Source: a virus. Taken from it: a DNA stretch of 56,732 nucleotides. The notes below the pieces were generated by a model, which made no database searches, was not told where the DNA came from, and saw nothing but the letters and a program-made list of their open reading frames with translations. The position numbers were made by a program, and so were the translations under genes. Positions 1 through 56,732 of the stretch are shown piece after piece; within the stretch, counting starts at the first letter, position 1; the number at the start of each line of letters is the position of its first letter. The stretch covers positions 1-56,732 of IMG/VR virus record IMGVR_UViG_3300037262_000027; one strand, 5' to 3'.

Positions 1-2026
1 CTCATCGCTCACCGCACCGAGTGCTGGCACGAGCGAAGTGGTCGAAGTCTCCTCGGCTTCAGGCTTCCCCACCGAACCTGTCTTTCGACTGGACATGGGT
101 GGAGGCGAGCTCGGGAAGGTCACCGCAGTATCGGGAGTCAAATGGACCGTCGAACGGGGAGCCGAGGGCACGACGCCTGTCACGCACAATGCGGGGCAGC
201 TGGTCGAGTGCGTCCTGACGAAAGGGGCTCTCGAGGCCCTGCCGGTCTCAGAAGCGCAACTGCCGACTTCGGTGGTAAGGGGCAGTCACAAGATCGACGG
301 TGCGAGCAACGTGGCGATCGGCGCGGGGCTCACGGTGTTGACGAGCGGGAAAGAAAATACGGCGCTCGGCCAGGGCGCGTTGCAGAGCGTCACGAGCGCA
401 CAGGGGAACGTTGGCATCGGTACTGCCGCTGGCGGGCTCATCGGGACGGGTGGCGCGACGGGAGCAGCGAACTCCAACGCGAACACACTTATCGGGTGGC
501 TGGCGGGCGCCGATTTCGTGTCCGGCGAGCAGAATGTCGGTGTTGGCAATCAGGCGCTGGCGCATCTGGAATACGAAGGGGACGAAGGCGTCAGCACCTT
601 CGCGGCGAAGTTCAACACGGCGGTTGGGGGCGTAGCGATGGGGCTGGCGACCCACGCTTGGGGTAATAGCGCCGTGGGATACGGTGCGCTTGAACAGATC
701 ACGACGGGCTCTCAGAACTGTGCGATGGGTGAAGCGGCGTTGAGTCTCGGGAAAACCGTCTCGCGTAACGTCGCCATCGGCGAGTCGGCCCTCTTGGAAA
801 ACACCGGCAATGAATCCGTTGCGGTCGGCTACAACGCCGCGGTCCATCAGACCAGCGGCACGGGCAACACCGCTATCGGTGCCTCAGCGCTCGCCACGAA
901 CAAAACGGGCAAAGAAAACACCGCAGTCGGATTTGAAGCGCTGAAAAACACCACGGCCTCAAATAACACCGCCGTCGGCTACAGAGCACTCCGGGTTGCC
1001 ACCACGGGCGAATACAACACGGCTATCGGTGGTGGTGGCGTGATGGAAGCCCTCACGACCGGCGGCAATAACTTCGCCACGGGCATCGGCGCGATGGGTG
1101 TGTCTGTGAGCGCCCAGCACAACATTGCCATCGGTGTGTATACCCTCTCGAACGTCGGGTCCGCCGCAACCAGCACGAAACCCGAAGGCTGGTACAACAT
1201 CGCAATGGGGGACGAATCCCTCCGTGGCTTGACCAATGGCGGCGACAACGTAGCCATCGGCAACGGCGCGGGGATCTCGCTCAACGGCAAACGCAACCTC
1301 ATCCTCGGAACTGGTGCGATGGAACTCAGCACCGGCACTCCGAGCGAAAACGTTGCCATCGGCTACATCGCTCTCGGCAATAGTACGGTCAACAACCTCG
1401 TTGCCATAGGGGCGTATGCCCTCACCTCGAATACCACCGGCAAAGAAAACACGGCAGTCGGTTACGGCACGCTGAAAACCAACATAACCGGCGAAGCCTC
1501 AACGGCCATCGGCAACAAAGCCCTCGCGAACTCCACGGCGAGCTTCAACACGGCTATGGGCAACCTCGCCCTCGGCGCAGACACCACAGGGAAATTCAAC
1601 ACAGCGGTCGGCTACTTCGCCGCGCAGTTGGGAACGGAAGGTAGCGAAAACACCGCCCTCGGCACCGTGGCCTTGGAAGAAGTCACGACGGGCGGCAGGA
1701 ACACGGCAGTCGGCTTCGCGGCACTACGCAAAGCGGCAGTGGCAAGCAAAGAAAACACGGCGATTGGCTACGCGGCGGGAGAAGCTGCCAGCGGCTCAGG
1801 GAACGTCTGCATCGGCTTCAAGGCGGGCAAAGCTGCCGCCTCGAACGAACTCTACATCGCCAACAACGAAACGACGCCGTTGATACAGGGCACACTCAGC
1901 GGGACGCAGAAGCTCGGCTTCTACGGCGTGACGCCGGTCGCTAAGGCAGCGGCTCCCACCGGCACGGAAGCGGAAAAGCTCGCCGCCATCCTGACCGCCT
2001 GCAAAAACATCGGGATCACGGCATGA
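1..2026 (+). CDS. YadA-like repeat tail fibre (3' part; continues from 56689)
   Basis: Open from the left edge in frame 2, so the 5' end is outside the linear window. It joins in frame to the gene starting at GTG 56689, giving 689 aa in total. From about nt 355 to 1800 the protein is a long series of short repeats of the form NTAIG/NTAVG followed by a hydrophobic stretch and TTG. This is the left-handed beta-roll pattern of trimeric YadA-type adhesin heads and of many phage tail fibres. The C-terminus (near nt 1850-2020) has a short LYIAN...GFYG...PVA segment and a helical end typical of phage fibre tips. The role is probably host-surface binding as a trimer. No chaperone or intramolecular protease domain is visible. 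The fibre call is firm; the receptor is unknown. Confidence 0.85.
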   Translation, partial: SSLTAPSAGTSEVVEVSSASGFPTEPVFRLDMGGGELGKVTAVSGVKWTVERGAEGTTPVTHNAGQLVECVLTKGALEALPVSEAQLPTSVVRGSHKIDGASNVAIGAGLTVLTSGKENTALGQGALQSVTSAQGNVGIGTAAGGLIGTGGATGAANSNANTLIGWLAGADFVSGEQNVGVGNQALAHLEYEGDEGVSTFAAKFNTAVGGVAMGLATHAWGNSAVGYGALEQITTGSQNCAMGEAALSLGKTVSRNVAIGESALLENTGNESVAVGYNAAVHQTSGTGNTAIGASALATNKTGKENTAVGFEALKNTTASNNTAVGYRALRVATTGEYNTAIGGGGVMEALTTGGNNFATGIGAMGVSVSAQHNIAIGVYTLSNVGSAATSTKPEGWYNIAMGDESLRGLTNGGDNVAIGNGAGISLNGKRNLILGTGAMELSTGTPSENVAIGYIALGNSTVNNLVAIGAYALTSNTTGKENTAVGYGTLKTNITGEASTAIGNKALANSTASFNTAMGNLALGADTTGKFNTAVGYFAAQLGTEGSENTALGTVALEEVTTGGRNTAVGFAALRKAAVASKENTAIGYAAGEAASGSGNVCIGFKAGKAAASNELYIANNETTPLIQGTLSGTQKLGFYGVTPVAKAAAPTGTEAEKLAAILTACKNIGITA

Positions 2027-2256
2027 GCAAGATCAGACTCGTCAAGGTTCTCGTCCAGCCGGTGTTCCTCATTGACCACGGAGATAGCATCGAGGAGGTC
2101 GAGCATCCCGCCGTGGCTATCCCCGCAAGCGAGTGGCCCACATACTCCTCAGAGCGCTTTCCCGCAGAGGTCGAGGCTTGGCAGGCGCAGCTCGACGCCG
2201 AGGCTCCGAAGCCGCCGAACCGCGAGATGCGGCGCGCGAAACCGCCGAAGTCGTGA
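2023..2256 (+). CDS. small hypothetical protein after the fibre
   Basis: 77 aa; the ATG overlaps the fibre stop by 4 nt (ATGA), so translation is probably coupled. The N-terminus is beta-rich (KIRLVKVLVQPVFLIDHG) and the C-terminus is Pro/Lys/Arg-rich. Small proteins right after fibres are often fibre chaperones or adaptors, but nothing here proves that. Confidence 0.7.
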   Translation: MSKIRLVKVLVQPVFLIDHGDSIEEVEHPAVAIPASEWPTYSSERFPAEVEAWQAQLDAEAPKPPNREMRRAKPPKS

Positions 2257-2281
2257 CTGCCACAACGTGTGAGAACCGGCA

Positions 2282-2476
2282 ATGACGACGACGATCGCCG
2301 TCGATGACGGCACCTACACAGCCCGACTCGGCGAAGCAGTCCTCGGCCGCATGGTGTTGGGCGCGGGCTCAGTCCCGTATCACGCACCAGGCCGAATCGC
2401 AATCGCGAACGACCGCCAAGCGTCCATCGCGATCACCGACAACCGCCAAGCACTCATCACGATCGAGAGCGAGTAG
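2282..2476 (+). CDS. small beta-rich hypothetical protein
   Basis: 64 aa. It has repeated short strands of the type IAIANDRQASIAITDNRQA, i.e. two near-identical 10-residue units separated by a turn, which suggests a small beta structure. It sits between two other small genes in the fibre operon. No family recognised. Confidence 0.65.
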   Translation: MTTTIAVDDGTYTARLGEAVLGRMVLGAGSVPYHAPGRIAIANDRQASIAITDNRQALITIESE

Positions 2477-2478
2477 TC

Positions 2479-2766
2479 ATGGCCGGGTGGCACGTAGGCG
2501 ATGTCTGGGAACCCGAGGCCACGGTCACGAGCCCGGCATCCTCAGAACCCACGACACCAGTCGAACCCGGCAGTATCACGTTCACCTTCGAGTCGCCCAA
2601 GGGCGCCAAGACGGAAGGCACGGCAACCAAGGTGTCGAAAGGCGTCTGGAAGTCAAGCCAAGAACTCACCGAACCTGGATATGAGAAGGTCAGTGTCACG
2701 ACAGACTCGCCGTTCCAAGCCTCGCAGCCGGCGCAGATCCCAGTCCGCGCCACCTTCACCGAATAG
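2479..2766 (+). CDS. hypothetical tail-associated protein, Ig/CBM-like beta
   Basis: 95 aa, starting 2 nt after the previous stop. The pattern PGSITFTFESPKGAK...GTATKVSKGVWKSS, ending in PVRATFTE, resembles a small Ig-like beta sandwich common as an accessory on phage fibres. The fold is inferred from strand pattern only. The following reading frame has no good start of its own (see 2681-3019). Confidence 0.65.
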   Translation: MAGWHVGDVWEPEATVTSPASSEPTTPVEPGSITFTFESPKGAKTEGTATKVSKGVWKSSQELTEPGYEKVSVTTDSPFQASQPAQIPVRATFTE

Positions 2767-3019
2767 CGCGCCGCGCATACTCCCAGCACCGCGCGTAACC
2801 GGACTGCTGGTCGTCCCCTCAACCGTCAAGCCACCCGAGATCGAGCTGGACGACTACTGCACCGAGCACCATCTGCAAGGCCATGTCTCAGAGCACGATC
2901 CACCGTATCTGCCACATCGCGTCACGATCCACTCAGAGCTTGGCTCTAAGCTGGCTGAGGCAGCAGGCTGGACACCGGAACTCGCAGCCACCGCGATGCT
3001 GAGGAGGCTTGGCCAATGA
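2681..3019 (+). CDS. hypothetical protein, start uncertain
   Basis: The sequence from about nt 2800 to the stop at 3019 looks like real protein (ELDDYCTEHHLQGHVSEHD, then a helical HSELGSKLAEAAGWTPELA end). After the upstream stop at 2766 there is no ATG, GTG or TTG in this frame before the conserved part. The nearest ATG is 2681, inside the upstream gene and without a clear ribosome site. Either a rare start is used near 2777-2807, or it is read by a +1 shift from the preceding gene. The coding end is credible; the start is not. Confidence 0.5.
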   Translation: MRRSVSRQTRRSKPRSRRRSQSAPPSPNSAPRILPAPRVTGLLVVPSTVKPPEIELDDYCTEHHLQGHVSEHDPPYLPHRVTIHSELGSKLAEAAGWTPELAATAMLRRLGQ

Positions 3020-3315
3020 GCGCGCTTCGCCGCAACGTCGTCTTCGCACTCTGGCGCCTGGCCGCCAAGATCGACACCGGTCACACACTCGTCATAGCCA
3101 GGACGCTCACCCGCGTACATGAGGCACGGCAGGCAGCCGAGCACGCCACGGTGCGGATCGAGATCAGCAGGGCACTCGCTCAGCGCCTCGACGGCTGGTC
3201 AGAACCCGTCCAGATATGCTTCGCTGAGACGAACGACGGCTGGGTCATGTATGTGCGCTCGGTCGAGCAGGTCGTGATCGCCGACACCATCGCGGCGAGA
3301 GCAGCGCGCCAGTGA
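3016..3315 (+). CDS. small hypothetical protein
   Basis: 99 aa, ATGA overlap with the previous stop. N-terminal basic helix, then a beta-rich middle (EPVQICFAETNDGWVMYVRS) and a helical end. No recognised domain. It is the last gene before a T-rich terminator, so it closes the fibre transcription unit. Confidence 0.65.
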   Translation: MSALRRNVVFALWRLAAKIDTGHTLVIARTLTRVHEARQAAEHATVRIEISRALAQRLDGWSEPVQICFAETNDGWVMYVRSVEQVVIADTIAARAARQ

Positions 3316-3324
3316 ATTGGGGGG

Positions 3325-3377
3325 GCCATCGCGCTCACGGCGATGGCATCAGCGACCGTCGCAGTCGCCGTTTTTTT
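3325..3377 (+). terminator. Rho-independent terminator after the fibre genes
   Basis: Two hairpins can form just after the stop at 3315: an 8-bp stem GCCATCGC/GCGATGGC (3325-3332 with 3340-3347) and a second G+C stem ending in TCGCC (3365-3369). The latter runs directly into seven T at 3371-3377. This separates the fibre unit from the HNH-terminase genes. Confidence 0.6.
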
Positions 3378-3402
3378 CTCTCCCCGCTTCGCGTAGCGCG
3401 CG

Positions 3403-3705
3403 ATGCGCAGGCACCCCGGACGTAGCGGCGCGGCGTGGCGGCGCGTTCGCGCGCTGGTGCTCAAAGACGCGACGGTCTGCGCGATCTGCGGCGGCGCGCT
3501 CCGGCGCGATGTCCACCCGCGCCATCCGAAGGCGCCGAGCGTCGATCACGTCGTGCCGCTCAAGGCGACCCGCGCGCTGGACGCGCAGTCGCAGCGGTCG
3601 ATGGCGCTCGACCCGGCGCTCCTCCGAGCGGTCCACTACGGCTGCAACAGCGCGCGCGGCGCCCGGAAGCCCAAGCGCGCGCGGGCGACTTCGAGGGAGT
3701 GGTGA
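3403..3705 (+). CDS. HNH endonuclease next to terminase
   Basis: 100 aa. Order of motifs: CAICGG zinc pair, VDHVVPLK (the HNH central His pair region), then HYGCNSARG near the end, giving the Cys4-His pattern of phage HNH nucleases. HNH proteins beside the terminase are known to stimulate large-terminase cleavage in cos-type HK97-like phages, so this copy is more likely a packaging partner than a selfish element. It overlaps the small terminase start by 1 nt (3705). Confidence 0.85.
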   Translation: MRRHPGRSGAAWRRVRALVLKDATVCAICGGALRRDVHPRHPKAPSVDHVVPLKATRALDAQSQRSMALDPALLRAVHYGCNSARGARKPKRARATSREW

Positions 3706-4037
3706 TGCCAGCGGCGAAACGCGCAGCCAAACCCAAAGCGAAGCCGGCAGCGAAGCCGAAAGCGCCGGCCAAACGCAAGCGGGCAGCCAAACCGCCGACG
3801 AAACCCAGCGTGCTCGCCGCCGTCGAGAAGCTGATCGAGTCGATCGAGCTGGACGACTTCGGGCAGGCGCGCGCGGCCATCGCCCGGACGCTCGCCACGA
3901 AGTTCGACAAAGCGGCGGAGCCCGGCACCGCGAAGGAGCTGCGTGAGCTCATCGACGCTTTCCAGGAGGCCAGCGATGACTCCCAGGAGTTCGTCTCCGG
4001 TCTGTTCGCCCCGGTGGGCGACTCCGCGAGTACCTAG
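3705..4037 (+). CDS. terminase small subunit
   Basis: 110 aa from ATG 3705. The first ~40 residues are almost pure Ala-Lys-Pro repeats (a basic DNA-binding or nucleoid-like tail). Next comes a helical region with EKLIESIELDDFGQ and a C-terminal acidic helix before the large subunit. Call rests on position (between HNH and large terminase), size and helical C-terminus; sequence alone would not identify it. It overlaps the next gene by 62 nt in another frame. Confidence 0.65.
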   Translation: MPAAKRAAKPKAKPAAKPKAPAKRKRAAKPPTKPSVLAAVEKLIESIELDDFGQARAAIARTLATKFDKAAEPGTAKELRELIDAFQEASDDSQEFVSGLFAPVGDSAST

Positions 4038-5523
4038 CCGACGGACGCTCGGCGCCGCGGCGGGCGAGGTCGCCCGCGAGCTCGGCACGCCGCTGATGCC
4101 CTGGCAGCAGCAGGTCGCCGACGTCGCGCTCGAGCTGGACCCGATCAGCGGCCGGTTCGTCTATCGCGAGGTCGGGCTGACGGTGCCGCGCCAGTCGGGC
4201 AAGACGACGCTGATCCTCTCGGTGGTGTTCGCCCGCGCCCTCGCCGAGCGCCGCCAGAACATCCGCTACACCGCGCAGACCGGCGCCGACGCCCGCAAGA
4301 AGCTGATCGACGACTGGCTGCCGGCGATCGAGCACACCTCATTCGACAAGCGGGGCCTGTTCCGCACGCGGCTGACGAACGGCCACGAGGCGCTGAGGTT
4401 CCGCAACGGCTCACACGTCGGGTTGGTCGCGACCACCAAGAAGGCGGGCCACGGCGGCACGCTCGACATGGTGCTCCTCGATGAGGCGTTCGCCCACCCG
4501 GATGCGAGGCTCGAGCAGGCCCTGCGGCCCGCGATGATCACCCGCACACACCCGGGCTCCCAGCTCTGGGTCGTGAGCACCGCCGGCACCCCCGAGGACA
4601 GCCCATACCTGTGGGACAAGGTCGAGAAGTACCGGCAGGTCGTCGAGGCCACGCTCACGCACTCGGTCTGCTACTTCGAGTGGTCGGCAGCCGACGAGCT
4701 CGACCCGGCCGACCCCGCGACGTGGGCGACGTGTATGCCGGCGCTCGGGCATACGCAGTCGGTCGAGGCGATCGAGAGCGAGTTCCAGGGCATGGCGCTC
4801 AACGAGTTCGAGCGCGCCTACCTGAACCGCTGGAAGAACGCCACCAGCGACCCAGTGATCCCACTCGCCGACTGGAACGCCCTGCGCGACCCGGACTCGA
4901 AGATGCTCGACCCGGTGTGCCTGGCGTTCGACGTCACCCCGGACGGCGCGTCGAGCTCGATCTGCGCGGCCGGGCACCGGGCGGATGGCCTGTTCCACGT
5001 CGAGGTCGTCCAGACCGGTGCGGGCACCGGCTGGCTCCCCGAGCGCCTGGCGGAGCTCGTCGAGACGCACAAGCCCGTCGCGCTGGTGTGCGACCCGGCG
5101 GGCACCGCCGGGGGCGTGCTGCCCAAGCTCTCAGAGCTGGACGTGACCACCACTTCCGCGCGCGAGCACGCGCAGGCGTGCAGCCTCCTGTTCGACACCG
5201 TGGCCCAAGAGGGCCTGAAGCATCTCGGCACCCCCGAGCTCGCCGTCGCCCTCGACGGCGCGGTCAAGCGCCCGCTGGTCGACTCATGGGCATGGTCGCG
5301 CCGAAGTTCAAGCATCGACATCTCGCCGCTGGTCGCGGTCACGCTCGCGCTCTGGGGCCTACAGACCCAGCGCCACGACATCCCCGAGGTCTACGACCTG
5401 GACGAGATCGTCGAGCGCCTGGAACGCGAGCGCGCGGGCGAGGAGTCCGAGGCTCAATCCGAGAAGCCCGCTCACCCGCCGGGGTTCATCCCGTTGGAGG
5501 ATATGCCGCGGGGAAGGTTCTAG
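3976..5523 (+). CDS. terL: terminase large subunit
   Basis: 515 aa, an ATPase-nuclease that packages DNA into the prohead through the portal. The start ATG 3976 is chosen because AGGAGG lies 6 nt upstream (3964-3969); the open frame extends further but without a better site. Walker A is PRQSGKT at about residues 71-77. Walker B with its catalytic Glu is MVLLDEA (about 165-171). A nuclease-type Asp pair is likely in LAFDVTPDG (about 313-321) and VCDPAG (about 373). Length is normal for the HK97/lambdoid-like TerL group. The 3' end overlaps a minus-strand gene by 38 nt. Confidence 0.95.
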   Translation: MTPRSSSPVCSPRWATPRVPSRRTLGAAAGEVARELGTPLMPWQQQVADVALELDPISGRFVYREVGLTVPRQSGKTTLILSVVFARALAERRQNIRYTAQTGADARKKLIDDWLPAIEHTSFDKRGLFRTRLTNGHEALRFRNGSHVGLVATTKKAGHGGTLDMVLLDEAFAHPDARLEQALRPAMITRTHPGSQLWVVSTAGTPEDSPYLWDKVEKYRQVVEATLTHSVCYFEWSAADELDPADPATWATCMPALGHTQSVEAIESEFQGMALNEFERAYLNRWKNATSDPVIPLADWNALRDPDSKMLDPVCLAFDVTPDGASSSICAAGHRADGLFHVEVVQTGAGTGWLPERLAELVETHKPVALVCDPAGTAGGVLPKLSELDVTTTSAREHAQACSLLFDTVAQEGLKHLGTPELAVALDGAVKRPLVDSWAWSRRSSSIDISPLVAVTLALWGLQTQRHDIPEVYDLDEIVERLERERAGEESEAQSEKPAHPPGFIPLEDMPRGRF

Positions 5524-5920
5524 AGTGCCGTTCGATCGCGGCTTTCTGCTCGGCGGTCATCCCGTCAAATAGCTTGCGCCTGAACTCGTCGGCATCGATT
5601 GGCCCGGCGATCTCCTCGTCACTCGCGGCGATGTAGCCGCACCTGATCGCGTCGAACTCGGCAGCCATGAGCCAGTCCGGGTGATCGCGGAGCCACGCTC
5701 GCAGCCAGCCCTCGCGCATACCGTCGGTCGAGTCTTTGGGGGCGAAGAACTCGATCGGGCCGACACAGGGCACCTCCGTGATCCAGAGCGTGTAGACCAG
5801 CGTGTGCCCGTCGGGGTCATCTTCGCGAAGGTACCGGATGGGCCACGGGTCGGGGAAGTCCATCGCCCTCCCGTTCGCTAGCCCGCCCAGCAGCGCCGGG
5901 ACGCGCGGTCGCTCAGCCAT
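5486..5920 (-). CDS. minus-strand hypothetical between terminase and portal
   Basis: 144 aa on the opposite strand to all its neighbours. Composition is protein-like, with aromatic and acidic residues and no shadow-frame bias (HTLVYTLWITEVPCVGPIEF in the middle; GAGPIDADEF-type end). A TATGCT -10-like box at 5927-5932 lies only 6 nt upstream of the ATG, so the mRNA may be leaderless. This is an independently expressed accessory gene (moron) in the packaging operon. Function unknown; an internal start at residue 20 (MDFPDPW) is possible. Confidence 0.65.
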   Translation of the reverse strand: MAERPRVPALLGGLANGRAMDFPDPWPIRYLREDDPDGHTLVYTLWITEVPCVGPIEFFAPKDSTDGMREGWLRAWLRDHPDWLMAAEFDAIRCGYIAASDEEIAGPIDADEFRRKLFDGMTAEQKAAIERHSRTFPAAYPPTG

Positions 5921-5935
5921 CGCCCAAGCATACGA
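5918..5935 (-). promoter_or_regulatory. candidate -10 for leaderless minus-strand gene
   Basis: TATGCT reads on the minus strand at 5932-5927, followed by TGGGCG and then ATG at 5920. With the usual 6-7 nt from -10 to the start site, transcription would begin at or next to the A of the ATG. No good -35 is visible, so this is tentative. Confidence 0.35.
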
Positions 5936-5949
5936 CCGGGAGGCGCGCC

Positions 5950-6153
5950 GTGTTCACGAAAGAGAAGCGCAAGGTGCGGCTTCATCTCAAGGACGGCCCC
6001 ACGATCGAGGGCCTCTTGATAAAGCGCCGCCCGGTCTACGTCCTGTGGGCTCCCAAGGCGATCACCGAAACAAGCGGGGCGCCGACCGAGCTGGTGGGGC
6101 ATGTGGAGGTCCCCGTCGAGAACGTCGCGTTCTATCAGGTGCTGAGTCAGTGA
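5950..6153 (+). CDS. small beta-barrel-like hypothetical protein
   Basis: 67 aa from GTG 5950, with GGAGG at 5939-5943 as ribosome site. Pattern VRLHLKDGPTIEGLLI...VYVLWAPKAI...VEVPVENVAFYQVL suggests a small five-stranded SH3/Sm-like barrel. Proteins of this type often sit just before the portal gene in actinophages. Its stop overlaps the portal start (GTGA). Function unknown. Confidence 0.75.
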   Translation: MFTKEKRKVRLHLKDGPTIEGLLIKRRPVYVLWAPKAITETSGAPTELVGHVEVPVENVAFYQVLSQ

Positions 6154-7526
6154 TCCTCGCGACCACCCGCGGGGACAAGGCCCTAGAGACCCGCTCGAGC
6201 ATCGGCGGGTCCTGGCCGAACGGCTACGGCTACACCGACTTCTCAGCCATTCCGCCGCCGGGCCTCGGCGACATGCAGCGCGCCGGGGTGCTCGTCACCG
6301 AGCACACGCTCCTGCAGCTCGACGTCGTGTTCACCTCCCTGCGGCTCATCACCACCGCGATCCTGCGCACCGGAAACCTGCGGGCCTATGAAGAGAAGCT
6401 CGACAAGGACAACCTCCCGTATCGCAAGTACCTGAAGAAGCAGCCGGACCTCCTCACCAAGACGTTCCTCGGGGCCAACGGCAAGGTCTACCAGTACGAC
6501 GGCCGGCGCAAAACGCTGATGTCGATGGCCCTGTTCGGCGAGGCGTTCTGGTACATCCTCGCCCGCTCGAAACCCGAAGCCTACGCCCAGGCGATCGAGG
6601 TCCTGCACCCCGCCTTCATGGAAGTGAAGGTCGCCTCGCCCCAAGATGTCGCGGCCGGACGGGCGAGCAACGTCGGCGAATCGATGTACATCTACGGCGC
6701 GGCGAACGACAAGAAACTGCTCGACCCCGGCGACGTCGTTCACATCCCGTTCATGTCGATGCCGCAGTCGCGCCGCGGCCTCTCGACGGTTCAGTACGCG
6801 GGCATCTCCGGGGCCCTGGCCCTGGCGGCCTACGAGTTCGGCTCGACGTGGTTCAGCCAAGGCGCCTCGCCGTCGTTCCTGCTGACCACCGACCAGAAGC
6901 TCGGCACGGCCGAGGTCGAGCGCATCGCCGACAAGTTCACCATCGACCACGGCGGCCTTGAGAAGGCGCACCGCCCGCTGGTGCTGGACTCGGGCCTGAA
7001 GGCCGACAAGGTGATGGTCTCACCCGATGAAGCCCAGTTCCTGCAGACCCTCCAATACGCCCGCAGCGTCGTGGCGGCATGGTTCGGCACCGACGAGCTG
7101 ATCCCCGACGCCCTCCTGCGCCAGACCCCCGCGCCGGCCCACACCGCCCAAGAGAAAATGCAGCGCTTCACGACGCTCACCCTCTCCGGCTACACGACCC
7201 CGCTTGAGGAGGTCCACTCAGACCTGCTCCCCGGTGAAACAAAGGCGGCGGTCGAGGAGCACAAGCTGCTCACCCCGGACCCGCAGTTCCTCGCGCAGGA
7301 GATCGAAACGCTCCGCAACACGCAGGTCGCGACCGCCAACGAAATCCGCGTGCGCAAGCTCGGCTGGGCTCCCAGCTCAGACCCGGCCGCAGACGAGCTT
7401 GTCCTGCCGCTCGCCTCGAACGTCTCGCCCGAACAGACCGGCGGCGAAGGCAAGGCGAGCAAGCCGGACGAAGACGACGACGGCGACGAACCGCCGGAGA
7501 AGGGCGACCCGCTGGTGAAGCCATGA
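6150..7526 (+). CDS. portal protein (HK97-like)
   Basis: 458 aa from GTG 6150, coupled to the upstream stop; the open frame extends upstream but would overlap that gene entirely. Typical portal features: an N-terminal TSLRLITTAIL helix, LMSMALFGEAFWYIL, a central DVVHIPFMS strand, a QGASPSFLL segment, and a long helical C-terminal half ending in an acidic DEDDDGDE tail. It would form the dodecameric ring at one capsid vertex, docking TerL. Size and order fit the Phage_portal family. Confidence 0.9.
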   Translation: MILATTRGDKALETRSSIGGSWPNGYGYTDFSAIPPPGLGDMQRAGVLVTEHTLLQLDVVFTSLRLITTAILRTGNLRAYEEKLDKDNLPYRKYLKKQPDLLTKTFLGANGKVYQYDGRRKTLMSMALFGEAFWYILARSKPEAYAQAIEVLHPAFMEVKVASPQDVAAGRASNVGESMYIYGAANDKKLLDPGDVVHIPFMSMPQSRRGLSTVQYAGISGALALAAYEFGSTWFSQGASPSFLLTTDQKLGTAEVERIADKFTIDHGGLEKAHRPLVLDSGLKADKVMVSPDEAQFLQTLQYARSVVAAWFGTDELIPDALLRQTPAPAHTAQEKMQRFTTLTLSGYTTPLEEVHSDLLPGETKAAVEEHKLLTPDPQFLAQEIETLRNTQVATANEIRVRKLGWAPSSDPAADELVLPLASNVSPEQTGGEGKASKPDEDDDGDEPPEKGDPLVKP

Positions 7527-7972
7527 CCCTCCCCGCCTTCCGCTACCGAGACCGAGCCGAGGAGCGTAAGAAGCCCTCCGAGCTGGGGCCACCGTACATC
7601 TGGACGTTCGATATCGACGATACGGTCACGGCTGCCCCCCAGCGCTTCGTCCGCCTCGCCGAAGCCCTGAAGGCCCAAGGCGACCACATCGTCTGCGTGA
7701 CCGGGCACGGCCCCGTCGAAACCCGCGAACACCTGCTCGAAGCCCTCGGCTTTCCCTATGACGAGATCATCATCGTGGACCCCGGCGAGGACGGCTCCGG
7801 CAAGGCGAAGGCGCTCAAGCACCTCGGCGCGTTCATGCACTTCGACAACGAAGTGGCGTTCGGTCCGGAGATCATCAAGGTGTGCCCCGTCGCGTTTCAG
7901 TACGTGGACCCGCCGGGCGACTCTCACCCAAAGCACGATGCCAAAGCCGCCGCCAAGGCGCTGAAGAAATAG
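7523..7972 (+). CDS. HAD-superfamily phosphatase
   Basis: 149 aa, ATGA overlap with the portal. Motif I is FDIDDT (nucleophile Asp30, acid/base Asp32, Thr34). Motif II is the Thr in CVTGHG (60); a Lys-rich KAKALK (94-99) supplies motif III; motif IV is FDNE (107-110). All four HAD motifs are present, so it is probably an active small phosphatase without a large cap. Polynucleotide kinase/phosphatases and nucleotidases use this fold; the substrate is unknown. Its place between portal and protease is unusual for a metabolic enzyme. Confidence 0.85.
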   Translation: MTLPAFRYRDRAEERKKPSELGPPYIWTFDIDDTVTAAPQRFVRLAEALKAQGDHIVCVTGHGPVETREHLLEALGFPYDEIIIVDPGEDGSGKAKALKHLGAFMHFDNEVAFGPEIIKVCPVAFQYVDPPGDSHPKHDAKAAAKALKK

Positions 7973-7983
7973 GAGGTCCCGCC

Positions 7984-9378
7984 GTGGACACGTCCGAGGA
8001 GCGTCTGGCCGCAGTCGAGGCGGAGTGGCGCGCGAAGTACAGCACCGCCGATCGAGAGAAGCTGGCGAAAGAAGGCAAGGCCCTCAGCGATGGGTCCTAC
8101 CCGATCGTCGACAAGGAAGACCTGACGAACGCGGCCACGCTCGCGGCCTCCGGTCACGGCGACGTGGAAGCGGCCAAGGCCCTGATCCGAAAGCGCGCCA
8201 AGGAACTCGGCGTCGACGTGGAAAGCCTCCCCGGCTTCGGCAAGGAGTCGAAGGCGGCCGAGCAGTGGGACGCCGAGCACCGCAGCGGGCCGAGTCACAA
8301 CGACACGCGCCACGCCCTCGAAGCAGCGATCCGCGACCTGCCCGAGGCGGGCAAGCTGAGCGCCTACCTGCACGACTTCGACGACGACACCGCCATGTAC
8401 GAATCGGGTGGCAAGATGTTCCAGGTTCCGTACACGATGCAGGATGACGGGAGCGCCAAGCTCGGCGACCCGAAGGAGGTCCAGGCAAAGACCACCTATC
8501 ACCCGGTCGAAAGCAAGTCCGTCCGGCGCAAGGAACGCCGCCGCGCCGTCCCGCTCATGCCCGAGGTCCGCCACTGGGCGATCCAGCCGACCTCCGTCGA
8601 GATCCGCACCGGCAAGAGCACCGACGAAGCGGTCATCACCGGCTCACCGATCGTCTACAACGCCGACTACTCGGTGTTCGACATGTTCGGGGAGTTCACC
8701 GAGCGGATGGCCTCCGGCGTCTGCTCGGAGGTGCTGAAGCGCGGCGTGGACACCCGCTTCCTGTTCAACCATGACGGGCTCTCGCTCGCGCGCACGACCT
8801 CCGGGACGATGACCCTCCAGGACGGCGAGCGCTCGCTGGACTTCGAGGCGCACCTCGACATGCGCCAGCAGCTCTCGAACGACCTCGTCATCGCGATCGA
8901 ACGCAAGGACATCACGCAGATGTCCTGCGGCTTCATCGTCGCCCGCGACGAGTGGGACGAGGCGATGGAGGACCGCACGGTCCTGCAGTTCTCAGACCTG
9001 CTCGACGTCTCGGCCGTCACCTACCCAGCCTCACCGACCACGAGCATCCAGATCGCCCAGCGCATGGCGATGGAGATGCCCGTGGAGTCCCGCGCCCGCC
9101 TGCGCAACTTCATCGTCGCCGAGCGCGCCGGCAAGACGCTCTCCGGCGCCAACAGCGGCAAGGTCGTCTCCGCGATCGAAGCGCTGCACGCCCTCTATGA
9201 AGCGGGCGGCGGAGACCCGGCGGACCTGATCGACGGAGGCGAGTCCGACGAAACCGCCCTGTCGGCTGACGGCACCCGCTCGGAAGACGGCGAGCCGATC
9301 CGCTCCACCAAGGCTTCGACGCTGCGCCTTCAGTTGGAGGCGCGCTCCAAGAAACGTAAGCGGCTCAAGGCCGCCTAG
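7984..9378 (+). CDS. prohead protease (HK97 family) with N-terminal extension
   Basis: 464 aa from GTG 7984, with GGAGGT just upstream. Residues ~205-360 carry the HK97 protease (peptidase U35) pattern: GSPIVYNADYS, FNHDG with catalytic His263, QMSCGF with catalytic Ser314, then LLDVSAVTYPASP. About 200 residues precede it, containing a KALSDGSYPIVDKEDL helical domain and a basic linker (RRKERRR). HK97 protease is normally about 200-250 aa, so this is a fusion. The extra domain may be a maturation or scaffolding element. The protease should process the capsid delta domain. Confidence 0.9.
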   Translation: MDTSEERLAAVEAEWRAKYSTADREKLAKEGKALSDGSYPIVDKEDLTNAATLAASGHGDVEAAKALIRKRAKELGVDVESLPGFGKESKAAEQWDAEHRSGPSHNDTRHALEAAIRDLPEAGKLSAYLHDFDDDTAMYESGGKMFQVPYTMQDDGSAKLGDPKEVQAKTTYHPVESKSVRRKERRRAVPLMPEVRHWAIQPTSVEIRTGKSTDEAVITGSPIVYNADYSVFDMFGEFTERMASGVCSEVLKRGVDTRFLFNHDGLSLARTTSGTMTLQDGERSLDFEAHLDMRQQLSNDLVIAIERKDITQMSCGFIVARDEWDEAMEDRTVLQFSDLLDVSAVTYPASPTTSIQIAQRMAMEMPVESRARLRNFIVAERAGKTLSGANSGKVVSAIEALHALYEAGGGDPADLIDGGESDETALSADGTRSEDGEPIRSTKASTLRLQLEARSKKRKRLKAA

Positions 9379-9433
9379 CGACACGCAGTACCGCCGCGCC
9401 GCCCGTCCGGGAATCGAGTACCGGGGCGCGCGT

Positions 9434-9466
9434 GGGTCAGGGACCCGTGGGTCATCACACACCCAC
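9434..9466 (+). promoter_or_regulatory. two tandem hairpins in the capsid gene leader
   Basis: GGGTC(9434-9438)-AGG-GACCC(9442-9446) is followed immediately by GTGGGT(9447-9452)-8 nt-ACCCAC(9461-9466). The capsid ATG is at 9485. There is no T tract, so these look like mRNA-stabilising or RNase-blocking stems giving high capsid expression rather than a terminator. Confidence 0.45.
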
Positions 9467-9484
9467 AAGCAGAAAGGCAGGCAC

Positions 9485-11140
9485 ATGAGCGCTCTAGCAG
9501 AGCTCGTGGAGAACGCCGACGCTGCCCAGAAACGGCGTGACGAGTTGGTCACGCGCCGCGACACGGCAGAGGCGGAGTTCCGCACCATCGTCGACGGCCT
9601 CCGCCAGGAGTCCGGCGAGGACCGCGACCCAGACACAAAAGAGGCAGCTCGCTGCGAGGAGCTGCGCTCGGAGATCGACGAGGCCGACGAAGCCCTCGCC
9701 GAGGTCCGCAAGGAACGCAAGGCGATCCGCCGTCGCATCAAGGAGGAGAAGGAGAACGCCGACGACGCGAGCCTGATCGCAGAGGCCCGTGAGCGGATTG
9801 CATCGGTGGACTCGATCGCCGACGTGACAGTGACGCAGGGCGAGCGGCCGATCTACGGGGTAGCGCCCGACGGTCTGCGCTCGCCGAACTCCTTCTACAT
9901 GGATCTCGTGCTCCGCACGAAAGCGCGGTTCACGGGCGAGAACGACCACGGGGCGAACAAGCGCCTGAACGAATGGGCGCATCAGGTCGAGAAGGAGCAC
10001 GCCCACGGCACGCCGTTCGGCAAAGCCGCGCTCCCGCAGATCCGCGAAACGTATCGAGGCGAGGACCCGATCGGCACGAAGGAGCGGATGAAGGAATTCG
10101 AGGAGCGCGGACGGCTCGGGATCGAGGACAAGTCATCGCTCGAGGCGCGTGCGACCGCGATCGGCACCGACGGTGGTGCCTCGGCCACGGCCCCCGGTGA
10201 AGGCTCGGCGTTCGTTACGCCGGTCTTCGACGTCGGCAAGTACGCTCCGTGGCGCGAATACGGGCGGGCGTTCGCTGACGCTTGCGCGAAAGAACAGCTC
10301 CCGCCGTACGGGATGTATGTCTACATCCCGCACGTCACCGGAGGCGCAGAAGTCACGGGCGTCACCGAGTCCTCCGGCTCGACGACGATCGCCGACCTGG
10401 CACCGACGGCGGGCTACCTCTCGGGAGCGTTGAAAACGTTCGCCGGGCAGGTCGTCGTTTCGCAGCAGCTGCTCGATCGGGCTGGCCCGAACTTCGCGTT
10501 CGACCGGCTCATCTTCGACCAGATGATGCGCAACTACGCGCTCAACTTCGACACCTACGTGCTCGAAGTGGCGCTGACCGAAGCGAAAGTGAACAACTGG
10601 AAAGGCAACGCTGGCACGTTCGTGTTCCTCGAAAAGGAAAAGGCCGGCGGCTTCTACGGGCAGGTTGCCAAAGCGAAGGCCGACGTCCGCACGACTGCGG
10701 GCACGGTCCTGAACCCGACGCACCTGTTCGTTCGTCCGACGCGGTGGGAGTACCTGGCGGCATTCGCCGGCTCGGAATTCCGCCCGCTGATCGCGCCGAA
10801 CTACGCGGGTCCGTTCAACTCGGCCGCGAGTGGCTCGGCCGACGGTGACGAGGGCATCGAGGGAGCGACGGGTTACAAACTCGCCGGTCTGCCGGTGTTC
10901 ACCGACCAGAACATCCCCGACCAGGGAACCACGACCAACGACCAGGCGCTCGTCGGATGTCTGGACGAGACGTGGGTGTTCGAGGGGGCAATCACGCCTC
11001 GGACGATTCCACAGACCAAAGCCAACACGCTCCAGGTAATTCTACAACAGTATAGTTATGCGACCGTCATCAAGAGGTACGCAGAAAGCGTCGTAGCGAT
11101 CAATGGCGAAGGAATGAAAGCGGTTTCCTACACCAACTAG
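9485..11140 (+). CDS. major capsid protein 1 (HK97 fold, with delta domain)
   Basis: 551 aa. Residues 1-~115 are a charged coiled coil with many Glu/Lys/Arg, i.e. the HK97-type delta/scaffold domain removed by the prohead protease. The capsid body starts with GTDGGASATAPGEGSAFVTP at about 226, then PPYGMYVYIP, QVVVSQQLLDRAG, and LKFDTY-like NFDTYVLEVAL. It ends in the P-domain/A-domain strands LVGCLDETWVFEG and TIKRYAESVVAI. Clearly homologous to the second capsid gene at 11305, but longer and the only one with the delta domain. Ribosome site AAAGGCAGG at about 9471-9479. Confidence 0.93.
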   Translation: MSALAELVENADAAQKRRDELVTRRDTAEAEFRTIVDGLRQESGEDRDPDTKEAARCEELRSEIDEADEALAEVRKERKAIRRRIKEEKENADDASLIAEARERIASVDSIADVTVTQGERPIYGVAPDGLRSPNSFYMDLVLRTKARFTGENDHGANKRLNEWAHQVEKEHAHGTPFGKAALPQIRETYRGEDPIGTKERMKEFEERGRLGIEDKSSLEARATAIGTDGGASATAPGEGSAFVTPVFDVGKYAPWREYGRAFADACAKEQLPPYGMYVYIPHVTGGAEVTGVTESSGSTTIADLAPTAGYLSGALKTFAGQVVVSQQLLDRAGPNFAFDRLIFDQMMRNYALNFDTYVLEVALTEAKVNNWKGNAGTFVFLEKEKAGGFYGQVAKAKADVRTTAGTVLNPTHLFVRPTRWEYLAAFAGSEFRPLIAPNYAGPFNSAASGSADGDEGIEGATGYKLAGLPVFTDQNIPDQGTTTNDQALVGCLDETWVFEGAITPRTIPQTKANTLQVILQQYSYATVIKRYAESVVAINGEGMKAVSYTN

Positions 11141-11179
11141 GCGACCTCGGCGGGCGGTCTTCGGGCCGTCCGCCACCGT

Positions 11180-11251
11180 TGCGGCGTAGTGGAAGGGTCA
11201 CCATCCGGGCCTCATAAGCCTGGGGACTGGGTTCGAGTCCCAGCGCCGCCA
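11180..11251 (+). tRNA. tRNA with CAT anticodon (Met or Ile2)
   Basis: Cloverleaf by eye: acceptor 11180-11186 with 11244-11250 (six pairs; the first position T/C is mismatched), D stem 11189-11192/11201-11204, anticodon stem 11206-11210/11218-11222 with CAT at 11213-11215, T stem 11227-11231/11239-11243 with loop TTCGAGT, discriminator A11251, no encoded CCA. The 1-72 mismatch recalls initiator tRNA. However, the anticodon stem is not GGG/CCC and D-stem position 11 is T, so an elongator Met or lysidine-type Ile tRNA is likelier. It lies between the two capsid genes. Confidence 0.85.
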
Positions 11252-11304
11252 TAACGCTGACGACGCGCGGTCAAGCGTCGGATCGACTCCGAACGGAGGA
11301 CCAG

Positions 11305-12618
11305 ATGACGGACGTGGTGTTCACGCCTGAGCAGCAGGCCGAGGTGAACCGGATCATCGGCGAGCGCTTGGCGCGCGACCGGCAGGTGCGCGTGACCCAT
11401 GAGCCGAGGGTCTACGGCCTGCACTCCCAGAACTCCTACTACTCAGACGTGGTGCTCGCCGCTCAGCCGGACAACCCCGGCACCGGGTCCGCGCAGAAGC
11501 GACTCGGAAAGTACGAACGCGAGCTCGGCGTCGAGATGGACCGGGGCTCGGCGGAGGGCCGGCGGGCCGAACGGATCATCCGCGCCAGACTGCGCACCGC
11601 CGATGAGCTGGAACACGAGACGCGCGCGACTCAAGTGCTCAACGAGATCAGGGGCTTTGGCACCGACGGAGGCATCTCCGCCTCATCGCCGGGTGAAGCC
11701 GCGCCGTTCGTCTCCCCGTTTTTCCTCATGGACCAGTGGGCGCCCTTCCGAGGCTCGGCGCGGTCATTCACCGACCAGTGCATCCTGTTGCCGCTCCCGG
11801 CCTACGGCATGAAAATCTACGTGCCCTACTTCTCGGGCACCGACAAAACGGGCGAACAGACCGAGGGCGGCTCAGTGGCGGAAACCGAGCCCACGACCGA
11901 ACTCGAAGCCTCGCCGACGGTGGCCACGATCACCGGGCAGGTCACCGGCTCCCAGCAGCTCCACGACCGCGGCGGCACAGGCGGAGGCAGCACCGACGTC
12001 ATCATCGGCAAGCAGCTCCAGGAGCAGCTCGACGCCTCGATCGACCTGTATGTTCTGAACCAGGCGATCACCCAGGGCTCGGCGATCTCCGGCGAAGCGA
12101 CCTTCTCCATCGAAGGGCTCTACAAGGATCTGACGAAAGCCCGCGAGAAAATCACCGACACGGCCGGGACGCGCCTGCGCCCGACGCACCTGTTCACGAC
12201 CTCGGACATCTACAACTTCGCGACCGAGCAGCTCGATGAAGACAAGCGGCCGATCGTGGTCCCGCAGTTCGTCCCGGGCTTCCCCCTGGCCGCCAACGCC
12301 GACGACCACGACGAAAGCAATCGGCTCCCCAAGTGGGCAAGGTTCACCGGGACCGTCCTGCCCGCCGGCCTGCTCTGGTTCACCGACGACAACATCCCGC
12401 TCGAAGGAACCACCACGCACACCCGCCTGCTCGTCTCGACGCCCGGCGACGCGATCATCGTGATGGAGGATGAGCCGGTCCTGACGGTGTTCCTGGAAAC
12501 GAAAGCCGACACCCTGCGGACGATCCTCAACCTGCGGACGTATGCTGCGGCGGTGACGCGACACTCCGCCGGCACGTCGGTCATCGCCGGAGCCGGATAC
12601 ACCACCACTCAGAAATGA
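11305..12618 (+). CDS. major capsid protein 2 (HK97 fold, no delta domain)
   Basis: 437 aa, GGAGG 6 nt before the ATG. Shares the capsid core with the upstream gene block by block: YGLHSQNSYYSDVVL versus YGVAPDGLRSPNSFYMDLVL, GTDGGISASSPGEAAPFVSP at about 118, PAYGMKIYVP, and TGSQQLHDRGG. It lacks the ~100-residue coiled-coil delta domain and starts with a short helical FTPEQQAEVNRIIGERLA. The two differ at most positions, so this is an old duplication, not a recent one. It may build a mixed lattice, pentamers or an elongated head. Confidence 0.9.
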   Translation: MTDVVFTPEQQAEVNRIIGERLARDRQVRVTHEPRVYGLHSQNSYYSDVVLAAQPDNPGTGSAQKRLGKYERELGVEMDRGSAEGRRAERIIRARLRTADELEHETRATQVLNEIRGFGTDGGISASSPGEAAPFVSPFFLMDQWAPFRGSARSFTDQCILLPLPAYGMKIYVPYFSGTDKTGEQTEGGSVAETEPTTELEASPTVATITGQVTGSQQLHDRGGTGGGSTDVIIGKQLQEQLDASIDLYVLNQAITQGSAISGEATFSIEGLYKDLTKAREKITDTAGTRLRPTHLFTTSDIYNFATEQLDEDKRPIVVPQFVPGFPLAANADDHDESNRLPKWARFTGTVLPAGLLWFTDDNIPLEGTTTHTRLLVSTPGDAIIVMEDEPVLTVFLETKADTLRTILNLRTYAAAVTRHSAGTSVIAGAGYTTTQK

Positions 12619-12863
12619 CCCCGCAGCCCCTACCGCCCGAGCAGATCAGGACCCCGAGAGGCATCGGGATCAATGAGGGAGAGGGCGGGGCGCGGGCGAG
12701 AAGGTGGACTCCGGACGCGACGGGGCTCTACTGCTTGCGCTGTCGGCAGGTCACGTCGGCTCACGTGGGGGTGCGCTGCCCACCCGCGAAGATGCTCCGC
12801 CGGTTTGTGAATCGTGGAGGTCAACTCGTGGAGGTCAGCTCGATAGTGCGGGAGACACGGTGA
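12615..12863 (+). CDS. small Cys-containing hypothetical protein
   Basis: 82 aa, ATGA overlap with capsid 2. Contains GLYCLRCRQVTSAHVGVRC, a CxxC plus a later Cys as in a small zinc ribbon. First gene of the accessory cassette. No function assignable. Confidence 0.65.
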   Translation: MTPQPLPPEQIRTPRGIGINEGEGGARARRWTPDATGLYCLRCRQVTSAHVGVRCPPAKMLRRFVNRGGQLVEVSSIVRETR

Positions 12864-13027
12864 ACGCGATGCTGCCCGTCGGCGAGACGCCCATCCTTGC
12901 CCAGCCCGATGTCTGCTCCGGCTGCCATGAGCGGCTCACGTTTGAGGAGGAGAAGGTCTGCGTTCGCTGGCCGACGGTCGATGTGCCGATGCGGGTCTAC
13001 CACCCGGCCTGCGCTCCGCCCGAGTGA
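12860..13027 (+). CDS. small zinc-binding hypothetical protein
   Basis: 55 aa from GTG 12860, GTGA overlap with the previous stop; the frame is open further upstream but coupling fixes the start. DVCSGCHERL followed by VYHPAC gives a CxxC...HxxC zinc site of LIM/treble-clef-like spacing. Role unknown; one of several Cys-rich micro-proteins in this region. Confidence 0.65.
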   Translation: MNAMLPVGETPILAQPDVCSGCHERLTFEEEKVCVRWPTVDVPMRVYHPACAPPE

Positions 13028-13506
13028 CGATCATCCTCGCTTCGCACCTGCCGGGCGCCGGGCACTTCGAGTCCGAGCGCTTCATGGTCGATCCGATCGA
13101 GTGCTCAGAGCCCGAGGACTACTGGCGCGGCGTCGCCGAGTGGTGGGACAGCTACGACGTGCTCATCAACGTCGAGCACGACATGCAGGTCTCAGACGAC
13201 CTGATCGGAGCCCTGCTCGACTGCCCCGAGCCGTTATGCACATACGCATATTGGCTCGGCCCCTCCTCCGGCGGCCCCCACTGGGCTCATCGCACCGGCA
13301 GACAGCCCCCGTGTGGAGGAGTCTGGATCGAGGAGGGCGATGAGTGGGCTGACTTCGGGGGAATCGGGTTCTGCAAGATTGCCCCGGAGGTCAGGGTCCG
13401 GGCGTTGCCTGAGCAGACGTGGCAGTTCGTGGACATCGCGGTGTTCGCCTCCGTGCAGCGGCAGGTTCACGTCCACTGGCCCGCCGTGCGCCATGATCAC
13501 GTCTAG
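13024..13506 (+). CDS. glycosyltransferase-like protein, short GT-A type (copy 1)
   Basis: 160 aa from GTG 13024 (GTGA). The key segment LINVEHDMQVSDDL is a nucleotide-sugar transferase-like strand-acid-turn, with Glu-His-Asp in the DxD place. It is followed by LLDCPEPLCTYAYW and WADFGGIGFCKIAPEVR. The same blueprint (VExD..V..D.L..L..C..P.C.F.Y) recurs at 14123 and 22732, so this is a three-member family. Small GT-like enzymes of this kind are common in phage glycan cassettes. Donor and acceptor unknown; catalytic role inferred from the motif. Confidence 0.7.
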   Translation: MTIILASHLPGAGHFESERFMVDPIECSEPEDYWRGVAEWWDSYDVLINVEHDMQVSDDLIGALLDCPEPLCTYAYWLGPSSGGPHWAHRTGRQPPCGGVWIEEGDEWADFGGIGFCKIAPEVRVRALPEQTWQFVDIAVFASVQRQVHVHWPAVRHDHV

Positions 13507-14126
13507 TGGAGCTGGCGCACTTCTACCACTGCTTCACCGGAGGCTCCTGGACCGAGCCCGTCCTAGAGCACGTAGACGCACTGGTCGAGGCTGACTTCCG
13601 CTCCCCCGTCTATCTCGGGCTCGTGGGAGCCGAGCTGTGGCGCGGGGCAGCGTCGGATGTCTTTGAGCCGCTGCTGGACGTGCGCGTGGCCGTCGAGGCC
13701 GACTCGGGCTTCGAGCAGGTCACGCTCGCGGCCGTCCGCCGGTATGCGATGGAGCACGACGGCGCGGTGTGTTACGCCCACACCAAGGGCGCCGCAGACG
13801 TGAGCGACTTCCGGGCGAAATGGCGGCGGTCGATGACTCGGCTGCTGATCTCGGACTGGCGAGGGAACCTCGCCCACCTTGAGGAGTTCGACGCCGTCGG
13901 CTCCCACTGGCTCACGCCGGAGCACTTCCCCGGATTCGAGTCCGAGTTCGGGGAGGGCATCCCGTTCTTCGGCGGCAACTTCTGGATGGCCCGGTGTGAC
14001 TACCTGCGGGGGCTGCCGGAGCCCTCGGAGCGGTCGCGGTTCGATGCGGAGCGGTGGATTGGGTTGGGGAACCCGCGCGTGCATGACCTGAACCCCGGCT
14101 GGCCAGCGGCTAACTTGTTCGTGTGA
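13506..14126 (+). CDS. glycosyltransferase-like protein (rhamnan/capsule type)
   Basis: 206 aa from GTG 13506, sharing one base with the preceding TAG. Contains CYAHTKGAADVSDF...WRRSMTRLLI and later FFGGNFWMARCDYLRGLP. The pairing of an HTKG block with a GNFWMAR..YL block is what I know from glycan-synthesis proteins related to RgpF/capsule GT families. Probably acts with the neighbouring transferases on one glycan. No transmembrane segment, so cytoplasmic. Confidence 0.65.
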   Translation: MELAHFYHCFTGGSWTEPVLEHVDALVEADFRSPVYLGLVGAELWRGAASDVFEPLLDVRVAVEADSGFEQVTLAAVRRYAMEHDGAVCYAHTKGAADVSDFRAKWRRSMTRLLISDWRGNLAHLEEFDAVGSHWLTPEHFPGFESEFGEGIPFFGGNFWMARCDYLRGLPEPSERSRFDAERWIGLGNPRVHDLNPGWPAANLFV

Positions 14127-14650
14127 GGGGCCATGAGACGCCGGTTGCGCTCCCCTACGTCCCTCCCCTACGCCCCGAAGTAGCAGACGCCCTCGCAGGC
14201 TGGGACGTGGCGTTCGTGGACGTCTCCGGCTCGGATACGGCTTACTGGGAGCTGCTGTCGCAGCTCTGGCGGAAGGGTGTCGGCTTCATCGTCGTGGAGC
14301 AGGATGTGGTCGTCCGCCCCGACTCGCTCAGCGAGCTTGAGGAGTGCCACCGCCCGTGGTGCTCCTTCCAGGTCCCCTACGTGGGCAGAGTCTATGCGGG
14401 GCTCTCGTGCGCGAAGTTCTCGGCCGCGCTGATCGGCAGATACCCGATGGCTCTGGATCGGATCGGCAAGCGAAGCGACGCCGACCATCCCCCGGCCCAC
14501 TGGTGCCGACTTGATAGCTGGCTACAGTCCCTCTTGAACCACGGAGGCGAGGAAATGCACGTACACGGACCACCGCTTGAGCATCTGAGGGACGGGTCAG
14601 AGCCGGAGAGTCCGTGGCAGGTCGGGCCGGCGCATGGGTGCTGGCACTGA
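14123..14650 (+). CDS. glycosyltransferase-like protein, short GT-A type (copy 2)
   Basis: 175 aa from GTG 14123. Segment FIVVEQDVVVRPDSLSELEE, then CHRPWCSFQVPY, matches the acid-strand-Cys pattern of the genes at 13024 and 22732. VEQD takes the place of VEHD. It has a C-terminal His-rich VHGPPLEHL that could bind metal. Paralogue within the same cassette; sequence identity between copies is low outside the core. Confidence 0.7.
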   Translation: MRGHETPVALPYVPPLRPEVADALAGWDVAFVDVSGSDTAYWELLSQLWRKGVGFIVVEQDVVVRPDSLSELEECHRPWCSFQVPYVGRVYAGLSCAKFSAALIGRYPMALDRIGKRSDADHPPAHWCRLDSWLQSLLNHGGEEMHVHGPPLEHLRDGSEPESPWQVGPAHGCWH

Positions 14651-14835
14651 TGTTCGGACGCGACCCCAAGGCCCGCCACCAGGAGCAGATCCTCCGGGAC
14701 TTCCAACAGGCCACCCAAGCCCGGGAGCGGGCACGCGACCTCCTCTCAGAATCAGAAGCGATAGCGGCGAGGGCTGAGGCTCAGTATCAGTCGGCCAAGC
14801 TGGCGCTCCGGCGGGTGTCGGAGGGGTCGGTGTGA
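14650..14835 (+). CDS. small coiled-coil protein
   Basis: 61 aa from ATG 14650 (ATGA). Almost entirely helical and charged (QQATQARERARDLLSES), consistent with a single coiled coil. Function unknown. Confidence 0.6.
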   Translation: MFGRDPKARHQEQILRDFQQATQARERARDLLSESEAIAARAEAQYQSAKLALRRVSEGSV

Positions 14836-14838
14836 GGG

Positions 14839-15153
14839 ATGGGCGACGACGAGATCATCCACTTCGCCGGGCAGACGATGACCTTCGGCGCGGTGCGCCG
14901 ACAGCGATGCCTCTGGTGTGGCGCGCTGATCCAGGAGCATGATCTCGACCGCATAGCTATCAGCGACTCGGGCCGCCCGCCGGAGCGTCAGGGCAAGCCG
15001 TTGGAGCCCGACGAGATCGGGTCCTGGACCGGCCTTGTCGGCGTGAGCGGCACGAACCCGCGCATGTACCGCGCCGTCGACGACCCCGAGGACGGCAAGG
15101 CACCCGACCGCTCCTGCATGATGCTGATGCCCGAAGAGATCGGCGTGACGTGA
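14839..15153 (+). CDS. hypothetical protein with CxxC pair
   Basis: 104 aa. RCLWCGALIQEHD gives a single CxxC half of a zinc ribbon; the rest is polar, and a late RSCMMLMPEEIG could supply another Cys. Precedes the epimerase by a 4-nt overlap. No family recognised. Confidence 0.6.
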   Translation: MGDDEIIHFAGQTMTFGAVRRQRCLWCGALIQEHDLDRIAISDSGRPPERQGKPLEPDEIGSWTGLVGVSGTNPRMYRAVDDPEDGKAPDRSCMMLMPEEIGVT

Positions 15154-16058
15154 GAGTCCTCATCACCGGAAACCGAGGCTTCATAGGAGAACACCTCGCC
15201 CGCGAGCTCCTAGACCACGGCTACGAGGTAGAGGGCCACGACAAGGCAGACGGAGACCTCACCGAGCCCGGAGTCTTCGCCGCACACCTCGACGCCTCAG
15301 AACCCGACCTCGTGATCCACCTCGCAGCGCAGGTGGGCCGCCTGTTCGGCGAGCAGGACTTGGAGCACACGATCCGCTCCAACGTCACGATGACCGCCCT
15401 CGTGGCGCTCGCCTGCGGAGGCCGGGGAGTCCCGCTGCTGTACGCCTCATCCTCCGAGGTCTACGGCGACCAGGGCGACGCCGTATGCTTCGAGGATGGA
15501 CCACTGAGCCCTCCGCACAACGCATACGGGCTCTCGAAGCTCCACGGCGAGCAGTTCTGCCAGCTCTACGCGCCCGAGGACCTGCGGATCGTTCGGCTGT
15601 CGATGCCGTACGGGCCCGGCGCCCCTCCCGGAGTCGGCCGGCGCGCGCTCGACACGTTCCTGTGGCAGGCGATCCACGGCAAGCCGATCACGGTGCATGC
15701 GGGAGCCGAGCGCTCATGGTGTTGGATCGGCGATTGTGTTTCGGGGATAAGGGCGGTCCTAGACGGACCGCCGGGCGTCTACAACGTCGGGCGGGATGAC
15801 TGCCCCGTGTCGATGCAGGCCCTCGCCGAGAAATGCTGCGAGCTGGCCGACGCGCCCATTTCCCTGATCGACGTCGTCCCCGCACCGGAGCGCCAGACCA
15901 TCGTCAAGCGCCTCTCCACCACAAAGCTCCAGCTCCTCGGGTGGGAACCGACGGTCGAGCTTGAGGAGGGGCTGCCGCAGGTGTTGGAGTGGGTCCGGCG
16001 GTTCGACGCGGAGGGCCGAATGGTCGAGCACGTCGGGAGTTACGGCGGCTCGGAGTGA
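15150..16058 (+). CDS. NAD-dependent epimerase/dehydratase (extended SDR)
   Basis: 302 aa. The N-terminal Rossmann motif is TGNRGFIG (residues 6-13), with a VIHLAAQVGR strand, then YASSSEVYG with the catalytic Ser region and NAYGLSKLHGEQ with the YxxxK pair. The RIVRLSMPYGPG segment and a GVYNVGRDD substrate-domain strand are typical of UDP/dTDP-sugar epimerases, 4,6-dehydratases and reductases. Full length for the family. It would make or modify the activated sugar used by the adjacent transferases. Exact substrate unknown. Confidence 0.9.
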   Translation: MRVLITGNRGFIGEHLARELLDHGYEVEGHDKADGDLTEPGVFAAHLDASEPDLVIHLAAQVGRLFGEQDLEHTIRSNVTMTALVALACGGRGVPLLYASSSEVYGDQGDAVCFEDGPLSPPHNAYGLSKLHGEQFCQLYAPEDLRIVRLSMPYGPGAPPGVGRRALDTFLWQAIHGKPITVHAGAERSWCWIGDCVSGIRAVLDGPPGVYNVGRDDCPVSMQALAEKCCELADAPISLIDVVPAPERQTIVKRLSTTKLQLLGWEPTVELEEGLPQVLEWVRRFDAEGRMVEHVGSYGGSE

Positions 16059-16279
16059 AGGTCAAGATTGTCAGCGACGGAACACCGCATGGCACCCGGA
16101 TCACGGACGAGACCGGCAACCCAATTGAATATGTGGACAGCATCGACTGGGAAATGAGGATGGACCGCTTGGCTACGGCCACCGTGCGATTCGTCGCGAT
16201 CCCCGTCGAGGTCGAGGCAGAGCTGCGCGGCTACCGCGAGACGATCGACCGCTACGTTGAGCCGGACCCCGAGCCGTGA
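16055..16279 (+). CDS. small hypothetical protein
   Basis: 74 aa from GTG 16055 (GTGA). VKIVSDGTPHGTRITDETGNP, then RMDRLATATVRFVAIPVEVE, reads as a small beta structure. Such a pattern appears in phage proteins of unknown role. Coupled to epimerase and hydrolase. Confidence 0.6.
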   Translation: MKVKIVSDGTPHGTRITDETGNPIEYVDSIDWEMRMDRLATATVRFVAIPVEVEAELRGYRETIDRYVEPDPEP

Positions 16280-16824
16280 AGGTCATCTGCATCGGCGACT
16301 CCTGCACCTACGGCCAAGGCGTCCGCTCCTCCGAGGCATGGCCCGCGGTCCTCGAACGCCTCACCGGCCACGACGTAAGGAACGCCGGGGTGTGCGGAGA
16401 CACGACGCGGTTGGGGTTGGAGCGGTTCTTCCGCGACGTGGCGATGCACCGGCCGGATGCGGTGGTGCTGCAATTCGGGCACAACGACGCGAACCGCTGG
16501 GGTACGGACTTCGGCGTTGAGCGAGTGGGCCTCGACTCATTCACGACCAACGTCGGCGAGCTGATCGACCGCTGCCATGCGATCCAGGCGCAAGTCATCG
16601 TGCTGCGTCCACACGAACCCACGAGGTCGTACGGGAGGGAGACAGACCCCGGCTACGAGGAGCGCGTCATGCTCTACGCCATCGCCCTCAAGCAAACCGT
16701 GGGTGACCACCTCTCCCACTGCGCCCCGGTCGACTCCCTCCTCGATGACGGCTACGGCGTCCACCCGGACCCGGCGATGCACCAGCGGTATGCGGGGCTG
16801 GTGGCGCGGGTGCTCGGGGAATGA
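16276..16824 (+). CDS. SGNH/GDSL hydrolase
   Basis: 182 aa from GTG 16276. Block I is CIGDSCTYG with nucleophile Ser9; block II Gly is in NAGVCGDTT; block III is FGHNDAN with the oxyanion Asn; block V is DDGYGVHPDP with the Asp-His pair. The SGNH set is complete. In a glycan cassette the likely role is O-acetyl/acyl transfer to or removal from a sugar. No signal peptide, so it acts in the cytoplasm. Confidence 0.88.
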   Translation: MKVICIGDSCTYGQGVRSSEAWPAVLERLTGHDVRNAGVCGDTTRLGLERFFRDVAMHRPDAVVLQFGHNDANRWGTDFGVERVGLDSFTTNVGELIDRCHAIQAQVIVLRPHEPTRSYGRETDPGYEERVMLYAIALKQTVGDHLSHCAPVDSLLDDGYGVHPDPAMHQRYAGLVARVLGE

Positions 16825-16976
16825 TCGTCATACCTGCTGATCGCGAACACCTGATCCGGTCGGGCCGCTGGCCCCAGCGCATCGTCTGCGCTCTCATTGC
16901 GCACCGCCTTCGCATTGGCCCTAGGCCCCGTCTGCGCCTCTACTGTGAGCGCTGCGGCGCGGAGTGGCGGTCGTGA
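16821..16976 (+). CDS. small protein ending in a CxxC motif
   Basis: 51 aa, ATGA overlap with the hydrolase stop. Basic (RPRLRLYCERCGAEWRS at the C-terminus), the half zinc-ribbon end CERCG seen in other micro-proteins here. Too short for common ORF cut-offs but perfectly placed in the overlap chain. Confidence 0.6.
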   Translation: MIVIPADREHLIRSGRWPQRIVCALIAHRLRIGPRPRLRLYCERCGAEWRS

Positions 16977-17089
16977 CCCGCCTACTCCGCCTCACCGGCC
17001 TCCCCTGCCTCATTGGCTTCCACGAGGACCGGCGCTGGATCGGCTCCTATGTGCGCTGTGTGCGCTGTCAGCGGGTGGAGCGGCGGTGA
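16973..17089 (+). CDS. 38-aa Cys-containing micro-protein
   Basis: Starts at GTG 16973 overlapping the previous TGA and stops at 17087-17089, overlapping the next GTG. Sequence includes GLPCLIGFHEDRRWIG, then VRCVRCQRVERR: a Cys and a CxxC near the basic end. The two exact couplings argue it is translated. Function unknown. Confidence 0.5.
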   Translation: MTRLLRLTGLPCLIGFHEDRRWIGSYVRCVRCQRVERR

Positions 17090-17565
17090 GGACCAACGGC
17101 GTCAGGTTCGCCCATCCGGCTCGAATCAGCGAGACGGCGATCCTAGAGGGCGACATCGAGCTTGGCCCCAACGCCTCCGTCGGCTGGTACTCGATCATCC
17201 GCGGTAAGGTCCGAGCGGGCCGGAACCTCCGCCTCGGCGCGCACTCCTCGATCGAGGGCGAGGTCACCCTCGGCGACGACGTGACCATCCGCGGCAAGTG
17301 CGAGATCCCGAACGCCATCCTCGGCGACCGGGTCTCGATCTACGCCGGGGTGATCTTCTACGACACCCCCCACCCGCCGGACGGCCCGAACCTCCCCCCC
17401 GTGATCGAGGACGACGTGGTGATCTGCTGCAACGCCGCAGTGCTCGGAGGCTGTACGGTCGGGAAGGGCTCGCTAATCGGGGCCCGCGTGTTCGTCACCG
17501 AGGATGTGCCGCCGGGGTCGCTCGTGACCGCCGTCAGCGCCTACAAGGTGAGGCCCCGCCGATGA
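17086..17565 (+). CDS. hexapeptide-repeat acyltransferase
   Basis: 159 aa from GTG 17086. Consists of left-handed parallel beta-helix hexads: ILEGDIELGPNASVG, LRLGAHSSIEGEVTLGDD, VTIRGKCEIPNAILGD, then VVICCNAAVLGGCTVGKG and SLIGARVFVTEDVPPGSLV. This is the WbbJ/NeuD-like trimeric acyl-CoA sugar acetyltransferase fold. In context it would acetylate an amino- or hydroxy-sugar of the cassette. Length normal. Confidence 0.88.
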   Translation: MRTNGVRFAHPARISETAILEGDIELGPNASVGWYSIIRGKVRAGRNLRLGAHSSIEGEVTLGDDVTIRGKCEIPNAILGDRVSIYAGVIFYDTPHPPDGPNLPPVIEDDVVICCNAAVLGGCTVGKGSLIGARVFVTEDVPPGSLVTAVSAYKVRPRR

Positions 17566-18140
17566 AGCTCTCGATCGTGCTACCCACGATCCCCGGCCGC
17601 GAGGCAGAGGTTGCGCGGACCATCGAGATATACGAGTACCGGACCCACGTCCCGATCGAGTGGATCATCGAGCGGGGCCACGACAACTGCGGCGCCGCCT
17701 GGAACGCCGGAGCCCCCAAGGCCACCGGCGAGGTCCTGCACATGGGCGCCGACGACATCGAGCCCGAGACAGACCAATGGCTCCCCGCCGCGCTGTGGGC
17801 CTTCCACAACGGCCACGTCCCCCTGGGCTACGTCCGCGAGGATGAGATCGGGACCTTCGGCCGGGACTTCGCCCGCGTCGTGATCTGCCGGCGCGAGTGG
17901 TGGGAGCCGGTGATCGAGCAGCAGTACTGGTCGGACAACCACTTCGATGACCTGATGCGCGCGGCCGGGCACACGCCCGAGATCGCCGAGGGCTTCGACT
18001 TCTACCACCGCAAGAGCATGGTCGGGCGAGACGAGTCACGGATGGAGCGCGAACGGGAGGCGTACCGGGCGCTCCGGGAGGTAGCATCCGAGCATGGGTC
18101 TGAAGCCGGGAACAGTGCCAGCGGTGGCACCGGCACCTAA
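17562..18140 (+). CDS. glycosyltransferase, GT2-like
   Basis: 192 aa from ATG 17562 (ATGA). MKLSIVLPTIPGRE is a GT-A first strand. NCGAAWNAGAPKATGEVLHMGADD carries the nucleotide-binding loop and the metal-binding acidic pair (GADDIEP). EWWEPVIEQQYWSDNHFDD and GFDFYHRKS form the acceptor side. Compact but near-complete GT2-like domain. The last ~15 residues overlap the start of the next small ORF in another frame. Confidence 0.82.
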   Translation: MKLSIVLPTIPGREAEVARTIEIYEYRTHVPIEWIIERGHDNCGAAWNAGAPKATGEVLHMGADDIEPETDQWLPAALWAFHNGHVPLGYVREDEIGTFGRDFARVVICRREWWEPVIEQQYWSDNHFDDLMRAAGHTPEIAEGFDFYHRKSMVGRDESRMEREREAYRALREVASEHGSEAGNSASGGTGT

Positions 18141-18207
18141 GCGGGAGCCGATCGTGATGCCGGAGCCCGCTGAGCCGATCAAGAAGCCCGAGCCGGTCCC
18201 GGCGTGA
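18094..18207 (+). CDS. 37-aa Pro/Lys-rich micro-protein
   Basis: ATG 18094 to TGA 18205-18207, overlapping the next GTG (GTGA). Repeats of the type PAPKREP, PEPAEP, KKPEPVP make an extended polyproline-like chain. Overlaps the end of the glycosyltransferase by 47 nt. Real only if coupling is taken as evidence. Confidence 0.4.
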   Translation: MGLKPGTVPAVAPAPKREPIVMPEPAEPIKKPEPVPA

Positions 18208-18998
18208 CCGCGCAGCTTCAAGCCCCGGCGATCGGGTATCGCGGGTTTCACTGGGACGGCAGCGGGCCGCTGAAGTCGACTGGCGTCGAATCGTGCTGGC
18301 CGATCATGCGCGACCCCCAGCACGCGCGCTGCATCGCCACGACCGACGCCCGGCACCCGGCTCCGCAGGAGGACTGCACCTGCGGACTCCACGCCTACTC
18401 GACGCCGGAGGCCGTCACGGGGCAGGTTGGAGCCGTCGTGCTCGGCTACGACAGCCTGATCGTGCACCCCGACGGCTGGCGGGCAGCGACGGTGGGGATC
18501 GCGGCGCTGGTGTGCATCCCACCCGACCGCGACACCGTGAGGCTCGTCTTCCGGCTCAATGGGCCAACCGAGGCCCACTCGCTTGAGGCCCCGAGCCGCG
18601 ACGCCCTCTCGATGCTGGCCGACGCCTACGGCGTCCCGCTGGTAGACGACTGGGAGCACGGCACCGCGCTCGCCCAGGAGCAGGGCGCGCAGCCGGTCCC
18701 CGAAATCCTGCACGCGGAAGCGGAGGCGTGGGCCAAGCCGACCTTCCTAGAGGCGGGCATCACGATGGCGTTCACCGCCAGCACCGCGAACCTTGCCGCG
18801 GCGATGCAACGGATGTCCGAGGCGATCAGCGCGGCCAGCGTCAGCATCAACGACATGCGCGCCTTCAGCTTCGCGTGGCCGGAACCCGCCAAGCCCGCGC
18901 CCAAGCGCAGAGAACGCCGCTTCGACACGCCCCGCCAGCGCCATGCGGCCTTCAACGCCGAGCTGGCCCGCCGCAGTCGCCCGCGCGCCCTCCGGTGA
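18204..18998 (+). CDS. tandem paralogue A: CxCG-motif protein of unknown function
   Basis: 264 aa from GTG 18204. N-terminal half: IGYRGFHWDGSGPLKS, CTCGLHAYSTPE (CxCGxxA) and AVVLGYDSLIVHPDGWRA. This CxCG-A-Y plus 'VHPDGWRA' combination also occurs in small actinobacterial and phage proteins of unknown function. The C-terminal ~100 residues (AGITMAFTASTANLAAAMQR and a basic tail) are unlike the paralogue at 18995. Cytoplasmic by sequence. Confidence 0.75.
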   Translation: MTAQLQAPAIGYRGFHWDGSGPLKSTGVESCWPIMRDPQHARCIATTDARHPAPQEDCTCGLHAYSTPEAVTGQVGAVVLGYDSLIVHPDGWRAATVGIAALVCIPPDRDTVRLVFRLNGPTEAHSLEAPSRDALSMLADAYGVPLVDDWEHGTALAQEQGAQPVPEILHAEAEAWAKPTFLEAGITMAFTASTANLAAAMQRMSEAISAASVSINDMRAFSFAWPEPAKPAPKRRERRFDTPRQRHAAFNAELARRSRPRALR

Positions 18999-19735
18999 CC
19001 GCGCAGCTTTCAGCCCCGGCGATCGGCTACCGGGCCTTCAAGTGGGACGGGAGCGGGCCACTGAAATCCGTCGGGGTCAGCTCCGAGTGGCCAATCTCGC
19101 GCGAGCCGCAGCAGGCGATCTGTAACAACGGTCGCGCCCACGCCGCACCGCAGGAGAGTTGCTCCTGCGGCTTCTATGCCCACTCGCGTTCAGCCGACGT
19201 GCCGAAGCTGCCTCCCGGTGTCGGGGCCGTGATCTTGGGCTACGGCAATCTCATCATCCACCCGGACGGGTGGCGCGCGCAGTTCGCGGAGCTTGTCGCG
19301 CTCGTCCCATACGCGCGCACCGTTGGCCTCAGCGACCCGAGCGCCGCCGCGATCGAGATGTGCGCCGAGCAGTATGGCGTGCGCGTGTTGAGCTGGGAGG
19401 ACGCGGCGTCGGTCGCCCGCGAGCTTGGAGCCGAGCCCGTTCCGGAAATCCTGCACGCCGAAGCCGAGGGCTGGCAGCTCGGCCCCGAGAAACGCGAACC
19501 GCTGTTCCCGGACGGAATGGCCGCAAGCTACGGCGACGCTGAACAGCGCGTGCGAGAAGCGCTCCCCTGGCTGGAGCGCCACATGATCGGCCGCATGGAC
19601 ATACAGATGGTGTCGGCCCCGATGGCCTACTACGTGGCCGCGGCGCCGATGACGTTCTCGGTCGGCTACGAGCTGCGGCTCAGCATCGTGCACCCCGAAC
19701 TCCGCGCCGAGGTCGAGATCACGCTGCGCATCTGA
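18995..19735 (+). CDS. tandem paralogue B: CxCG-motif protein of unknown function
   Basis: 246 aa from GTG 18995 (GTGA overlap with paralogue A). The first ~60 residues nearly repeat A: VTAQLSAPAIGYRAFKWDG versus MTAQLQAPAIGYRGFHWDG, CSCGFYAHS for CTCGLHAYS, LIIHPDGWRA for LIVHPDGWRA, and later VPEILHAEAE in both. The C-terminus is different (DIQMVSAPMAYYVAAAPM, beta-rich). A clear tandem duplication with replaced C-terminal modules. Confidence 0.75.
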   Translation: MTAQLSAPAIGYRAFKWDGSGPLKSVGVSSEWPISREPQQAICNNGRAHAAPQESCSCGFYAHSRSADVPKLPPGVGAVILGYGNLIIHPDGWRAQFAELVALVPYARTVGLSDPSAAAIEMCAEQYGVRVLSWEDAASVARELGAEPVPEILHAEAEGWQLGPEKREPLFPDGMAASYGDAEQRVREALPWLERHMIGRMDIQMVSAPMAYYVAAAPMTFSVGYELRLSIVHPELRAEVEITLRI

Positions 19736-19750
19736 TGCGGAGGTCCCTCC

Positions 19751-20416
19751 ATGCTCGACGTGCCGGTGTTCATCACCTGCCGCGACCGCCTGAAAGACCT
19801 CCGCCGCCTAGTCGAGTGGCTTGAGCTAGCCGGGCACCGCCGCATCACCTTCCTCGACAACGCCTCCTCCTACACGCCCCTCTTGCGCTACATGGCGGCG
19901 AGCAAGCACGAGGTCCGCTGGCTCGGAGGGAACCTCGGCTCCCGGGCATTGTGGGCAGCCGAGATGGTCCCCGATGAGCCGTTCGTCCTGACCGACCCGG
20001 ACATCATCCCGCTGGACTCCTGCCCGCTCGACGCCGTGGCCCACCTTCAACGCCTCCTCGACGATCATCCCGGCTACCCCAAGGCCGGGCTCGGGCTCTA
20101 CCTGGAGGACACGCCCGACTTCCCGAGCAAGGACTGGGAGCGCTCGCTTCACTCCCGAGAGATCGCGCCGGGGGCGTTCGACTCCCTCATCGACACGACC
20201 TTCGCCCTGTACCGCCCCGGCTCCGAGTTCGCCTACGAGGCCATCCGCACCGGGCAACCCTACGTTGCCCGCCATTCGAGCTGGTACGTGACCGAGCCCG
20301 ATGCTGAGGACCGGTACTACTTGGACCGGGCAGCGACCGGCGTGACGGGATCGAGCTGGAAGGAAGGGCTAGCCGAACCACGGCAGGCGGCGAAGCAGGC
20401 GGACGTACTCCACTAG
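19751..20416 (+). CDS. glycosyltransferase (GT-A, GT2-like)
   Basis: 221 aa, GGAGG 5 nt before the ATG region (19739-19744). VPVFITCRDRLKDLRRLVEWL is the GT2 first strand-helix. ITFLDNASSYTPLLRYM is the sugar-nucleotide loop. FVLTDPDIIP contains the metal-binding DPD (DxD). Lacks the long C-terminal helices of processive enzymes, so probably transfers single sugars. Last gene of the main cassette; its end overlaps a minus-strand gene. Confidence 0.85.
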   Translation: MLDVPVFITCRDRLKDLRRLVEWLELAGHRRITFLDNASSYTPLLRYMAASKHEVRWLGGNLGSRALWAAEMVPDEPFVLTDPDIIPLDSCPLDAVAHLQRLLDDHPGYPKAGLGLYLEDTPDFPSKDWERSLHSREIAPGAFDSLIDTTFALYRPGSEFAYEAIRTGQPYVARHSSWYVTEPDAEDRYYLDRAATGVTGSSWKEGLAEPRQAAKQADVLH

Positions 20417-20554
20417 GAGCTGAGTCCAGACCTCGCGCATGGCGTTCGCCATCTCGGCCCACTGGCAGGCCAAGGTCTGCGGGGCATCCGCGTAGGGGTT
20501 CGGCCTCGGGCCGTAGCGCTCGCGAATCGCCTCCTCGCTCATCAGTCGCACCAT
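20369..20554 (-). CDS. minus-strand small helical protein
   Basis: 61 aa from ATG 20554 (the frame stays open upstream to 20611). EEAIRERYGPRPNPYADAP, then ACQWAEMANAMREVWTQLL: helical, with a Pro-Asn-Pro-Tyr turn. It overlaps the glycosyltransferase 3' end by 48 nt and is divergent from the connector gene at 20582. Unlike a frame shadow in composition, but no family is recognised. Confidence 0.55.
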   Translation of the reverse strand: MVRLMSEEAIRERYGPRPNPYADAPQTLACQWAEMANAMREVWTQLLVEYVRLLRRLPWFG

Positions 20555-20581
20555 CGCCGCGAGTCTACCTGGAGGTGCGTC

Positions 20582-21565
20582 ATCGCTTTCACCCGACGCA
20601 AAATCACGCACACCTTCAAGGGGCCATCAGGCGAAGCTGCCAGCGGGTCCGCAGAGTTCACGCTCAGCGAACGCATGAGCCAAGTTGGCGAAAGCATCCT
20701 TCCCGAACCCGTCACGGCCGCCTTCAACAGCGCAGGGGAAATGTCGGTCGAACTCCCCTCCAACCGGGATGCCGCGACGACGCCGGGCAACACTCAGTAC
20801 CGGCTCGACCTGCGCGTGGTGGGCCAGGACCCGCAGACCTTCTGGATCACCGTCCCCACCGGCCCCGGCACGACCGACCTCTACTCGCTGCTTCCCCTCT
20901 CAGACCCCGGCAACGCCTACACCTACGACGAGACCCCGCGCTGGTCCACCTTCGTAGATGTGGACCAGGACGTGAAGCCTTGGCTCCAGTTTGACTCGGT
21001 CACCGAATCAAGCGAAGAGCAGAAGCTCAAGATGGTCACCGACTCCGTCTGCTGGGACTTCCAGGACTACCTCGGGCGCCCGCTCGGCCCGGCCATCTTC
21101 GCCCGGCGCTTCTCGGTGTGGAGCGGCAACACCCTCATGCTCCCCTACTACCCGATCGTCGGCTCGCCGATCCGGGTGGCGGAGTTCTGGGGCGTCAACG
21201 GCGAACACCTGCTCGAAGAACAGACCCCCGAGCACCAAGGCTCGAACGAAATGTACACAGTGGACCCGCAGCGGGGCTACATCGTGCGCTCGTTCCAGGG
21301 CCTCATCCCCCGCCCCTACTTCCCCGGCCTGCGCAACATCGAGGTCGTGTGGACGGCGGGCTATGACCCGCTCCCGCCACCGATCCGAGACGCGGCGCTG
21401 AAACAGATCGCCCACGAGTGGCGCAAGGAGCAGCAGGCGTCGCGCAGCGAGGCCCCGCGACCGGCCGGCGGCGACCAGGGGGACTTCGACGGGGGCCTCT
21501 TGCCCGACCTGCTCCCCGAGGTGAAACGGAAGCTGGGGCCCTTCGTCCAAGTAGGAATCGGCTAG
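20582..21565 (+). CDS. head-tail connector fused to an N-terminal tail/adaptor domain
   Basis: 327 aa if started at ATC 20582, preceded by GGAGGT at 20571-20576 with 5-nt spacing; the first ATG is 20675. The segment from 20585 (AFTRRKITHTFKGPSGEAAS) matches the usual start of this actinophage domain, so the rare start is favoured. Residues ~1-120 are beta-rich. From ~145 on lies an HK97 gp6-like connector: DSVCWDFQDYLGRP, LPYYPIVGSPIRV, VVWTAGYDPLPPPIRDA. It would form the ring below the portal. Confidence 0.8.
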   Translation: MAFTRRKITHTFKGPSGEAASGSAEFTLSERMSQVGESILPEPVTAAFNSAGEMSVELPSNRDAATTPGNTQYRLDLRVVGQDPQTFWITVPTGPGTTDLYSLLPLSDPGNAYTYDETPRWSTFVDVDQDVKPWLQFDSVTESSEEQKLKMVTDSVCWDFQDYLGRPLGPAIFARRFSVWSGNTLMLPYYPIVGSPIRVAEFWGVNGEHLLEEQTPEHQGSNEMYTVDPQRGYIVRSFQGLIPRPYFPGLRNIEVVWTAGYDPLPPPIRDAALKQIAHEWRKEQQASRSEAPRPAGGDQGDFDGGLLPDLLPEVKRKLGPFVQVGIG

Positions 21566-22185
21566 CGCTGGTGATAGTTGCCACCGACGTGCGGCTTGCC
21601 AAGGTGGGCACGTCGCGAGTTCTCGCTGTCCGTGAGCCATCGACAGTTCTCGGGCGTGTAGTCGCCGGCCGGGTCCTCGCGGTCGATGCCATAGTCGGCT
21701 CCCGGCCGTGGCCCCATGTCGGCTAGGAACGCCTCGAAGGACGCGCGCCAGCGCTCGCAGATCTTCACGCCGCGACCGCCGTAGAACGGATAGCTCGGGT
21801 TCTTCGGGTTTGTGCAGCGCTGGATGATGTTCTTCCAGATCCCGTGCTCGGCGGTCCCTGAACGGCCGTGCGTTTCGTGCCGGAAGCGCTCACGATGGAG
21901 ACAGCCGCAGGATTGCGAATGGCCCTGCGTGAGCGAATAGCCGTTCACGGTTTTTTCGGTACCGCAGTCGCAGCGGACGAGATATCGGCGCTGCCCGTGA
22001 CGGTTGGAGCCAGCGGTGTCGATGACGACAAGCCGCCCGTAGCGCTCGCCGACCGAAACGACGGGGGGCGCTGCCACGCCCACGGCAAGGGGGTCGCCAT
22101 GCTTTCTCCAGCGCTGGTAGTGCTTGCCGCAGAGCCCTCGGGAGCGAACCTCAGATTCACATCCGGAGATGGAGCAGGCATCCAT
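21562..22185 (-). CDS. homing-type endonuclease (zinc finger plus HNH-like domain)
   Basis: 207 aa on the strand opposite to the late operon. N-terminus CSISGCESEVRSRGLCGKHY is a CxxxC...CxxHY zinc finger, followed by ERYGRLVVIDTAGSNR and CDCGTEKTV...SCGC. The C-terminal block is IWKNIIQRCTNPKNPSY, FYGGRGVKICERW, DMGPRPGADYGIDR, YTPENCRW, the pattern of free-standing phage HNH/AP2-like homing nucleases. The same C-terminal block recurs at 55628. It overlaps the connector stop by 4 nt and splits the connector genes, as expected for a mobile insertion. Confidence 0.85.
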   Translation of the reverse strand: MDACSISGCESEVRSRGLCGKHYQRWRKHGDPLAVGVAAPPVVSVGERYGRLVVIDTAGSNRHGQRRYLVRCDCGTEKTVNGYSLTQGHSQSCGCLHRERFRHETHGRSGTAEHGIWKNIIQRCTNPKNPSYPFYGGRGVKICERWRASFEAFLADMGPRPGADYGIDREDPAGDYTPENCRWLTDSENSRRAHLGKPHVGGNYHQR

Positions 22186-22214
22186 GCTGAGAGCCTATCA
22201 CTAGGCGAGGATAA

Positions 22215-22730
22215 ATGACCGAACAGGGCTTCACCTCCTCGGTGCCCGGCATCTATGAAGGGCTGCTCGCGCTGGTGCGCGAAGCCGCCGAGGAACAGCC
22301 CAAGCCCGTGAGCGTGCTCCCGTTCGAGCTCGCGCAGTATGAGCCGAGCCGCTACGTCATCGTCGGCCCGATCAAGGGCCCGCACTATGAGTGGGAGTCG
22401 ATCCCGATGCAGATGCGCGAGGTCTACGACATCTGCGGCAAGGCGACGGTGTTCACGGGCAGCGGCGGGACGACCGAGACGACCGCGACGAAAGTCCTGA
22501 GCGAAACCTTCGCCCTGCTGCTCAACTGCGTGTGGACCCCGGCGCTCGCCAACCGCGACTACCCGACGTTCGGTCTGAAAGAAACCACCGTCCAGATCAT
22601 GCTGCCGCTGGAGGCGAAATACGACGCCGGCCTGGACGTGATCGCGGGCCAGCCCGGAGGCTGGGGGGGTGTGATCGAGTGGGGCATCCACTTCGAGGTC
22701 GTGCTGAACCCGACGCCCGCGCTGCGCTGA
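22215..22730 (+). CDS. tail terminator/completion-like protein
   Basis: 171 aa. SVPGIYEGLLALVREAAEEQ, then RYVIVGPIKGPHYEWESIP and VYDICGKATVFTG, with strand VQIMLPLEAKYD, fits the alpha-beta fold of lambda gpU-like tail terminators. Position between connector and tail tube supports that; the call is by context and strand order rather than a signature motif. Confidence 0.6.
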   Translation: MTEQGFTSSVPGIYEGLLALVREAAEEQPKPVSVLPFELAQYEPSRYVIVGPIKGPHYEWESIPMQMREVYDICGKATVFTGSGGTTETTATKVLSETFALLLNCVWTPALANRDYPTFGLKETTVQIMLPLEAKYDAGLDVIAGQPGGWGGVIEWGIHFEVVLNPTPALR

Positions 22731-22731
22731 C

Positions 22732-23241
22732 GTGCACATAGTCCTCGCCTCGCACCTTGAGGGCGAGGGGCACTTCCGCTCAGCGAGGCACGCTGTCAAG
22801 CCCGCGCTCTGCCGCGGCGACGCCGACTACTACTACGCGCTCGCCGCCGTGTGGGAGTCGGACCTCACGATCGTCAACGTCGAGCACGACATCGAGGTCT
22901 CAGATCGGCACTTGGACGAGCTGCTGGCCTGCCCGCACCCGCTCTGCAGCTTCGCCTATCAGTGTCACTTCGCCTCAACCGGCCAAGCCGAGAGCATCAT
23001 CGCCGCAGGCACCGGGGACTGGGCACACCACCTGCAGGGCGGCGAGGAGTGGGCCGACTGGTCGGCCATCGGGCTGGTGAAGATCACCCCCGAGGCCCGA
23101 ACCGGCCCGCTCGCCTATCGCTCATGGCAGGACCTCGAGCGCTCGGTCCACAACGCCGTGACGCGCCCGTGGCACATGCATGGAAACGGGAGCCACCCCG
23201 GCGATAAGAGCGGCCACGTCGCTCATCACCACTGGGCCTGA
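22732..23241 (+). CDS. glycosyltransferase-like protein, short GT-A type (copy 3)
   Basis: 169 aa from GTG 22732. Close relative of 13024: IVLASHLEGEGHF versus IILASHLPGAGHF, TIVNVEHDIEVSD versus LINVEHDMQVSD, ACPHPLCSFAYQ versus DCPEPLCTYAYW, and GEEWADWSAIGLVKITPEAR at the end. Located far from the main cassette, beside the tail-tube genes, suggesting a virion-protein substrate or an insertional copy. Ends in a His-rich tail (GHVAHHHWA). Confidence 0.75.
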   Translation: MHIVLASHLEGEGHFRSARHAVKPALCRGDADYYYALAAVWESDLTIVNVEHDIEVSDRHLDELLACPHPLCSFAYQCHFASTGQAESIIAAGTGDWAHHLQGGEEWADWSAIGLVKITPEARTGPLAYRSWQDLERSVHNAVTRPWHMHGNGSHPGDKSGHVAHHHWA

Positions 23242-23255
23242 CAAGGAGGACCTAC

Positions 23256-23489
23256 ATGCTGCTTTTCAACATCAGCCCCTCACCGGAGATCGTCGGCGGC
23301 GCGCACAACCCCGCCATCTCCCCGGGCGACGGCTACGACTTCGATGAGGAGACGGCCGAGTACCTGTTGAACACAGGGCGCTGGTCGGAGCAGGACCCGC
23401 GGGCGGGCATAGCGGCCGAGGTTCGGTTCAAGCAGGACCGTGACACACAAACCCCGGCGGTGCCGGATAACCAAGGAGCAGCAGAATGA
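23256..23489 (+). CDS. small protein before the tail tube
   Basis: 77 aa; AAGGAGG lies 7 nt upstream. Sequence LLFNISPSPEIVGGAHNPAI then YDFDEETAEYLLNTGRW reads as a short beta hairpin plus a helix. In many actinophages a small protein of this size precedes the major tail protein. Its stop overlaps the next start (ATGA). Function unknown. Confidence 0.65.
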   Translation: MLLFNISPSPEIVGGAHNPAISPGDGYDFDEETAEYLLNTGRWSEQDPRAGIAAEVRFKQDRDTQTPAVPDNQGAAE

Positions 23490-24559
23490 CTGGACCGATC
23501 ACCGCCGGCTCGGGGCTTGGCGCATGGGCCACCGCCGCGCGGCACAAAGAATACGTCGAAGCGTTCAACACCTCCAACCCGAGGACGCTCTACTTCAAGA
23601 CGTTCAAGCCGACCTGGGACCCCCACCCGGTACAGGGTGGGCCGTATCTCGCGGGCGGACGGATTGCCGACATCGGCTCGGCGCACATCCTGATGGGCCT
23701 CGACGCGAAAGCCACGCTCACGGGCGACGTGATGACGACCGCCCAGGCGCTGCTTCTCGTGAGCGCATTCGGCTCGAACGGCACCCTCAAAGAGTCCGGG
23801 ACCGGCGCCGCCTATCAGCTGTTCACGGGAACGGGGACGAAAGGGATCAAACTCGAAGCCCCCGAGTCCCACGACTCGGCCAAAGAATCCACGTTCCTCG
23901 ACATCGAAGTCGGGCTGCCATACACGAACGCGGAAAACGTTGGCTGGCGCTACACCGCAGGCGTGGTCCAGAAGGCCGAGTTCGTCTTCGACCGCATGAA
24001 CCTGTGCTCCTACAGCTACGACATCGACTTCCGCCACGTCGCAGCCAACCTCAGCCCAACCCTCCCGACCTTCACCACGAATGGCGTGCCGTTCGCGATG
24101 AACGAAGGCAGCTCGGCGTTCAAGATCGGCACCCCCGGCGGAGCGGCGGCGCTCGCTGGAGTCCGGAAGATGACGGTCACCCTGGAGCACAAGATGGCGA
24201 CCGACCGCTGGTACCTCGGGGAAGCCGAAAAGAGCCTCCCGGTCTCGAACGGGCTGGTGGACATCGGCGTCTCCTGCGAATGCGACAACACGGAAGCCGC
24301 GAAGAACGTGCTCGAAACGTTCCTGAAAAACGAAGCCTCCGAAATCATCGCCGAAGCGACCGGAGCGAACATCGGCTCCTCGGGCAAACCGAACCTGTTC
24401 CTGTTCAAGATGCCCAACGTGTTCATCGACTCGGGCGCCGAGTTCCCGATCGACGGGCCGGACATTCTGAAAACGACGTTCGCCGCGAAAGCGACCATCA
24501 ACACGACGAACGAACCGGTCGTCTCCGCAGAACTAACCACAAGTGATACGACGTTCTGA
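23486..24559 (+). CDS. major tail (tube) protein
   Basis: 357 aa. Placed directly before the frameshifting chaperones, the standard place for the tail tube gene. Beta-rich, with FKPTWDPHPVQGGPYLAGGRIADIG, KATLTGDVMTTAQALLLVSAF and VQKAEFVFDRMNLCSYSYDID, and a C-terminal domain AEFPIDGPDILKTTFAAKA. Larger than the minimal ~200 aa tube protein, so it probably has an added C-terminal domain. Assignment by position and fold style. Confidence 0.75.
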   Translation: MTGPITAGSGLGAWATAARHKEYVEAFNTSNPRTLYFKTFKPTWDPHPVQGGPYLAGGRIADIGSAHILMGLDAKATLTGDVMTTAQALLLVSAFGSNGTLKESGTGAAYQLFTGTGTKGIKLEAPESHDSAKESTFLDIEVGLPYTNAENVGWRYTAGVVQKAEFVFDRMNLCSYSYDIDFRHVAANLSPTLPTFTTNGVPFAMNEGSSAFKIGTPGGAAALAGVRKMTVTLEHKMATDRWYLGEAEKSLPVSNGLVDIGVSCECDNTEAAKNVLETFLKNEASEIIAEATGANIGSSGKPNLFLFKMPNVFIDSGAEFPIDGPDILKTTFAAKATINTTNEPVVSAELTTSDTTF

Positions 24560-24667
24560 CACTTCCTTTTGATCACGCATTGCCACGCGAACATGCGCCC
24601 GGCCTGCGTGCCCTGCAATCGCCGGAAGCAGGCCATCTGGCCGTTTCCGGGCGCTGGCCTGACCTAA
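24560..24667 (+). pseudogene. HNH endonuclease C-terminal remnant
   Basis: Reading in frame from just after the tail tube stop to TAA at 24665 gives HANMRPACVPCNRRKQA (ATG 24593). This closely matches the end of HNH domains, where 'N-LRPAC-xx-CN-xRK' follows the HNH core. The N-terminal half is absent. Likely a scar left by loss of a homing endonuclease in the 208-nt gap before the chaperone gene. Confidence 0.45.
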
Positions 24668-24766
24668 GCAGACTTGGCCCCCGCGAGAGGGCCGAGCGCG
24701 GCGACAGCTATGCCCTGCCGCCGCGTCAACTGATAGCTGCCCGGCATAGGGGCGGAAGGAGCACCG

Positions 24767-25186
24767 ATGGCCCAGCAGTGGCTGTTGACCGTAGACGAGA
24801 AGAAGTACCCGTTCGACGTGACGATGCTCACGCCCGAGGTGCTGAAACACATCAAGCAGTGGTACGGGCGCGAACTCGGGCGCTACAACAACTTCATCGA
24901 GGCGTTCTTCGAGGGTGACCCCGACGCGGCCGTGTGCGCGATCTGGGTGGCCCGCCGGGCGGCTGGTGAGACCGAAGTCCCCGAACCGAAGCAGATGAGC
25001 GGGCGCTTCACGATGACCCAGTGGCTCGACGCGCCCGATGAGCCCGAGGACGAGGAGTCCGAGGACCCAAACCCTTCCGGGGCTACGTCGCCCCAGACCC
25101 CCGCATCAACAGAGACCCCGACGAACTCTGGGGAGAGCACCGATGGACCATCGCCGCAGCCTTCCGCTGGCAGCTCCGAGACATAG
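24767..25186 (+). CDS. tail assembly chaperone, short product (gpG-like)
   Basis: 139 aa, GGAAGGAG before the ATG. N-terminus TVDEKKYPFDVTMLTPEVL and YNNFIEAFFEGDPDA is the helical chaperone domain. The last ~45 residues are Pro/Ser/Thr-rich and read as out-of-frame sequence. A CCCAAAC heptamer lies at 25066-25072 in the 0 frame C-CCA-AAC, allowing a -1 slip into the frame encoding the T-like extension. It coats the tape measure during tail assembly. Confidence 0.85.
   Translation: MAQQWLLTVDEKKYPFDVTMLTPEVLKHIKQWYGRELGRYNNFIEAFFEGDPDAAVCAIWVARRAAGETEVPEPKQMSGRFTMTQWLDAPDEPEDEESEDPNPSGATSPQTPASTETPTNSGESTDGPSPQPSAGSSET
25066..25072 (+). other. -1 ribosomal frameshift slippery site
   Basis: CCCAAAC read as C-CCA-AAC in the chaperone frame fits X-XXY-YYZ exactly. 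Slipping back gives CCC-AAA-CCC and enters an open frame (from 25042) that continues to TAG 25261-25263. Same arrangement as lambda G/GT. Confidence 0.8.
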
Positions 25187-25263
25187 AGCAGCTGTGGTGG
25201 ATCGACTTCCTCGCCGCCATTGACATCGCTGAGTCGATTCTGAAGACACCGGGAGGGGCCTAG
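25072..25263 (+). CDS. tail assembly chaperone, frameshift extension (gpT-like)
   Basis: 63 residues read only after the -1 slip at 25066-25072, giving a fused product of about 165 aa. Contains PDPRINRDPDELWGEHRW and FRWQLRDIEQLWWIDFLAAI: aromatic, helical and clearly coding, unlike the short frame at the same place. No start codon of its own is needed. Confidence 0.8.
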   Translation, partial: PFRGYVAPDPRINRDPDELWGEHRWTIAAAFRWQLRDIEQLWWIDFLAAIDIAESILKTPGGA

Positions 25264-25842
25264 ATGGCGCGCGTGGTATGCATCGTGGGGCGTCCGGGCG
25301 TGGGCAAGTCGACCGTGAGGCGGATGCTCGCGGCGCAGCTCGGCTGGGATGCGCTGTCGATCGACGGCGAGAAGGCGCGCGGCGGGAGCTGGCAGACCTT
25401 GATCGCGCGTGCGGCGGGGCTGACGGAGCCGACTCTCATCGAGTCGGTGCTGCTGCCGGCGGCGTATCGCCAAGGTGCTCGCGGCCCACGACGCCGGCCT
25501 GCTGGTGGTCGAGTGCTCGGAACGCGAGCGCAAGCGGCGGCTGTCCGGGCGCCCGCCCGAGCGGCGCGGGTGGTACCGGGACCGCTACTGGCTACCGGAT
25601 CGGCGGGTGCTTCAGATCGCCGCACTCACACCGCCAGCCATCGGTCATCCCATGGATGGGGCAGTCGGCTCTAGCGGTCACGACGCGGACCTGCGGGCGA
25701 CCTTCCCAGCGAACCGCGCAGCCCGTACAGCCGACGCCCTCATCGACTTCGCGCGTGGTCGCTTCAGGCCAGCGCGCAAGCCCGAGGCGGCGGCGGTTGC
25801 GCTCATATGTCTGCCGACGGTCGATGCGGAGGAGCCTAAACG
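25264..25842 (+). pseudogene. P-loop nucleoside-kinase-like gene with a +1 frame break
   Basis: ATG 25264 directly follows the chaperone stop. The first frame has VVCIVGRPGVGKSTVRRML with Walker A GRPGVGKST (residues 9-17) and reads to about YR at 25465-25470. Coding character then moves to the +1 frame (skip of C25471), giving RKVLAAHDAGLLVVECSERE and PPERRGWYRDRYWLP. The joined product resembles a small AAA/thymidylate-kinase-like enzyme of ~190 aa. A sequencing indel, a decayed gene or programmed +1 shifting are all possible; the second frame runs on into the next gene as a shadow. Confidence 0.6.
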
Positions 25843-26331
25843 ATGCCCGCCACGTTCACGACGGCGACAGCGCAAAGTCCGAGCAAATCCGGCGTCAGCA
25901 TCTACGCCGACACCTCGGGGCTGTCCAGGCTTGCCCGTGATCTTCGCCTCGCATCTCCCGCAGCGTGGAAGGCTCTGCGGACCTCGCTGAGGATGGCCGC
26001 CGAGCCCGTCGCCGAGGATGCGCGCTCGCGCGTGGGCTACTCCTCGCGGATCGAGTACACGATCAAGGTCCGCACGACCGCAGGCGGGAACGTGAAGATC
26101 GTCGCCGGAGGAGAAGCGGCGCCCAACGCCGCCCCGATCGAGAACGGCGGCAAAGGGTTTGTCCGCCACCCGACGTTCGGGAACAAGAGCGCCAAAGGCT
26201 GGACCTCCAAGAACAGCCACCCGGCGTTTCTCGCCCCGGCCTTCGATGCCCACAAGGAGGCCGTGATGAAGGAGATCGAGGCTGACGTGTACGCGGTCGT
26301 GGAGCGCGTGATCGCAGGGGACCGCTTCTAG
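25843..26331 (+). CDS. HK97 gp10-like head-tail/tail completion protein
   Basis: 162 aa. DTSGLSRLARDLRLASPAAW, an AAEPVAEDARSRV helix, then strand-rich YTIKVRTTAGGNVKIVAGG and HPAFLAPAFDAHKEAVMKEI at the end: the pattern of HK97 gp10/minor tail proteins. In most phages this gene lies before the tail tube; here it is after the chaperones. Ends at the tape measure start (TAGTG overlap). Confidence 0.75.
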   Translation: MPATFTTATAQSPSKSGVSIYADTSGLSRLARDLRLASPAAWKALRTSLRMAAEPVAEDARSRVGYSSRIEYTIKVRTTAGGNVKIVAGGEAAPNAAPIENGGKGFVRHPTFGNKSAKGWTSKNSHPAFLAPAFDAHKEAVMKEIEADVYAVVERVIAGDRF

Positions 26332-29300
26332 TGGCCGCCCGTACCGTAGAGATCGCGTTCCTCGGGAACACCAAGCAGCTCGAGGCCGCGCTCGAGCGCG
26401 CGGGTCTGGTCGCCAAGGGCTCAGGAGACGCCATCGGCGACGCGTTCAACTCGGGATCCACCAAGGCCGGGAACGCCCTGGAGAAGCTGGGCAAGAAAGC
26501 CGAAGGGCTCGGCATCCCGTTCGCGGCTGGTCTCTCGACCGCAGGCAAGCACCTGGACGAAGCCTCGACGAAGACGGGCAAGCTCACCACCGTCATGGGT
26601 GATCTGGGCAAGGCCACCCTCATAGCCGGTGGAGCGGGACTCGCAGCAGTAGGTGTCGAGGCCGTGAAAATGGGCATCCAGTACGAATCGGCCCAGGCCA
26701 AGATCAAGGGCGCCACCGGCATCTCCACGAAGGCCGCGAAGGAAATGACCTCGGCGTTCGGGGACGTCGGCAAGTTCGGAGAGTCCTCGGGTGAGCAGGC
26801 GGAGTCAGCCTACGCCGGAGTAGCGGGGCAGTTGCAGGCGACTGAGGGCCACGCGCTCGGCACCGCCGAAGCGATGAAGGTCATGTCCTCGGCCACGACC
26901 CTGAACACGGCCGTCCAGGGCGAACTGGCGGGAACAACCGCCGCGCTGTCCTCGGTGATGCAGGCGTTTCACCTTTCGGCCGGGCAGGCCGCGGGGACCG
27001 CCGACACCCTCTACAACGTCTCGACTCGCTTGGACGTGCCGATCGGCTCCCTTGCGACAGCGATGGACAAACTGCACTCGCGGCTCGGGGTGCTCGCGCC
27101 GGGGCTCTCGGACATCGGCGGGCTGATGGTCTCCCTCGGCGAGCATGGGGTCACGGGCTCCCGGGGTGTGCAGGTCGTGAACACCGCCTTCCAGACCCTC
27201 GTGGGCGGAAGTGAAAAAACGACGGCGGTGCTCAAGGATCTCGGCGTCAACATCTTCAACCAGCAGGGCAAGTTCATCGGCCTGCAGAACGTCATCGCCC
27301 AGCTTCAGCCGAAGCTCGCGGGCCTCTCCCAGCAGCAGCAGGTGTTCGCCGAGAAAACGCTGTTCGGCTCCGGCGCGGCGCAGATTATGGGGCAGGTCAT
27401 CCAATCGGGTGTCCCGGCGTTCCAGAAGGCGACGGATGCCGCGACGAAAGCCGGGACCGCCCAGGGAGCAGCAGCTCAGCAGGCCAAGACCCTCCACGGC
27501 GAGTTCGAGACCGCGAAGGCATCGGTCGAGACGCTGGGCGGGGATCTCGGCCTCATCCTGATCCCGAAGCTGACGGCCGTCGCGAAGGCGCTGGCCGAAG
27601 GGATCACCTGGCTTACGAAGCACAAGGAAGCCGCGCTAGCGCTCGGGGCGGTCATCGCCGGGCCCCTCGCCGCTGCCATCACCGTCTACGCCTCCCAGAA
27701 GGCCATGTCGTTCATCACCCGCACAGGTGAAATGGCGCAGTCGATGTACAAATTCGGGGCGCGGGTCGTCGAAGTGGTGCCGACGATCTTGGCGAAGATG
27801 GGGCTGATCGGCTCGACCGCGCAGGCGACCGCGGCCGAGACTGCAGCGGCAAATGAGGAGATGGAGGCCAACAACGCGGCCCTCGCAGCCTCCTATGGGG
27901 TGACGGAGGCCGACATCAAGGCCGCCGGCATCGGGATCGTGGACAGCGCCGACACGACCGCCGCTGGTGTGGACACCGCACTCGGCTCGACGGGAGTCGG
28001 GTTGGTGCTGGTCGGGCTCGGGCTCGCCGCGACGGAGCTGGCGACCCACTGGAGCGAAGCCGCACACGCCATGCGCACGGTCGCTGACGAAGTAGCCAAC
28101 GAAATCATCAACGCGCTGAACCGCATTATCCGGGCCTACGACGAAACCATCGGGGAAGTCACGGGGAACGTCAAGGAGCTGAACAAACTCGGGGAAGAAG
28201 GGACCCAAAATACCGGCACTCACAAGCCCGGTGAATTTGCAGGCAAGGGCGTCGAGGGCGAAGGTAAGACCCCCACTCTCAGCGGAGGCACCGCTCAACA
28301 GATCCTCCAGTTCTGGGAGGCCAAGGGGTTCAGCCCGGCAGCAGCAGCGGGATTTGTCGGCAACGCTCAACTGGAGTCGGGCCTCAACGTGCATGAGCAT
28401 GGCGGGGGGCTGTACCAGCAGACCGGCGTCTCGAACTATGAACAGGTCGCACAGGGGAGCGTCGCCCAGCAGTCCAATGTGGTACTCGGCCGTCTGTCGT
28501 CATCTCTGATCGAGGCGCTAAAGCACGTCAAGAACCCGGCGGAAGCGGCGAAGCTCATCGAGCACGACTTCGAGGTCCCGGCTGGCTCTCGACCAGGCGA
28601 ACCGGGCTACGGGACAGCAGAAGAGGGGACCGCCCACCTACGCCAACGCGAAGAAGCGGCGCTGAAGGCAGCGCACCTGAACCCGGCCCTCGCGGGTGCG
28701 GAACACGAAACCGCCCACGCCAAAGAAATGAGCAAAGCCGAAAGCACCGCCGAAAAGAAGGCGTCGAAAGCGGCCGACGCCGTGGAAAAGGCCGCCAAAG
28801 CGCACGAAGCCTACCTCGCCAAGATCACCACCGCGAGCGAATCCCTCCTCAAAAAATACGAAGGCAACGTCCAGAACTCGACCGTCTCGGCGCTTGAGAA
28901 ATCACTCGGGGTCTCGACTACTGGGAGAGTCCCGACAGGCCCCGTAGAGGTCCGCCACGGCGTCCGCATACAGGACACGACGACCGTCTCAGCCCTGACC
29001 CAGAGGGCAGCGGAAACCGGGAAGAACTCAACGCTCGAACACGCCCTCGGCCAGAGCGCCGGCAAGTCCGTGGCGGGGGAGCAGGAGGCCAAGCTCGTCT
29101 CCGAGCTGAAGGCCACGCACCAGAAGGCGCTGGAGGAGATGGCCTCAAAGCTCGTCGCCGCCCACAAACAGGCCATCGCCGCCCTCGCCGCGGAGATGGT
29201 CTCCGCCGAGCGCACCACCCTGGCCGAACAGCTCAAAGTCCAGGCGACCGAGGAAAAAGACCGCACCACCCAGCTCGAACACTCAGCCACCGACCAGCTC

Positions 29301-30296
29301 AACATCGTCAAGGCAGAACAGGCTCAGCAGACCGACGCGGTGAAGGCGGCCGCCACGGCGATCGACGACGCCACACAGTCGATGTCGGCCAGCTTCTCGG
29401 CCCTCACTCAGAGCATCGAAGCTCAGTCCAAGGTCATGGCCGCCGCCTCCAACGGAGTCGTCGAGGGGATCAAGGACCAGACGAACATCGAAGTCTCGAT
29501 CTTGGGCGAGCGGGGGCTGTACGGGCTGAACCTCATCGCGCAGAAGGAGGAAGTCCAGCTCGATGAAATGAAGGCGAGCTACGACCAGCAGATCGCCCAA
29601 GCCCAGCGCGAAGATGCCGAACTCTCACTCTCCACACAGCAGGTCGACGCCGCAGACGAACAGATCGTCATTCAGGACAAGACCGCCTCAGACGCGGCGC
29701 AAGCCAAGGCCCAAGCCCACCTCGATGCGGTGACCATCGTTCAGGACGGCCGGATTCAAGCAGCCCAAGTCGAAGTAGATCAGGCCCAACTGCACGGGGA
29801 CCAGCTCGTCGGCAACGCCGAGCTCAAGGTCCTCGCCGCCAAGAACGAGGGCAAAGCAGCCGAAGCAGCGGCAGCAGCGAAACTCGTCAACGCCGAAGGC
29901 AACGCCACCTACATGGTCTCGCGGGCGGAAAGCAACCTGAAAGGCACCGTCGAACCCGGCGCCAACAGGGAAATCAACCAGGCGTCCAATGAACTGACGC
30001 AGGCGGTCGAAGGCTGGGCAAAAACGATCCGCGAAGCCGAACAGGCCCTCGCCAAGGCCAAGGGCGAAGGAGCCGAACAGCTCGCGAAATCCCAGCAGAA
30101 CCTCCAAGGCATCGAAGACAAAGCCGCCGAAGCCGAGGCCAAAAAGGAAAAAGAAGTCGGCGTCACCAAGGAGCAGAGCCAGACGCAATACGCCGGCTCA
30201 GGGCTTGTCGTGAACCAGTACGGCATGGACTACGGCAACGCGCAGGCGAACGCAAACGAGCTGACCTGGGCGTTGACACACCAGATACCTGTCTAG
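26331..30296 (+). CDS. tape measure protein with internal tail lysozyme
   Basis: 1321 aa from GTG 26331, sharing a base with the preceding TAG. Residues ~1-330 are a TP901-type tape measure core (STKAAKEMTSAFGDVGKF, TALSSVMQAFHL). Hydrophobic segments lie near 95-110 and 435-455. Around 655-770 is a Phage_lysozyme2-like domain: ILQFWEAKGFSPAAAAGFVG, NAQLESGLN with the likely catalytic Glu near 681, and GGGLYQQ. From ~800 to ~1290 it is long charged coiled coil (EAAAAAKLVNAEG). It sets tail length and locally opens peptidoglycan at entry. About 1300 aa predicts a tail near 200 nm by the usual rule (inference). Confidence 0.92.
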   Translation: MAARTVEIAFLGNTKQLEAALERAGLVAKGSGDAIGDAFNSGSTKAGNALEKLGKKAEGLGIPFAAGLSTAGKHLDEASTKTGKLTTVMGDLGKATLIAGGAGLAAVGVEAVKMGIQYESAQAKIKGATGISTKAAKEMTSAFGDVGKFGESSGEQAESAYAGVAGQLQATEGHALGTAEAMKVMSSATTLNTAVQGELAGTTAALSSVMQAFHLSAGQAAGTADTLYNVSTRLDVPIGSLATAMDKLHSRLGVLAPGLSDIGGLMVSLGEHGVTGSRGVQVVNTAFQTLVGGSEKTTAVLKDLGVNIFNQQGKFIGLQNVIAQLQPKLAGLSQQQQVFAEKTLFGSGAAQIMGQVIQSGVPAFQKATDAATKAGTAQGAAAQQAKTLHGEFETAKASVETLGGDLGLILIPKLTAVAKALAEGITWLTKHKEAALALGAVIAGPLAAAITVYASQKAMSFITRTGEMAQSMYKFGARVVEVVPTILAKMGLIGSTAQATAAETAAANEEMEANNAALAASYGVTEADIKAAGIGIVDSADTTAAGVDTALGSTGVGLVLVGLGLAATELATHWSEAAHAMRTVADEVANEIINALNRIIRAYDETIGEVTGNVKELNKLGEEGTQNTGTHKPGEFAGKGVEGEGKTPTLSGGTAQQILQFWEAKGFSPAAAAGFVGNAQLESGLNVHEHGGGLYQQTGVSNYEQVAQGSVAQQSNVVLGRLSSSLIEALKHVKNPAEAAKLIEHDFEVPAGSRPGEPGYGTAEEGTAHLRQREEAALKAAHLNPALAGAEHETAHAKEMSKAESTAEKKASKAADAVEKAAKAHEAYLAKITTASESLLKKYEGNVQNSTVSALEKSLGVSTTGRVPTGPVEVRHGVRIQDTTTVSALTQRAAETGKNSTLEHALGQSAGKSVAGEQEAKLVSELKATHQKALEEMASKLVAAHKQAIAALAAEMVSAERTTLAEQLKVQATEEKDRTTQLEHSATDQLNIVKAEQAQQTDAVKAAATAIDDATQSMSASFSALTQSIEAQSKVMAAASNGVVEGIKDQTNIEVSILGERGLYGLNLIAQKEEVQLDEMKASYDQQIAQAQREDAELSLSTQQVDAADEQIVIQDKTASDAAQAKAQAHLDAVTIVQDGRIQAAQVEVDQAQLHGDQLVGNAELKVLAAKNEGKAAEAAAAAKLVNAEGNATYMVSRAESNLKGTVEPGANREINQASNELTQAVEGWAKTIREAEQALAKAKGEGAEQLAKSQQNLQGIEDKAAEAEAKKEKEVGVTKEQSQTQYAGSGLVVNQYGMDYGNAQANANELTWALTHQIPV

Positions 30297-30306
30297 GGGG
30301 GTCCCG

Positions 30307-31203
30307 ATGGCCTTTGTCCCATATGGCGTCTCATGGCCGGGACTGGCCGAATGGCAATGGTCGTTCGGCGGCTACGTGGGGGGTCCCGGCACAAACCTGG
30401 AGTCCCGCGAATGGACTGGACTAGACATGCCCGCCGTCCGCTCCGGGGACTCCGGGCGCCCACGCGATCACGGCATGTTCCGAGGGCTCGACGTGATGGC
30501 CGGCCGGGAACCGAGCCTCACCTCTGACCTGCACGCCCTCTCGGGCACGACCCAGGAAGCCGAAGCCGCCATTGCCAACGCCACGATCCCCGGCGGCTCC
30601 GAAGACACGCCGCTGTTCGTGAACCTGCCTGGTTGGGGCACGCTGGCCTGCATGGCGCGCGTGCGCAAGCGCCAGATGCCGCGCGACATCGAGCTCTCGC
30701 TCGGGAAGCTCGGGAAGGTCGCCCTCCTGTGGGCAGCGGATGACCCGCGCTGGTATGCGGAAACCAAACAGGCGTCCGTCGTCCCGCCGAGCAAAACGGC
30801 GGGCTTCAGCTTCAACGTGAAATTCAATCTGTCGTTCGGCGGGGGCTCGGTGGCGGGGTCTCTCGCGGTCACGAACGCGGGCAACATCGAGACACGTCCC
30901 CTCCTGATCGTGGAAGGCCCCTGCGAAAACCCGTCGATCACGAACATCACCGCAGAAGGCTCACCGAACCTCACGTTCAACCTGACGATCGCCTCGGGCG
31001 CAAAGCTCGTCATCGACACCGACCTGCACACGGCGACCTACTACGGGCCGGGGGCAACGATCGGATCGACACGGCTGGGGACTCTCGCCTACGGGTCGCA
31101 GTGGTTCACGCTCGCGGCTAACACGACCTCGACCCTGCAGTTCCTCGCGGCCACGTCGGAAGGTCAGTTGTCGGTGCAGTGGGCCAACGCCTTCATTCTG
31201 TAG
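30307..31203 (+). CDS. distal tail (Dit-like) protein
   Basis: 298 aa; GGGGGTCCC then ATG 30307. N-terminal FVPYGVSWPGLAEWQWSFGG and WTGLDMPAVRSGDSGRPRD match the siphovirus distal-tail N-domain that forms the ring below the tube. The C-terminal half is a galectin-like beta domain (LAVTNAGNIETRPLLIVEGP). First gene after the tape measure, as expected. Confidence 0.8.
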   Translation: MAFVPYGVSWPGLAEWQWSFGGYVGGPGTNLESREWTGLDMPAVRSGDSGRPRDHGMFRGLDVMAGREPSLTSDLHALSGTTQEAEAAIANATIPGGSEDTPLFVNLPGWGTLACMARVRKRQMPRDIELSLGKLGKVALLWAADDPRWYAETKQASVVPPSKTAGFSFNVKFNLSFGGGSVAGSLAVTNAGNIETRPLLIVEGPCENPSITNITAEGSPNLTFNLTIASGAKLVIDTDLHTATYYGPGATIGSTRLGTLAYGSQWFTLAANTTSTLQFLAATSEGQLSVQWANAFIL

Positions 31204-31214
31204 ATAGGAGCGTC

Positions 31215-32693
31215 ATGCCTTGGCCCAGTATCACCGAAAACGTCACCAAAGCCACCAAGGCATTCTTTGAAGAAATCAAGGCTTTCATCCAGACCGGCGC
31301 AACAGGTTCACTTGTGACGAGCGCCGCGGTGGACGCTCCGGTTATTCTCCAGGAAGCGAACGGGGATGATGCGAACCCGATTACGCTCGGGACCAGCGGG
31401 ACGCCGATGCAAGCTGGCAACACGCTGTTGCTGCTCTCTCAGACCGAGCAGGGGACGGGGAACATCACGGCCGTCAAAGGTGGCGGCGTTACGTGGACGA
31501 AAGTCGCCAGTGTGATTACGACCGGCGGCTTGGTCGGCCTTGCGCTGGATATGTGGGTTGGCTACAACTCACAACCGACCGAACCAAACGGAGAACCCAT
31601 CGAAATCACGATGTCAGGGGGGACCGAAGAAGCTGAAAAAAAAGTCATATGGGTCGTGCAGGAATGGGCGGGCCCCTACGCGCTCGACTCCGTCGTCACC
31701 GTGCCGGCAACTGCGCTGAGTTCGGGGGAACTGGAACCTAAACTCGGGGAACTGACTCCGGCTAACTTCAACGAGACGCTGTATGTGGGCCTGGTCGGAA
31801 TCAACGCGGGCGGCGCTTGGTCATCAACGGTACAGGCGGGCTGGACGACGGTTGAAAACATCGGAAGCTACTCATCGAACCACGCCAAGGCGGTTTACAA
31901 AACCGCCAACTCACTAACGAAAGAGCCCCTGACGATCAAACGGACTGCCAGTGGTGCGCAGACCTGGACAGGCATTTACGCTGCCTTCAGGCTTCGCAAG
32001 GGGGTGGCGGGGCTAACCGACGAAGGGGTGCTCGACACTCGCGTCATTCCCCCGTCCCTTGCGCATGTGCCGGGGAACTGGGAACCCCTCCCATTTCGGG
32101 AAGGCACGGTCGAAGAATCAGGCGTTGCCATACCCACCTGGAAATCAATCTCTAGCAAAATACTGAAACTGACCAAACACGGCCTTACGAACGGTACGCC
32201 CGTACAAATCTCGGGGCTCTCAGGGGGTGCGGGCCCATCCCCGCCGACAGAAGGACTCAGCGAAGGGCAGAAAAGCAGTCCGATACACGCTCCGTTCTAC
32301 ATGGTCACGAATGCCAAAACGAACGAAATTGAACTACTGCTCTACGGGACCGAAACGCCCGTCTCCTGGCCGACGAGCGAAGTCACCGCCGTAACGCTGA
32401 CGCCCCTGCTTGTTGCGTGGCGAGCGGAAGCGGGGGCAGGTGGTATCGGCCTGCGTGGGCAGCTCAAGTGCAAGGCGGGCAAATCCCTAACCGCTGGCAC
32501 GACCCTGTTCACGGCGACGCCGGCGGCACACCCCCTCTATACCCAGACCTTTACGGTATACGTCGGCACGGAACCCAAAAAAGCCGTTCCGGTGACCGCA
32601 ACGATAAACACCCTCGGTGAATGCACGCTGGCCGTCACGGTGGCGGAAGGGGAAACGGTCTACCTGGATGGCACGGGCTACAGGCTCACCTGA
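31215..32693 (+). CDS. tail-tip protein with lectin-like domain
   Basis: 492 aa from ATG 31215 with ATAGGAG upstream. After a short amphipathic start the protein is beta-rich: a jelly-roll-like region (GNTLLLLSQTEQGTGNITAV, WTKVASVITTGGLVGLAL, IYAAFRLRKG) and a C-terminal Gly/Thr-rich domain. Probably part of the host-binding tip. No catalytic motif seen. Codon use here is less G+C-biased than in the tape measure. Confidence 0.65.
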   Translation: MPWPSITENVTKATKAFFEEIKAFIQTGATGSLVTSAAVDAPVILQEANGDDANPITLGTSGTPMQAGNTLLLLSQTEQGTGNITAVKGGGVTWTKVASVITTGGLVGLALDMWVGYNSQPTEPNGEPIEITMSGGTEEAEKKVIWVVQEWAGPYALDSVVTVPATALSSGELEPKLGELTPANFNETLYVGLVGINAGGAWSSTVQAGWTTVENIGSYSSNHAKAVYKTANSLTKEPLTIKRTASGAQTWTGIYAAFRLRKGVAGLTDEGVLDTRVIPPSLAHVPGNWEPLPFREGTVEESGVAIPTWKSISSKILKLTKHGLTNGTPVQISGLSGGAGPSPPTEGLSEGQKSSPIHAPFYMVTNAKTNEIELLLYGTETPVSWPTSEVTAVTLTPLLVAWRAEAGAGGIGLRGQLKCKAGKSLTAGTTLFTATPAAHPLYTQTFTVYVGTEPKKAVPVTATINTLGECTLAVTVAEGETVYLDGTGYRLT

Positions 32694-34081
32694 TGGGAGT
32701 CGTTGGCGGAAACCTTGTAGTTCCGTTCTTGATCGGCGAAGGGGCGGAACCGGAACCCACTCCGGCACCGGAACCGATCGCTCCGCCGCAGAAGCCGAGT
32801 GTTCCCAGCTTCTCCTACTACGCCTTCGACTTTCTCACCGGTGCCTTCCAGGGGCAGCTCCCCCTCCGAGGCGTCACCTTCGGCAAACAGCTCAACTCGC
32901 CGGGCACCCTCAAGGCCACTCTCGACCTCAGCGATCCCCGAATCCAGGCGACCTTCCCGCTCCAGAACACGATCCCGAACAAGTCGTTCATCGTCGCCGA
33001 CTACATGGGCGCCCCCCTGTGGGGAGGCATCGTGCTCCCACGCGAACCGAAGACGGAAAGCTCAGGCACAAGCACCACAGGCACCCTCGAAGTGACCTGC
33101 TCAGAGACGTGGGCCTACTTCCAGCACCGCGTCCAGGCGACCGACTACTCGAGCCCACCGTACAACGGCATAGCCGGCCACACGGGCAACCCGTCCGAAT
33201 CCGAAAAGATGGCGCTCTGGAACCAGACCCCGTATGACGCGAGCCTCATCGCCTGCCAGGTCATCAAGGACGCCCTGGAATACGCCGACGGGCTGAGCGT
33301 GCCGCACGGCAACCCGCTCGGCGGCCTGGCGCTGATGCTGAACGGGGCTACGCCCTCCGGGCCGGTGGCGCCTCCCGGAGATTGGATCGCGGTCTCCTAC
33401 CCCTTCCCCTCGATGCAGATGGTGGACACGATCGTAAACCAGCTCTCACAGCTCGGGCTCGGCGTCGGCTTCGACTACGCCGTCGACATCGCCTACTCGG
33501 CCGGCTCACCCTCACCACCAGTCGGCACGATCAACCTCTCCTACCCCCGCCGCGGTCGCACGGTCGCGCAGAACAGCCTGCTCATCGACGTGACGACCGC
33601 ACGCTCCTACTCCTTCCCCGAGCAGGGCTCGGAAACCGCCAACCGCGTCTATGAGCTCGGCGGCACCGGAGCGATCAGCGTCTCTGAAAACACCTTCGCC
33701 CAGGAACAGGGCTACGCGATCTGGGAGCGGATCATGTCGCGCGCGAACATTCAGTCTCAGAACATCGAGGCGATCCTCGGGGTGCTCGGCGAGTCGGATC
33801 TGGCGACCTACACCTACGCACCGGTCACCCCGTCGATCACACTGGGGATCAACGACCCGAACCTCCCGCTCGGCTCGTTTATCGAGGGCGAAGACGTGCA
33901 GGTCATCGTCCCGCAGTACAACGACCAGGGCGACGTATTCGATCCGCGCTTCCCGGCGGGCATGGATCAGGAGTGGCGCATCACCGCCTACGAAGTGACG
34001 GTCGCCGACGCCGGCGACGCGCTCGTCAAGCTGTCCCTCGCCGCCCCGCCGTTCATCCAAGCGCTCTCCCCGAGCATCTGA
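32693..34081 (+). CDS. tail tip/baseplate hub-like protein (Gp37-like)
   Basis: 462 aa from ATG 32693 (ATGA). FDFLTGAFQGQLPLRGVTFG, NKSFIVADYMGAPLWGGIVL and TLEVTCSETWAYFQHRV, then FDYAVDIAYSAG and a late FIEGEDVQVIVPQYNDQG, follow the plan of actinophage minor tail proteins related to T4 gp27/ReqiPepy6 Gp37. It would link the tail tip ring to the fibres. No peptidase motif seen. Confidence 0.75.
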   Translation: MGVVGGNLVVPFLIGEGAEPEPTPAPEPIAPPQKPSVPSFSYYAFDFLTGAFQGQLPLRGVTFGKQLNSPGTLKATLDLSDPRIQATFPLQNTIPNKSFIVADYMGAPLWGGIVLPREPKTESSGTSTTGTLEVTCSETWAYFQHRVQATDYSSPPYNGIAGHTGNPSESEKMALWNQTPYDASLIACQVIKDALEYADGLSVPHGNPLGGLALMLNGATPSGPVAPPGDWIAVSYPFPSMQMVDTIVNQLSQLGLGVGFDYAVDIAYSAGSPSPPVGTINLSYPRRGRTVAQNSLLIDVTTARSYSFPEQGSETANRVYELGGTGAISVSENTFAQEQGYAIWERIMSRANIQSQNIEAILGVLGESDLATYTYAPVTPSITLGINDPNLPLGSFIEGEDVQVIVPQYNDQGDVFDPRFPAGMDQEWRITAYEVTVADAGDALVKLSLAAPPFIQALSPSI

Positions 34082-34782
34082 TGCCGAACTACGCGAAGCC
34101 AGTAGCCCAGAAACCGCAGAACTGGCTTGCGGCGCTCAGGGCGCTCTCGACGGCGAATGCGGCCGGCGGCACAGAGTACATCTACGAATATCCGCGGCGC
34201 TCGAAAACTGAAGCGGAAGCAGGCACACCCGAATCAGAACGTGGAGTGTGCGTCGCGATCCTCGGCAACATCGCCTTTGGGCCAAGGGGAGAACCCACAA
34301 GCCTTTCGGGGTGGGGGATCGCAGTCTTCGCCGGCGGTAAATGGGTCAAGGTCAGCGGCGGGGGAGGCGGGGAAGGACCCCCGGGCCCCGAAGGTCCGAA
34401 AGGCGAAAAAGGGGCAACCGGAAGCACAGGGCCTGAAGGCAAACCCGGGCCATGGAATGAGACGAAGGTCTACGAGGTTGAAGGCTCGATCTCGGCCAAG
34501 ACCTTCCTTCCCTGGATCGCGCCAAAACCAGCGACGTCTGAGGTTGTCAAGTTCGTGGGCGTCGTGATCAAGCTTGCCGCGGGCACGTGCAAAGTCGAAA
34601 TCAAGCGCAACGGCACCCTTGTCACGGGCTACACAGCCTCAGAACTTGAAGCGACGTCGTCAGTCAGTCACAAGTACGGCACGGCTGTCACTCTGAGCGA
34701 AGGCGACGAACTCACGGTGACCGTCAGCGGCCCGAGTGGCGCTGAAGGTCTGACCGTCGAGTTGGTGCTGGAACACTCATGA
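34081..34782 (+). CDS. collagen-repeat tail fibre
   Basis: 233 aa from ATG 34081, next to the previous stop. A 28-residue collagen-like stretch (GPPGPEGPKGEKGATG...GPEGKPGP, nine or so G-X-Y triplets near residue 100) links an N-terminal attachment domain (YIYEYPRRSKTEAE) to a C-terminal beta knob (GTCKVEIKRNGTLVTGYTAS). Trimeric, acts in host contact. Confidence 0.82.
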   Translation: MPNYAKPVAQKPQNWLAALRALSTANAAGGTEYIYEYPRRSKTEAEAGTPESERGVCVAILGNIAFGPRGEPTSLSGWGIAVFAGGKWVKVSGGGGGEGPPGPEGPKGEKGATGSTGPEGKPGPWNETKVYEVEGSISAKTFLPWIAPKPATSEVVKFVGVVIKLAAGTCKVEIKRNGTLVTGYTASELEATSSVSHKYGTAVTLSEGDELTVTVSGPSGAEGLTVELVLEHS

Positions 34783-35327
34783 GCCCGCTCGATGAGCTGT
34801 ACGGCGCGGGGACGACAGCGGCGTTCGCCGAACGGTGCAGCCTCAAAGCGCTGCTACCCGAATCGACCGTCACGGTCACGCAGCAGGCTTCTCCCGACTG
34901 CCCTTGCCACGTCGCGGTCGACTGGCGCACGGGGAAAGGGGTTCTGATTGCCACCGTGGCGATCGACTTCCGTGGCACGATCGCGCACTACTCCAACCGC
35001 TGGATCGCCAAAGCGGTACGCGGCCATGAACTGCACGCCCGCGACGTCACCGCCTTCCGCGCGTTCTACAAGGCGCTCGGGATCGTTCTCGTCACCGCGT
35101 CGCCGGAAAACCCCTACGCGGAATGGCTGCTGAAGCTGGGCGGCTTCGACTTGCACGAATACGAAGGCCAGGAGTACTTCGGCGCCCGTCTGGACGTGCC
35201 CGACAAGACGCTCGAATTCGCAGAATGGGTGAAAGGCGGGAAGGTCGTGGGCGAACGGCCAGCTTGGCTCACGGGCCTGCTCGCGAACCCCGTATCACCG
35301 CCGCCCGAAGGTGAAGAAACTTACTGA
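34779..35327 (+). CDS. GNAT-like or hypothetical tail-region protein
   Basis: 182 aa, ATGA overlap. A VAIDFRGTIAHYSNRWIAKA strand-turn, then TASPENPYAEWLLKLGGFDLHEYEG recalls the 'NPxAxxLYxKxGF' end of GNAT acetyltransferases. The acetyl-CoA P-loop (Q/RxxGxG/A) is not evident. Its position among fibres would be odd for an enzyme unless it modifies the virion. Confidence 0.5.
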   Translation: MSPLDELYGAGTTAAFAERCSLKALLPESTVTVTQQASPDCPCHVAVDWRTGKGVLIATVAIDFRGTIAHYSNRWIAKAVRGHELHARDVTAFRAFYKALGIVLVTASPENPYAEWLLKLGGFDLHEYEGQEYFGARLDVPDKTLEFAEWVKGGKVVGERPAWLTGLLANPVSPPPEGEETY

Positions 35328-35911
35328 TGCCCGCCGTCGTCGTTGGCATCAAGGAAGACCAGAAGGTCGGCCCGTGGGAAACGCACCCGACCGCCAAAGG
35401 GACGCTGACTTCATGCGTGAGCAGGCCAGGGGAAGTGCAGCCCTCGACGCCCTCGCTGACCAAGTACATACAGGGCCTCACCGTCACCAGTCAAGCCGGC
35501 CAAGTGAAGCTCGAAAAACCCGCCCTCCCTGCCGGCGCGACGGTCACAGGGGGTGCGCTGTGGGTCTACTGCGTCTCCGAACGCACCACATCGATCCTCA
35601 ACGTATGGATCAAAGAAAGCGGCCTCACGGTAGCGGCACCGACTACGGCGGGCTGGGTCAAAGTCACGCTGACGGCCGCGCAGGCGGCGGAACTAAAAGA
35701 AGGCAGCCTCATCGGATTCGCGATTGCCACGGGCAAAGAATCCGAAGCGGCCCTCAACAAAGTCTGGGACGCCTACGCTGAAATCGAATACACGGGTGGC
35801 GCGGAAGGTGGGCTTATGAGGATGCTCGTCTGTCGCAAGCTCCCACTCTGGGTGCCGCGGTCCTGCACGTTCCGGCCTCGGCTCTGGACGCCCGAGCCGG
35901 CGACGATCTAG
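35327..35911 (+). CDS. hypothetical tail/fibre accessory protein
   Basis: 194 aa from ATG 35327. Beta-rich ALPAGATVTGGALWVYCVSE and GWVKVTLTAAQAAELKEGSL with a CBM/jelly-roll-like strand order (IGFAIATG, AYAEIEY). Likely a carbohydrate-binding module of the fibre set; not proven by any motif. The end is basic and Cys-rich. Confidence 0.55.
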   Translation: MPAVVVGIKEDQKVGPWETHPTAKGTLTSCVSRPGEVQPSTPSLTKYIQGLTVTSQAGQVKLEKPALPAGATVTGGALWVYCVSERTTSILNVWIKESGLTVAAPTTAGWVKVTLTAAQAAELKEGSLIGFAIATGKESEAALNKVWDAYAEIEYTGGAEGGLMRMLVCRKLPLWVPRSCTFRPRLWTPEPATI

Positions 35912-35923
35912 GAAGGGAGTGCC

Positions 35924-36265
35924 ATGCTGACGATTGTCCTATCTGGCCCAAAGGCGGCCGAGTCACAGGTGCGCAACGCGTTCGCCTCCCAAGGCTTCGA
36001 GGTACAGCGCACCGTGGACAACCACGGGCTCCCGGACTCAGCGACGGAGAAGGACCGTGACAAGAAGTCGAAGCAGCCGATTGCGTTCGTCACCGTCACC
36101 GCCCCGGATGAACAGCTCAACGCCGTCCGCGAGTGCGCCGAAACGCTCTCCTACCGCCTTCGAATGCACCACGACACACCCCCGGAGCCCGCACCCGACC
36201 CGCTGATGGCCACGCTCGAGGATATGCAGCGTGAGATCGATGAGCTGAAGGCGAGGGTCGCGTGA
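35924..36265 (+). CDS. hypothetical protein with C-terminal coiled coil
   Basis: 113 aa, GGAAGGGAGTGCC before ATG. An alpha-beta start (TIVLSGPKAAESQVRNAFAS, FVTVTAPDEQLNAVRECAET) resembling a ferredoxin-like/ACT fold, then a short coiled coil (LEDMQREIDELKARVA). Between fibre genes; role unknown. Confidence 0.6.
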   Translation: MLTIVLSGPKAAESQVRNAFASQGFEVQRTVDNHGLPDSATEKDRDKKSKQPIAFVTVTAPDEQLNAVRECAETLSYRLRMHHDTPPEPAPDPLMATLEDMQREIDELKARVA

Positions 36266-37260
36266 GCGTCGAAAGCCCACCTAGCTTTATGCAAGCGGCC
36301 ACGTACCCGGCCGAGCAGACACGGCGCACCGTCACCACACTTCTCCAGCGCGGGGCATCCATCGGCTCGATCGCCGGGGGCCTCGTCGGCTCGACCGACA
36401 TGCAGGTCACCGCAGGCACACTCCTCCAGGTGCTCGTCGGGACCGGAGAGGCGTGGGTCCCGGGCTCTAGCTCGGCGGTCCAGTCCGGCTACTACTGCCG
36501 GGTCACCAGTTCGACGGCCCTGAGCATCGCGGCCAGCTCAGAATCCAACCCGCGCATTGACACCGTGATCGCCAAGTGCGTCGATGAATCCTACGCGGGC
36601 TCGGGGACCACGTTTGCCGTTGCGGTCATCACCGGCACAGCAGAATCCGGCGCGACTCTCGCGAACAAAAAAGGCGCAGGTGCGGTCCCCGCCTCAAGCC
36701 TCGTGCTCGCCTACGTGCTCGTGCCGGCGAAAGCCACGTCGATCGAAGCGGCGAACATCGAAAATGTGGCGACACAGGCATACCCTGGCCTGCGGTCTGC
36801 TTCCTACCTCGAAGGTACGGCAGCCAAACGTCCCGCCGCGGGCATCAAAGGGCGCATCTACTTCGCCACTGACACGCGGATCTACACACTCGACAACGGC
36901 TCGGAATGGGTAGAACTCTCCGGCGGGGGTGCTTGGTCGGCGCTGACGCTAGTTGGGGGAGCTACGGCCGCCTATGGCTACGCGCCCTCGGCGAGCCTGG
37001 AACCGGGCGGCCGGGTAAGGCTCAAGGGCGAAGTCGTAGCGGAACCATCGGAAATTGCATCGCTCCCCTACGCCATCGTTTATCTGCCTAGCAGCAAATA
37101 CTACCCGACGCAAAATCTCCGGCTCTCGACACTAAACGCTGTAGAAAAACCGTACAGCCTTGAAGTCCTGACGACCGGGGGCATCGAGATCCTCACAGCC
37201 CTCAAAGCGGGCACGGCCAACCGCATCTCACTCAATGGTCTGAGCTTCACGACAAGCTAG
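36262..37260 (+). CDS. minor tail/fibre protein
   Basis: 332 aa from GTG 36262 (GTGA). Domain start MQAATYPAEQTRRTVTTLLQ, then VTAGTLLQVLVGTGEAWVPG, YYCRVTSSTALSIAASSE, NPRIDTVIAKCVDESY is a widespread siphovirus fibre N-domain (baseplate-attached). The C-terminal third (LEPGGRVRLKGEVVAEPSEI) is a separate beta knob. Last gene of the rightward late unit; its stop overlaps the converging minus-strand gene by 4 nt. Confidence 0.75.
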   Translation: MSVESPPSFMQAATYPAEQTRRTVTTLLQRGASIGSIAGGLVGSTDMQVTAGTLLQVLVGTGEAWVPGSSSAVQSGYYCRVTSSTALSIAASSESNPRIDTVIAKCVDESYAGSGTTFAVAVITGTAESGATLANKKGAGAVPASSLVLAYVLVPAKATSIEAANIENVATQAYPGLRSASYLEGTAAKRPAAGIKGRIYFATDTRIYTLDNGSEWVELSGGGAWSALTLVGGATAAYGYAPSASLEPGGRVRLKGEVVAEPSEIASLPYAIVYLPSSKYYPTQNLRLSTLNAVEKPYSLEVLTTGGIEILTALKAGTANRISLNGLSFTTS

Positions 37261-38696
37261 CCCACGTCCACCGTCGCGCTTGGCCCCGCTCGGCCGAAGT
37301 AGTTTTCGTCTTCGCTCACGTAGCGCACGCTGACGCTGTAGGTGCCTGCCGTTGAGAAGGTGAGTTCGCACTGAGCCTCCGCTTGGCCCGAGTAGTTGTG
37401 GACCGCTGAGCAGTCGGCGGAGCCGGGGTCTTCGGGATTGAGTCCGTAGATCGTGTTCACGGCGGTGAAGGAGCCGGGGCCTTCGACTGAGTAGGCCACG
37501 TTGCCGAGCGGGGCTTCATCGCCAGGGAAGTCGCCGGTGGTGCTCACGTCGAGGATGAGGCGTTCGCCCGCTTCGATGTGTGCGGGTTCGGGCGGGGCTC
37601 CGGTCCCGTGGTCCTTGGATGAGCCGCTCGAGCCGATCACCCAGCCCGACCATTTCACGCTCGCGCGGTAGGCGGTCACGGAAGGTGTCACGGGCACGCT
37701 CTGCGGTCCCCATTCCTCGGTCACGGTGCGTTCTCCGCCGGGAGCGAAGGCTTCGGTGTGGGAGCTGGTCGTGCCGCCGGGGTAGCTCACGGTGAGGCCC
37801 GAGGGTTCGCCCGAGACGGTCATCGAGCAGGAGGCCTGGCTCCCGGAGACGGCGGCGACGCAGGTGTCTCCGAGGTTGTCGGTGAGGCCCACCGAGGCGG
37901 CTCCCTCGAAGCTCGGCGCCGACAGCGTGACGCTCGCCGAGTCCTTCACGATCGTCATCGAGGCTTTCAGGCCCGAGCCCCAGACCTGCTGAATCGCAGG
38001 CGGGTTGGGCGGCTCGATCCGCTCTGATTCATCCCCCGACGTGCCCGAGGCTTCGCCCGACAGGTAGACCACGATGACGGTGTGCTCGCCGTAGCTTGAG
38101 TAGCCGACGGGACATTCGCCTTCGCCCGTTGACCCGCCCACGTCCATCGAGCAGGCGAGCAGGCCGTCGGAGTAGAGCTCAAGGACTCCGGAGGGCAGGT
38201 CGGGTTCGGCTTGGCTCACTCCGTCGGTGAGGCGTTGGGCACTCGCGGAGTAGTCGTAGGTCACGGCCAGCGGATGCGAGGGGTTCTGCGTGAAGCTCGG
38301 GTCCAAGCGGGCTCTGAGGGTGAAGGACGGGCTCGCGGGGCTGGCGACAGTTGCCGAAGGACCGGCCACAACTGGCGCAACATGCGGCACCACCTTCGGC
38401 GCGACGTAAACGCAAACCGTCCGCTTGACCTTGATGGTTCGGCCATGCTCCCGCCGCTTCACCTTCTCTACTCGCTTGACGTAGTGGGCGCGGCAGCGGT
38501 GATGCTTGGGGAGGACGTAGGACTTCGGCGGGTTGGCGGCGAGGGCCGAGCCGGTGAGCGTGAGCAGAACGGCAGCGGTGAGGGTGGCGAGTTTCCGCAT
38601 CCGACGCTCGGCGCGGGCCAGCGTCAAGGTCAGCGCCGGTAAGCGGAGCAGGCGCTCCAAGAGGCGGTCGAACAGGTCCACCGCGCGCTGCTTCAT
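37257..38696 (-). CDS. secreted Ig-like protein (moron), minus strand
   Basis: 479 aa; ATG 38696 overlaps the upstream minus-strand stop (ATGA). A signal peptide begins at residue 33 (RKLATLTAAVLLTLTGSALA), after a ~32-residue charged lead. Next comes a basic region (CRAHYVKRVEKVKRREHG) and four or more Cys-paired Ig/Big-like beta domains. This style, with a Cys-bounded Lys/Arg repeat after the signal peptide, is what I associate with secreted proteins of Solirubrobacterales; it is absent from virion proteins. Probably exported by the lysogen. Internal start at 38600 possible. Confidence 0.75.
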   Translation of the reverse strand: MKQRAVDLFDRLLERLLRLPALTLTLARAERRMRKLATLTAAVLLTLTGSALAANPPKSYVLPKHHRCRAHYVKRVEKVKRREHGRTIKVKRTVCVYVAPKVVPHVAPVVAGPSATVASPASPSFTLRARLDPSFTQNPSHPLAVTYDYSASAQRLTDGVSQAEPDLPSGVLELYSDGLLACSMDVGGSTGEGECPVGYSSYGEHTVIVVYLSGEASGTSGDESERIEPPNPPAIQQVWGSGLKASMTIVKDSASVTLSAPSFEGAASVGLTDNLGDTCVAAVSGSQASCSMTVSGEPSGLTVSYPGGTTSSHTEAFAPGGERTVTEEWGPQSVPVTPSVTAYRASVKWSGWVIGSSGSSKDHGTGAPPEPAHIEAGERLILDVSTTGDFPGDEAPLGNVAYSVEGPGSFTAVNTIYGLNPEDPGSADCSAVHNYSGQAEAQCELTFSTAGTYSVSVRYVSEDENYFGRAGPSATVDVG

Positions 38697-39109
38697 CGCC
38701 GACCCTCCCCGAGTGCCGCATCGAACTGGTCGTCCACGAGGTTGTCGTTGTCGTCCCGCACGCCGGGCTCGGAGTCAGGCTCTAGGTCCCGTTCCGCTGC
38801 CACTTCATCGCGGTAGCGCTTGACGAGTGGTGAGGCAATCAGCTCGTTGGGCTTGAGATACACGGTGTTCCCCTTTCTTGGGTGATGATCCGCTCGCTCG
38901 CGCTCGCGGTGGTGTTCCGGGCACAGCCACTCGACCTCGAGCGGCTTTGAGTAGTCCGGGTGGTGGGCTTCGACGTGTGAGGCCCCGCACACTTCGCAGG
39001 GCAGCTTCTTGATCTTCCCGTAGTAGACGTAGAGGTTGAGCTTGCGGCGGGCGGCCGCTCGGCGCTGAGCGTCGGGGCTGAGCTCGCAGAGTTTCCGGCG
39101 CTCGGGCAT
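38693..39109 (-). CDS. HNH-like zinc protein, minus strand
   Basis: 138 aa. PCEVCGASHVEAHHPDYSKP, then VEWLCPEHHRERE gives CxxC...HH...CxxHH, a known phage HNH/zinc-ribbon signature. Coupled by 4 nt to the secreted protein downstream. C-terminal acidic tail (DDNDNLVDDQFD). May bind or nick DNA; in this phage it seems a co-transcribed accessory gene rather than a homing element. Confidence 0.7.
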   Translation of the reverse strand: MPERRKLCELSPDAQRRAAARRKLNLYVYYGKIKKLPCEVCGASHVEAHHPDYSKPLEVEWLCPEHHRERERADHHPRKGNTVYLKPNELIASPLVKRYRDEVAAERDLEPDSEPGVRDDNDNLVDDQFDAALGEGRR

Positions 39110-39127
39110 CGGGCGGCGAGGGTAGCG

Positions 39128-39180
39128 CCGCAGCGCGCCGCGCGCGCGGCGCGCGCGCGGCGCGACTCCGCAACCTGCGG
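39128..39180. promoter_or_regulatory. CCGCA-N3-TGCGG palindrome and G+C hairpin, minus-strand leader
   Basis: CCGCA-ACC-TGCGG at 39168-39180 is a 13-nt inverted repeat with the same arms and spacing as 44237-44249 beside the repressor. Next to it (39128-39165) an almost pure CG alternation can fold into strong stems. It lies in the leader of the HNH-like gene, so it is a candidate second operator or attenuator. Confidence 0.45.
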
Positions 39181-39326
39181 ATGATCGCGCCCGTATGAAC
39201 CCTTGCTCGCGCTCCCACCGCTCTCCGACCTTCTACTTGCACTTCTCCACCCCTTCTCTGTGAAGGCTGTAGTAGTAGGGCCTGTGGATATGTGCGCAAC
39301 GCGCGAAGCCCCTGCAAGGCGGCCAT

Positions 39327-39533
39327 TTACTTGTCCACACGCCTGTGCTCGCGCCGCGCGTGCTCGACCCGCGCCAGCGTCATCCGCCGCTCCACGCTCA
39401 AAGGCGCACCAGCGCCTTCCGCCTCATCCGCGCAGGCCAAGGCATAGACCTCGGCGGCGAACTCCTCATCGCTCATTTCGCGAAGCCGCGCGATGTAAGC
39501 CTGGACCGGCGCTACGATGCTCGCTGTCATCAC
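39327..39533 (-). CDS. small helical protein, first gene of the minus-strand block
   Basis: 68 aa. SIVAPVQAYIARLREMSDEEFAAEVYALACADEA, then LSVERRMTLARVEHARRE: two or three helices. The first gene after the TTGACA/TAGCGT promoter. No family recognised. Confidence 0.6.
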   Translation of the reverse strand: MMTASIVAPVQAYIARLREMSDEEFAAEVYALACADEAEGAGAPLSVERRMTLARVEHARREHRRVDK

Positions 39534-39599
39534 GATCCTCTCGTGGTGGCCATGCGCCCGGCGATCTGATCGGAGTCGCGCGGGCGCTTTTCAACTTCT

Positions 39600-39635
39600 C
39601 GCTCTGACGCTACTCCGGGGTCGGCAACTTGTCAA
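39600..39635 (-). promoter_or_regulatory. sigma70-type promoter on the minus strand
   Basis: Reading the minus strand, TTGACA occupies 39635-39630 and TAGCGT 39612-39607, separated by exactly 17 nt. Start site predicted near 39600, giving a ~67-nt leader before ATG 39533. Drives the block 39533-37257. Confidence 0.6.
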
Positions 39636-39654
39636 ACTCTTGCGGACGGATGGA

Positions 39655-40053
39655 CTACCGCTCGACCTGCATCACCCTCACCGCCAGACGCTCCAAGGCT
39701 TCCTCCAGGCGCTCATCGACCCGGCCCTCCCCGCGTTCCCTGAGGCGTTTCTCGAACGCCTCGACGTAGCGCTTGCACTCAGGCGAGAGCACCGAGCGGT
39801 CATACAGCGGGTCGCCGTAGCGGCGCCAGCGGCCGAGGTGCAGACTGCAGAACCCGTGGCCCACGTGTGGTCTCGGGCAGCCATCCACCGAGCATCCCTT
39901 GGTCCCGTATCGCCGCCGCCGGTCCGGCTCCGTGGGCGAGCCGTAGCGCTTGAGCTTCCACTCGTGCCGCGAGCAGAGGCCCCTCGCGTGGTTCGGCTCT
40001 GAGCAGCCGTCGACCGAGCACTCGGGTGTGCTGCCTGAAACGCCACGCGGCAT
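39655..40053 (-). CDS. double zinc-finger protein, minus strand
   Basis: 132 aa from the internal ATG 40053 (the open frame extends to 40191 but into the divergent gene). Two tandem copies of the same finger: CSVDGCSEPNHARGLCSRH and CSVDGCPRPHVGHGFCSLH, each followed by RYGSP/RYGDP. The same finger begins the homing endonuclease at 21562. Here the nuclease half is missing, and a coiled C-terminus (RLEEALERLAVRVMQVE) replaces it. Likely DNA binding. Confidence 0.65.
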   Translation of the reverse strand: MPRGVSGSTPECSVDGCSEPNHARGLCSRHEWKLKRYGSPTEPDRRRRYGTKGCSVDGCPRPHVGHGFCSLHLGRWRRYGDPLYDRSVLSPECKRYVEAFEKRLRERGEGRVDERLEEALERLAVRVMQVER

Positions 40054-40116
40054 CGCTCTCGCTTCGCGCCAGAGCGCGCGCGCCCTGCGAGTGCACGGCT
40101 GGTAGCCTGACCCCTG

Positions 40117-40671
40117 ATGGCCGACGACCACGACAGGCGCCTTGGAGAGTTGGAGCGATGCCTGCGTGGTCTCAACCGGCGTGTAGACCAAATCGAAAGG
40201 ATCCTCATGTCAGAGCAGGAACAGGTCGACGCCCTGGAAGCGGCCGTCGCCAAAGTCGCCGATGATCTCGCGACCGCCACCACCACCTTGCAGGACGAGC
40301 TGAACACGCTCGCCGAGCAGAACCCCGGAGTCGACCTCACCGCCCTCACGGCAGCCATCGGCAACCTCGATCCCGCCGTGGAGGCCCTCGCGGCCCTCAA
40401 GCCCGCGTCAGAGCCCACCCCAGCGCCGGACAAGCCCGTCTACGTCCACAACCAGGCCGACGGCCCCACCGAAGGCTGGACGGCCTCGGGCTTCGAGGTG
40501 CCGGCGGTCCCGGCCACCACCGGCCCGGAGGGCGAAGCGATCGCCGAATCGCCCGCCGTCCCGCTGTGGTACTTCGACGCCGACGCCGTGGGCGGCGAGC
40601 CCACCGGAGCTGTCGAAGGCGTCTGGACGGTCTACACCGGCCCGACCGAGCCGGTTCCCGCCGCCGAGTAG
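40117..40671 (+). CDS. coiled-coil protein opening the lysis module
   Basis: 184 aa from ATG 40117; an in-frame ATG at 40207 (MSEQEQVDALEAAVAKVADD) is an equally good start. Coiled coil in residues 1-85, then a beta-rich C-terminus (GPTEGWTASGFEVPAVPATT, LWYFDADAVGG). A TAGCCT -10-like box at 40103-40108 precedes it. Divergent from the zinc-finger gene. Similar small coiled-coil proteins are common near phage lysins; function unknown. Confidence 0.6.
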   Translation: MADDHDRRLGELERCLRGLNRRVDQIERILMSEQEQVDALEAAVAKVADDLATATTTLQDELNTLAEQNPGVDLTALTAAIGNLDPAVEALAALKPASEPTPAPDKPVYVHNQADGPTEGWTASGFEVPAVPATTGPEGEAIAESPAVPLWYFDADAVGGEPTGAVEGVWTVYTGPTEPVPAAE

Positions 40672-40681
40672 GTATCGCGCC

Positions 40682-40860
40682 CGCCGAGTGCGGGCGAAGC
40701 TGGCGGTCGCCCTCGACCTTGGATGTGGGGTCGGGGGCGACTACGCCTCCCAATCGTGCTCGCTGGCCGTGAGCGTGATCCCTCTCGCGCCTCTCCTCCC
40801 CGGCCAGCGGGCACGTCCGAGGGGCGCAGCAATCTAACCCCACCCCTCAGACAGGAGGCC
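40682..40860 (+). promoter_or_regulatory. structured leader upstream of the endolysin
   Basis: A 190-nt non-coding stretch with a small hairpin (GCCCGC/GCGGGC region at ~40675-40696), a 13-bp stem GTCGCCCTCGACC (40706-40718) paired with GGTCGGGGGCGAC (40729-40741), and outer arms CTGGCC/GGCCAG around 40764-40806. It ends at the endolysin ribosome site ACAGGAGG. No T tract, so not a plain terminator. Could be a regulatory leader or a small RNA. Confidence 0.45.
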
Positions 40861-40864
40861 CCGC

Positions 40865-41761
40865 GTGAGACTTCTGCCCCTGCTCATCTGCTTGGCCCTC
40901 GTCGGCTGCGGCAGTGAAGGACACCCGAAACCGCTCCCGCATCCCCCGGTCGCATCCGTCGGGTTCGTCGAGCCCGAATCGGCCTACACGCCGGAAGGCG
41001 CGCAGCCCGCTCCGCCGCCACGCTTCGCCCTGACAGCGCCCGGCGAGCGCTCGATCGACGCTGCCGGCGTCAACCTGATCGGCGGCTTCGAGGGCTTCTC
41101 ATCCTGTCCCTACCGTGACGTGGTGGGCGTGTGGACGATCGGCTATGGCGTGACCTCGGGCTCGGGGATCTTCGTCGGGCCTGGCACGCGCTGCGAGTCT
41201 CGAGCGACGGGCCTCGCCCAGCTCCGCCAGCTCATCGTCACCCGCTACGAGCCCGCAGTCCACGCGGTGAGCCGGACGTTCGGCCAGCACGCGCTCGACG
41301 CCCTGGACTCGTTCGACTTCAACCTCGGGGCCGGGATCTTCACCGGAGCTCTCAGGGCAGACCTCGCCGCCCACGCCTACTTCGCGGCAGGGAACATCAT
41401 GCTCGGCTACGACCACGCGGGCGGCCGGGTCATCGAAGGACTGCGGACACGCCGGGAGGCCGAGGTCCGGCTCCTGCGAGAGCCCGACGCCTCGCCGCCG
41501 CAGCCGACTCACGCTCAGCTTGAGGCTCAGCTACGCGCCGCCGAAGCCAAGCGCGCCGGGATTCGCTCAGCGATCAACCACTACCGCATCCTCATCGACC
41601 GCCACCGCTGCCGCCTGGACGCCAAGGGCCACATGAGGCCCCTACCGGATACGCACCACCAGTGGGGCGTCTGCGAGGGCTGGCTGGCGAAGGGGAACGC
41701 CGAGCACCGCGCCGGCGCGCAGGTCAACCAGACGATCGCGGCGCTCAAACGCGAGCTGTGA
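40865..41761 (+). CDS. GH24 endolysin with lipoprotein signal
   Basis: 298 aa from GTG 40865, ACAGGAGG upstream. N-terminus LLPLLICLALVGC is a hydrophobic signal with lipobox LVGC (Cys15). The muramidase triad has exact T4-lysozyme spacing: Glu76 in GGFEGF, Asp85 in CPYRD, Thr91 in WTIGYG. FNLGAGIF and EGLRTRREAEVRLL complete the GH24 domain (~65-215). A C-terminal helical domain with Cys follows. The enzyme would be exported by the host Sec system and lipid-anchored outside the membrane before lysis, resembling SAR endolysins in logic. Confidence 0.9.
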   Translation: MRLLPLLICLALVGCGSEGHPKPLPHPPVASVGFVEPESAYTPEGAQPAPPPRFALTAPGERSIDAAGVNLIGGFEGFSSCPYRDVVGVWTIGYGVTSGSGIFVGPGTRCESRATGLAQLRQLIVTRYEPAVHAVSRTFGQHALDALDSFDFNLGAGIFTGALRADLAAHAYFAAGNIMLGYDHAGGRVIEGLRTRREAEVRLLREPDASPPQPTHAQLEAQLRAAEAKRAGIRSAINHYRILIDRHRCRLDAKGHMRPLPDTHHQWGVCEGWLAKGNAEHRAGAQVNQTIAALKREL

Positions 41762-41767
41762 TGCCGG

Positions 41768-41983
41768 GTGCCCGGATACCGGCACTACCCGGCGCTCGAG
41801 GAGCTGTGCGAGTGCGCTGAGCGTTCGGGCCTGCAGGTGAGGCTGAGCGTGAGCTCCGGGGCGCGCCTAGAGCTCTGGGCGCACCTCTCGATGCGCATTG
41901 TGGAGCGCCCCGTCGCCACCGAGCCGATCTACGGCGATGACCTAGAAGCTGCCGCGCTGGAGCTGCTGCAACGCGCGGCCTGA
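41768..41983 (+). CDS. small hypothetical protein in the lysis module
   Basis: 71 aa from GTG 41768. Helix-strand pattern (ALEELCECAERSGLQVRLSV, ARLELWAHLSM). No membrane segment. Follows the endolysin within 7 nt. Unknown. Confidence 0.6.
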   Translation: MPGYRHYPALEELCECAERSGLQVRLSVSSGARLELWAHLSMRIVERPVATEPIYGDDLEAAALELLQRAA

Positions 41984-42002
41984 TGCACAGAAGGAGGGCA
42001 AG

Positions 42003-42353
42003 TTGCCCGAGACGGATCTACAGCGCGAGGACAAGGCGCTGACACTCGCCTACGAGACGGGGCGCCGAGAGGCGGTCGTCGATGCCCGCCTGGAGGGCCT
42101 CGAGCGCCACGCGCGAGCGCTCAACGGCCAGATCGAGCGCGGCGCGAGAGCGACAGAGCGCGTCGGCGAGAAGGTCGATGCCCTCGCCCAGCAGGTCAAA
42201 GAGGAGGGCGCGGTCAGCCGCGCCCTGGCGAAGCACGCCGCCGCGGCCATCTCGGCCGGCGTCTCACGCAAAGAAGCCCTCATCGGCATGGCGGTCGTCT
42301 TCGCGATGCTGCTCGGCACGCTGGTCACCGCAGTCGTCGCCGTTTGGCACTGA
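42003..42353 (+). CDS. coiled-coil protein with one C-terminal membrane segment
   Basis: 116 aa; TTG 42003 with AAGGAGG 8 nt upstream. Residues 15-80 are charged coiled coil (ARLEGLERHARALNGQIERG), and residues ~94-114 a membrane helix (LIGMAVVFAMLLGTLVTAVV). Like XhlA-type hemolysin/holin accessory proteins, which work with a holin on the inner membrane face. Confidence 0.75.
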   Translation: MPETDLQREDKALTLAYETGRREAVVDARLEGLERHARALNGQIERGARATERVGEKVDALAQQVKEEGAVSRALAKHAAAAISAGVSRKEALIGMAVVFAMLLGTLVTAVVAVWH

Positions 42354-42354
42354 G

Positions 42355-42669
42355 ATGCTCCACCTCGCGTTCCTCCTCGAACTCAACCACTGGGACCTGA
42401 ACCACCCGCTCACCGGGAACGGCTACCAGAGCTGGTCGGGCATCCTCTCGGACGTCAGCGAGGTCACGCTGCCCGTCGGCGTCGCGGCCTTCTACGTCCA
42501 ACACACCTGCAAAGCCTCGCGCTGGTGTCCGCGGTGGGCGCACCACAAGGTCGACGGCACGACGGCGAGCGTGTGCCACGTTCACCACACACCGAAGCAT
42601 CACCGCAAGCTCCAGCTCCGCCACAAGCGCAAGCACCCGGAGCGGCTGGCGCACGGCGAGTCGACGTGA
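42355..42669 (+). CDS. membrane-associated His-rich protein, lysis module
   Basis: 104 aa from ATG 42355. A short hydrophobic/aromatic segment (SEVTLPVGVAAFYVQHTC), then CPRWAHHKVDGTTASVCHVH with Cys/His pairs and a very basic His-Lys tail (KLQLRHKRKHPERL). Proteins of this type stand next to holins in actinophages; perhaps a membrane regulator of lysis. Confidence 0.65.
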   Translation: MLHLAFLLELNHWDLNHPLTGNGYQSWSGILSDVSEVTLPVGVAAFYVQHTCKASRWCPRWAHHKVDGTTASVCHVHHTPKHHRKLQLRHKRKHPERLAHGEST

Positions 42670-42971
42670 CCGCGCTCGAGCTGGCCGTCCTCGCGGCCGG
42701 CGCGATGATCATTCAGGACACCGTAGCCGTCGTGATGGTCCAGGCCGAGGCCAAGAATCTCGGCTGGACCGCGGGCTTCATGGATGCGATCGGCTGGCTC
42801 GTGGCGTTCGTCTCGCTGCGCATCTCGATCACCTCTCACGGTGTAGGAGAGATCGAGGCCGTGGTGTTCGTCTCGATCGCCAACGTCCTCGGGACGAAGC
42901 TCGGCCAGCTCACCGGCCAGCACTTCCTGCGCGAGAAGGTCCGCGTGAACCCCGCCGACCCGCGCCGATGA
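42666..42971 (+). CDS. holin-like membrane protein
   Basis: 101 aa from GTG 42666 (GTGA). Three hydrophobic stretches: ALELAVLAAGAMIIQDTVAV, TAGFMDAIGWLVAFVSLRIS and IEAVVFVSIANVLGTKLG. Short loops and a basic C-terminus (EKVRVNPADPRR) fit a class I/II holin. Best holin candidate together with 43129. Confidence 0.65.
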   Translation: MTALELAVLAAGAMIIQDTVAVVMVQAEAKNLGWTAGFMDAIGWLVAFVSLRISITSHGVGEIEAVVFVSIANVLGTKLGQLTGQHFLREKVRVNPADPRR

Positions 42972-43132
42972 GGTTCGCCGCGAGCTGGACCGAAGTCATC
43001 GAGCTCGGGGTCGTCCTGCTCGGGCTGTTCGGGCTCCGGCTCCACATCTCCTGTGATCGACCCGGCTGCTATCGGCGGGAACTCTCGCCGTCTGGATTCT
43101 GTCGCAAACACCAATCCGAAAGGACCACATGA
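42968..43132 (+). CDS. 54-aa membrane protein with Cys/His tail
   Basis: ATG 42968 overlaps the previous stop; TGA 43130-43132 overlaps the next ATG. One membrane helix (VIELGVVLLGLFGLRLHI), then CDRPGCYRRELSPSGFCRKH, a zinc-finger-like end related in spacing to those at 39655 and 21562. Overlap chain and composition support it. Confidence 0.6.
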   Translation: MRFAASWTEVIELGVVLLGLFGLRLHISCDRPGCYRRELSPSGFCRKHQSERTT

Positions 43133-43404
43133 GCACGCTCCAAACCCGCATCGTCGCCCTCATCACCGCCGTCGTAGGCCTAGTGGTTGGCCTCGGAGTC
43201 CTCTCGGCCGGGGTCGGCCAAGACGTCATCGCCATCGGCGGAATCGCTGCTGCGCTGGTCATCGAAGTCGTGGGCGCCGCAGACCGGCACTCGCAGGCCG
43301 TCGTGAAGGCCGCAGTCGCTGCGCGTCCCGAACTGATCTCATCGAGCATCGGAGCCACCGTCGAAACCCGCACGGAGACGAAGCCGAAGGCAGCGGGCAA
43401 GTAG
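43129..43404 (+). CDS. holin-like membrane protein
   Basis: 91 aa, ATGA overlap. Two adjacent membrane segments: IVALITAVVGLVVGLGVLSA and VIAIGGIAAALVIEVVGAA. The polar tail ends in basic residues (KPKAAGK). Similar to small two-helix phage holins. Followed directly by the papain-like gene (1-nt spacing). Confidence 0.65.
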   Translation: MSTLQTRIVALITAVVGLVVGLGVLSAGVGQDVIAIGGIAAALVIEVVGAADRHSQAVVKAAVAARPELISSSIGATVETRTETKPKAAGK

Positions 43405-44160
43405 ATGGGGCCTCTCGGCTGCATCATCCCGAAGGACAAACCGCACGTCCTGGCGAGCCCGCTCGCGGCGACTCCGGGCGGGGCGCCGGTCGATGTGCCG
43501 GTCGTGGTCGGCTTCAACTGGTGGACGGCGTTCGACACCCCGAAGCAGACCGAGGACGGGAGCTGGCACCTGCCCGACGTGAGCCAAGGCGCGGACCTCG
43601 GCTCGATCCGGGGGGAGCATTGCTTCTGCTTTGAGCCGATGGGCGCCGTCAAGCTCGACCGGAGCGCAGCGCAGGTGTTCTACAACCAGGGCGAAGAAGG
43701 CGCGTGCGTCGGCTTCGGCAACAGCCGGGCGGTCACGATCGCCAAGGGCCTCGCGCAGAACCGCGGCGAACCGGAACTCTTCGACGCGTTCTGGCTCTAC
43801 GACCAAGCCCGCATCCTCGAAGGAACCTACCCGTCCGGCGAAGGCTCCTCGGTCCACTCCGGAGCGCAGGTGCTGCTCCAGAAAGGCCACCGGCTCCAGA
43901 CCGGCCAGACGGTCTGCACCCGGGACGCCGGGGACGCGGAACCCTCGCTGATCGACGGCGTCAAGGCGATCCGCTGGGCGACCACCCTGGACGAAGTGCT
44001 GGCCGCGCTCGCCCGCCCGGGCGCTCAGGCGATCCCGTTCGAGAACTCCTGGGGCCTCGCCTATCCCTCCGCCGAGACATCGGTCGTGTGGATGCCGAGC
44101 CCAACGTTCGCGCAGCTCCTCGGTGAAGGCGGCGAAGCTGGGGTGTACACCGAGGCGTAA
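43405..44160 (+). CDS. papain-like (C1) cysteine-peptidase-fold protein
   Basis: 251 aa. QGEEGACVGFGNSRA (Gln95, Cys101) is the papain Q...C motif; GEGSSVHSGAQVLLQKGH is the usual C1 follow-up helix; ENSWG (Asn214) and VVWMPSPTF near the end are the Asn-Ser-Trp-Gly and Trp-Met-Pro strands. The stretch where the catalytic His should lie, 15-25 residues before NSWG, has none (TTLDEVLAALARPGAQAIPF). It may be inactive or use another residue. Last gene before the terminator, so part of the lysis/late unit. Confidence 0.75.
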   Translation: MGPLGCIIPKDKPHVLASPLAATPGGAPVDVPVVVGFNWWTAFDTPKQTEDGSWHLPDVSQGADLGSIRGEHCFCFEPMGAVKLDRSAAQVFYNQGEEGACVGFGNSRAVTIAKGLAQNRGEPELFDAFWLYDQARILEGTYPSGEGSSVHSGAQVLLQKGHRLQTGQTVCTRDAGDAEPSLIDGVKAIRWATTLDEVLAALARPGAQAIPFENSWGLAYPSAETSVVWMPSPTFAQLLGEGGEAGVYTEA

Positions 44161-44193
44161 GATCAGAAGCGAATCCTCCTCCTGCTGTAACAG

Positions 44194-44228
44194 GCCCTCC
44201 GGCGCATGACGCGCCGGGGGGCTTTTTT
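44194..44228 (+). terminator. strong Rho-independent terminator
   Basis: GCCCTCCGGCGC (44194-44205), loop ATGAC, GCGCCGGGGGGC (44211-44222), then TTTTTT. Twelve pairs with one G-T. Ends the lysis unit. Confidence 0.93.
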
Positions 44229-44236
44229 CGTTCTCC

Positions 44237-44249
44237 CCGCAAACTGCGG
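44237..44249. promoter_or_regulatory. CCGCA-N3-TGCGG palindrome, candidate operator
   Basis: CCGCA-AAC-TGCGG immediately upstream of the repressor promoter. Arms and spacing equal those at 39168-39180. A 13-nt dyad of this kind suits an XRE-family dimer. Confidence 0.5.
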
Positions 44250-44270
44250 AGGATTTGACAACTAGGCACC

Positions 44271-44307
44271 TTGACACGCTTCCGATCGGCCCTCTAGGCT
44301 GCCCGTC
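44271..44307 (+). promoter_or_regulatory. promoter of the repressor gene, near-leaderless
   Basis: TTGACA 44271-44276, 18-nt spacer, TAGGCT 44295-44300, then 7 nt to ATG 44308. The start site would fall on or next to the ATG, as for lambda PRM-cI. A second TTGACA lies at 44255-44260 without a partner at normal spacing. Confidence 0.75.
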
Positions 44308-44517
44308 ATGCCCAAGCGCATCATGGAATCACCCCTCGATGAGGCCCTGGACGCAGCCAAGCGCGACGGGAACTGGCTCGCCAAGCGCCTCGGCGTCACC
44401 ATCTCGGAGGTGTCGAGGTGGCGTCGGGGTCGGGTCACTCCGCTGCCCTCTACGCAGGCGAGGATCGCCAAGGCTCTCGGCGTGAAGGTGGAGTCGCTGT
44501 GGCCGGAGGGGTGGTGA
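44308..44517 (+). CDS. XRE-family HTH repressor (Cro/CI-like)
   Basis: 69 aa, a bare helix-turn-helix domain. LDEALDAAKRDGNWLAKRLG, VTISEVSRWRRGRVTPLPST (recognition helix VTISEVSRWRRG), then QARIAKALGVKVESLWPE is the standard XRE layout. No C-terminal oligomerisation/cleavage domain, so it is of Cro or small-repressor type. Own promoter with almost no leader and a palindrome 20-30 nt upstream suggest autoregulation. Confidence 0.85.
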   Translation: MPKRIMESPLDEALDAAKRDGNWLAKRLGVTISEVSRWRRGRVTPLPSTQARIAKALGVKVESLWPEGW

Positions 44518-44870
44518 GCGCCACAGACGTCGTCACTGGGCTCGATCTCATCGGGCGCAAACGGGACGGGCGCCCGAGGCCCATCGCGTGCTGCCCGCGC
44601 TGCTCTGAGCCGACGCCGCTCATCGGCACGATCGCGTTCTATAGGGCCGAGTTCTACTGCCTCGACTGCGGGGCGCGCGTCGGGTTCCTCTCGCCGCGCG
44701 TGGGGGAGCCGACGCCGGAGCTTCAAGCCAAGCTCGCCGCATACGAAGCGGAGTGGGAGGAGCACGCGGGCGCCAAGCTCTACCCCGAGGGCCATGAGCC
44801 GGATGACGAGGACAAGCTAGCCGCGCACCGCGCAGCGCTCGACTGGCTCGGAGCGAGGATCACCCGGTGA
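44514..44870 (+). CDS. zinc-ribbon protein
   Basis: 118 aa from GTG 44514 (GTGA). CCPRCSEPTPL and FYCLDCGARVG: two CxxC knuckles ~25 residues apart, a classic zinc ribbon, then a helical acidic C-terminus (EWEEHAGAKLYPEGHEPDDE). Co-transcribed with the repressor. May be a DNA- or RNA-polymerase-binding early protein; unproven. Confidence 0.7.
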   Translation: MSATDVVTGLDLIGRKRDGRPRPIACCPRCSEPTPLIGTIAFYRAEFYCLDCGARVGFLSPRVGEPTPELQAKLAAYEAEWEEHAGAKLYPEGHEPDDEDKLAAHRAALDWLGARITR

Positions 44871-44989
44871 GCATCCTCATCCCCTGCGCCATCGTGGCCT
44901 ACTGCCTCGTCGTGCTCGCCACCTGCCGCGTGCTGCGTCACCTGCGGCGGGCCACGACGCACACTCCAAGACTGCGCGGGCGGCGATGA
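44867..44989 (+). CDS. 40-aa membrane micro-protein
   Basis: GTG 44867 to TGA 44987-44989, overlapping both neighbours. One membrane helix with several Cys (IPCAIVAYCLVVLATCRVL) and a basic tail. Too short for usual cut-offs; overlaps support it. Confidence 0.5.
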   Translation: MSILIPCAIVAYCLVVLATCRVLRHLRRATTHTPRLRGRR

Positions 44990-45339
44990 CGCCCCCATCA
45001 CCTGGCGTCGGGTCCGCAGACCATCCGTCGCCCGTGCAGAAGCTACCTGTAGCCGAGGCGCGAGCCAGCGAGGGTCCCTCCTCCCTTGCCGGTGTAGACC
45101 GCTCTGAGGGTAAGCCAATGCCCAGGCTGTCGCGGGATGAGGTTCGGCCTCCGCGATACGGGCAACTCCTCGCAGTAGAGCAGTGGCGCAGAGCCACGCG
45201 GGAGTCCCGGCTCCGCTCCGAGGCCCGAAGGCATGAGCCGAAAAGCTCGGGCCTCCCCGCCCTCCTGTTCGGTGTCCTCCTGGCTGTCGTGGGGGCGTGG
45301 CTGCTGCTGGCCTATCTGGGTGTGGGGGTCGGCTTATGA
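44986..45339 (+). CDS. C-terminal membrane-anchored protein
   Basis: 117 aa (ATGA). A Pro/Ser-rich and then basic cytoplasmic part (RLSRDEVRPPRYGQLLAVEQ), ending in one membrane helix (ALLFGVLLAVVGAWLLLAYL). Early region; possibly a superinfection-exclusion-type membrane protein. The role is only a guess from topology. Confidence 0.55.
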   Translation: MTPPSPGVGSADHPSPVQKLPVAEARASEGPSSLAGVDRSEGKPMPRLSRDEVRPPRYGQLLAVEQWRRATRESRLRSEARRHEPKSSGLPALLFGVLLAVVGAWLLLAYLGVGVGL

Positions 45340-45620
45340 GCGAGGCCCTGGAGCTGGTGCGCGAGATGAAGCCGTGGAAAGCGGGTCAAGAGCTGGCGCT
45401 GTACCGCCAAGGCTCGGAGTACATGGTGGTCTCGACGGTCAACCTCTCCCAAGCCTTCCTCGGCGGCTACGCGACGGCTGGCGAGGAGACGATGGCGTTC
45501 GCCGCAGACGAGCAGGGCGAGGTCACGGACTGGGGCGAGCTTGCCTGCGCCAACGGCGAGGGCAGCCGCGCGGACGTCATCGAGCAGCTTGCATCGGGCC
45601 ACCGCGAGGCCCGCTGGTGA
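45336..45620 (+). CDS. hypothetical early protein
   Basis: 94 aa from ATG 45336 (ATGA overlap fixes the start). ELVREMKPWKAGQELALYRQ, then EYMVVSTVNLSQAFLGGY and ETMAFAADEQGEVTDWGELA: a small alpha-beta protein. Not recognised. Confidence 0.6.
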   Translation: MSEALELVREMKPWKAGQELALYRQGSEYMVVSTVNLSQAFLGGYATAGEETMAFAADEQGEVTDWGELACANGEGSRADVIEQLASGHREARW

Positions 45621-45952
45621 CCGCCCCCCGCGTCGCCCCCCGAGCCAAGATCCGGGTCCTGCTCTCCGGGGAATGGCTCTACGGCACCGTCAACCGCCGC
45701 GAGTTCGCCCGGGCCACGCACCCCGATGAGAAGCTCTCGACGTTCAAGCTGACCAAACGGGGCTGGAAAGGGCTGCGCTCGGTGGTAGAGGTCGTGGGCT
45801 CTCAGGTCGCTGCGTGGGAGTGGCAAGCGCCGCCCGCCGCAGCGAAGCGGAGGCGTCCTCAACCGAAAGCCGAACCGCCCACCGTCCCTGCCGAAATCTC
45901 CGAGGCTGATCGTGAGGCCCTTTCAGCGCATATGGCGGGGGTGCGGGGGTGA
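45617..45952 (+). CDS. hypothetical early protein, basic C-terminus
   Basis: 111 aa from GTG 45617 (GTGA). KIRVLLSGEWLYGTVNRREF...KLTKRGWKGLRSVVEVVG is a small beta-rich domain, perhaps SH3-like. Then comes a Lys/Arg/Pro-rich linker and an acidic end. Might bind nucleic acid. Confidence 0.55.
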   Translation: MTAPRVAPRAKIRVLLSGEWLYGTVNRREFARATHPDEKLSTFKLTKRGWKGLRSVVEVVGSQVAAWEWQAPPAAAKRRRPQPKAEPPTVPAEISEADREALSAHMAGVRG

Positions 45953-46161
45953 AGCGCACCGTCACCACGCAGATCGTCGGGGACCTCGGAACCCGCTGGA
46001 CCCGACGGGGTGCCCAGCGCCTCGCTGACGAGTCGAACCGAGGCCCCGCCATGAACCGGCCCGTCGAGTACCGGGTGCTCCGGGTGAGGCTGCTCTGCTG
46101 GTCGGTCATCGGCTATCAGGCGGTGCTTGAGTCGACGGACCGGACGCGGGGTGAAGGGTGA
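45949..46161 (+). CDS. small basic hypothetical protein
   Basis: 70 aa from GTG 45949. TVTTQIVGDLGTRWTRRGAQ, then RVLRVRLLCWSVIGYQAVLE, mostly strand. Unknown. Confidence 0.5.
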   Translation: MKRTVTTQIVGDLGTRWTRRGAQRLADESNRGPAMNRPVEYRVLRVRLLCWSVIGYQAVLESTDRTRGEG

Positions 46162-46364
46162 CGACCGGCACTCAGGTTCAAGCGGCGGCCTGTCTGGGCT
46201 GCGGCGTGACGTGGCTGTTCCCTGACGACCTGCCCGAGTCTGAGGACCCACGCAACCAGTTTCCCGTCGAGTCCGGACCGTGGGGCCTGCCGTGTCCTGA
46301 CTGCGGGGGTGTGATCTGGGTCACAGACCCGATGGCCCGGACCGAGCTTGAGGAGCGGCCGTGA
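46158..46364 (+). CDS. zinc-ribbon micro-protein
   Basis: 68 aa from GTG 46158. ACLGCGVTWLFP and LPCPDCGGVIW are paired CxxC knuckles. Part of a run of small zinc proteins in the early region. Unknown partner. Confidence 0.65.
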   Translation: MTTGTQVQAAACLGCGVTWLFPDDLPESEDPRNQFPVESGPWGLPCPDCGGVIWVTDPMARTELEERP

Positions 46365-46675
46365 CCACCGCCGAGGCCGACCTCTCCACCACCCCCGGAG
46401 CAAACCAACCCAAGGAGCAATGCATGTTCGAGATAGGCGAGAAGGTCTTCATCCGTACCGTCACGTTCCACTACATCGGCGAGATCAGCGAGCGCGATGG
46501 CGACTGGCTGACCCTGAAGAACGCGAGCTGGGTTGCTGATAGCGGTCGTTTCCACGTGGCGATCCGCGATGGGAAGCTAAACGAGGTCGAGTTCGTCGGT
46601 GACGCCTCGGTGAACCTCGCGACCGCGACCGATGCGCTGCCGTGGAAGCACGATCTGCCGTCAGAGAGCAAGTAG
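46361..46675 (+). CDS. hypothetical protein, two possible starts
   Basis: 104 aa from GTG 46361; a shorter 83-aa product from ATG 46424 has its own AAGGAG ribosome site. The second part (FEIGEKVFIRTVTFHYIGEI, LKNASWVADSGRFHVAIRDG) is a conserved-looking beta domain known from bacterial and phage proteins of unknown role. The first 40 nt after the start are repeated exactly at 47090-47129, so the leading MTTAEADLSTTPGA is a portable start cassette. Confidence 0.7.
   Translation: MTTAEADLSTTPGANQPKEQCMFEIGEKVFIRTVTFHYIGEISERDGDWLTLKNASWVADSGRFHVAIRDGKLNEVEFVGDASVNLATATDALPWKHDLPSESK
46362..46401 (+). repeat. 40-bp direct repeat, copy 1 (start cassette)
   Basis: Exact match to 47090-47129, encoding TTAEADLSTTPGA after the start codon in both genes. 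The two copies bracket the hexamer-repeat ORF and a zinc protein. Confidence 0.9.
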
Positions 46676-46682
46676 AACGGCC

Positions 46683-46931
46683 ATGACGCCAGCTATCTAC
46701 ATCGGCAGTCCGTGGTCGCGGTCGTGGTCGTGGTCGCGGTCGTGGTCGCGGTCGCGGTCGCGGTCGTGGTCGCGGTCGCGGTCGCGGTCGTGGTCGCGGT
46801 CGTGGTCGCGGTCGTGGTCGCGGTCGTGGTCGCGGTCGCGGTCGCGGTCGTGGTCGCGGTCGTGGTCGCGGTCGTGGTCGCGGTCGCGGTCGTGGTCGCG
46901 GTCGCGGTCGTGGTCGTGGTCGCGGTCGTGA
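46683..46931 (+). CDS. Trp-Ser/Arg-Ser hexamer-repeat protein
   Basis: 82 aa from ATG 46683. Ten ordinary residues (MTPAIYIGSP) are followed by 36 dipeptides, each WS or RS, encoded by TGGTCG or CGGTCG, then TGA 46929-46931 overlapping the next ATG (TGATG). The frame stays open through the array, and both ends fit the operon's coupling style, so it is probably translated. Product highly basic and aromatic; might bind RNA/DNA or membranes. Repeat number could vary without frame loss. The other frame (Val-Ala) is open too but lacks a natural start. Confidence 0.5.
   Translation: MTPAIYIGSPWSRSWSWSRSWSRSRSRSWSRSRSRSWSRSWSRSWSRSWSRSRSRSWSRSWSRSWSRSRSWSRSRSWSWSRS
46713..46928 (+). repeat. hexanucleotide array (T/C)GGTCG x36
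   Basis: Thirty-six uninterrupted 6-bp units, differing only in the first base T or C. No spacers, so not CRISPR. Confidence 0.95.
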
Positions 46932-47092
46932 TGGCCGGTCGCGGTCTACCAGACCAGGCGACGCGGGGTTATGACTTCGACCCGCTGCCCGAGAGCGGCT
47001 GGTGCCCGTTCTGTGGTACCGAGGGCATCCTGCGGCATGTCGAGTCGGCTCAGGACCTACTCAGGCGCACCGCCCCGGAGTTGTTCCGATGA
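46931..47092 (+). CDS. small Cys-knuckle protein
   Basis: 53 aa from ATG 46931. Contains ESGWCPFCGTEGIL (CPFCG) and a helical end (ESAQDLLRRTAPELF). The upstream Val-Ala reading through the repeat is an artefact of the hexamer. ATGA overlap with the following HNH gene. Confidence 0.6.
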   Translation: MAGRGLPDQATRGYDFDPLPESGWCPFCGTEGILRHVESAQDLLRRTAPELFR

Positions 47093-47640
47093 CCACCGCC
47101 GAGGCCGACCTCTCCACCACCCCCGGAGCCCTGGAGCAGCCAGCGCGGCAGATTCCGCTCTGGGCTCGCGATGGCAGCGTCCGCGCTTGGGTGCTCGTCG
47201 ACGATGCCGACTTCCAGTGGCTCAGCCGGTGGCGCTGGCATATGCACTTGGGCTACGCCGCCAGAACAGTCCGTCGGATGTACAAGATGCGGATGCACCG
47301 CCAGATCCTTGGCTTGGAGCCCGGCGACCCGCGCATGGGCGAGCACATTGACCGCAATCCGCTCAACAATCAGCGGTCCAACCTACGCATCGCCGAGCAC
47401 GGCCAGCTCGACAACAAACAGAACGTCGGAGAGCAGGCAAACAACACGTCGCGCTTTCGTGGGGTGTTTCGGGACAAGCGGCGACTGAGCAGGCCGTGGT
47501 ATGCGCAGGCGCAGATCGGCCGAAAGAGATACTGCCTCGGCACCTTCGCCACCGGGGAGGAAGCGGATAGAGCGGTCAAAGCGTGGCGAGCTGAGCACAT
47601 GCCGTTTTCCGACGACGCGCGGGTCGGGGTCGAGCCGTGA
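47089..47640 (+). CDS. HNH-AP2 homing-type endonuclease
   Basis: 183 aa from ATG 47089. Begins with the repeated MTTAEADLSTTPGA cassette. HNH core: YKMRMHRQILGL (first His), MGEHIDRNPLNNQRSNLRIA (second His and Asn). Then an AP2 DNA-binding domain: SRFRGVFRDKRR, WYAQAQIGRKRYCLGTFATG, EEADRAVKAWR. A complete HNH_3-AP2 layout; likely a mobile nuclease that has taken over a host-gene start through the 40-bp duplication. Confidence 0.92.
   Translation: MTTAEADLSTTPGALEQPARQIPLWARDGSVRAWVLVDDADFQWLSRWRWHMHLGYAARTVRRMYKMRMHRQILGLEPGDPRMGEHIDRNPLNNQRSNLRIAEHGQLDNKQNVGEQANNTSRFRGVFRDKRRLSRPWYAQAQIGRKRYCLGTFATGEEADRAVKAWRAEHMPFSDDARVGVEP
47090..47129 (+). repeat. 40-bp direct repeat, copy 2 (start cassette)
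   Basis: Exact second copy of 46362-46401, forming the first codons of the HNH-AP2 gene. Confidence 0.9.
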
Positions 47641-48542
47641 ACGTCGCTGTGGTCGACGGCGAGGTACTTGACCGGGACATCCCCGGCGTCGGGCTACTGC
47701 ACTTCGAGGATCTCGGGCCCGGCGAATGGCTCACCAAGGCGGCCGAGCCCGCGAAGGCGAGACGACGCCGCTACATGCTGGACGGCGAGGAGTACATCTC
47801 CGTCTCACAGATCACCGCGACCTTAGGCAAGCAAGAGGCGCTGGTGCCGTGGGCCGAACGCGAGAGTATCGAGGCGACCATCCGCGCGATCCAGAGTGGC
47901 GCGCTCGACCCGCGCACCGCGCCTGAGGAGGCCGTGCGGCTGTTGCGCGAGGAGAAGCTCGGCGCCGCAGGCGTGCGCGACCGGGCAGCCCAGCGCGGCA
48001 AGGCGATCCACGCCGTCATCTACCGCTATCTGACCACGGGCGAGTTCCCGCATCGCGGCGAGGACCCCGCCGACTGGTGGGCGTGGATGCAGGGCACCGC
48101 CAAGGCGCTGCTCGCGCTCCTGCCCGAACCCGAGGAGGCCGAGCAGCCCGTCTGCAACCCCATGCACCGCTACGCCGGCCGGCCGGACCTGATCGCCCGC
48201 TGCCGCTGGCGGGGGCGCTCGACACGGCTGCTGCTGGACTACAAGACCGGCAAAGGCCGCATCTACGACTCGGCCCACTACCAGACCCGCCTGTACGACG
48301 CGTGCCTAGAGCCATGCCAGATCGAACCGGTCGAGGACATCCTGATCCTCGGCATCGACGACAGCGGGGGCTTCGAGCTCGTACGCTGCGAAATCAGCGA
48401 GTCCGACGCGCTCGACCTGCTGTCGGTCCACCGCTCACGCAAACAGGTCAACGCCGGGATGGCCGCTCAACGCAAGGCGAAACGGCCCATCGACTCAGCG
48501 TGCGAGAGCCGGAACCGGGCGGAGAAGAAGGCGCGGGCGTGA
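47637..48542 (+). CDS. Cas4/RecB-like PD-(D/E)XK nuclease
   Basis: 301 aa from GTG 47637 (GTGA). N-terminal YISVSQITATLGKQEAL...PWAERES; an RGKAIHAVIYRYL helix supplies the early His. YAGRPDLIARC and LLLDYKTGKG give the PD...(D)xK active site; HYQTRLYDACL is the QxxxY helix that follows. This is the phage-recombination exonuclease-like group. Cys residues (CNPMH, CRW) do not form the Cas4 Fe-S set. Works in recombination or replication of phage DNA. Confidence 0.85.
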   Translation: MNVAVVDGEVLDRDIPGVGLLHFEDLGPGEWLTKAAEPAKARRRRYMLDGEEYISVSQITATLGKQEALVPWAERESIEATIRAIQSGALDPRTAPEEAVRLLREEKLGAAGVRDRAAQRGKAIHAVIYRYLTTGEFPHRGEDPADWWAWMQGTAKALLALLPEPEEAEQPVCNPMHRYAGRPDLIARCRWRGRSTRLLLDYKTGKGRIYDSAHYQTRLYDACLEPCQIEPVEDILILGIDDSGGFELVRCEISESDALDLLSVHRSRKQVNAGMAAQRKAKRPIDSACESRNRAEKKARA

Positions 48543-48703
48543 GCAGCCATGCCATCACGCTGCGGATCATCGTCGCGGTCGATGATGACGAGATCGAGAA
48601 CGCCGAGAGCGTCGAAGAAGCCGCGCTGATCTCCGCACGCTCCGGCGGGATGCTCGACGCCGAAGTGATCGACTACGACGGCGCCGAGGAGCCCGACTCG
48701 TGA
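48539..48703 (+). CDS. small acidic protein
   Basis: 54 aa from GTG 48539. One strand (AITLRIIVAVDDDEIE) and a very acidic rest (VIDYDGAEEPDS). Could mimic DNA or bind the nuclease; unknown. Confidence 0.55.
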   Translation: MSSHAITLRIIVAVDDDEIENAESVEEAALISARSGGMLDAEVIDYDGAEEPDS

Positions 48704-49107
48704 CCACGAGCTCCGAGGCCAAGGCCAACGTCAAGCCCGTCCCCAAGCCCGGACCGAAGCGCAAGCCCCGCGAGCGCGAGACCCTCTACACCTTCGGATG
48801 CCTCCCCGAGGAGATACCGGCGTGCTTCCTCGCTCAGTTTGCCCCCAACGTCTCCTGCGGCGGCCGGATGGAAAAGGCCCACCTGATCCGCGAGCAGGTC
48901 ATCCGCCGCGAGGTCTCGCGGGCCAAGGTGGTGCTCTGGACGCCTGCGGTCTGGCGACCCGCCTGCTATCGCCACCACTCGATGCTCGACTCGTCAAAGC
49001 GCCTGCGGATCCCGCGCTCGGCGATCCCCGCCGAGACCGAGGCGTGGGCTTCTGAGAACGGGCTGGGCTGGTGGCTTGACGAAACGTACGGGGCGCGGTC
49101 GGCGTGA
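48700..49107 (+). CDS. HNH-like Cys/His protein
   Basis: 135 aa (ATGA). Basic start (KPVPKPGPKRKPRERETL), then CGGRMEKAHLIREQ and WRPACYRHHSMLDSSKRL. The arrangement C...H...C..HH is a degenerate HNH/treble-clef fold, as in phage NinG/recombination accessory nucleases. Sits between the exonuclease and the helicase fusion. Confidence 0.6.
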   Translation: MTTSSEAKANVKPVPKPGPKRKPRERETLYTFGCLPEEIPACFLAQFAPNVSCGGRMEKAHLIREQVIRREVSRAKVVLWTPAVWRPACYRHHSMLDSSKRLRIPRSAIPAETEAWASENGLGWWLDETYGARSA

Positions 49108-49436
49108 GCACCGGCATCACCTTCACACCCCTCCCGATCACCGGCATGATCGGCTGCGGAGTCCCGGTCCTGCCGGGGACGCCCGACGTTGACGCCCCGC
49201 TGGAGGAGCGCACCGAGCTGTGCGCGGTCGATGCCAACTGGCTGATCGGAGCAGTCCCTACCTGCGACTCCCACGCCCGCGTCGTCTGCGAACTCACCGA
49301 GATCGACTGGTCCGGGGTCGTCGCTGAGGCTGGCCGCGAGATGGAGTCAGCCGAACGCCCGTGGGCGGACCGGGAACGGCACTCCCAAGCTGAGGCCCGC
49401 GACCATCTGGCGCACTTCACCGGATCCTGCGCGTGA
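49104..49436 (+). CDS. hypothetical protein with several Cys
   Basis: 110 aa. TGMIGCGVPVLPGTPD, ELCAVDANWLIGAVPTCDSH, VVCELTEIDW. No recognisable domain; possible metal site. Coupled to the helicase gene. Confidence 0.55.
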   Translation: MSTGITFTPLPITGMIGCGVPVLPGTPDVDAPLEERTELCAVDANWLIGAVPTCDSHARVVCELTEIDWSGVVAEAGREMESAERPWADRERHSQAEARDHLAHFTGSCA

Positions 49437-52063
49437 ACAAGCGCGCCTATTCCCGGTTCCTGCGTCAGAAGGCGACGCTGGCATCGAACGATGGCTTTGA
49501 GATCGACCGAGCGGAGCTGAGCCCGGTCCTCAAGCCGCACCAGGCGGAGCTCGTGACGTGGGCGGTGAGGGGTGGCCGGCGCGCGATCTTCGCGGCGTTC
49601 GGGATCGGCAAGAGCGTGATCCAGCTTGAGACGCTGCGGCTGACGTTGGCGCACGGGCCCGTTAACGGCCGTGGGCTCATCGTCTGCCCGCTCGGCGTCC
49701 AGCAGGAGTTCGCCCACGACGCGCAGCTGCTCGGGCTGCCCGAGCTCGTCCGGGTGCGCACGACCGAGGAGGCGCAAGGCCTGCCGCCGGGAACGCTGGC
49801 GATCACGAACTACGAGCCGGTCCGCGACGGCAAGCTCGACCCGAACCTGTTTACGGCCGTGTCGCTGGACGAGGCGGCGATCCTGCGGTCGTTCGGCTCG
49901 AAGACCTACCAGACGTTCCTGACCCTGTTCGATGAGGTGCGCTATCGCTTCGTGGCCACGGCCACGCCCTCGCCGAACCGCTACAAGGAGCTGATCCACT
50001 ACGCCGGCTTCCTCGGGATCCTCGACACCGGGCAGGCCCTGACCCGGTTCTTCAAGCGCGACTCCACACAGGCGAACAACCTGACGCTGTTGGAGTCTCA
50101 GGAAGCGAGCTTCTGGCTATGGCTGGCGAGCTGGTCGGTCTGGCTGCAGAGCCCGGCCGAACTCTGCGAGTGCTCATGCCACGCGCGCCCGCGCAAGTGC
50201 CGACGCTGCGCCTGCGCGGATTACGTGCTACCCCAACTCGACCTGAAATACGAGGAGGTCGCCATCGACCACCAGGCGCGCTCGCAGGAGGAACGCGACG
50301 GGCAGACCTACCTGCTCGCGGACGCGACGCTCGGCGTCTCACAAGCTGCACGAGAGAAGCGCGCCACGCTCGATGACCGGGTGGCGCGGACGATCGAGTT
50401 GGGCCGTGGCTACCTGGACGCCGACCCATCCGACCAGCTCATCATCTTCTGCCACCTGAACGACGAGCAGCGCGCGCTCGAGCGAGCGCTCGACGCCGCC
50501 AGCATCAGCTACTCCTCGATCGACGGCTCGATGAGCTCAGAGCGCGTCGACGGTCTGCTCGCCGACTGGAGGGCCAAGCGGACAACGGTCCTGCTCGGCA
50601 AGCCGGTGATGCTCGGCGTCGGGCTCAACCTGCAGCAGGCGAACAAGATGATCTTCGCCGGGATTGACTTCCGCTTCCACGACACGATCCAAGCCTGCCA
50701 CCGGATCCAGCGCTTCGGCCAGACGCGCACCTGCCGAGTCCACCTGATCCACGCAGAATCCGAGCGCTCAGTGCTGGACGTGCTGGCCGCGAAGTGGCGC
50801 CAACACGAGGAGCTGACCGACAACATGAGCAAGCAGATTGCAGAGCACGGGCTCGCCCACGCGAACCTCAAGGAGGCGCTGAGCCGCAGCCTCGGCGTCG
50901 AGCGCATCGAAGCTGCCGGCGAGCGCTGGACGCTCGTCAACAACGACTGCGTCCCGGAGCTGATGGCGATGGCCGCCGAGTCGGTCGACCTGATCGTGAC
51001 GAGCATCCCGTTCTCGAACCACTACGAGTACACGCCCGCCTATGAGGACTTGGGCTTCACCGAGGACAACGCGCACTTCTGGGAGCAGATGGACTTCCTG
51101 ACCCCCGAGCTGCTGCGAGTGCTGCAGCCGGGCCGCGTCTATGCCTGCCATGTCAAGGACCGGATCCTGTTTGGCAACGTCACCGGCGCCGGCCTGCCGA
51201 CGAGCTCGCCCTTCCACGCCGAGGCGATCATGCACGGCATCCGCCACGGCTTCGACTACCTCGGCATGGTCACGGTCATCACCGATGTCGTGCGCGAGAA
51301 CAATCAGACCTACCGGCTCGGCTGGTCGGAGCAATGCAAGGACGGCACGAAGATGGGCGTCGGCTCGCCCGAGTATGTCCTCCTGTTCCACAAGCCGCAG
51401 AGCGATCGGAGCAAAGGCTACGCCGACGCGCCGGTCACGAAGGACAAGCAGGTGTACTCACGCTCGCGCTGGCAGACCGACGCCCACGCCTTCTGGCGCT
51501 CAAGCGGCGACCGGCACCTGACGACCGAGGAGATGGCGCACATGGGACCCGACAAGCTCGCCGCGCTGTTCACCGCGCAGAGCCTTCAAGGCGTCTACGA
51601 CCATGAGGCGCACGTCCACATCGGCGAGGAACTCGACGCCCGCGGCGCGCTGCCCTCATCCTTCATGGCGCTCGCGCCCGGCTCGCATGATGAGATGGTC
51701 TGGCACGACGTGAGCCGGATGCGGACGCTCAACTCAGAGCAGCGCCAGCGCCACGCTGCGCTCCACGTCTGCCCGCTGCAGCTCGACATCGTGGATCGCC
51801 TCATCCGCCGCTACTCCAATGAGGGCGAGCTCGTGCTCGACCCGTTCTCAGGACTCGGCACGGTGCCAGTGCGCGCACTCGCGCTCGGCCGGCGCGGCTA
51901 CGGCGTCGAGCTGAACAACAGCTACTTCCTCGACGCGATCGCCTACTGCCAGGCGCAGGACCGCGAGCAGTCGATGCCCTCGCTGTTCGACGCGCTGGAG
52001 CCCTCAGAGCCCACCGAGAAGCCTCCCGCGCGCCGCCGAGCACGCAAGAAGGCCGCGGCGTGA
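49433..52063 (+). CDS. SNF2-like helicase fused to a beta-class DNA methyltransferase
   Basis: 876 aa from GTG 49433. Helicase: PHQAELVTWAVRGGRRAIF, P-loop FGIGKS (about 57-62), VSLDEAAIL (Walker B), VATATPSPNRY, and motif VI ACHRIQRFGQTRTCRVHLI near 425. A Cys cluster (CECSCHARPRKCRRCAC, near 246-262) may hold zinc. Methyltransferase: VTSIPF near 522 in place of the (D/N/S)PPY motif, target-recognition region, then LDPFSGLGTVPVRALALGRR near 802 as the SAM motif. Motif IV before I is the beta order. Basic tail. It probably remodels and methylates phage DNA. Confidence 0.9.
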   Translation: MNKRAYSRFLRQKATLASNDGFEIDRAELSPVLKPHQAELVTWAVRGGRRAIFAAFGIGKSVIQLETLRLTLAHGPVNGRGLIVCPLGVQQEFAHDAQLLGLPELVRVRTTEEAQGLPPGTLAITNYEPVRDGKLDPNLFTAVSLDEAAILRSFGSKTYQTFLTLFDEVRYRFVATATPSPNRYKELIHYAGFLGILDTGQALTRFFKRDSTQANNLTLLESQEASFWLWLASWSVWLQSPAELCECSCHARPRKCRRCACADYVLPQLDLKYEEVAIDHQARSQEERDGQTYLLADATLGVSQAAREKRATLDDRVARTIELGRGYLDADPSDQLIIFCHLNDEQRALERALDAASISYSSIDGSMSSERVDGLLADWRAKRTTVLLGKPVMLGVGLNLQQANKMIFAGIDFRFHDTIQACHRIQRFGQTRTCRVHLIHAESERSVLDVLAAKWRQHEELTDNMSKQIAEHGLAHANLKEALSRSLGVERIEAAGERWTLVNNDCVPELMAMAAESVDLIVTSIPFSNHYEYTPAYEDLGFTEDNAHFWEQMDFLTPELLRVLQPGRVYACHVKDRILFGNVTGAGLPTSSPFHAEAIMHGIRHGFDYLGMVTVITDVVRENNQTYRLGWSEQCKDGTKMGVGSPEYVLLFHKPQSDRSKGYADAPVTKDKQVYSRSRWQTDAHAFWRSSGDRHLTTEEMAHMGPDKLAALFTAQSLQGVYDHEAHVHIGEELDARGALPSSFMALAPGSHDEMVWHDVSRMRTLNSEQRQRHAALHVCPLQLDIVDRLIRRYSNEGELVLDPFSGLGTVPVRALALGRRGYGVELNNSYFLDAIAYCQAQDREQSMPSLFDALEPSEPTEKPPARRRARKKAAA

Positions 52064-52094
52064 TGGGAACCGGTTTCACCGCAAGGGGTCGCGC

Positions 52095-52229
52095 TTACGC
52101 AGCCGCCAAAGCCCCCTGCGTAGACGCCGAATCCGCACGTTCCGAGGCTTGCGTAAACCGCATACGCACGCAACGGGTCAGAGGCCCCCGCTGCACGGCG
52201 TTACGCAGGCGAACCCATGCGTCTACGCT
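52095..52229. promoter_or_regulatory. cluster of TACGCA/TGCGTA sites before the recombinase
   Basis: TACGCA or its complement occurs at 52096, 52117, 52150, 52163 and 52202, and TGCGTcTACGC at 52218. Pairs 52095/52116 and 52149/52163 form inverted repeats. The last two overlap a weak -35 (TTACGC 52201) and -10 (TACGCT 52224) with 17-nt spacing, then ATG 52237. Could be recombinase binding sites (attP/res-like) and/or autoregulatory operators. Confidence 0.55.
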
Positions 52230-52236
52230 GGAGGCG

Positions 52237-52920
52237 ATGGCACTGCAGCTGATCGGCTATGCGCGCGTCTCGACCGACGAGCAGGCGCTCTACGGCTACG
52301 GCCTGGACGCCCAGGAGTCAAAGCTCCGCGAGCACGCCCGCCGCGCCGGCGCTGAGATGGTCGTGATCCGCGACGAGGGGATCAGCGGCAAGGCGCTCGA
52401 GCGGCCGGGCCTGATGCGCGCGCTCGCCCGGATCGCCGCAGGAGACGCCGACGGGCTCGTGGTCGCGAAGCTCGACCGGCTGACCCGTTCAGTGATCGAC
52501 TTCGCGATGCTCCTGGAGTGGTTCACGGTCGCGGACGCGCTGCTCGTCGCGCTTGACTTTGACTTGGACACCTCGACGCCCGCAGGCCGGCTCGTCGCGA
52601 CGATCATGGCGGGCGTCGCCGAGTGGGAGCGCGGCGTGATCGCCCAGCGCACCCGCGAGGGCCTGGCCGCGGCGCGGGCGCAGGGACGCCCGGTCGGACG
52701 CCCGGCGATCGCCGATGAGCTGGCACAGCGCGTCCGCCGGATGCGCGAGGAGGGCACGACGCTACAGGCGATCTGCGACCAGCTCAACGCCGAGAAGGTG
52801 CCGACGGCGCGCGGCGCGAGCGAATGGCGCCCCTCAGCGATCCAGCGGGCGCTCGGCTATGAGCGCCGGCCGCGTCGCCGCAAGATCGCGACGCTACCCG
52901 AGCTCCCCCGGCGCCGCTGA
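52237..52920 (+). CDS. serine recombinase (resolvase/invertase family)
   Basis: 227 aa from ATG 52237 with GGAGG directly before it; the open frame to 52060 is non-coding leader. Catalytic domain: IGYARVSTDEQ (Ser12), GLDAQ, DEGISGKALERPGL, VVAKLDRLTRS (catalytic Arg region), STPAGRLVATIMAGVAEWER. Then RTREGLAAARAQGRPVGRP and a short helix-turn-helix (TTLQAICDQLNAEKVPT). Size is that of resolvases/invertases, not of the 450-600 aa large serine integrases. Could integrate the phage, resolve dimers or invert a segment; no fibre inversion sites were seen. Confidence 0.9.
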   Translation: MALQLIGYARVSTDEQALYGYGLDAQESKLREHARRAGAEMVVIRDEGISGKALERPGLMRALARIAAGDADGLVVAKLDRLTRSVIDFAMLLEWFTVADALLVALDFDLDTSTPAGRLVATIMAGVAEWERGVIAQRTREGLAAARAQGRPVGRPAIADELAQRVRRMREEGTTLQAICDQLNAEKVPTARGASEWRPSAIQRALGYERRPRRRKIATLPELPRRR

Positions 52921-52926
52921 TGCCAC

Positions 52927-52955
52927 GATGCCAAGACAGGAGAGAAGATGAGCGA
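52927..52955 (+). repeat. 29-bp direct repeat, copy 1 (ribosome-site cassette)
   Basis: Exactly repeated at 53576-53604; contains AGGAGAG and the ATGAGCGA start of the following gene. Confidence 0.9.
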
Positions 52956-53160
52956 CAGCGAGTATGGAAATCGGCTGCAGGAGGTGCGTATCGAACCGTC
53001 GGGGCTCGTCCGGGTCCAGCTCTCGCTGAGCGATCCGCCGCACTTGCTCGGTTGGCACAAGGCAGAAGAACTCGGCGAGCGAATCATCGAGGCCGCTCTC
53101 ACGATCAGACGCCGAGAAGAGGCATCTGAGCGCAGAGACAAAGCGAAGGCGAGGCCGTGA
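52948..53160 (+). CDS. hypothetical protein after a repeated start
   Basis: 70 aa, AGGAGAG 6 nt upstream. RIEPSGLVRVQLSLSDPPHL, then helices AEELGERIIEAALTIRRREE and a basic tail. Start region is shared with 53597. Unknown. Confidence 0.65.
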   Translation: MSDSEYGNRLQEVRIEPSGLVRVQLSLSDPPHLLGWHKAEELGERIIEAALTIRRREEASERRDKAKARP

Positions 53161-53361
53161 TGCCAAATCGCCTTACTTCTATTTCTTGGGACAAACCTTC
53201 TTGAACCACACGCTAGCCACTCTTGACCCACTTTCCATCGATTAGGATGTAGCTACGTCGCCAGCTAATAGGCTTCTTCTTACGTTCCTCAGCGGTCATT
53301 CAGCGCCAAAGACTTCGCAGACCCTACCGCGTGGCTAGAGGTTATTTGCTGATGACCCTCG
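53161..53361. other. A+T-richer intergenic island
   Basis: Visibly richer in A/T than the rest of the genome. Holds one doubtful 28-aa minus-strand ORF (53213-53299: TAEERKKKPISWRRSYILID...) and no clear promoter. Together with the repeats at 52927 and 53576 it looks like acquired DNA. Confidence 0.5.
53213..53299 (-). CDS. doubtful 28-aa minus-strand ORF
   Basis: ATG 53299 to TAG 53213. Sequence starts TAEERKKKPISWRRSYILI and ends WVKSG, more protein-like than chance. But it has no clear ribosome site. A further KKVCPKK in a neighbouring frame hints at a broken longer gene. Confidence 0.25.
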   Translation of the reverse strand: MTAEERKKKPISWRRSYILIDGKWVKSG

Positions 53362-53577
53362 ATGACACAACCCCCAACCCCAAGCCCTAATGACGACGCC
53401 CAGGCGAGATTCGAGGCTGCTGAGGCACAGGTTGCCACGATGGAAAGTGTGGAGACAAAGGAGTTGCAAGACACCAAGCGAAGGCTGCGGGAGGCGACCA
53501 GCGTTATAGAACGATGCCGTGATACACATTGGCACTCCGCCAAGCGTATCTGCCTTGATTTTCTAGGTAGGCCGTGA
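53362..53577 (+). CDS. small coiled-coil protein
   Basis: 71 aa. DAQARFEAAEAQVATMESVE and ELQDTKRRLREATSVIER make a coiled coil; end HSAKRICLDF. Unknown. Confidence 0.5.
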   Translation: MTQPPTPSPNDDAQARFEAAEAQVATMESVETKELQDTKRRLREATSVIERCRDTHWHSAKRICLDFLGRP

Positions 53578-53604
53578 TGCCAAGACAGGAGAGAAGATGA
53601 GCGA
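53576..53604 (+). repeat. 29-bp direct repeat, copy 2 (ribosome-site cassette)
   Basis: Second exact copy of 52927-52955, again directly creating the start of a gene (53597). Confidence 0.9.
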
Positions 53605-53806
53605 GAAATTGCGCGCTATTGACGTTGAATGTCCTGACTGTGGGTCTGGGCCAGGCGATCCCTGTATCTCGCTGAAGGACCTACACAACCCCCGCAACAC
53701 GGGGTTCATGCACCGAGAGGTCAAGAATCTCCACGCTGGCCGCTACTGGGAGGCCCGGTTCCTGCGCTCGGTGTCTACGAAAAGCACGATGAAAGGCCGT
53801 CGATGA
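53597..53806 (+). CDS. phage zinc-finger protein
   Basis: 69 aa. IDVECPDCGSGPGDPCISL, then HNPRNTGFMHREVK gives CPxCG..PGxPC...H..H/R. This treble-clef micro-protein is very common in actinophages and in host genomes, usually of unknown function. Starts inside the second 29-bp repeat. Confidence 0.75.
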   Translation: MSEKLRAIDVECPDCGSGPGDPCISLKDLHNPRNTGFMHREVKNLHAGRYWEARFLRSVSTKSTMKGRR

Positions 53807-54075
53807 GCAAACAGGATGGGTCAGAGCCACCGAGGGTGTGGGAGATGCGTTGGACTTCTGAGCCGGGAGTTGGATGGCTCGTGATGGGAGAGATGCCCGA
53901 GAAGTTTGAGGTCACTCAGACGGTCGAGGCTCAGCCTGTAAAGGAGTTGCTGGAACGGTGGAGGGATCTTGCAGCCCCCCAACCCGCTTTCCCCGCCGAC
54001 ACAGAAAGCGCTCGGCAGAGACTCAGGGACGAAACCCAGGCCCTCCTCGCCGCACTCCAGGAGGAGAAGTCGTGA
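53803..54075 (+). CDS. hypothetical early protein
   Basis: 90 aa (ATGA). VWEMRWTSEPGVGWLVMGEM, then helical AQPVKELLERWRDLA and ALLAALQEEKS. Unknown. Confidence 0.6.
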   Translation: MSKQDGSEPPRVWEMRWTSEPGVGWLVMGEMPEKFEVTQTVEAQPVKELLERWRDLAAPQPAFPADTESARQRLRDETQALLAALQEEKS

Positions 54076-54134
54076 GCGCCAGCGCTCATGCACGCTAACG
54101 CCTAGCAGCACGCCAGCGGGATACTTGGCGGTCG

Positions 54135-54890
54135 ATGATCGTCGCGCAGACCGAGCTGGACCAGATCCTCGATCGCAAGATCCGAAAGCGCCTCCTAGAG
54201 CTCCCCGTCCGCCACGGCAAGTTCGGCGAGCGCAAGCGCTGCCCCGTGCGCCTCGGCCAGCAGGTAGACCTCTACCCGCCCATCCCCTTCGAGCGGATGC
54301 TCGCTCGAGCAGAACAGCGCCAGCCTCGCAAACATGCCGTCGTGTGGCTGATAGGCCGCGTGGAGCGCTGGGAACCCAAGCCCGTCACGATCACGGTCAG
54401 CCAGACGCCCGTGATCCAGGGCGAGGTCTGGCTCGTGCGCTTCATCCGAGGCTCAGAGCGCGAAGCGTTCGACACCTCGGCTGTCTACCTCTCAGCCGAC
54501 GGGGGATTCACGACGGTGGCATCACGGCAAGCCGTGCCCGGCGACCCGGAGTACCTGGCACCATTCGCCGAGGACCTGGCGCGAGCAAGGCTGGACGCGC
54601 GCGAGAAACGCCTCACGCCCCAGCTCGCAGACGTGCGCCGGCTGACCGGCGACCTGCAGAAGTGCCGCGACGTGATGACCAACGTCAAAGCCGGAACGCT
54701 CCTCAAGCGCGCCCAGCGCAACCTCGAAGCGGCCCAGCGCGCACTCCTCTCAGAGGGCGTGCTAGATTCAGACTCGGTTGCCGCCTCCGTTGGGTCCGCC
54801 GCTGGTGAAGCAGACCGACCGCCCTCGGCAAGTACTTTGGGCAACCCAGACACAGCGCAGACAATCTCACCCGCGCAGCTCGGCGAGTAG
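54135..54890 (+). CDS. hypothetical protein, ASCH/PUA-like barrel plus coiled coil
   Basis: 251 aa. Basic N-terminus (LDRKIRKRLLELPVRHGKFG), a beta-rich central part (AVVWLIGRVERWEPKPVTIT, GEVWLVRFIRG) that could be an ASCH/PUA-like nucleic-acid-binding barrel, then a coiled coil (RNLEAAQRALLSEG) and a Ser/Ala tail. Fold is a guess from strand order. Converges with a minus-strand gene by 24 nt. Confidence 0.6.
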   Translation: MIVAQTELDQILDRKIRKRLLELPVRHGKFGERKRCPVRLGQQVDLYPPIPFERMLARAEQRQPRKHAVVWLIGRVERWEPKPVTITVSQTPVIQGEVWLVRFIRGSEREAFDTSAVYLSADGGFTTVASRQAVPGDPEYLAPFAEDLARARLDAREKRLTPQLADVRRLTGDLQKCRDVMTNVKAGTLLKRAQRNLEAAQRALLSEGVLDSDSVAASVGSAAGEADRPPSASTLGNPDTAQTISPAQLGE

Positions 54891-54998
54891 CCCCTCGATC
54901 TCTCGCCGCCACCCCGGAAGCCGAGCCTCCAAGTCCGCCACGACGTTGCGCATCTGCTCCAAGCGCACGACCATCCGCTCGTCTCGGCGGGCGCGCAC
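54867..54998 (-). CDS. 43-aa coiled-coil protein, minus strand
   Basis: From GTG 54998 (or ATG 54974, giving 35 aa) to TGA 54867-54869. MVVRLEQMRNVVADLEARLPGW then REIEGLLAELRG, a leucine heptad helix. Directly downstream of the minus-strand gene 55031. Missed by length filters. Confidence 0.5.
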   Translation of the reverse strand: MRARRDERMVVRLEQMRNVVADLEARLPGWRREIEGLLAELRG

Positions 54999-55030
54999 GT
55001 CGTCGTCGAGCGACGGCTGGCGAGGCTCGG

Positions 55031-55312
55031 CTACAGCTTCACCTTCTGCAAGCGACTTGTGATCCCGTCTTTGTCGGTGGCGAAGCCAATCTCGACGTGG
55101 GCTTCGGCCTTGGCGATGAGCTGGCCGTCGGCGTCTGAGAGCACCACCATCACCCGCTCGCCATGCGAGAGCTGGGGCATGTCCTCGCCGTCGACGTTGA
55201 GCTGCTCGGAGCCGAACTTGCCAGCCACGCTGATCGTGACCATGTCCGGGCGCACGCGCGAGCTGCCCGGCCGTGCATCGAATGAGAGCTGCCCGATCGC
55301 TACGCGCTGCAT
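55031..55312 (-). CDS. hypothetical beta-barrel-like protein, minus strand
   Basis: 93 aa. RVAIGQLSFDARPGSSRVRP, VTISVAGKFGSEQLNVDGED, VMVVLSDADGQLIAKAEAHV: strand-rich. Its start overlaps the next gene's end by one base (55312). Unknown, perhaps nucleic-acid binding with its wHTH neighbour. Confidence 0.65.
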   Translation of the reverse strand: MQRVAIGQLSFDARPGSSRVRPDMVTISVAGKFGSEQLNVDGEDMPQLSHGERVMVVLSDADGQLIAKAEAHVEIGFATDKDGITSRLQKVKL

Positions 55313-55539
55313 CAGAGCTTCTCGGCGCGCTTGCGCCCCTTCGCCATCAGCTCGAAGGTCACGGCCTTGCGACCGCCCGTCTTTGAGTTTTTGGCTTCGC
55401 CCGCTCGCTTGATGAGCTTGTCGGCTGAGAGCTTGCCGAGCGCGTAGCGCGTCAAGCCGAGCTGCTGTCGGGTCTTTGCTCCCTTCAGCATCTTGACGAG
55501 GGCCTTGTCACTGGGTGAGAGCTTGGTATCTGTGGGCAT
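55312..55539 (-). CDS. winged-helix-like DNA-binding protein, minus strand
   Basis: 75 aa from the internal ATG 55539 (MPTDTKLSPSDKALVKML). Helical LLGAKTRQQLGLTRYALGKL-like turn (QQLGLTRYALGKLSADKLI), then beta wing TGGRKAVTFELMAKGRKRAE: a small winged helix. Candidate regulator of the divergent promoter region at 55565-55607. The frame extends upstream to 55581, overlapping the repeats. Confidence 0.6.
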   Translation of the reverse strand: MPTDTKLSPSDKALVKMLKGAKTRQQLGLTRYALGKLSADKLIKRAGEAKNSKTGGRKAVTFELMAKGRKRAEKL

Positions 55540-55564
55540 CGCGGGTCTCCGATCAGGTAGAAGC

Positions 55565-55607
55565 GAACGTGTCGGCACCATCTTCTAGAACGTGTCGGAC
55601 ATCTTCT
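55565..55607. repeat. tandem imperfect repeat in a divergent intergenic region
   Basis: GAACGTGTCGG-CACC-ATCTTCT (55565-55586) and GAACGTGTCGG-AC-ATCTTCT (55588-55607). Two copies 23 nt apart between the wHTH gene and the HNH gene; candidate operators. Confidence 0.6.
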
Positions 55608-55627
55608 CACCGCAGTATCCTTCATGG

Positions 55628-55945
55628 ATGCCGCGAGCCCACCCGGCCCTCAAACACGGACACGCGCGCGGAGGGCCGTCGCCTACATACAACATCTGGC
55701 AGGGGATGCGGCAGCGCTGCACCAACCCCAACAACGTCCGAATGTTCGCTGATTACGGTGGCCGCGGGATCAAGGTCTGCGAGCGCTGGGGCAAGTTCGC
55801 CAACTTCCTCGCGGACATGGGCGAGCGCCCAGGACCCGAGTACAGCATCGAGCGCATCGACAACGACGGCAAGTACGAACCGTCCAACTGCCGCTGGGCC
55901 ACCCGCAAGGAACAGCGGGCGAATCGGCGCGACTCACCGCGCTAG
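55628..55945 (+). CDS. HNH-like homing endonuclease (stand-alone nuclease half)
   Basis: 105 aa from ATG 55628 (GTG 55592 is alternative). [52 protein letters not shown] and [17 protein letters not shown] repeat the C-terminal block of the gene at 21562, without its zinc finger. A minimal free-standing mobile nuclease. Tail overlaps the converging gene by 4 nt. Confidence 0.85.
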
Positions 55946-56151
55946 TCCTCATCCCACAGAACCTCGCGCACAAGATGAAGCGGAACCGTGCGCCGCGGCC
56001 GAGGTCGGTACTCAACGACGCCGTTCACGATCATGCGCAGGCTGCCGTCGATCGTCACGGCCCTTCCGTCGTAGACCGTCCATCCCACGTAGCTGTAGCC
56101 GTTCTTGAGGCGCACGACGGCATAGCCGGAGATCGAAGCTGGATGGCTCAT
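55942..56151 (-). CDS. small beta-barrel protein, minus strand
   Basis: 69 aa from ATG 56151, with GGAAGGA 7 nt before it; the TTG start six codons earlier is less likely. [50 protein letters not shown]: five strands, SH3/Sm-like, similar in plan to the gene at 5950. Unknown. Confidence 0.65.
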
Positions 56152-56175
56152 GGGCAGTTCCTTCCGCAAACCCTC

Positions 56176-56191
56176 GGATATACTTTAGGGT
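56176..56191 (+). promoter_or_regulatory. candidate -10 of the last rightward unit
   Basis: TATACT at 56179-56184 in the divergent gap 56152-56203; TTTAGGGTACGG follows. No clear -35. The TSS would be near 56191, 13 nt before ATG 56204. Confidence 0.4.
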
Positions 56192-56203
56192 ACGGTGCCG
56201 ACC

Positions 56204-56305
56204 ATGAGGAAATGGAAGCTGTCCAGCAAACAGGCCAAGCGCGTCCGTAAACGCGAAGTCGCGCGAGGACGCAAGCGGCGCAAGGCCGAGAAGCCACGGC
56301 GATGA
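56204..56305 (+). CDS. 33-aa highly basic micro-protein
   Basis: ATG 56204 to TGA 56303-56305, overlapping the next ATG. More than half of the residues are Lys or Arg (KWKLSSKQAKRVRKREVARG, then RKRRKAEKPRR). A DNA- or RNA-binding peptide is the simplest guess. The overlap supports translation. Confidence 0.55.
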   Translation: MRKWKLSSKQAKRVRKREVARGRKRRKAEKPRR

Positions 56306-56595
56306 CCGACCGAGTCTCCAAGCGCAAGCTCACTCTCAGCGAGGCCGCCGAGCAGTGGGAGCACGCCAAGCGCGAGATCGACCGCTTGAAGCCGCTTCTA
56401 GAGGAGGCCGCGCCGGTCCTGCTCGCCCACTTCGAGCGAACCGGCCGCTCGACCTACCGCGACCGCATCGCGCTCACCCTCGGAGCCTCGAAACTCGTCC
56501 TCGACCAAGCGAAGGTCCGCGAGTACCTCGGCGAGAAGCTGTCGAACTTCCAGAAGCGCACCGAGCCCAGCCGCTCGCTGTCCCTTCTCAAATAG
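56302..56595 (+). CDS. hypothetical helical protein
   Basis: 97 aa (ATGA). EAAEQWEHAKREIDRLKPLL, then ERTGRSTYRDRIALTLGASK and YLGEKLSNFQKR. A two-domain helical/beta protein; possibly a small phage antirepressor or Gam-like piece, but nothing diagnostic. Confidence 0.55.
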   Translation: MTDRVSKRKLTLSEAAEQWEHAKREIDRLKPLLEEAAPVLLAHFERTGRSTYRDRIALTLGASKLVLDQAKVREYLGEKLSNFQKRTEPSRSLSLLK

Positions 56596-56643
56596 CTGAG
56601 CTGAGCCGCTAAGCGCCCTCATCCTTCTCGGCGCACCGGCCGG

Positions 56644-56665
56644 CGCCGCCTCTCTGCAGGCGGCG
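56644..56665 (+). promoter_or_regulatory. hairpin before the fibre gene
   Basis: CGCCGCC(56644-56650)-8 nt-GGCGGCG(56659-56665), followed by TTGACG and GTAGGAGG before GTG 56689. No T tract. May protect or attenuate the fibre mRNA. Confidence 0.4.
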
Positions 56666-56688
56666 AACCCTTGACGTAGGAGGTGGCA

Positions 56689-56732
56689 GTGACCGAGCAG
56701 CTCGCCAACCTCGCCCAGACGACACTGGCCTC
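56689..56732 (+). CDS. tail fibre, 5' part (continues at position 1)
   Basis: GTG 56689 with AGGAGG 6 nt upstream. Reads TEQLANLAQTTLA and runs off the right edge. Joined to base 1 it continues in frame as SSSLTAPSAGTSEVVEVS...GFP, the usual N-terminus of phage fibre proteins, into the YadA-like repeats that end at 2026. Confidence 0.8.
   Translation, partial: MTEQLANLAQTTLA

What the first reader, a model, noticed from the sequence alone, without database searches (positions are those of the whole stretch)
12615..20416. A sugar-synthesis and glycosylation cassette inside the structural operon
Between the second capsid gene and the head-tail connector lie about twenty coupled genes. They include several GT-like proteins (13024, 13506, 14123, 17562, 19751), an SDR epimerase/dehydratase, an SGNH hydrolase, a hexapeptide acyltransferase, two tandem unknown paralogues and small Cys-rich proteins. 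Another GT-like copy (22732) sits beside the tail tube gene. Enzymes to make, acylate and transfer a sugar, expressed with virion proteins, suggest glycosylation of capsid or tail protein. Virion glycosylation is reported for some actinobacteriophages; this gene set looks more elaborate than a single transferase.
Basis: partly seen in the sequence, partly recalled or inferred. Interest (0 to 1): 0.8.

Follow-up and report, generated by a model that had tools for sequence, protein, structure and literature searches.

The report
Phage sugar-coat genes inside structural operon
This soil phage carries, wedged between its capsid and connector genes, a tight set of enzymes that probably build and attach a sugar chain to its own particle; related phages keep the same core transferases but swap the sugar-modifying genes in the middle, rather as bacteria swap surface-antigen genes.

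Summary
12615-20416 contains 17 tightly coupled + strand genes (not twenty) between a second capsid-like gene and a head-tail adaptor. SDR, SGNH and hexapeptide enzymes are confirmed by profile and motif. 13024, 14123 and 22732 are paralogues. 13024 and 13506, which match nothing in Pfam, PHROGs or NCBIfam, model as GT-A glycosyltransferases; 17562 and 19751 have GT-A-like motifs only. Related IMG/VR phages keep 13024, 13506, 14123 and 19751 in order in the same slot. Four of them replace the SDR/SGNH/hexapeptide middle with other GT2s, an FkbM methyltransferase and, in most, another hexapeptide enzyme; DNA homology to these stops at the end of gene 14123. More distant relatives split the transferases between the capsid and tail-tube sites, and several capsid relatives have an empty slot. 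One relative is a prophage in a Solirubrobacterales genome. The best reading is virion glycosylation. Precedents: cluster J mycobacteriophages fill the same slot with unrelated glycosyltransferases (published 2013), and cluster O phages, reported to glycosylate capsid and tail tube, carry GTs in this operon. New here are the transferase families, the wider enzyme set and the cargo exchange. No glycan or acceptor is shown.

The parts
9485..11140 (+). major capsid-like gene (cap1)
   Evidence: Pfam Phage_capsid E 2.9e-6; homologous to Mycobacterium phage major capsids
11305..12618 (+). second capsid-like paralogue (cap2)
   Evidence: about 31-36% identical to cap1-type proteins of relatives; no Pfam hit of its own
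12615..12863 (+). small Cys-containing protein, conserved next to 13024
   Evidence: 52-75% identity in relatives
12869..13027 (+). small Cys-containing protein
   Evidence: 51% in L008
13024..13506 (+). GT-A-like glycosyltransferase, family A (EHD motif), next to the capsid gene in most relatives
   Evidence: AlphaFold model pLDDT 78; VIA Z 10.4 mannosylglycerate synthase, 10.3 TarP; no Pfam/PHROG/NCBIfam hit
13506..14126 (+). GT-A-fold glycosyltransferase-like protein, family B
   Evidence: model pLDDT 95; Foldseek 2.5e-5 to GtrB, 4e-5 SpsA; VIA Z 12.9
14123..14650 (+). paralogue of 13024, family C (EQD motif)
   Evidence: blastp 3e-4 to 13024 and 2e-6 to 22732; alignment A1
14650..14835 (+). 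small predicted coiled protein, unknown
   Evidence: 61% in L003, 45% in L005
14839..15153 (+). small Cys-containing protein, unknown
   Evidence: no hits
15150..16058 (+). extended SDR nucleotide-sugar epimerase/dehydratase
   Evidence: Epimerase 1.5e-39, phrog_540 1.4e-53; GNRGFIG, SSE, YGLSK motifs; 80% in L003, 63% in L052
16055..16279 (+). small protein, weak DUF1382 match below cut-off
16276..16824 (+). SGNH/GDSL esterase or acyltransferase
   Evidence: Lipase_GDSL_2 5e-25; GDS, GHND, GVHP motifs
16821..16976 (+). small Cys-containing protein
   Evidence: ORF, overlapping start
16964..17089 (+). small Cys-containing ORF (uncertain)
   Evidence: GC3-based ORF pick
17086..17565 (+). left-handed beta-helix (hexapeptide) acyltransferase
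   Evidence: Hexapep 8e-18; sub-cut-off similarity to several acyltransferases including NeuD/PglB type
17562..18140 (+). putative GT2-type glycosyltransferase, family D
   Evidence: Pfam GT2 E 0.07, below cut-off; DDI motif; 51% homologue next to SDR and H in L052
18204..18998 (+). tandem paralogue 1, unknown
18995..19735 (+). tandem paralogue 2, unknown
   Evidence: 52% to 18204; one 55% copy in L008
19751..20416 (+). putative glycosyltransferase, family H (DPD motif); conserved right-hand end of the cassette
   Evidence: 59-77% in relatives at the same place; linked to family B in many viral contigs; not fold-tested
20675..21565 (+). head-tail adaptor
   Evidence: phrog_442 9.6e-13
22732..23241 (+). 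GT family A paralogue beside the tail-tube gene
   Evidence: 39% to 13024, 5e-35; 76% homologue at the same place in L008 only
23486..24559 (+). putative tail tube protein
   Evidence: position; conserved between adaptor genes and tape measure; no significant family hit

Best explanation
The cassette most likely makes and attaches a modified oligosaccharide to the phage's own virion protein(s) during late gene expression. Proposed steps: a host NDP-sugar is converted by the SDR (enzyme type shown, substrate inferred); family A/I transferases prime the capsid (13024) and possibly the tail tube (22732) (fold or paralogy shown, acceptor inferred); B, C, D and H extend the chain (order inferred); the hexapeptide enzyme acylates and the SGNH enzyme trims or moves acyl groups (inferred). 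The conserved transferase core with an exchangeable middle would let related phages carry different glycan coats (exchange shown, glycan change inferred).
For: 17 tightly packed genes, mostly overlapping, continuous with capsid genes. SDR, SGNH and LbH enzymes with motifs intact. A and B model as GT-A. A, B, C, H keep order between cap2 and adaptor at 59-81% identity. In distant relatives the same families sit at the capsid site, the tail-tube site or both: L052 cap1-A-adaptor-g22215-SDR-D-H-B-C-tube; L040 cap1-A/I-SDR-H-adaptor-g22215-B-C-tube; L038 cap1-A-cap2. Capsid relatives: 16 distinct contigs with an A-family gene in the operon, 12 with capsid then connector and no GT profile hit between them. 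No hydrophobic segment typical of membrane proteins, no thymidylate synthase. Precedent: capsid and tail tube reported glycosylated in Che8, Corndog, Myrna (PMC12363180, PMC12619734, citing Freeman 2023); cluster O GTs lie between portal and protease; cluster J GTs lie in the same slot.
Against: No glycan, acceptor or activity is shown. Capsid and tube C-termini are not richer in Ser/Thr in GT-bearing phages. A's model is only moderate (pLDDT 78, Foldseek E above 1e-3). B has no clear DxD. H, C and D were not folded. Some cassette genes remain unexplained (18204, 18995, small proteins).
Confidence: 0.75

Rival explanations
1. The cassette glycosylates or acylates a host envelope glycan (receptor masking or seroconversion), and its place in the structural operon is incidental.
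For: Sugar enzymes with acyltransferase and esterase are typical of surface-polysaccharide modification; a relative is an integrated prophage; best fold neighbours include GtrB, TarP and TarS.
Against: No membrane-spanning GtrA/GtrB/OafA-like protein in the cassette; genes are coupled to late virion genes and stay at capsid/tube sites in relatives.
Confidence: 0.12
2. The cassette glycosylates phage DNA as an anti-restriction modification.
For: Phage GTs can hypermodify DNA (Pyle 2024, cited in PMC12619734); the window has a helicase-DNA methylase gene.
Against: No thymidylate synthase-type gene in the window and none of the proteins scanned looks like a modified-base synthase; the genome may be incomplete and not all base-modification families were searched; the genes sit in the virion operon, not with replication genes.
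Confidence: 0.05
3. It is a set of unrelated inserted genes (morons), some perhaps not enzymes any more.
For: Many non-GT small genes, tandem paralogues and homing endonucleases are interspersed in relatives.
Against: Four GT-like genes keep their order in several contigs and cargo genes are consistently sugar-related in both variants.
Confidence: 0.08

Closest known systems
Cluster J (Omegavirus) mycobacteriophage insertion between capsid and head-tail connector genes (Pope et al. 2013, PMC3706429; phage Pound)
   Same: Same slot; five GTs plus methyltransferase, kinase and UDP-glucose dehydrogenase annotations; distantly homologous capsid, portal, terminase
   Different: Core GT families A, B, C, H not detected there; only a generic GT2 cargo profile matches; no SDR epimerase, SGNH or hexapeptide enzyme annotated in Pound
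Cluster O / Corndog-type virion glycosylation (FoulBall; Freeman 2023 as cited in PMC11600133 and PMC12363180)
   Same: Several GTs and a sugar-modifying type enzyme within the structural operon; capsid and tail tube reported as acceptors
   Different: Genes lie between portal and protease; three GTs and an O-methyltransferase only; GTs not detectably homologous to families A-H
Chlorovirus/giant virus autonomous capsid glycosylation (PMC4691112)
   Same: Virus-encoded GTs glycosylate viral proteins without host secretory machinery
   Different: Eukaryotic viruses, unrelated gene sets
Bacterial O-antigen/capsule loci
   Same: Conserved flanks with exchangeable sugar-modifying genes (analogy)
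   Different: No flippase, polymerase or lipid-linked initiation enzyme in the cassette (none seen in profile searches or hydropathy)

Membership tests
Actinobacteriophage virion-glycosylation gene set | glycosyltransferase genes inside the virion structural operon | tested here: met
Actinobacteriophage virion-glycosylation gene set | glycan on capsid and/or tail tube protein | not testable with these tools
   needs mass spectrometry; proxy by Ser/Thr-rich tails negative
Actinobacteriophage virion-glycosylation gene set | same gene slot as cluster J (between capsid and connector) | tested here: met
   Pound genes 15-23 between capsid and adaptor; window genes between 12618 and 20675
Cluster J cassette by descent | homologous core GTs | tested here: not met
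   profiles of A, B, C, H find no significant match in Pound; only gtE3 (E 2.5e-5), a cargo GT2 of other relatives
GT-A fold glycosyltransferases | GT-A fold | tested here: met
   13506: Foldseek 2.5e-5, Z 12.9; 13024: Z 10.4 but Foldseek only 3e-3 and pLDDT 78
GT-A fold glycosyltransferases | acidic metal-binding motif (DxD-like) | tested here: inconclusive
   EHD/EQD/EHD in 13024/14123/22732, invariant E51 and D53 in alignment A1; DDI in 17562, DPD in 19751; not evident in 13506
Pfam GT2 (PF00535) | match above gathering score | tested here: not met
   best is 17562, 12.6-13.4 bits against a cut-off of 23.3
Extended SDR nucleotide-sugar enzymes | GxxGxxG, YxxxK and family profile | tested here: met
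   the exact reaction is not resolved
SGNH hydrolases | GDS, GxND and catalytic His blocks | tested here: met
Hexapeptide acyltransferases | left-handed beta-helix hexapeptide repeats | tested here: met
   Hexapep 8e-18; no NCBIfam equivalog cut-off reached
Phage DNA-glycosylation systems | thymidylate-synthase-type gene making the modified base | tested here: not met
   PF00303 absent from the window; other base-modification families not searched; record may be a fragment
gtrABC seroconversion clusters | membrane flippase and polyprenyl-phosphate transferase with TM helices | tested here: not met
   best 19-residue mean hydropathy below 1.6 in all 14 cassette proteins tested

The most novel reading that the evidence does not exclude
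The cassette is a virion 'serotype locus': phages of one lineage keep a transferase core fixed to the capsid gene and exchange the sugar-making and sugar-decorating middle by recombination at homologous flanks, so that near-identical particles carry different glycan coats in soil.
Probability: 0.35. Interest if true: 0.7.

Novelty: new variant of a known kind. Interest (0 to 1): 0.55.

Why it matters
Virion glycosylation has been reported for only a few mycobacteriophages, where it affects antibody recognition (per PMC12363180, citing Freeman 2023), a pressure absent in soil. A soil actinobacterial lineage that keeps a GT core beside its capsid gene and swaps sugar cargo suggests that the coat has an ecological role (adsorption, stability, predation or defence), and gives an ordered set of natural variants, including empty-slot relatives, to test it. 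It also supplies GT-like families with no Pfam, PHROG or NCBIfam match, one of them found in about 400 stretches of viral contigs.

Tried and rejected
C-terminal Ser/Thr enrichment of capsid/tube as an acceptor signature: no difference between GT+ and GT- phages. PDB sequence-profile search for families B and H: no relevant hit. Annotated phage collection: no DNA match and only weak protein matches for A-H in five records. Corndog and Omega RefSeq/GenBank accessions were not held; FoulBall and Pound were used instead. Freeman 2023 itself was not held, so its results are cited through other papers. Promoter scan uninformative. I considered that all GT calls might rest on memory alone; only A and B were tested by fold, as two structure jobs were allowed. 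The capsid-anchored census used a seed alignment that included some GT-bearing phages, so its proportions are not unbiased.

Full report
What is there. The window is a 56,732-base linear IMG/VR virus record, 66% GC. The late operon runs terminase, portal, protease, capsid, second capsid-like paralogue, the reported gene block, head-tail adaptor, putative tail tube, tape measure. The block (12615-20416) holds 17 genes on the + strand; most neighbours overlap by 1 or 4 bases, and only the joints before 18204 (63 bases) and after 19751 (258 bases) are wider than 20 bases.

What the genes are. Pfam and NCBIfam identify 15150 as an extended SDR nucleotide-sugar enzyme with GxxGxxG, SSE and YxxxK motifs, without resolving the exact reaction. 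16276 is an SGNH esterase/acyltransferase with the catalytic blocks present, and 17086-17565 is a hexapeptide acyltransferase. 13024, 13506, 14123, 18204, 18995 and 19751 match no Pfam, PHROG or NCBIfam family. 13024, 14123 and 22732 are paralogues sharing an acidic E-x-D motif; E51 and D53 are invariant in the 13-sequence alignment. AlphaFold models: 13506 has pLDDT 95 and matches GtrB, SpsA and chondroitin polymerase (Foldseek 2.5e-5 to 4e-5; VIA Z 12.9). 13024 has pLDDT 78, weak Foldseek matches (3e-3) to nucleotide-sugar Rossmann enzymes, but VIA Z about 10 to mannosylglycerate synthase, TarP and SpsA. So both look like GT-A proteins, 13506 more firmly. 17562 has only a sub-threshold GT2 match, and 19751 rests on motif and linkage.

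Relatives. Related IMG/VR phages keep families A, B, C and H in this order in the slot between second capsid and adaptor: records 3300014501_000003, 3300050135_000024 and 3300044797_000084 with both ends in view, 3300037146_000035 and 3300036892_000047 cut at the right end. The middle varies. The window and 3300037146 have SDR and SGNH. 3300050135, 3300044797 and 3300036892 have four further GT-like genes, an FkbM methyltransferase and another hexapeptide enzyme; 3300014501 has four GT-like genes and the FkbM enzyme. At DNA level the window's match to the second type stops at 14645, the end of gene 14123, and resumes at or near gene 19751 or the adaptor, while the match to 3300037146 continues through SDR and SGNH to 16814; L130/L029 also share the 18081-19735 region, with paralogues 18204/18995. 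Between 3300044797 and 3300036892 the cassette from B onward is about 90% identical over 5.2 kb, whereas gene A beside it is 77% and outside matches are about 72%. That pattern is exchange of a cargo block by recombination in conserved flanks.

Distant relatives keep the families but re-arrange them: L037 has only A and C after the capsids; L038 has A between the two capsids; L052 and L040 put A after the capsid and B and C before the tail tube; L134, L036 and L151 have A after the connector. Among capsid relatives found by a capsid alignment, 16 distinct contigs carry an A-family gene in the operon and 12 show capsid followed by connector without any of my GT profiles between them; the seed alignment contained some GT-bearing phages, so this is not an unbiased rate.

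Host. One relative (L128) lies in a 98-kb contig of a Solirubrobacterales MAG, flanked on the left by host genes (PQQ synthesis, pyruvate dehydrogenase and others) and on the right by an integrase-like gene and host genes (gene names here are my reading of the translations). A second capsid relative comes from an Acidimicrobiaceae MAG. So soil Actinobacteriota are the likely hosts; the window's own host is inferred only.

How it probably works. The simplest reading is that the enzymes glycosylate virion protein in the cytoplasm as particles assemble: they are late, coupled to capsid genes, without membrane segments, and they sit at capsid and tail-tube sites, the two proteins reported as glycosylated in Che8, Corndog and Myrna (PMC12363180, PMC12619734, PMC11600133, all citing Freeman et al. 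2023, which I could not read). DNA glycosylation is less likely: no thymidylate synthase, though I did not search all base-modification families and the record may be incomplete. Host-wall modification is not excluded. Which protein is the acceptor is unknown; a test for Ser/Thr-rich tails was negative.

What is known. Pope et al. 2013 (PMC3706429) described an insertion of 8-10 genes with several GTs and methyltransferases at exactly this slot in cluster J mycobacteriophages and did not know its role; phage Pound shows it, Bipper has the slot empty. Cluster O phage FoulBall has an O-methyltransferase and three GTs between portal and protease. The window's core GTs are not detectably homologous to these. 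The finding is therefore a new variant of a known kind: different GT families, a wider enzyme set (SDR, SGNH, hexapeptide), and swapping of the sugar cargo within one lineage, which I did not find described in the papers searched (9 of 10 searches, CC-licensed papers only).

Noticed in passing
11181-11250 (+): tRNA-Met (CAT) gene between the two capsid genes (ARAGORN; Rfam 48.4 bits); not found in eleven related loci scanned.
   Followed up: partly
9485-11140 and 11305-12618: Two paralogous HK97-type capsid genes in tandem; some relatives (L133, L138, L128) have only one detected.
   Followed up: no
21562-22185 (-): AP2/HNH-like protein on the opposite strand between adaptor and the next tail gene; several copies scattered in L010.
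   Followed up: no
L004:1980-5067, L135:9875-12160, L029:9178-10645: Capsid gene in three pieces (L004, L135) and adaptor gene in two (L029), suggesting introns or inteins as in cluster J phages.
   Followed up: no
25264-25990 (+): P-loop kinase-like ORF apparently split over two frames (25264-25674 and 25475-25990) between the putative tail chaperone and a tail gene; frameshift, programmed or error.
   Followed up: no
46712-47092 (+): ORF with a long Val/Ala run from GT/GC-rich simple repeat; may be non-coding repeat DNA.
   Followed up: no
49433-52063 (+): Helicase C-terminal domain fused to an N6/N4 DNA methylase (Pfam).
   Followed up: partly
IMG/VR contigs, e.g. L056-L124: Families B and H are often neighbours in many aquatic viral contigs at about 37% and 27-32% identity to the window proteins; 398 stretches encode a B relative.
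   Followed up: partly
L128 (JAFAYP010000573.1): Related prophage in a Solirubrobacterales MAG with host genes on both sides.
   Followed up: partly
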